Origin: Ochromonas danica
Lineage: Eukaryota; Sar; Chrysophyceae; Chromulinales; Chromulinaceae
Reading direction: 5' to 3'
DNA: 25,146 nt
Assembly (NCBI GenBank): GCA_015146655.1
Contig: VKHL01000255.1
Location: 1 to 25,146, forward strand
Shown here piece by piece: positions 1 through 25,146 of the stretch (within the stretch, counting starts at the first letter, position 1; each line of letters begins with the position of its first letter). A model generated the notes under the pieces. That model did no database searches, was not told the origin of the DNA, and saw only the letters and a list, made by a program, of their open reading frames with translations. Position numbers and translations under genes: made by a program.

Positions 1-347
1 GGCTGACTAGACGGTTGACCACTTGGTTGTGCGCTTGGCTGACTGCTCGGTTGCGCGGTTGGCTGAGTAGAAGGTCGGCCACTAGGCTGACTGCTAGGCT
101 GTCCACTGGGTTGGCCTGAAGGTCGACTAGTCGGCTGGCTACTAGGCTGACTAGAAGGCGGACTAGACGGTTGACCGCTTGGTTCTGTGGTGGTACTTTC
201 TTGTTCTGATATTGCTTTTGTGAGTTGTTGGTAGGCTTTTGTTTTCGTTTTGTGGATTGCTGTATTATGGTTGTTTTTTATTTGAATAGTTCTGGGTAGT
301 ATGTTTAATATAATTATTACAAGGAGACCGGTCAGAACGAGCTTCAT
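1..347 (-). CDS. PSGQ-repeat secreted or surface protein, N-terminal part (cut by left edge)
   Basis: Translation of the minus strand from the ATG at 347-345 stays open for 115 codons to the window edge. Residues 1-2 are Met-Lys, followed by a hydrophobic stretch of about 15 residues (LVLTGLLVIIILNIL), which looks like a signal peptide. A polar Lys/Thr/Gln-rich linker follows to about residue 54. The rest, from 186 leftwards, is irregular PSGQ-type tetrapeptides (PSGQ, PSSQ, PTSR, PSTQ, PTAQ, PSAQ) like those of the giant gene at the other end of the window. These first units are more degenerate than those of the giant gene. The start is chosen because it places a signal peptide directly before an in-frame repeat. 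The gene is divergent from HGD. Expected location is the cell surface or wall (inference). The C-terminal part and any membrane anchor lie outside the window, and an intron within the linker cannot be excluded. Confidence 0.72.
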   Translation of the reverse strand, partial: MKLVLTGLLVIIILNILPRTIQIKNNHNTAIHKTKTKAYQQLTKAISEQESTTTEPSGQPSSPPSSQPSSQPTSRPSGQPSGQPSSQPSGRPSTQPTAQPSSQPSAQPSGQPSSQ

Positions 348-466
348 TTCGAGTTAGATGTCTTCTGCCGTTATCTTTTCAAATTTGCCTTTAGGAACGT
401 ATGAGCTCTTTACTTAGACTTGCGAATGATCGGGAAAGAGTCCGACGGCAAAATGCGCGAAACGAC

Positions 467-502
467 CTTTTAAATGGAATCCACGTGGATTCCATTTAAA
501 AG
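467..502. promoter_or_regulatory. Perfect 36-bp palindrome centred on CACGTG
   Basis: Bases 467-484 pair without a mismatch with 485-502. The centre is CACGTG at 482-487, the core recognised by bHLH and some bZIP factors (G-box/E-box class). It lies about 120 bp upstream of the left gene's ATG and about 190 bp upstream of the HGD ATG. An 18-bp perfect arm is far longer than a dimeric factor site needs, so a cruciform, a hairpin RNA or a small foldback insertion are alternatives. Confidence 0.6.
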
Positions 503-527
503 TTATTATTTGTTTGAAGGCGGCAAT

Positions 528-539
528 TTCCACGTGGAA
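528..539. promoter_or_regulatory. Second CACGTG palindrome (TTCCACGTGGAA)
   Basis: This is a 12-bp perfect palindrome whose centre lies 49 bp from that of the larger palindrome, with the same CCACGTGG core. It is probably a second site for the same type of factor. The function is inferred from the core sequence only. Confidence 0.4.
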
Positions 540-546
540 TTTATTA

Positions 547-560
547 TTTCCACATGGAAA
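547..560. promoter_or_regulatory. Third, imperfect site (TTTCCACATGGAAA)
   Basis: This has the same flanks as the 528-539 site but a CACATG core, so the only mismatch is in the two centre bases. Its centre is 20 bp from that of the second site. The shared CCAC-TGG frame in all three sites suggests a homotypic cluster. Confidence 0.33.
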
Positions 561-693
561 TCGAATGTTCAAGAGGAGGGCGTGCACTTCAAGCAGCAGC
601 AGAGCGAAGGAGAGACGCAGCGAAGGCCAGGATCTTCTCCTGGCCACAATCAATAGAGCAATCCCAGCCTCCGACCTCCGCTAGAGCACAAGC

Positions 694-2073
694 ATGGCCA
701 CCATCTTTGAGAACTTGAGATATCAACCAGGATTTGGAAATCAGCACTCCACTGAAGCGCTGGCAGGAGCTTTACCGGAAGGTCAAAACTCCCCACAACT
801 CTGCCCCTACGGTTTGTACGCAGAGCAGGTAAACGGATCTGCCTTCACGGCACCACGAGCAAAGAACCTTCGTTCTTGGCTTTACCGTATTCGTCCTAGT
901 GTTCTTCACGAGCCATTCAAGCCTTCAGAGCAGCAACCGATAGAGAAAGAATTGCGCAATCTGCAGATCGAGCCCAATCAACTTCGCTGGAACCCCCTGG
1001 ATCTCCCCAGTGACCACGAAAAGATTACTTTTGTTGATGGTTTGCATCTCTTCGCAAGCTCTCCTTCAGGATCTGCTGGTCTTGGTATTTTTCTTTATGC
1101 CTGCAATGCTTCCATGTATCGCGAAGCTTTCTATGACGCCGACGGAGACCTTCTCCTCGTCCCGCAAATGGGAAGACTTGCCATTCAAACAGAACTAGGA
1201 AACTTGGTTGTGGAGCCAAAAGAGATTGTTGTTATTCCCCGGGGAATCAAGTTTCGAGTGGAGCTCTTGGACGGAACTGCTCGCGGGTATGCGGCTGAGG
1301 TTGGCAAAGGACACTTTGAACTCCCAGGTTTGGGACCAATTGGAGCGAATGGCTTGGCCAATCCAAGAGATTTTCTAGCTCCTGTTGCAGCGTTCGAGCA
1401 TGACGAAGGAGGATATCAATTGGTGGCGAAGTTCCAGCAGCGTTTGTTTCGCACATCGCAGACTCATTCTCCTTTCGATGTCGTCGCTTGGCATGGAAAC
1501 TACACACCTTTCAAGTATGATTTGAGAAAGTTCAACACCATGAATACCGTTTCTTATGATCATGCGGATCCATCCATCTTTACCGTGTTGACTGTCTCCT
1601 CGGAGGAAGTGGGCACAGCTCTTCTGGACTTTGTGCTCTTTCCCCCTCGATGGATGGTTGCCACTGAATCGTTCCGGCCACCTTACTTCCACCGCAACAT
1701 CATGACCGAGTTTATGGGTATGATTCACGGGCACTACGATGGGAAGGTGGCAGCCGGTGGCTTCCAACCTGGTGGTGCCTCGCTTCACAGCTGCATGACT
1801 GGGCATGGTCCTGATGCATTAGCTTTTGTCCGTGCAACGATTGCCGAACTTACCCCTCAATATTATGACGGCGGCCTCGCATTCATGTTTGAGACCTGTC
1901 TCGGCTTGCAGATTGGAGCTACCGCTTTGGCCTCTGCTACCCGCCAGCGCGACTACACCAAGTGTTGGGCACCATTACCCGTCCTCTTCACTGGCGAAGC
2001 CAAGCCTGTGATTGACTGGAAGAAAGTCACAGAAGAAATCGAGTCGAAGGATGCGGCTCTGAAAGAGAAATAA
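694..2073 (+). CDS. HGD: Homogentisate 1,2-dioxygenase
   Basis: This cytosolic non-haem Fe(II) enzyme opens the ring of homogentisate to maleylacetoacetate in phenylalanine and tyrosine breakdown. The single-exon frame gives 459 residues, close to the roughly 445 of the human enzyme. The N-terminal signature YQPGFGNQHSTEA is present. By alignment to the human protein from memory, the iron ligands are His333 and Glu339 (in FHRNIMTEFMG) and His371 (in MTGHGPDA), and the catalytic His is His290 (in DHADPSIF). The only length change I see among the active-site segments is two extra residues between Glu339 and His371. The start ATG sits in a reasonable context (AAGCATGGCC) and matches the family N-terminus. 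The gene is divergent from the PSGQ gene on its left and convergent with eL37 on its right. It has no visible intron, unlike eL37. Confidence 0.97.
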   Translation: MATIFENLRYQPGFGNQHSTEALAGALPEGQNSPQLCPYGLYAEQVNGSAFTAPRAKNLRSWLYRIRPSVLHEPFKPSEQQPIEKELRNLQIEPNQLRWNPLDLPSDHEKITFVDGLHLFASSPSGSAGLGIFLYACNASMYREAFYDADGDLLLVPQMGRLAIQTELGNLVVEPKEIVVIPRGIKFRVELLDGTARGYAAEVGKGHFELPGLGPIGANGLANPRDFLAPVAAFEHDEGGYQLVAKFQQRLFRTSQTHSPFDVVAWHGNYTPFKYDLRKFNTMNTVSYDHADPSIFTVLTVSSEEVGTALLDFVLFPPRWMVATESFRPPYFHRNIMTEFMGMIHGHYDGKVAAGGFQPGGASLHSCMTGHGPDALAFVRATIAELTPQYYDGGLAFMFETCLGLQIGATALASATRQRDYTKCWAPLPVLFTGEAKPVIDWKKVTEEIESKDAALKEK

Positions 2074-2490
2074 CTTTCATGGAACATAACCCCCAAAACA
2101 GCTTCAACCATGGCACATAACGTCGGCCTCAAGATCAACCTGCGCAAAGCAAAACTTATGTTTGCTTGTTTGCATGTTAATCGACATTCTTTGGTCAGTT
2201 TTTAAGTATTCATGTAACGTGCTCTCCTTAACAGCATGCATGCAACAAAATGCAAGCTTTGCTCTTCAAAACTCATCCAGCACTGAAATGTTAATCACCT
2301 GCACAGACATTATTTGGGCGTGGAATCGAGTGTAAACATATTCGCTTTATATAAAGTAGAGAGTAAACGGTGAGCATGAGCCTATGATGAACCTAATTGC
2401 GGGTTTGTTGCACGAAAAACAACACGAAGAAAATTTTCGACAGGAGTCAGGCCACAGGGGCTGCGGTTATCTTACAGACACCTACGACGC
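2074..2490. other. 3' flanks of two convergent genes (HGD and eL37)
   Basis: These 417 bp hold the 3' ends of both genes. I see no reading frame with a recognisable product and no tRNA-like fold. There is no AATAAA signal in the expected place for either gene. A 12-bp palindromic TATA-like sequence (CTTTATATAAAG) lies at 2345-2356, but no gene starts near it. Confidence 0.5.
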
Positions 2491-3197
2491 TTAGATCAGG
2501 GCAGCAGCCTTCTTGGCAGGCTTGGCAGAAGAGCCTGAAGCAAACATAGAAAGCGTCGATTTAATGACACACGACGGATGATTATCATCTCAAGATTAAT
2601 CTACGACGAACCTTCTCTGAAGCCATTCTTGAATCTGCGAGGAAGGGACTTGAGGTAACGCATACGGCCAGTGCCAGTGGTTCTCCTCCTCTTGGCCTTT
2701 TGGCCCCACTCGTCTAATTGGAAGGAAGGAATGCCATGTGAGACAAGAAGGAAGTGAAACACTAACAATGCAGTCACTGACATGAGCGAGTCTTGGCTCC
2801 GGGATAACCGCAGCTAGCGCAGGTAGCCTTTTGCTTGTGGAAAGAGATCTAGAAAGGGAGGAAAGAGTGAGAAGTGGAGCGGAGGAACGGACAGGCAGCC
2901 CACAGGAACGAATGTGGGCGAGGCTCGGCGAGAAGGCCGTGACAAGCGAGCGTTCCAGGGAATAATCTCTTTACCTTTCCGCAACGTCTGCAGGCAGTGT
3001 GGGTCTTGGTGTGTCTCTTACCGAAGCTCTGAGTACCCTTAGTCTACAGAGACAAACAGGACAGAGGCACAAATTCAGCCGACGCACCCGAGGAAGGAGA
3101 TAAGCAAGAATGGTGTTCCATGACGTCAAAATAACTCCATGACCACGGAGAACCCATCATAAGGTCAAGCATTTTCAAGTCGCAAGGTACTTACCAT
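2491..3197 (-). CDS. RPL37: 60S ribosomal protein eL37 (five exons)
   Basis: This is a zinc-binding protein of the large ribosomal subunit. Exons on the minus strand are 3197-3195 (the start codon only), 3043-2975, 2848-2782, 2713-2612 and 2534-2491. Together they make 285 nt, 94 residues and a TAA stop. All four introns are GT-AG, of 151, 126, 68 and 77 bp; the third has a weak GTCAGT donor and the fourth a GTTCGT donor. The joined protein begins [20 protein letters not shown], has the CxxC pairs CRRC and CASC of the zinc site, and continues [20 protein letters not shown], all characteristic of eL37. It ends in a Lys/Ala-rich tail ([13 protein letters not shown]). An intron right after the ATG is common in ribosomal protein genes. 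Reading through intron 4 would instead stop after GSS, giving a protein about 11 residues shorter. Confidence 0.95.
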
Positions 3198-3480
3198 CTT
3201 TCTTCGAGCTGTCTCTCTGTCTCTGTCCTGTCTTTGGTGAGTGAGCGCCGCGCCGCCGTGCCGCTCCACCACACGATGCACCGTGCCGCAAAAACGCGAA
3301 ATAAACTCCTAAAAGCTGGTTTTAGTGAAAGTGGGGCTTTGGCGTGGTGGAGACCCCAAACCGGGCCGGGCTGTGGTGAAGTTAACCCTAACCCTTGACA
3401 GTTAACCCATCACCATCAGATTGTACAGTACAGTAGCGGTGTAACTATAAGACAGACTTTAAACGTCTCCAATAATCAAG
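3198..3480 (-). promoter_or_regulatory. Upstream region of eL37
   Basis: Immediately before the ATG, the transcribed strand is a purine-rich run of GACAG/GAGACAG-like units (about 3205-3235), probably 5' untranslated sequence. Further upstream is a GC-rich stretch (3241-3290, 3355-3372) and then the telomere-like box. No TATA box is evident, which is usual for ribosomal protein genes. Confidence 0.4.
3382..3395. promoter_or_regulatory. Telomere-like box (TTAACCCTAACCCT) upstream of eL37
   Basis: About two TTAGGG-type units (minus strand AGGGTTAGGGTTAA) lie about 185 bp upstream of the eL37 start codon, with a second GTTAACCC at 3401-3408. In plants, telo-boxes (AAACCCTAA) are known promoter elements of ribosomal protein genes. 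The same role here is inference. The alternative is a remnant of interstitial telomere sequence. Confidence 0.42.
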
Positions 3481-3502
3481 AGGCTTTTACTCATGGCCAC
3501 GA

Positions 3503-3562
3503 ATTTGATTTGATTTGATTTGATTTGATTTGATTTGATTTGATTTGATTTGATTTGATTTG
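3503..3562. repeat. (ATTTG)12 microsatellite
   Basis: Twelve perfect tandem copies of the pentanucleotide ATTTG, without a single interruption. The array lies outside any recognised gene, between eL37 and the 3' end of the giant gene. It is likely to vary in length between strains. Confidence 0.97.
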
Positions 3563-4086
3563 CATCCCTAGAAGAAAAGTGAAGTCTTCCAGACCCTTTC
3601 TCCAGCAGATGCCTTGGCTATCACTCTAGTCTATCTTAACCTTATAATAGGACCAGTATCATAAGAAGAGACTGAAGAAGTGTGCAATTAGCAACTGCTC
3701 ACTCTTTCCTGATTATATCCTTGTGATATCTCTACACGCACTAGTTAATGGGAACTGTTTCGTTAACAAGTTACTACTACATGCTCATCATCAGTGAGAG
3801 ACTTCGGCTACAAATTCAAACTAATTCAAAACAAAACTGCTGTAATTCTAAGTTGGATAGAACTGTAAGCAGAAAACAAAGGCAGTACTGCAGGTATAGA
3901 GCATTGGCAATAGAAGACTTCGGAATACAAAGAGGCCTTGAATAGTTCCTAGATAGTACATGTAACAGAAGAGAAATCGTTAGTCGTCTGTTAGCAATAG
4001 ATGAACATGGCAATGTGTACAACTAACATGATTCATTCAAGGAGTGAGCAGAAAGCTTCGGAGAGCTTTAGAAGACCCAAGATGCC
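3563..4086. other. Intergenic region, 3' flank of the giant gene
   Basis: I find no convincing gene in these 524 bp. A 65-codon frame at 3748-3945 (+) and a 68-codon frame at 3816-4022 (-) overlap each other, are low in complexity of composition and resemble nothing I know. The part next to 4086 should be the 3' untranslated region of the minus-strand giant gene. No RNA gene was recognised. Confidence 0.5.
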
Positions 4087-7000
4087 CTATTTACGATTAG
4101 AGTTGTTGGGCATGTTGAGTGGTTCGCCTCGGCCTCCTCGCAAGGGAGACAAATTAGGAGAGCGAATAGAATGCTGAAGAGTTGTAGGAAGTAGCCCCAT
4201 TCCAATCGATGCAGGTGCAACATTGGCATTGAGAGGCTGCTGAATATAGTGGGCAATATCATAACTAACAGAATTAGTCATGTCAGGTAGAGTGACAGGC
4301 AGCCGCCAGCCAGCATTGGTGGGGCCACGTGATGTTCGATTATTGTCTTGGCCACGATTGCCACGAAGCATTTCAAGAGCCTCATCGCGAGCGGCTCGTC
4401 GAGAAGACATCTCTCTACGAAGCGGTTTTCGTGCTTCTCGTGGTTCGTCGCGCGTTGGCGATGTCATGCGCTCCACCTCCAATGTGCCAAAGTAAGTGTT
4501 TTCTGCTCGGCGATAAGGTGCAGATGATTGTCGACTTGATCGAGGTCTACGGAATCGATCATTGGTTGGAGATGGTGATGAGCCATTTCGTAATGCTCTG
4601 GACTCTGATGGCACTAGAGCAGTCTGCGATTGGACAGCAGAAGATTTGTTCACGGAGTAATGATAGTAATGATGATGGAAATGGGTTCTTGTGTCACGTC
4701 CAGGTCTATGGAAAGGATGTAAATCGCGAAGGCGCATAGGGGTCATAACCGGCTGACTACTGTCTGTTGGGGCGAATTCATCATCAAAGCTCAGAGAAAT
4801 TGTGAACTTCGGCAGAGATTTGGGTCGTCCATCTGCGGGAGGCACAACTTGGACGTGGAAGCCCGTGCTACGTTCTGGGACGTACAGCGGAGCTGCTTTC
4901 TCTGCTGCAGATGCACTGCCGGGACCTTCACAAACAACTGACTTTGTAGTATCAACATCTGGAATTGTCTCGTCCGCATTATAAGCTTCAATAGCCTGTC
5001 GCATAGAAAACTGGCGAATGATTCGCTTTCTATGCCGGTCCAAAGAGTAAATAGGTACCGGCACAGTGGGATCAGTAACCGCTCTAGTAGCTTCCGCAAC
5101 AGCATGCGCTCCCTCCAAAGAAGATTGAGACAATTCAGCTAGATGTGCAGGAGTGGATATATGCCGGAAGGATTTCCCAAGTCCTGCCTTTAGTTGTAGC
5201 AAAATTGCCTTTGACATTGGCGTTGACGAAATAGCCCGAGCCTTCGTCCTGCGCATACCTGAACGGCCATGTTTGCGGCTTCTGGCATGATTGGGAGTGT
5301 CTGAAACATATTCTTCTTCGCTGATGTCAACATGCACTGTGTGTTCCTTATTTATCTTCTCTTCGATCGGATCATAATCCTCGCGGCCTCCGACAGACGA
5401 TTGATCGATTATACTTAGAAGTTGTGGGTAATCGCTTAACGAAGGGTCAATATTTTCCACATTGATCTTCTCCGACAAGAAATCTCTCACTTGCATTGGA
5501 ACTCTGTCGGGATCAAGTTTATATTCAATGGAGCCTCGCGCGATGGTCTCGAAACGACTGCGAATCTCACGGTCAAGAGCGATATCAGCTGTGGAACCAA
5601 TTGGAGGGCCCGTTACGATCGCATTCAAGAGTGACACCGGAGGATCTGATGGCATTATCTTCGACTGGAAAGTCACATATTCCTTTGTTACGCGTTTTAT
5701 TGGAATCAATGATTCTTTTGGCTTCCGTTTCAGATGCAGGCGAGTATCAAGGATACTGTCGAGCTGTTGGTGAGAAGAAATCACCCGCGTGCGCGCATGT
5801 TTCAATGATAATCCATAGAACCGATCATACTCCCTCCTGACAACAAAAACATATACTTCACGAGCACCAAGCACAACGATTGCTGTTCCAGCAATGACAA
5901 CCGCAGCAATCATACTCTTCAACGCCAAAAACAAGAAGGCCGCTATGAGCCCACACAAAGTCACAAAGACAACCATCTGAATTATGCCATATGCTACAAT
6001 GTGGGGCAAACCAACAAAGGAACTATAAAGAGGGACCAGCGTAGTTTGGAGAAGATATTCACCAATAGGTAGATTGTCGTCTGGACCAGGCTCAACATCC
6101 ACATCATTGACCGATAAGATCATTCTTGCCACTGGCCATTGAGGATTTGATCTGGCCACGCGACATGCAGCATTGAAATGTTGGATGAGCATTCGGGATC
6201 TTTTCATGACTCCTCGAGTGCGAATGATGATCAAGCGGGCCCGGCGGCGAATGGTTTCCCATACTAGCATGTAGCTCGATCTTAAACCAACATTCATCAT
6301 CACAATACGAAGAAAGAAGACACACAAGGTCTCTAGTACGAGAAGAGACAGAAGAATGGACAAAGCTGTTGTCCAGCCCCATAGAGGCATACTCAAAGTT
6401 CCCAAATCAGATCCCATATAAACTGTGAAATAAGCAGCCAGAGCAAAATGAACGCCCAAGAAGAGAAGGGACAAAGTTGGTTTGTAATACTCGAATAGAA
6501 CCAGCACGGGATGCGTAGGCGATCGGAAAAGCTCCTTATTATCATCTGATGACCGTTGCATGACTTCTCGCAGAAGCGGTCTGAGATAGACAGGCATGAC
6601 CTCAGAGATGAAAGACCACAACAGATACTGCTCTTGCTTCTCTTCAGATGAAAGGAAGCGCATGTGATGACGCACTGTAGCAGCTGATTCTCGGCTTTCT
6701 TTGATTCGTTTCAGCAATCGCTTCGGTGTTAACAATTGCAAGTCACGATCGTAGACAGAATATCGTCGTTGCACATCATACTTATCACGAACAGCAACGG
6801 CGCTTGCATTAATGGCCATGTTCTTCAGTACAGCCAACTTCTTCGCAATCGTGCGTTGAAGATATTTTGCTTCTCCTTCATCTTCACGGAAATCACAAGT
6901 TGCCTGCAGCTTGCGCAAACGAGCAGCTCGCATAATTTTCCCTGTGAATGTTTGCAAATCAGCGAACTCGTCCATGTGGTTGCTTTCATCGGGTTTTGTT

Positions 7001-10000
7001 TGGACAAACTCTAACTTTTGGCCGTCTTTTGGCGATTGTAAAACTTGTTGTTCCAAAGTGGGATTCCCCGCTGCAGAGCCAATAATGTAATCTCCTTCTT
7101 CCTCTACAGGCTGGACTTGATTACTCGAATCACTTTCGAAGGTAGCAAGAACAGGTAAAGAGCGCTGTTCATTCACATGTGCAGCAGCTTGTGTGACCAT
7201 TGTCAAGAGCATATTATATGGCAAGGCAATAAAGCAAATAATCATTGTCAGCAAAAGTATGAGACGTGGATCTAAATCCGGAGAAGAAAATTCACAAGAA
7301 CCATTATCTTCTTTCCAATGACAAGCATGCATTTTACCAAAGAAGGTCTTCAAAGCATGGCAATCTTCTTCCTGCAAGCGATCTTGACAAGAGTTGTCAT
7401 CCGCGTAATATAGCCAAGCCATGGATGTGCTTAAGAGCAAAAATGTCAAGACTTTTGCCATAATCGAAATCCATGCAAAGAGGATATGAACAAGATTCAG
7501 ATCATCCTCATGCATGAAAGGCAACACTCCCAACACCGTGTACTCCTCAACTAGATATTTGCAGAATAATCTCCTCCATGGCACTCCTCTGAAATCAAGA
7601 GGTAGTATAGAGTAGAACAAGCCATCGATGGTTCGCACACGCCCATATTCATCATGCTTGGCGAAACCTGCAGAGCTTTCTTTCTCAGCTTCTACCATAT
7701 ATTTCTTTTTACTCATTCCCTTCGTCTTGTTTTCCACTTGCTGAGTCCAGAAATAAAGAGAAATCAGTCCCACGAAAAGGAAAGCAGCCAACCCAATCAC
7801 CGCACCCATGACGGCCACACTGCTTTGAGCATAGTGAATAGGATCTCCCTCCAAAAAGTCGATCTTCAAGCTGCCTCGTAGGATATAAAGTGAGGAAGAG
7901 TACTGCTGGCTGAAGTTTCCTTGCTGCTCCAGTCTTCTTCTTCGACTGTCGATATAGCTATTATCACATTGGCAAGTGGTGGTAGTAGGGGAATAAGAAG
8001 TTACACGGCACAGCGGATTGATAACCATCGTATCTCCACTCCATGTCATGCATCGAGGAATGGCCTGAACACTGGGGCAAGTGACATTAAATACACCTTT
8101 CAGATTGACTGGGCAAGTCAAATTCACGAACGTAAGATCTGGACAAGTGGTTGACAAAAAGTAAGGGGTGTTACTCCAGCGATCGCATCTCAACGTAACA
8201 TTCGAAGAGGGAATCCTGACATAAGATATCGCATCCGTATTTTGCAACACAACTGTCACATTCGGAATTCGTTGAGAAGATGAAGTCGATGACAATCGCC
8301 TCTCAAGATGATCGTTGATGCGCTGAGTGCTTGATAGTGAAGAGGCCACAGCAGAAGTACTGCTAGATTCAGAATAGACTAACGCATCTAATTCCACCAC
8401 AGATGCGTTGGTTTTAATGCCCAATGGATTATTGCAAAACTGGATTAAGGTCAGTCCTGCTGTTTGCATAGAAGATAGAAAGCTCGAATCGACAGTAATC
8501 GTGGATGGAAGTGTTCCCGTAGCTTCTTCATACTCAGTAATTGCTGATTGTAAGGTTAAGTTGGAAAGCGTCAAGAGGTCTCCAGTCGCAGAAACTAAAC
8601 GAAGATTTGACGTGGCAACTGCCACAGGATCTTCTCCAAGAGCTAACAAGGCTTGACAGCCAGTAGATAATAACCTGGCTGCATTCTGAACTTGATTGAA
8701 GAGCGTTGATAAAAAGGAGTTTGTCTTAACAGAACTAGTTGATGCAGTGAATAGTTCCAAAACCTGCGATAATGCTCGTGAAACAGCATAAGCCACATCT
8801 CCATTACATGCCAGTGAAGGATGAGCTGCAATGGTCTGCACGAGGACCGCAGTGCAATTCATCACAGCACTTTCGCTAATCGCATCCATATCCACCAGAA
8901 TGTCTGTTACAATGGTTGCTCGAGATTCTATCACATTGCTGGAAACATCTTGAAACGATAAGCTCGAATACAAGCTATGACAGAGGTTTTCTCGAAAAGC
9001 AATCAACTGGACATATTGACTGCGGGACAGAGAGCAATCTCTGCCATATTGCCCACTCTTGCAAGAGCATTTGACAACGCAGTTAGAATCGTTATAGGCA
9101 CAAGATGGCAGAGAGCTTCCGAATAAATCGTAAGCAAGACAGCTACCAGCACCGCTACAACTACCCGGACAAGCTTTATTAGAAGATCGACATATTTTCT
9201 GGATACAACGACCGCTAAGGCACTGTGTTGAAGTGGTACATGCTTCGCCATCACTCAAAAGAGCAGATTTTGACAAGCAGGGCAAATTGCTATCTCCAAG
9301 AGTTCCCAGATATCCCGATAAGCATTTCCCACAGGTATTGCGGGTGTATTGGCAGGTATCACGATTCAATGAGGCACAAGAAACAGCTGTGGTGCAGTTT
9401 ACCACATTTATTGAAGGCAAAACCGCACCCACTGTACGCACCAGTCCATTGGAGTCAGATCCATTTAGAGCTAACGATAACAAACTGTTGGCAGTAGAAA
9501 TTATCACGGATTTGTCGGAAGACATGGGTGAGACAGTGACTGTCGTGGAGGTGTTACTAGCACAGCCCAGATAATCACTCACAGTAACCATAACGGTCAC
9601 TTTATAGCTGTTGCTGGATAACCCCTGGCCAAGAATCGTGGAGACATAGGACACCGCATCACTGCCCTTGATCAACGTGAATGAGGTAGTACTTGTTCCA
9701 TTGTATAAGAAAGCATAGCCCAGAGGGTAGTCGCTTACATCATCAATCCAGTCTGGTGCATTCAAAAGGAATAGCCTTGACAACGCCAGCCCAGATGTTG
9801 GACTGCTACTTAAACTACCTCCTTGAGGAGGACCATTAACCACAAGATTGGCTGTAATCGATGCTGTCGTTGGTGCAGTCAATGTAGTATAGAAAGCAGA
9901 CAGTTGGAAAGTATAAGTTGTGCCTGTAGTCAGAGCAAAAGGCGCAATAGCCATTTGGAACGTTGTTGTTTGCATGCTACCGGTGCTAGTCATGGGGATG

Positions 10001-13000
10001 GACATCGTCAAAGGTGTTAAAACCCCTCCGTTGGTACTAAAATTGGCAATAGACCCAGTCGACCACGTCGCAGAAACAGTGTAATTGGAACCGATTATCG
10101 CCGTTATGATGATCTTACTATCGTAATTATACTTTGCTGACAGAGGAACCAATCGGATGGATGGTATGAGGCGCTCCACTACTTTGAGAATGACAGAGGC
10201 AGAAGATTGCTGTCCATCGAGAGTGCGAGCCACAAGGGTGATATTATAAGAGCCTGATGACAAAATACCGGACGATATTCTTAACATGGATGTGGAACTG
10301 GAAGAGAATTGGCCACAGCTACTACCATAGCTGGAACCAATGTTCACACACAGCCATGTGTAATTGGGTGGTCGCTGCGGATAATCGGGATCAATAGTTG
10401 CTGAAGCATTAAGAACTACAACATCATTGACATTAACAGTTCGAGATGCTGCGCCATTAATGATTGCCGTAATAGTGGATCTGCCCACTTGTAACGAAGA
10501 TGATGTGGTTGTGCGGTAGCTGGGGTTGCCAGAGAGAGCAGGAATCGTGGTGGCCGTGACAGCAATCATGTATGAAGTGGCTGGCTCCAATGTATAGGCA
10601 GGAATGGTAAAATATCTAGGATCTAATGAGGTAGACCTCACCCCAAGAACAGCTTTCAAATCCTTATACAGTACCCATGAGTATTGAACCACATCGTTGG
10701 ACGAACTTGCAGCACAGGATGGAATTGAAGCAAAAGCATACAAACTAATTGTTCGCCAAGTATAGTATAAACGATCAGTCCCGTAAATACTGACTTGAGG
10801 GGAAGGTTTGCTTTGCATCTCTGATACGACCATGCCTGCCGAAGATTGAGCCAAAAAGTTGGTCACCTGCAAGGTGAAGACATATTGGACACCAGTCTTG
10901 ATCATTGAGTTCGGAATCACTGCAACTAAGTTCGTTGTGTTATAGTTCTCATTCAAATAGTCAGTAATTTCTTGGTACGTTGCGAAGGTGGTAAGATCCG
11001 TCACAATCCAATGAATCAGTGACCAAGCACGACCTTCAGCTCCATAAGTAGCTGTAGGATCTACCGTAATATTATCACAATACGAGACGAAGCTGGAGGC
11101 TGCAAGCAAGACAACAGGTCGAAAAGGCGTTTGTGGTCCCAAAAGTATTGTAGATGCCTGTGATGTATAGGGATATGAAGACTGGTCTGTTCCAGTTATA
11201 TATTGTGGTCGAACAATGCTGCCTAAAATAGTAACATTCTCCCCAACAGTGGGAAGAACTGCACCACGAAGGTCAACCAGGAGAGAGGAGTTTGTGGACC
11301 ATTTACATCTTGAAGTGCTATAACCTGTAAAAATGAGCAATTTGGCACAGCTAAATATGGAATCGTAGGTGGAAATCTTGCTGAAGCCACGATCTGTCAT
11401 CGAATCAAATTGCACCAGCATTTGCAAGCCATTTGTACTAAACGAAGCACTTAGCACTTGTGGTGCTTGACTAGGAGCTGCGCTGGCCCTCCTCACACTA
11501 ACCGTGGTATTCCATGGTCGATAGTAATTGCCAGTCGTGGAAGAGGCCTTTATTTGATAACAGCCAGTGTTTTGTGTTCTAACTACAAAGGTCATCGTAA
11601 GTAGTGAGCTATTGGGCAAGAATGCGAAAGAGGATGGATACACAATGTTCACATATTCTCCAGAGGACAACCCAGTCGTGCAGTCGGCTTTCGTTGCATT
11701 CAAGACAATGCTCGTCAGCAAAGATGGAGCTGAATCCAGTGCTATCTGAAATTGTGATTCGCTTCTTCCATTCCCGCTGAAATACTGGTACAAGTTGTAA
11801 AAGACTGCAATAGTTGTTATCGAGCGACAGCACCCAGTTCTAGCTGAAACTTCAGTGGGCTTCACCTTCTCTAAAGGCATACCGTTGCCCCCATAGTCCT
11901 CGGTATAACAATAAACAAAATACTTTGTATCTGGTTGGAGGTTGTTAATAAGCACCGTGGTCAGATTTGAAGACACTAACGAGCTCCATCCCTGCATGTA
12001 GATATCATAAATAGTTGTGAAATCCTTTCTGGAGGTGAAAGCTGAGCAGTAAACTCTCCCAGTCCCGGTCACATTAAGAGAAACTGAAAGAGACCTGGCT
12101 TGACTTGTGATATTAAATGAGCCTTGTATTAAAGGATAGAGAGTAAGCAAAGAATAGTCTGCCGCTAGAATTCCAAAGGCAGAAGCATAGGCTGAACAAG
12201 AGCTCGTAGGATTTATCACAAACGATGATCCTGGACATATCACTGAATCCACACATTTCAATTTGCAGTTTACACATACTACTTTTTGCCGATTGCAAGA
12301 ATACACTCTCCACAACGTATCGTTGCAATTGGTTTCCAGAGTGAAAGAATCGTCACTTTGAAGGGCAGCAATGATGCTGCGAATTACTGGACGATCCGTA
12401 CAAGACACAGAAATCTCCTTAGTGGTGTTAGATGCGAACAAATGGTAGCGAAAATACCCTCTAAGGTTGGAAAAATATTGAGTGAAGGAAGGAAGAATAA
12501 GATCCGCATTGACATAGTTGACCCAATCTGACTCACTACCTTGTTTAGTCAGCCCCTTATAATGGAAGCTACCAAAAGATAAAGTCATCGACTGCGTAGC
12601 GATAAAAGACTGCAACGCAACGAATCGTTGATAAGTGCTATCAAGCGCAAAATTGCTTACATCCACAGTGGGGGAAATAGAAGGTGCCGAAGATGGAAAA
12701 ACAGTAGCACCTGGCAAAGTAGGCGCCGAAGTCGAAGGAGGTTTCGAAGGCATGGAAGAAGGGCAAGATGATGGCCTACTGGTTGTAGGACGAACCGTAG
12801 GCTGACTAGAAGGTTGAGTAGAAGGCTGAGTAGAAGGTTGGCAAGAAGGTTGACCACTTGGCTGACTGCTAGGCTGACCACTAGGCTGACCACTAGGTTG
12901 GCATGAAGGCTGACTACTCGGTTGACAAGAGGGCTGCCCTGAAGGGCGGCTAGAAGGTTGACCGGAAGGTTGACTTGAAGGCACACTGCTAGGCTGACCT

Positions 13001-16000
13001 GAAGGCTGACCTGAAGGCTGTCTGCTAGGCTGGCTCGAAGGTTGACCTGTCGGCTGGCCTGTGGGCTGACCAGAAGGCTGACTACTCGGTTGACCAGAAG
13101 GTCGGCCGGAAGGTTGACCAGAAGGTTGCGCAGACGGTTGGGTGGGTTGACTGCTTGGCTGACTGCTCGGCTGACCACTGGGCTGACCAGAAGGCTGACC
13201 ACTAGGCTGACCAGAAGGTTGGCTGCTTGGTTGACCACTAGGCTGACTACTAGGTTGAGCAGATGGCTGTCCAGAAGGCTGGCCTGAAGGTTGACTTGAA
13301 GGTTGACCAGAAGGTTGCGCGGAAGGCTGACCACTGGGCTGACCAGATGGCTGACCTGATGGTTGACCTGAAGGCTGGCCTGAAGGCTGACAAGTAGGCT
13401 GCCTAGAAGGTTGACCAGAAGGCTGTCGGGAAGGCTGACTTGAAGGCTGATCAGAAGGCTGGCTAGAAGGTTGAACAGAAGGTTGACCTGTGGGCATGCC
13501 AGTCGGCTGGCCCGTTGGTTGACCAGAAGGCTGGCTGCTTGGCTGACCACTAGGCTGGCCACTTGGTTGACTACTTGGTTGACCAGATGGCTGGCTAGTC
13601 GGTTGACCTGAAGGCTGGCAAGAGGGTTGAAAAGAAGGCTGATCTGTGGGCTGACCAGATGGCTGAACTGACGGTTGACTGCTTGGTTGTCCAGAAGGCT
13701 GAACACTGGGCTGACCGGAAGGCTGACTACTAGGCTGACCAGAAGGCTGGCTAGAAGGCTGGCCTGAAGGTTGGCCTGAAGGTTGACCAGAAGGTTGACC
13801 AGAAGGCTGACCACTGGGCTGACCAGATGGCTGACCTGAAGGCTGGCCTGAAGGCTGACAAGTAGGCTGACCAGAAGGTTGACCAGAAGGCTGTCCGGAA
13901 GGTTGACCAGAAGGCTGTCCGGAAGGCTGGCTAGAAGGTTGAATAGAAGGTTGACCTGTGGGCATGCCAGTCGGCTGCCCCGTTGGTTGATCAGAAGGCT
14001 GGCTGCTTGGCTGACCACTAGGCTGGCCACTAGGTTGGCTACTAGGTTGACCAGAAGGCTGGCTCGATGGCTGACTGGATGGCTGACCTGAAGGCTGGTT
14101 AGAAGGTTGGCCTGTAGGCACGCCAGTGGGCTGTCCCGTTGGTTGACCAGAAGGCTGGCTGCTTGGCTGAAAAGATGGCTGGCCAGAAGGCTGATCAGAA
14201 GGCTGGCCCGAAGGCTGACTAGAAGGCTGGCCTGAAGGCTGGTTAGAAGGTTGACCAGAAGGTTGACCTGTAGGCGCGCCAGATGGTTGGCTTGACGGTT
14301 GACATGACGGCTGACCGCTAGGCTGACTACTAGGCTGGCCACTAGGTTGAGAAGAAGGCTGACCAGACGGTTGACCAGAAGGTTGACCTGAAGGTTGGCT
14401 AGAAGGTTGACTAGAAGGCTGACCACTCGGCTGACCAGATGGTTGCCCTGAAGGTTGACAAGAAGGCTGACTGCTTGGCTGACCACTAGGCTGGCTAGAA
14501 GGCTGGTCTGACGGCTGACCTGAAGGCTGGCTGGAAGGTTGTCCGGTAGGTTGACTGGTGGGCTGACCAGTAGGTTGACCAGTAGGTTGGCCAGATGGCT
14601 GACCGGAAGGCTGACCAGAAGGCTGGCTGCTTGGCTGACCACTGGGCTGACTGCTTGGCTGGCCACTAGGCTGACTAGAAGGCTGATTAGAAGGCTGGCC
14701 TGAAGGCTGGCTGGAAGGTTGACTAGAAGGCTGACCACTCGGCTGACCAGATGGTTGCCCTGAAGGTTGACAAGAAGGCTGACTGCTTGGCTGACCACTA
14801 GGCTGGCTAGAAGGCTGGTCTGACGGCTGACCTGAAGGCTGGCTGGAAGGTTGTCCGGTAGGTTGACTGGTGGGCTGACCAGTAGGTTGACCAGTAGGTT
14901 GGCCAGATGGCTGACCGGAAGGCTGGCCAGAAGGCTGGCTGCTTGGCTGACCACTGGGCTGACTGCTTGGCTGACCACTAGGCTGACTAGAAGGCTGATT
15001 AGAAGGCTGGCCTGAAGGCTGGCTGGAAGGTTGTCCTGAAGGTTGACCACTCGGCTGACCAGAAGGTTGACCAGATGGCTGACCAGATGGCTGACCAGAT
15101 GGTTGACCACTCGGCTGACTAGAAGGCTGTCCAGAAGGCTGACTAGATGGCTGACAAGATGGCTGACCTGAAGGTTGACTAGAAGGTTGACCAGAAGGTT
15201 GACCTGTGGGCACGCCAGTGGGTTGACCCGAAGGCTGACCTGAAGGCTGACCCGAAGGCTGACTGCTTGGCTGACCACTAGGTTGACCAGAAGGTTGACC
15301 TGAAGGCTGAACAGACGGCTGACAAGAAGGCTGGCTGGAAGGTTGACCTGATGGTTGACCGGTAGGCTGTCCAGTAGGTTGTCTAGAAGGTTGGCCAGTG
15401 GGCTGACCAGTGGGCTGGCCAGATGGCTGGCCAGACGGTTGACCAGAAGGCTGACTTGATGGCTGGCCGGAAGGCTGTCCTGAAGGCTGACTCGAAGGTT
15501 GACCGGAAGGTTGACCAGTGGGCTGACCAGATGGCTGAATTGAAGGTTGGCTAGAAGGTTGACTAGAAGGCTGGCCACTAGGTTGATTAGTAGGTTGACC
15601 TGATGGTTGACTGCTAGGCTGACTGCTAGGCTGACCGCTAGGTTTACCCGAAGGCTGACTACTCGGTTGAACAGAAGGCTGAGCTGATGGTTGGGTAGTA
15701 GGTTGACCAGATGGTTGACCAGATGGTTGACTACTTGGCTGACCACTAGGCTGACCACTGGGCTGACCACTAGGCTGACTAGAAGGTTGCCCAGAAGGTT
15801 GCCCAGAAGGTTGCCCAGTAGGCTGGCCACTAGGCTGCCCACTAGGCTGACCACTCGGTTGACCTGAAGGCTGCCCACTAGGCTGATCACTAGGTTGACT
15901 AGAAGGCTGACTACTCGGCTGACCAGTAGGCTGACTACTTGGTTCGCTGGTAGGCTGACCAGTAGGCTGGCTAGATGGTTGAGCAGAAGGTTGACCTGTG

Positions 16001-19000
16001 GGCTGACCAGAGGGCTGGTCTGAAGGTTGGCCAGAAGGCTGACCGGAAGGCTGACCAGTCGGTTCACCACTAGGTTGTCCAGAAGGTTGAGTTGTAGGCT
16101 GACCTGAAGGCTGACCTGAAGGTTGACCTGAAGGTTGACTGCTTGGCTGCCCACTAGGTTGAACAGAAGGCTGACTACTCGGCTGACCAGACGGCTGACT
16201 ACTCGGCTGGCCAGAAGGCTGACCTGAAGGTTGACCTGTGGGCTGACCTGTAGGCTGACCAGAAGGTTGGCCAGAAGGCTGACCACTAGGCTGACCAGAA
16301 GGTTGTCCTGAAGGTTGACAAGAAGGCTGACTGCTTGGCTGGCCTGTAGGCTGACCGCTAGGAACTCCAGAAGGCTGCCCTGAAGGCTGGCTGGAAGGTT
16401 GTCCGGAAGGTTGACCGGTGGGCTGACCAGTTGGTTGACCAGAAGGTTGACTAGTAGGTATACTGCTTGGCTGACCTGAAGGCTGCACGCTAGGCTGACT
16501 ACTTGGTTGACCACTTGGCTGACTACTTGGTTGACTACTGGGCTGACCTGAAGGCTGGCTACTCGGCTGACCTGAAGGTTGAACACTTGGTTGGCCACTA
16601 GGCTGACCACTTGGCTGGCCACTAGGTTGATCAGAAGGCTGCCCAGAAGGCTGCCCAGAAGGCTGACTAGAAGGATGACTAGTCGGTTGACCGGAAGGTT
16701 GACATGTGGGTACGCCAGTTGGCTGACCAGAAGGTTGACCAGAAGGTTGACTGCTTGGTTGACCACTAGGTTGCCCACTAGGCTGACCACTTGGCTGACT
16801 ACTCGGTTGTACAGACGGCTGTCCTGAAGGCTGGCTGGAAGGTTGACTTGAAGGTTGACCACTCGGCTGACCAGAAGGCTGGCTAGAAGGTTGACCAGAA
16901 GGCTGACTACTTGGCTGACCACTAGGTTGGCCAGAAGGTTGACCAGACGGTTGACCTGAAGGCTGGTTAGAAGGTTGGCCAGAAGGCTGTCCTGAAGGTT
17001 GACCTGTGGGCTGACCAGACGGTTGACCGGAAGGCTCTCCGGACGGCTGACCAGAAGGCTGACCAGAAGGCTGAACACTGGGTTGACCAGAAGGCTGACC
17101 AGAGGGCTGACAAGACGGCTGTCCTGAAGGCTGACTCGATGGTTGACTACTCGGCTGACCAGAAGGCTGACTAGAAGGTTGACTAGAAGGTTGACCAGAA
17201 GGCTGAACTGAAGGTTGACAAGAAGGCTGGCTGCTTGGTTGACCACTGGGCTGACCGCTCGGTTGACTAGAAGGTTGACTAGAAGGTTGATCTGTAGGCT
17301 GGCAAGAAGGTTGCCCAGAAGGCTGATCGCTCGGTTGTCCAGAAGGCTGACTGGAAGGTTGACCACTCGGCTGACTAGAAGGCTGACCAGAAGGCTGACA
17401 ACTAGGCTGACCACTAGGTTGACTAGAAGGCTGACCACTTGGCTGGCCAGAAGGCTGACCTGAAGGCTGGCCGGAAGGTTGACCTGAAGGCTGCCCAGAA
17501 GGTTGACCACTAGGCTGACCAGAAGGCTGGCCAGAAGGCTGACCACTAGGCTGACCACTAGGTTGACCAGTAGGCTCACCACTAGGCTGACCACTTGGTT
17601 GACCTGAAGGCTGCCCAGAAGGTTGACTACTCGGTTGACCAGAAGGTTGACCACTCGGCTGACCACTCGGCTGACCTGAAGGTTGACCTGAAGGTTGACC
17701 ACTCGGCTGACCAGTTGGTTGATCAGATGGTTGGCTAGTCGGTTGACCAGATGGCTGACCTGAAGGCTGGCTAGAAGGTTGACCGGAAGGTTGGCAACTT
17801 GGTTGACCAGAAGGCTGACTACTAGGCTGACCCGAAGGCTGACTGCTTGGTTGGCCACTAGGTTGGCAACTTGGTTGACCAGAAGGTTGACCTGAAGGCT
17901 GACCAGAAGGCTGATCTGAAGGCTGGGTAGAAGGTTGACCTGAAGGTTGACCGGTAGGCTGACCAGACGGCTGGCCTGAAGGTTGACTGGTAGGTTGATT
18001 GCTTGGCTGACCACTAGGCTGAACAGTAGGTTGAGCAGAAGGCTGACTACTCGGTTGACTACTCGGCTGACCTGACGGCTGGCAAGAAGGTTGACCAGAA
18101 GGTTGACCTGTGGGGTCGCCAGTTGGCTGGCCTGTAGGTTGGCCAGAAGGCTGAGTAGAAGGCTGACTGCTAGGCTGGCTACTTGGTTGGCCAGAAGGCT
18201 GACTACTAGGTTGACCTGACGGTTGACCTGAAGGGCGGCTAGAAGGCTGATCGGAAGGTTGACTACTCGGCTGTCCAGAAGGCTGACCACTAGGCTGACC
18301 TGTAGGCTGACTGCTTGGCTGACTGCTTGGCTGACCACTAGGTTGACCACTAGGCTGATTACTCGGTTGACCTGAAGGCTGGCTTGAAGGCTGGCTAGTA
18401 GGTTGGCCAGAAGGCTGACCACTCGGCTGTGCAGAAGGCTGACCACTAGGTTGACCTGAAGGTTGGCTGCTTGGCTGACCACTGGGCTGACTACTAGGTT
18501 CGCCAGAAGGCTGACTACTCGGCTGTCCAGAAGGCTGACCACTAGGCTGACCTGAAGGCTGACTGCTTGGCTGTCCACTAGGTTGACCACTAGGTTGACC
18601 ACTAGGCTGATTACTCGGTTGACCTGAAGGCTGACTTGAAGGCTGACCAGAAGGTTGGCCAGAAGGCTGACCACTCGGCTGTGCAGAAGGCTGACCACTA
18701 GGTTGACCTGAAGGCTGGTCGGAAGGTTGACCTGTGGGCTGACTAGAAGGTTGACCTGAAGGCTGACCAGAAGGTTGACCAGAAGGCTGAGAACTAGGCT
18801 GACCAGATGGCTGACAAGAAGGTTGGCCAGAAGGCTGTCCAGAAGGCTGACCACTGGGCTGACTAGACGGCTGGTTAGAAGGTTGACCACTAGGCTGGCA
18901 GGAAGGCTGAGAACTGGGCTGGGCAGTGGGAGCACCAGAAGGTTGTCCCGAAGGCTGGCTGCTCGGCTGTCCCGACGGTTGACCTGAAGGCTGACTAGAA

Positions 19001-22000
19001 GGTTGACCAGACGGTTGCCCAGAAGGGACGCCAGTCGGCTGACCACTCGGCTGACCACTCGGCTGGCCCGAAGGCTGGCCACTAGGCTGACCAGAAGGTT
19101 GACCAGAAGGTTGACTGCTCGGCTGTCCTGACGGTTGACCTGAAGGCTGGCTAGAAGGCTGACCACTGGGCTGACCAGAAGGCTGGCTGGAAGGTTGACC
19201 AGAAGGCTGACCTGAAGGCTGGCCTGAAGGCTGACCACTAGGTTGACCAGAAGGTTGACCAGAAGGTTGGCTGCTTGGCCGACTAGAAGGCTGGCCGGAA
19301 GGCTGGCCGGAAGGTTGGCTGGAAGGTTGACCTGTGGGCATCCCCGTTGGCTGGCCACTCGGCTGACCTGAAGGTTGGCCACTAGGCTGACTGCTTGGTT
19401 GACCACTAGGCTGACTGCTCGGTTGACTACTCGGCTGGCCGGAAGGCTGGCTAGAAGGTTGACCAGAAGGTTGCCCTGAGGGCTCGCCAGTTGGTTGGCT
19501 TGACGGTTGGCCTGAAGGCTGGCTGCTTGGCTGACTACTAGGCTGTCCAGTAGGTTGACTGGAAGGCTGACTACTGGGCTGACCAGACGGCTGACCTGTA
19601 GGCTGGCCGGAAGGTTGACCAGAAGGTTGACCAGAAGGCTGACCTGTGGGCATCCCCGTTGGCTGACCACTCGGCTGACCTGAAGGTTGGCCACTAGGCT
19701 GACTGCTTGGTTGACCAGAAGGCTGACTGCTCGGTTGACTACTCGGCTGGCCTGATGGCTGGCTAGAAGGTTGACCAGAAGGTTGCCCTGAGGGCTCGCC
19801 AGTTGGTTGGCTTGACGGTTGGCCTGAAGGCTGGCTGCTTGGCTGACTACTAGGCTGTCCAGTAGGTTGACTGGAAGGCTGACTACTGGGCTGACCAGAC
19901 GGCTGACCTGTAGGCTGGCCGGAAGGTTGACCAGAAGGTTGACCAGAAGGCTGACCTGTGGGCATCCCCGTTGGCTGACCACTCGGCTGACCTGAAGGTT
20001 GGCCACTAGGCTGACTGCTTGGTTGACCAGAAGGCTGACTGCTCGGTTGACTACTCGGCTGGCCTGATGGCTGGCTAGAAGGTTGACCAGAAGGTTGCCC
20101 TGAGGGCTCGCCAGTTGGTTGGCTTGACGGTTGGCCTGAAGGCTGGCTGCTTGGCTGACTACTAGGCTGTCCAGTAGGTTGACTGGAAGGCTGACTACTG
20201 GGCTGACCAGACGGCTGACCTGTAGGCTGGCTAGAAGGTTGGCTAGAAGGTTGACCAGAAGGTTGACTTGTGGGCTGACGTGAAGGTTGCCCTGAAGGCT
20301 GACCGCTTGGCTCACCAGTAGGCTGACTACTAGGTTGAGAAGAAGGCTGGCTAGAAGGCTGGCTAGAAGGCTGACCTGTAGGCTGACTAGAAGGTTGACC
20401 AGAAGGTTGACCTGTGGGGACACCAGTTGGTTGGCCTGAAGGCTGACCAGAAGGTTGACCAGAAGGCTGACCTGTGGGCTGACCGGAAGGTTGGCCACTA
20501 GGCTGACTACTAGGTTGACTACTCGGCTGGCCTGACGGCTGGCTAGAAGGTTGACCAGAAGGTTGCCCTGTGGGCTCGCCTGTTGGTTGGCTTGACGGTT
20601 GGCCAGAAGGCTGGCTGCTTGGCTGACTACTAGGCTGTCCAGTAGGTTGACTGGATGGTTGACCAGAAGGTTGGCCAGACGGCTGACCTGTAGGCTGGCT
20701 CGAAGGTTGGCTAGAAGGCTGACCAGAAGGCTGACCTGTGGGCTGACATGAAGGTTGACCTGAAGGCTGACCGCTTGGCTCGCCAGTAGGTTGACCACTC
20801 GGTTGACTTGACGGTTGACTACTCGGCTGGCCTGAAGGCTGAACCGTAGGCTGACTAGAAGGTTGATCGGACGGTTGACCTGTGGGCTGTCCAGAAGGCT
20901 GACCTGAAGGTTGAGCAGAAGGCTGACCACTCGGCTGACCAGAAGGCTGACCACTAGGTTGAGTCGAAGGCTGACTAGAAGGCTGGCCAGAAGGCTGACT
21001 TGAAGGCAGGCTGGAAGGTTGACCAGAAGGTTGACCTGTAGGCTCGCCAGTTGGCTGCGTAGATGGTTGGCCTGAAGGCTGACTGCTTGGCTGACCACTA
21101 GGCTGCCCTGAAGGTTGATTAGAAGGCTGACCAGATGGCTGTCCAGACGGCTGACCTGTAGGCTGGCCGGAAGGTTGACCAGAAGGTTGACCGGATGGTT
21201 GATCAGACGGTTGACCTGAAGGTTGACCAGAAGGCTGACCGCTTGGCTCAGCACTGGGTTGACTACTAGGTTGACCGGAAGGCTGGCTACTTGGTTGACC
21301 AGAAGGCTGACTACTAGGCTGGCCAGATGGTTGATCGGAAGGTTGACTTGTGGGCACACCAGACGGTTGACCTGAAGGTTGACCAGAAGGCTGACCGCTT
21401 GGCTCAGCACTAGGTTGACTACTAGGTTGACCGGAAGGCTGGCTACTTGGTTGACCAGAAGGCTGACTACTAGGCTGGCCAGATGGTTGATCGGAAGGTT
21501 GACTTGTGGGCACACCAGATGGCTGGCCTGACGGTTGACCAGACGGTTGTCCTGAAGGTTGACTAGTAGGTTGACTACTAGGTTGGCCGGAAGGCTGACT
21601 AGAAGGCTGACCGGAAGGCTGCCCTGTAGGCTGGCTAGAAGGTTGACCACTAGGTTGCCCTGTGGGGACACCAGACGGTTGGCCTGACGGCTGACCACTA
21701 GGCTGGCCAGAAGGCTGAACAGTAGGCTGACCACTAGGTTGGCCAGAAGGCTGACTAGAAGGTTGGCCAGAAGGCTGACCCGTAGGTTGGCTAGAAGGTT
21801 GACCACTAGGTTGCCCTGTGGGAACGCCAGATGGCTGGCCCGAAGGCTGACCCGTAGGCTGACTAGAAGGTTGAACGGACGGTTGACCTGTGGGCTGTCC
21901 AGAAGGTTGACCAGAAGGTTGAGCAGAAGGCTGACCAGAAGGCTGGCTACTCGGTTGACCGGAAGGTTGACCTGTAGGCTCGCCAGTGGGCTGACTAGAT

Positions 22001-25000
22001 GGTTGAGAAGAAGGCTGAACTGAAGGCTGACTAGAGGGCTGGCTACTAGGTTGGCCAGAAGGCTGAGAACTAGGTTGACCAGATGGCTGACAAGAAGGCT
22101 GGTTGGAAGGTTGGCCAGAAGGCTGACTTGTGGGTTCGCTAGACGGCTGACCCGATGGTTGACGTGAAGGCTGACTGCTTGGCTGACTGCTTGGCTGACT
22201 GCTAGGCTGCCCACTAGGCTGACCAGAAGGCTGACCTGAAGGCTGGCTAGAAGGCTGACTAGAAGGTTGGCCAGAAGGTTGACTGGTAGGCTGACCACTA
22301 GGCTGGCCTGAAGGTTGACCAGAAGGCTGACCGCTTGGCAGACCACTGGGCTGTCCACTTGGTTGACCGGAAGGTTGACCGGAAGGTTGACTAGAAGGCT
22401 GACCTGAAGGCTGGCTAGAAGGTTGAGCGGAAGGCTGACCTGTGGGCTCGCCAGTTGGTTGACCTGAAGGTTGACCTGAAGGCTGATCAGAAGGTTGACA
22501 ACTAGGCTGGCTACTAGGCTGACCACTTGGCTGACAACTCGGTTGACCACTGGGCTGACCTGAAGGCTGACAAGAAGGTTGGCTAGAAGGCTGACCACTC
22601 GGCTGACCAGAAGGCTGGCCTGAAGGCTGGCCACTTGGCTGACTGCTTGGCTGACCGCTAGGCTGGCCACTAGGTTGACCACTAGGTTGGCCTGAAGGCT
22701 GACAAGAAGGCCGACCTGAAGGTTGGCTAGTAGGTTGGCCAGAAGGCTGACCTGTAGGCTCGCAAGTTGGTTGAGCTGATGGTTGGCTAGAAGGTTGATC
22801 TGTAGGCTGACCACTAGGTTGACCACTAGGTTGAGAAGAAGGCTGACCAGAAGGCTGACCCGACGGTTGAGCTGAAGGCTGGGCAGACGGTTGAACTGAA
22901 GGTTGACCTGTGGGCTCGCCACTTGGCTGGCTAGATGGTTGAGAAGAAGGCTGACTGCTCGGCTGCGCTGAAGGACAACCACTCGGCTGACCAGAAGGCT
23001 GACTAGTAGGCTGGCCAGAAGGCTGACTCGATGGCTGACCAGAAGGTTGGCCAGAAGGCTGAACGCTGGGTTGACCCGAAGGTTGACCCGAAGGTTGACC
23101 AGAAGGCTGAGCACTAGGCTGACCAGAAGGCACTCCAGAAGGCTGACCACTGGGCTGACCTGTAGGCTGACCGCTAGGAACTCCAGAAGGCTGACCTGAA
23201 GGCTGACTAGAAGGTTGACCAGAAGGCTGTCCAGAAGGTTGACTTGAAGGCTGGCCACTCGGCTGACCTGAAGGTTGACCCGAAGGATGACCGGATGGCT
23301 GACCAGAAGGCTGACTCGAGGGCTGACTTGAAGGTTGACTGCTGGGTTGACCAGAAGGCTGAACACTGGGCTGACCCGATGGTTGACCCGAAGGTTGACC
23401 AGAAGGCTGAGAGGAAGGCTGACTACTAGGCTGACCTGAAGGTTGGCTAGAAGGCTGACCACTGGGCTGACCTGTAGGCTGACCGCTAGGAACTCCAGAA
23501 GGCTGACCTGAAGGCTGACCTGTAGGCTGACCACTAGGAACTCCAGAAGGCTGACTTGAAGGTTGCCCACTAGGCTGACGTGAAGGTTTACCGGAAGGCT
23601 GACCGGAAGGCTGACCAGAAGGCTGACCCGATGGTTGACAACTTGGGTGGCCACTAGGTTGGCCAGTTGGTTGAACACTTGGCTGACCTGATGGTTGACC
23701 CGAAGGTTGACCAGAAGGCTGAGCGGAAGGCTGACCACTAGGCTGACTTGATGGCTGGCCAGAAGGCTGACTACTTGGCTGACCTGTAGGCTGACCGCTA
23801 GGAAATCCTGAAGGCTGACTAGAAGGCTGACTAGAAGGTTGACCAGAAGGCTGCCCAGAAGGTTGGCCAGAAGGTTGACCACTCGGCTGACCTGAAGGTT
23901 GACCCGAAGGTTCCCCAGACGGCTGACCAGAAGGCTGACTCGATGGCTGACCTGAAGGTTGACTGCTGGGTTGACCAGAAGGCTGAACACTGGGCTGACC
24001 CGATGGTTGACCCGTAGGTTGACCAGAAGGCTGAGCAGAAGGCTGACCACTAGGCTGACCTGAAGGCACTACAGAAGGCTGACCACTGGGCTGACCTGTA
24101 GGCTGACCGCTAGGAACTCTAGAAGGCTGGCCTGAAGGCTGACTAGAAGGCTGACTAGAAGGTTGACCAGAAGGCTGCCCAGTAGGTTGGCCAGACGGCT
24201 GACCTGAAGGATAACCTGAAGGTTGTCCACTCGGCTGATCAGAAGGCTGACTCGATGGCTGGCCTGAAGGTTGACTGCTGGGATGGCCAGAAGGCTGAAC
24301 ACTGGGCTGACCCGATGGTTGACCCGAAGGTTGACCAGAAGGTTGAGAGGAAGGCTGACCACTGGGCTGACCTGAAGGTTGGCTAGAAGGCTGACTGCTA
24401 GGCTGACCTGTAGGCTGACCGCTAGGAACTCCAGAAGGCTGACCTGAAGGCTGACTAGAAGGTAGACCAGAAGGCTGCCCAGAAGGACGACAACTCGGCT
24501 GACTAGAAGGCTGTCCTGAAGGATGAATCGAAGGTTGACCACTCGGCTGACCAGAAGGCTGACTCGAGGGCAGGCCTGAAGGTTGACTGCTGGGTTGGCC
24601 AGAAGGCTGAACACTGGGCTGACCCGAAGGTTGACCCGAAGGTTGACCAGAAGGCTGAACACTGGGCTGACCCGAAGGTTGACCCGATGGTTGACCAGAC
24701 GGCTGACCACTAGGCTGACCTGTAGGCTGACCGCTGGGAACTCCAGAAGGCTGACCTGAAGGCTGACTAGAAGGTTGGCCAGAAGGCTGACCTGAAGGAC
24801 GACCAGAAGGTTGACCACTCGGCTGACCTGAAGGATGACCCGAAGGTTGACCACTCGGCTGACCAGAAGGCTGACTCGAGGGCTGACCTGAAGGTTGACT
24901 GCTGGGTTGACCAGAAGGCTGAACACTGGGCTGACCCGATGGTTGACCCGAAGGTTGACCAGAAGGCTGAGCGGAAGGCTGACCACTGGGCTGACCTGAA

Positions 25001-25146
25001 GGTTGGCCAGAAGGCTGACCACTTGGCTGACCTGTAGGCTGACCGCTAGGAACTCCAGAAGGCTGACATGAAGGCTGACTAGAAGGTTGACCAGAAGGCT
25101 GCCCAGAAGGTTGGCCAGAAGGTTGACCACTCGGCTGACCTGAAGG
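4087..25146 (-). CDS. Giant PSGQ-stalked multi-domain membrane receptor or adhesin (N-terminus beyond right edge)
   Basis: The minus-strand frame is open from the right edge to a TAG at 4089-4087: 7019 residues with no stop and no evident intron. Numbering from the edge: residues 1-4119 are PSGQ tetrapeptides. About 4150-5770 is a Cys-rich ectodomain with many N-x-S/T sites. Within it are a paired-Cys segment (12240-12420), a fibronectin-like segment (LQPDTKYFVYCYTED, 11899-11943), a REJ/PKD-like segment (ATIDPDYP...NYTWLC, 10348-10410), an EGF-like module (9028-9180) and a GPS-like motif (7951-8052). About seven membrane spans follow at residues ~5774-6434, then a tail of about 585 residues. 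A GTG at 24069 is internal, not the start, because the frame and repeat continue to its right. REJ, EGF and GPS-like parts before a membrane unit recall polycystin-1-like receptors, but I see no PLAT domain or ion-channel signature. The role is not known; surface adhesion or force sensing is inference. Confidence 0.85.
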   Translation of the reverse strand, partial: PSGQPSGQPSGQPSGQPSGQPSSQPSCQPSGVPSGQPTGQPSGQPSGQPSGQPSGQPSAQPSGQPSGQPSGQPSVQPSGQPSSQPSGQPSSQPSGQPSGQPSGHPSGQPSGQPSGRPSGQPSGQPSSQPSGQPSGVPSGQPTGQPSGQPSGQPSGQPSGQPSVQPSGQPSGQPSGQPSVQPSGQPSSQPSGLPSSQPSGQPSGQPSIHPSGQPSSQPSCRPSGQPSGLPSSQPSGQPSGVPSGQPTGQPSSQPSSQPSGQPSGQPSSQPSGQPSGQPSGQPSVQPSGHPSSQPSGQPSSQPSDQPSGQPSGYPSGQPSGQPTGQPSGQPSSQPSSQPSGQPSRVPSGQPTGQPSGQPSVVPSGQPSGQPSAQPSGQPTGQPSGQPSVQPSGQPSSQPSGQPSSQPSGQPSGEPSGQPSGQPSGQPSGQPSGQPSGQPSSQPSSQPSGFPSGQPTGQPSSQPSGQPSSQPSGQPSAQPSGQPSGQPSGQPSVQPTGQPSGHPSCQPSGQPSGQPSGQPSGKPSRQPSGQPSSQPSGVPSGQPTGQPSGQPSGVPSGQPTGQPSGQPSSQPSGQPSSQPSSQPSGQPSGQPSGQPSVQPSGQPSSQPSSQPSSQPSGQPSGHPSGQPSGQPSGQPSSQPSGQPSGQPSSQPSGQPSGVPSGQPTGQPSGQPSGVPSGQPSAQPSGQPSGQPSGQPSVQPSGQPSGQPSSQPSGQPTSQPSGQPSGCPSAQPSSQPSSQPSSQPSGEPTGQPSVQPSAQPSAQPSGQPSGQPSSQPSGQPSGQPTDQPSSQPSAQPTCEPTGQPSGQPTSQPSGRPSCQPSGQPSGQPSGQPSGQPSSQPSGQPSGQPSGQPSGQPSSQPSCQPSGQPSGQPSCQPSGQPSSQPSCQPSDQPSGQPSGQPTGEPTGQPSAQPSSQPSGQPSSQPSGQPSGQPSGQPSGLPSGQPSGQPSGQPSGQPTSQPSGQPSSQPSSQPSGQPSGQPSGQPSSQPSSQPSSQPSRQPSGQPSSEPTSQPSGQPSNQPSCQPSGQPSSQPSGQPSSQPSSQPSVQPSSQPSSQPTGEPTGQPSGQPSSQPSGQPSAQPSGQPSGQPTGQPSVQPSSQPTGQPSGQPSGVPTGQPSGQPSSQPTGQPSGQPSSQPSGQPSGQPTVQPSGQPSGQPSGQPSGVPTGQPSGQPSSQPTGQPSGQPSSQPSGQPSSQPTSQPSGQPSGQPSGQPSGVPTSQPSDQPSGQPSSQPSGQPSSQPSGQPSSQPSAEPSGQPSGQPSGQPSGVPTSQPSDQPSGQPSSQPSGQPSSQPSGQPSSQPSAEPSGQPSGQPSGQPSDQPSGQPSGQPSGQPTGQPSGQPSGQPSNQPSGQPSGQPSSQPSGQPSTQPTGEPTGQPSGQPSSLPSSQPSGQPSSQPSTQPSGQPSGQPSGQPSAQPSGQPSGQPTGQPSDQPSSQPTVQPSGQPSSQPSSQPSGQPTGEPSGQPSGQPSCQPTGQPSGQPSSQPSSQPTGQPSGQPSGQPSSQPTGQPSSQPSSQPSGQPSSQPTGEPTGQPSGQPSSQPSGQPSSQPSSQPSGQPSGQPTGQPSGQPSGQPSGQPTGVPTGQPSGQPSSQPTGQPSSQPSSQPSSQPSSQPTGEPSGQPSGQPSRQPTSQPSGQPSSQPSSQPTGQPSGQPSSQPSSQPTGQPSSQPSSQPSGQPSSQPTGEPSGQPSGQPSSQPSGQPSSQPSSQPSGQPSSQPSGQPSGQPSGQPTGMPTGQPSGQPSGQPSGQPTGQPSGQPSSQPSSQPTGQPSSQPSSQPSGQPSSQPTGEPSGQPSGQPSSQPSGQPSSQPSSQPSGQPSSQPSGQPSGQPSGQPTGMPTGQPSGQPSGQPSGQPTGQPSGQPSSQPSSQPTGQPSSQPSSQPSGQPSSQPTGEPSGQPSGQPSSQPSGQPSSQPSSQPSGQPSSQPSGQPSGQPSGQPTGMPTGQPSSQPSGQPSGQPSSRPSSQPSGQPSGQPSGQPSGQPSGQPSGQPSSQPSGQPSGQPSSQPSGQPSGQPSSQPSGQPSGQPSGQPSGQPSGQPSGQPTGVPSGQPSGQPSSQPSGQPSGQPSSQPSGQPSGAPTAQPSSQPSCQPSGQPSNQPSSQPSGQPSGQPSGQPSCQPSGQPSSQPSGQPSGQPSGQPSSQPTGQPSDQPSGQPSGQPSAQPSGQPSGQPSGQPSSQPSGQPSNQPSGQPSGQPSGQPSSQPSGQPSGQPSGQPSSQPSGEPSSQPSGQPSSQPSGQPSGQPSAQPSGQPSGQPTSQPSSQPSGQPSNQPSGQPSGQPSSQPSSQPTGQPSGQPSGQPSSQPSDQPSSRPSGQPSGQPSSQPSGQPSSQPSSQPSTQPSGQPTGQPTGDPTGQPSGQPSCQPSGQPSSQPSSQPSAQPTVQPSGQPSNQPTSQPSGQPSGQPTGQPSGQPSTQPSDQPSGQPSGQPSGQPSCQPSGQPSSQPSGQPSSQPSGQPSCQPSGQPSSQPSGQPSGQPTSQPSDQPTGQPSGQPSGQPSGQPSGQPSGQPSGQPSSQPSGQPSGQPSGQPSGEPTGQPSGQPSGQPSGQPSGQPSGQPSGQPSGQPSGQPSGQPSGQPSGQPSSQPSGQPSCQPSGQPSSQPSGQPSSQPSGQPSDQPSGQPSCQPTDQPSSQPSSQPSGQPSGQPSSQPSCQPSVQPSGQPSSQPSSQPSGQPSSQPSSQPSGQPSCQPSGQPSGQPSVQPSGQPSGQPSGEPSGQPSGQPTGQPSGQPSGQPSNQPSGQPSGQPSGQPSGQPSSQPSGQPSSQPSGQPSGQPSSQPSSQPSGQPSVQPSSQPSGQPSGQPSGQPSSQPSGQPSGQPTGVPTCQPSGQPTSHPSSQPSGQPSGQPSDQPSGQPSGQPSGQPSVQPSGQPSSQPSGQPSSQPSSQPSGQPSSQPSVQPSGQPSSIPTSQPSGQPTGQPTGQPSGQPSSQPSGQPSGVPSGQPTGQPSSQPSCQPSGQPSGQPSGQPSGQPSGQPTGQPTGQPSGQPSGQPSSQPSGQPSSQPSVQPSGQPSSQPSGQPSGQPSGQPTTQPSGQPSGEPTGQPSGQPSGQPSDQPSGQPTGQPSAQPSSQPTGQPTSEPSSQPTGQPSSQPSSQPSDQPSGQPSGQPSGQPSGQPSGQPTGQPSGQPSGQPSSQPSGQPSGQPSGQPSSQPSGQPSGQPTTQPSAQPSVQPSSQPSGKPSGQPSSQPSSQPSGQPTNQPSGQPSSQPSSQPSIQPSGQPTGQPSGQPSSQPSGQPSGQPSSQPSGQPSGQPSGQPTGQPTGQPSRQPTGQPTGQPSGQPSSQPSCQPSVQPSGQPSGQPSGQPSSQPSGQPSGQPSGQPTGVPTGQPSGQPSSQPSGQPSCQPSSQPSGQPSSQPSGQPSGQPSGQPSGQPSGQPSGQPSGQPSSQPSGQPSNQPSSQPSGQPSSQPSGQPSSQPSGQPSGQPSGQPTGQPTGQPTSQPTGQPSSQPSGQPSDQPSSQPSGQPSSQPSCQPSGQPSGQPSGQPSSQPSSQPSGQPSNQPSSQPSGQPSSQPSGQPSSQPSGQPSGQPSGQPTGQPTGQPTSQPTGQPSSQPSGQPSDQPSSQPSGQPSSQPSCQPSGQPSGQPSGQPSSQPSSQPSGQPSGQPSGQPSSQPSGQPSSQPSGQPSCQPSSQPSGAPTGQPSGQPSNQPSGQPSSQPSGQPSDQPSGQPSFQPSSQPSGQPTGQPTGVPTGQPSNQPSGQPSSQPSSQPSGQPSSQPSGQPSGQPSSQPSDQPTGQPTGMPTGQPSIQPSSQPSGQPSGQPSGQPSGQPSGQPTCQPSGQPSGQPSGQPSGQPSGQPSGQPSGQPSGQPSSQPSGQPSSQPSGQPSVQPSGQPSSQPSVQPSGQPTDQPSFQPSCQPSGQPTSQPSGQPSSQPSGQPSGQPSSQPSGQPTGQPTGMPTGQPSVQPSSQPSDQPSSQPSRQPSGQPSRQPTCQPSGQPSGQPSGQPSGQPSGQPSAQPSGQPSSQPSGQPSGQPSAQPSSQPSGQPSSQPSGQPSGQPSGQPSGQPSSQPSSQPTQPSAQPSGQPSGRPSGQPSSQPSGQPTGQPTGQPSSQPSRQPSGQPSGQPSSVPSSQPSGQPSSRPSGQPSCQPSSQPSCQPSGQPSGQPSSQPSGQPSCQPSTQPSTQPSSQPTVRPTTSRPSSCPSSMPSKPPSTSAPTLPGATVFPSSAPSISPTVDVSNFALDSTYQRFVALQSFIATQSMTLSFGSFHYKGLTKQGSESDWVNYVNADLILPSFTQYFSNLRGYFRYHLFASNTTKEISVSCTDRPVIRSIIAALQSDDSFTLETNCNDTLWRVYSCNRQKVVCVNCKLKCVDSVICPGSSFVINPTSSCSAYASAFGILAADYSLLTLYPLIQGSFNITSQARSLSVSLNVTGTGRVYCSAFTSRKDFTTIYDIYMQGWSSLVSSNLTTVLINNLQPDTKYFVYCYTEDYGGNGMPLEKVKPTEVSARTGCCRSITTIAVFYNLYQYFSGNGRSESQFQIALDSAPSLLTSIVLNATKADCTTGLSSGEYVNIVYPSSFAFLPNSSLLTMTFVVRTQNTGCYQIKASSTTGNYYRPWNTTVSVRRASAAPSQAPQVLSASFSTNGLQMLVQFDSMTDRGFSKISTYDSIFSCAKLLIFTGYSTSRCKWSTNSSLLVDLRGAVLPTVGENVTILGSIVRPQYITGTDQSSYPYTSQASTILLGPQTPFRPVVLLAASSFVSYCDNITVDPTATYGAEGRAWSLIHWIVTDLTTFATYQEITDYLNENYNTTNLVAVIPNSMIKTGVQYVFTLQVTNFLAQSSAGMVVSEMQSKPSPQVSIYGTDRLYYTWRTISLYAFASIPSCAASSSNDVVQYSWVLYKDLKAVLGVRSTSLDPRYFTIPAYTLEPATSYMIAVTATTIPALSGNPSYRTTTSSSLQVGRSTITAIINGAASRTVNVNDVVVLNASATIDPDYPQRPPNYTWLCVNIGSSYGSSCGQFSSSSTSMLRISSGILSSGSYNITLVARTLDGQQSSASVILKVVERLIPSIRLVPLSAKYNYDSKIIITAIIGSNYTVSATWSTGSIANFSTNGGVLTPLTMSIPMTSTGSMQTTTFQMAIAPFALTTGTTYTFQLSAFYTTLTAPTTASITANLVVNGPPQGGSLSSSPTSGLALSRLFLLNAPDWIDDVSDYPLGYAFLYNGTSTTSFTLIKGSDAVSYVSTILGQGLSSNSYKVTVMVTVSDYLGCASNTSTTVTVSPMSSDKSVIISTANSLLSLALNGSDSNGLVRTVGAVLPSINVVNCTTAVSCASLNRDTCQYTRNTCGKCLSGYLGTLGDSNLPCLSKSALLSDGEACTTSTQCLSGRCIQKICRSSNKACPGSCSGAGSCLAYDLFGSSLPSCAYNDSNCVVKCSCKSGQYGRDCSLSRSQYVQLIAFRENLCHSLYSSLSFQDVSSNVIESRATIVTDILVDMDAISESAVMNCTAVLVQTIAAHPSLACNGDVAYAVSRALSQVLELFTASTSSVKTNSFLSTLFNQVQNAARLLSTGCQALLALGEDPVAVATSNLRLVSATGDLLTLSNLTLQSAITEYEEATGTLPSTITVDSSFLSSMQTAGLTLIQFCNNPLGIKTNASVVELDALVYSESSSTSAVASSLSSTQRINDHLERRLSSTSSSQRIPNVTVVLQNTDAISYVRIPSSNVTLRCDRWSNTPYFLSTTCPDLTFVNLTCPVNLKGVFNVTCPSVQAIPRCMTWSGDTMVINPLCRVTSYSPTTTTCQCDNSYIDSRRRRLEQQGNFSQQYSSSLYILRGSLKIDFLEGDPIHYAQSSVAVMGAVIGLAAFLFVGLISLYFWTQQVENKTKGMSKKKYMVEAEKESSAGFAKHDEYGRVRTIDGLFYSILPLDFRGVPWRRLFCKYLVEEYTVLGVLPFMHEDDLNLVHILFAWISIMAKVLTFLLLSTSMAWLYYADDNSCQDRLQEEDCHALKTFFGKMHACHWKEDNGSCEFSSPDLDPRLILLLTMIICFIALPYNMLLTMVTQAAAHVNEQRSLPVLATFESDSSNQVQPVEEEGDYIIGSAAGNPTLEQQVLQSPKDGQKLEFVQTKPDESNHMDEFADLQTFTGKIMRAARLRKLQATCDFREDEGEAKYLQRTIAKKLAVLKNMAINASAVAVRDKYDVQRRYSVYDRDLQLLTPKRLLKRIKESRESAATVRHHMRFLSSEEKQEQYLLWSFISEVMPVYLRPLLREVMQRSSDDNKELFRSPTHPVLVLFEYYKPTLSLLFLGVHFALAAYFTVYMGSDLGTLSMPLWGWTTALSILLSLLVLETLCVFFLRIVMMNVGLRSSYMLVWETIRRRARLIIIRTRGVMKRSRMLIQHFNAACRVARSNPQWPVARMILSVNDVDVEPGPDDNLPIGEYLLQTTLVPLYSSFVGLPHIVAYGIIQMVVFVTLCGLIAAFLFLALKSMIAAVVIAGTAIVVLGAREVYVFVVRREYDRFYGLSLKHARTRVISSHQQLDSILDTRLHLKRKPKESLIPIKRVTKEYVTFQSKIMPSDPPVSLLNAIVTGPPIGSTADIALDREIRSRFETIARGSIEYKLDPDRVPMQVRDFLSEKINVENIDPSLSDYPQLLSIIDQSSVGGREDYDPIEEKINKEHTVHVDISEEEYVSDTPNHARSRKHGRSGMRRTKARAISSTPMSKAILLQLKAGLGKSFRHISTPAHLAELSQSSLEGAHAVAEATRAVTDPTVPVPIYSLDRHRKRIIRQFSMRQAIEAYNADETIPDVDTTKSVVCEGPGSASAAEKAAPLYVPERSTGFHVQVVPPADGRPKSLPKFTISLSFDDEFAPTDSSQPVMTPMRLRDLHPFHRPGRDTRTHFHHHYYHYSVNKSSAVQSQTALVPSESRALRNGSSPSPTNDRFRRPRSSRQSSAPYRRAENTYFGTLEVERMTSPTRDEPREARKPLRREMSSRRAARDEALEMLRGNRGQDNNRTSRGPTNAGWRLPVTLPDMTNSVSYDIAHYIQQPLNANVAPASIGMGLLPTTLQHSIRSPNLSPLRGGRGEPLNMPNNSNRK
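4090..5844 (-). other. Cytoplasmic tail of the giant protein
   Basis: About 585 residues follow the last hydrophobic stretch. The tail is predicted disordered in large part, with basic Ser/Arg-rich blocks (GRSGMRRTKARA, FRRPRSSRQSS), an acidic patch (DISEEEYVSD) and a His/Tyr cluster (HFHHHYYHY, about 4650-4690). It has no enzyme signature I recognise. It could anchor to cytoskeleton or carry phosphorylation sites (inference). Confidence 0.45.
5845..7825 (-). other. Membrane module of the giant protein, about seven spans
   Basis: Hydrophobic stretches are seen at about 7744-7825, 7402-7500, 7184-7272, 6418-6480, 6298-6384, 5917-6000 and 5845-5916. The first and second are parted by about 80 charged residues, and the third and fourth by about 235 residues that are probably cytoplasmic. 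The 3-4 loop is rich in basic residues and in Glu. This spacing does not fit a GPCR bundle. I do not recognise the family. Confidence 0.55.
7951..8052 (-). other. Degenerate GPS-like motif before the first membrane span
   Basis: The encoded pattern is CMTW (Cys at 8052-8050), a middle Cys at 8010-8008, and TTTTCQC (7966-7974) followed by DNS. This is the Cys-Trp-Cys-Cys-x-Cys spacing of a GPS motif at the end of a GAIN domain. The usual cleavage tripeptide His-Leu-Ser/Thr is absent. The motif lies about 50 residues before the first membrane span, where a GPS is expected. Confidence 0.45.
9028..9180 (-). other. EGF-like module within the giant protein
   Basis: The encoded segment runs ACPGSCSGAGSCLAY ... 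CSCKSGQYGRDCSLS, with the CxC...G(x)2GxxC ending typical of EGF-like folds. The preceding segment (about 9180-9400) is also rich in Cys (CGKCLSGYLG, CLSGRCIQKIC), so this may be a run of small disulfide modules. This places the region outside the cell. Confidence 0.65.
14405..15028 (-). repeat. Recent tandem duplication of a 312-bp unit
   Basis: The segment beginning GGTTGACTAGAAGG at 14405 is repeated from 14717. By eye the two copies differ at about two bases over 312 bp. Neighbouring markers at 13489, 13957, 14113, 14269 and 15205 lie on the same 156-bp lattice. Confidence 0.88.
19331..20229 (-). repeat. Three near-identical 312-bp copies
   Basis: Copies begin at CCTGTGGGCATCCCC at 19331, 19643 and 19955. 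By eye, copy 2 and copy 3 are the same for about 275 bp until about 20229, and copy 1 differs from them at only a few bases. Each unit holds a PTGMPTG marker and a PTGEP/PSGEP-type marker. The near-identity points to a recent expansion or gene conversion. Confidence 0.9.
21241..21552 (-). repeat. Tandem duplication of a 156-bp unit (13 tetrapeptides)
   Basis: The segment starting GCTTGGCTCAGCACT at 21241 recurs at 21397, 156 bp away, and is nearly identical over its first ~120 bp. Both copies contain a PSGVPTSQPSDQ-type marker. A further pair of PTGVPTG markers at 21661 and 21817 is also 156 bp apart. Confidence 0.88.
23161..25146 (-). repeat. 312-bp higher-order repeat array (26 tetrapeptides per period)
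   Basis: A marker whose plus-strand form begins TGTAGGCTGACC and in most copies reads on to GGAACTCC (coding PSGVPSGQPTGQ) starts at 23161, 23473, 23785, 24097, 24409, 24721 and 25033, always 312 bp apart. At 24097 the second half is altered, at 23785 Val is replaced by Phe, and at 24409 the following line keeps the marker. An extra copy at 23521, 48 bp off the lattice, reflects a small local duplication. The array runs off the right edge. Confidence 0.9.

What the first reader, a model, noticed from the sequence alone, without database searches (positions are those of the whole stretch)
12790..25146. Fixed 156-bp (13-unit) higher-order lattice inside a 12-bp repeat
Marker units fall on exact multiples of 156 bp. 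PTGEPTG/PSGEPTG-type markers start at 19477, 19789, 20101, 20569, 21037, 21973, 22441, 22753 and 22909 (steps 312, 312, 468, 468, 936, 468, 312, 156). Another marker family starts at 13489, 13957, 14113, 14269 and 15205 (468, 156, 156, 936). A third family repeats at 312 bp seven times from 23161 to 25033. Markers at 16705, 18109 and 18733 are 9 and 4 steps apart. A simple 12-bp slippage model would not keep a period of 13 units across 9-12 kb. Either the array grew by duplicating 52- or 104-residue blocks, or 52 residues is a structural or glycosylation period of the stalk. Some steps (for example 252, 360 and 456 bp) break the lattice, so later rearrangement has occurred.
Basis: seen in the sequence. 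Interest (0 to 1): 0.78.

Follow-up and report, generated by a model that had tools for sequence, protein, structure and literature searches.

The report
Thirteen-unit repeat lattice in protein stalk
A giant surface protein of an unidentified microbial eukaryote carries about a thousand copies of a four-amino-acid repeat that were copied in blocks of 13, and the same block size recurs in many other stalk genes of that genome for a reason still unknown.

Summary

Separately, where no duplication is detectable, residues replacing the unit's Q recur about every 2.6 units (10.4-10.7 residues), essentially at amino-acid level. Five such periods make 13 units. The window's own array lacks this second period, and a prediction linking the two failed. 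How the lattice formed is well supported; why 13 is open.

The parts
12778..25146 (-). P[ST]xQ array: about 1,030 units of 12 bp (4 aa), the first 1,000 counted from 25146 in one register; carries the 13-unit lattice; cut at its 5' end by the end of the contig
   Evidence: contig length 25,146
23071..25146 (-). 26-unit (312-bp) higher-order block, repeated head to tail, identity 0.83-0.85 at the informative positions; no 13-unit half-period
21211..21522 (-). 13-unit (156-bp) tandem duplicate, identity 0.98 at the informative positions
20035..20790 (-). 39-unit (468-bp) duplicate, identity 0.91 at the informative positions
19327..20274 (-). 26-unit (312-bp) tandem copies, identity 0.98 (the 19477/19789/20101 markers)
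18259..18714 (-). off-lattice 21-unit (252-bp) duplicate, identity 0.94
14395..15066 (-). 26-unit (312-bp) tandem copies, identity 0.97
13351..14058 (-). 39-unit (468-bp) duplicate, identity 0.91
13126..13134 (-). three-residue unit (PTQ), the single register break inside the array
4087..12777 (-). C-terminal part of the same open frame: ectodomain, REJ domain, hydrophobic segments and cytoplasm-like tail
9430..10707 (-). REJ domain (PF02010; 181.6 bits in the genome search)
5920..7818 (-). seven hydropathy windows above 1.6 (two of them overlapping): likely several transmembrane helices
   Evidence: Kyte-Doolittle, 19 residues

Best explanation
The lattice is a higher-order repeat inside a coding minisatellite. 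The 12-bp unit is the monomer; blocks of 13, 26 and 39 units were duplicated in tandem at the DNA level and kept in step because later unequal exchange between copies works best when whole blocks are aligned. Each unequal exchange therefore adds or removes a multiple of 13, and the lattice reinforces itself, much as alpha-satellite higher-order repeats or spider-silk ensemble repeats do. The array encodes the long extracellular stalk of a REJ-domain membrane protein; as a polyproline-II-like rod it would be roughly 1.3 micrometres long (about 4,120 residues at 3.1 angstrom), 52 residues being about 16 nm (inferred). Shown: lattice, synonymous concordance, near-identical block copies, occasional off-lattice events. 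Inferred: unequal exchange as the agent, and the rod shape. Not explained by this alone: why so many other array groups of the genome also chose 13.
Against: Eight of 24 called duplications are off the lattice. The 5'-most quarter has only the 26-unit period and the third quarter is weak, so register is not kept everywhere. Pure homology guidance does not predict the same 13 in groups without detectable DNA similarity. Assembly of near-identical copies may be imperfect; no reads were available.
Confidence: 0.75

Rival explanations
1. 13 units is imposed by the protein rod. Residues that replace Q lie on one face of a helix whose face recurs every 2.6 to 2.67 units; 13 units is the shortest nearly exact multiple (5 periods), so duplications of 13, 26 or 39 keep the face in line and are retained. 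A 52-residue (about 16 nm) step could also be a register with a partner filament.
Confidence: 0.2
2. The DNA machinery prefers a step of about 156 bp (for example one nucleosome repeat), and each array acquired its 13-unit period independently.
Against: No chromatin data; no nucleosome repeat length of this organism is known to me, and one search for such values in stramenopiles, diatoms and oomycetes showed none in its listing. Arrays with other steps exist (144, 276, 348, 372, 444, 1,620 bp). Non-P[ST]xQ tandem repeats of the genome could not be surveyed, because the whole genome is not given as a file.
Confidence: 0.25
3. All stalk arrays descend from one ancestral array that already had a 13-unit lattice; local homogenisation changed the consensus of each but kept the period.
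Against: No common 13-unit consensus: 28 profile pairs, 1 with p below 0.05. The masked excess is not seen at synonymous sites outside the window's group. Arrays sit in hosts of different domain content (REJ, teneurin-like EGF, NHL-like, or none found).
Confidence: 0.3
4. Chance or artefact: markers picked by eye, or assembly stitching.
For: The marker list left out off-lattice copies, and many arrays end at contig ends.
Confidence: 0.03

Closest known systems
Ensemble repeats of spider major ampullate silk genes (PMC9779670; abstract and passages)
   Same: Coding sequence built of short repeats nested in larger tandem blocks; blocks homogenised within a gene; slippage or unequal crossing over proposed as the cause.
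   Different: The window array has no introns in its open frame and one 12-bp monomer; the block size is the same in many array groups of one genome, while silk ensembles vary between paralogues.
Alpha-satellite higher-order repeats (PMC8122249; abstract and passages)
   Same: A block of diverged monomers is amplified together, so blocks are more alike than their monomers.
   Different: Here the array is coding, the monomer is 12 bp, and homogenisation is much weaker (0.83-0.98 between copies).
Chlamydomonas mastigoneme protein MST3 (PMC11015965; abstract and passages)
   Same: Very long surface protein (8,572 residues there) with a proline-rich repeated rod and a polycystin-like membrane part; the paper suggests that 42 repeats of 19 nm set filament length.
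   Different: No sequence comparison with MST3 was made; repeats here are P[ST]xQ, the domain found is REJ, and no channel domain was found by Pfam.
REJ proteins of the polycystin-1/PKDREJ kind, including Ectocarpus Esi0130_0068 (PMC4700764; passages)
   Same: REJ domain followed by several hydrophobic segments.
   Different: The Ectocarpus protein has GPS and channel matches and a 976-residue extracellular part; here neither was found and the stalk alone exceeds 4,000 residues.

Membership tests
Higher-order repeat in a tandem array | Blocks of several monomers repeat, and copies one block apart are more alike than neighbouring monomers | tested here: met
   Lag 26 nucleotide identity 0.763 against 0.688 at lag 1 and an expectation of 0.685
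Higher-order repeat in a tandem array | Similarity at the DNA level, not only in the protein | tested here: met
   Synonymous agreement 0.582 against 0.437 at lag 26
Higher-order repeat in a tandem array | Length variants by whole blocks among individuals | not testable with these tools
   One assembly only; no reads
Polycystin-1/PKDREJ family | REJ domain | tested here: met
   PF02010, E 8.4e-54, 183.3 bits against a cut-off of 25
Polycystin-1/PKDREJ family | Several transmembrane helices after REJ | tested here: met
   Seven hydropathy windows, two overlapping, at 5920-7818; hydropathy only
Polycystin-1/PKDREJ family | GPS, PLAT and polycystin channel domains (defining list recalled) | tested here: not met
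   Pfam scan at E up to 0.1 listed only REJ and a sub-threshold fn3; a diverged copy could be missed. The protein is therefore called REJ-domain, not polycystin
MST3-like filament core | Proline-rich rod in polyproline-II conformation inside a filament | not testable with these tools
   Composition fits (P every fourth residue); no structure or localisation
MST3-like filament core | Sequence relation to MST3 | not tested
   No comparison was run

The most novel reading that the evidence does not exclude
The block size of 13 is written by the geometry of the rod: P[ST]xQ stalks form a left-handed helix with about 2.9 residues per turn, in which one face returns every 2.6 units, and natural selection keeps DNA duplications that hold this face in line, giving 13 (then 26, 39) in one stalk gene after another. 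The stalks would be molecular rulers of about 16 nm steps, a eukaryotic counterpart of the MST3 filament core, and the duplication spectrum of the genome would be a read-out of a protein's helical pitch.
Probability: 0.15. Interest if true: 0.8.

Novelty: new variant of a known kind. Interest (0 to 1): 0.56.

Why it matters
Higher-order repeats in coding arrays are known, but one block size that recurs across array groups without detectable common sequence is not what drift and unequal exchange alone predict. It offers a natural test of what sets the size of tandem duplications: DNA mechanics, shared ancestry or the pitch of the protein. The second result, an amino-acid-level period of about 10.5 residues in undisturbed arrays, would give a first structural handle on proline-rich stalk proteins that are usually dismissed as disordered (Pfam calls the repeat 'PT disordered repeat'). 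I know of no report of either; the nine paper searches made listed none, which is a weak test.

Tried and rejected
Profile models with 9 to 17 states did not choose a period cleanly: 13 was best only for C255, larger models won elsewhere by overfitting, so direct lag statistics were used. HMM consensus folding was used only for the rotation test.

Nucleosome rotation (10.4 bp) as the source of the 2.6-unit period was considered and set aside: sampled every 12 bp it would appear near 0.15 cycles per unit, not 0.38, and synonymous features are nearly flat (arithmetic mine).

Independent data sets failed: the viral-contig scan gave 8 loci, of which only L045 and L046 held a run of 12 or more units in my pattern, and these are PAVS runs; the genome-contig scan gave 3 loci, of which L070 is a short tail repeat and the match in L072 lies opposite a lysine/alanine-rich frame; L071 was not examined. 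The organism was not identified: the rRNA family search failed twice on the server, a typed 18S pattern gave no match, and a paper search by scaffold count listed nothing useful. Stramenopile is only a guess from the repeat style.

Full report
What the region is. The window is the whole of contig C255 (25,146 bp) of an unnamed assembly of 31,187,593 bases in 337 contigs. One frame on the minus strand is open from 25146 to 4087, 7,019 aa, without a 5' end. From 25146 down to 12778 it encodes about 1,030 units P-[ST]-x-Q (first position always P; second S 901, T 131; fourth Q 957 of 1,032 four-residue units). Then follow an ectodomain, a REJ domain (PF02010, E 8.4e-54; 9430-10707), seven hydropathy windows at 5920-7818, two overlapping, and a tail. 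The genome search for REJ lists 38 matches, some of them pieces of one domain.

Do the two belong together? Five periods of 2.6 units make 13, so a rod-geometry explanation of the block size is attractive. Against it: the window's array does not show the 2.6-unit period (non-Q peak at 3/13); duplications at other lengths keep the phase only weakly, and in non-Q-rich arrays not at all (mean cosine -0.22, n=39); canonical polyproline II does not give 0.38, though -75/140 does. I therefore keep this as the bold reading, not the main one.

Function. A protein of this build is best compared with Chlamydomonas MST3, a long proline-rich rod with a polycystin-like membrane part whose 19-nm repeats may set mastigoneme length (PMC11015965, passages). 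The stalk here, if extended, would reach about 1.3 micrometres, with steps of 16 nm per 13 units (rise 3.08 angstrom; inference). Whether it forms a filament is untested. REJ proteins of brown algae have been discussed as gamete receptors (PMC4700764, passages).

Verdict. Observation confirmed; growth by 52/104-residue blocks supported; structural period of 52 residues not shown. The wider result, one block size across many stalk genes of one genome, is the interesting part and needs related species and chromatin data.

Noticed in passing
window 7163-13377 and G000 C302:16-6218 (L009): A 6.2-kb recent duplication at 97.1% identity covers the REJ gene's 3' part and the start of the array; the array lengths on the two contigs could not be compared because C302 begins inside its array.
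   Followed up: partly
window 3-347 (-): Start of a second P[ST]xQ protein with a hydrophobic, signal-like N terminus, cut by the left end of the contig.
   Followed up: no
window 694-2073 (+): Intact homogentisate 1,2-dioxygenase frame of 459 aa (HgmA_N E 1e-120).
   Followed up: no
window 3503-3562: Perfect (ATTTG)12 microsatellite.
   Followed up: no
L024/L025, G000 C180:22596-29363: A 135-unit (1,620-bp) block repeated in tandem with identity rounding to 1.00 over 405 units.
   Followed up: partly
[not shown]
   Followed up: partly
L015, G000 C153:52208-53779: A P[ST]xQ stalk joined to teneurin-like EGF domains (PF23106, E 3.4e-17), so the repeat is shared by unrelated ectodomains.
   Followed up: partly
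21 undisturbed segments in L009-L025, L034-L041, L055, L065 and the window: Fourth-position non-Q residues recur every 2.6-2.67 units at amino-acid level; it became part of the argument but was not in the finding.
   Followed up: yes
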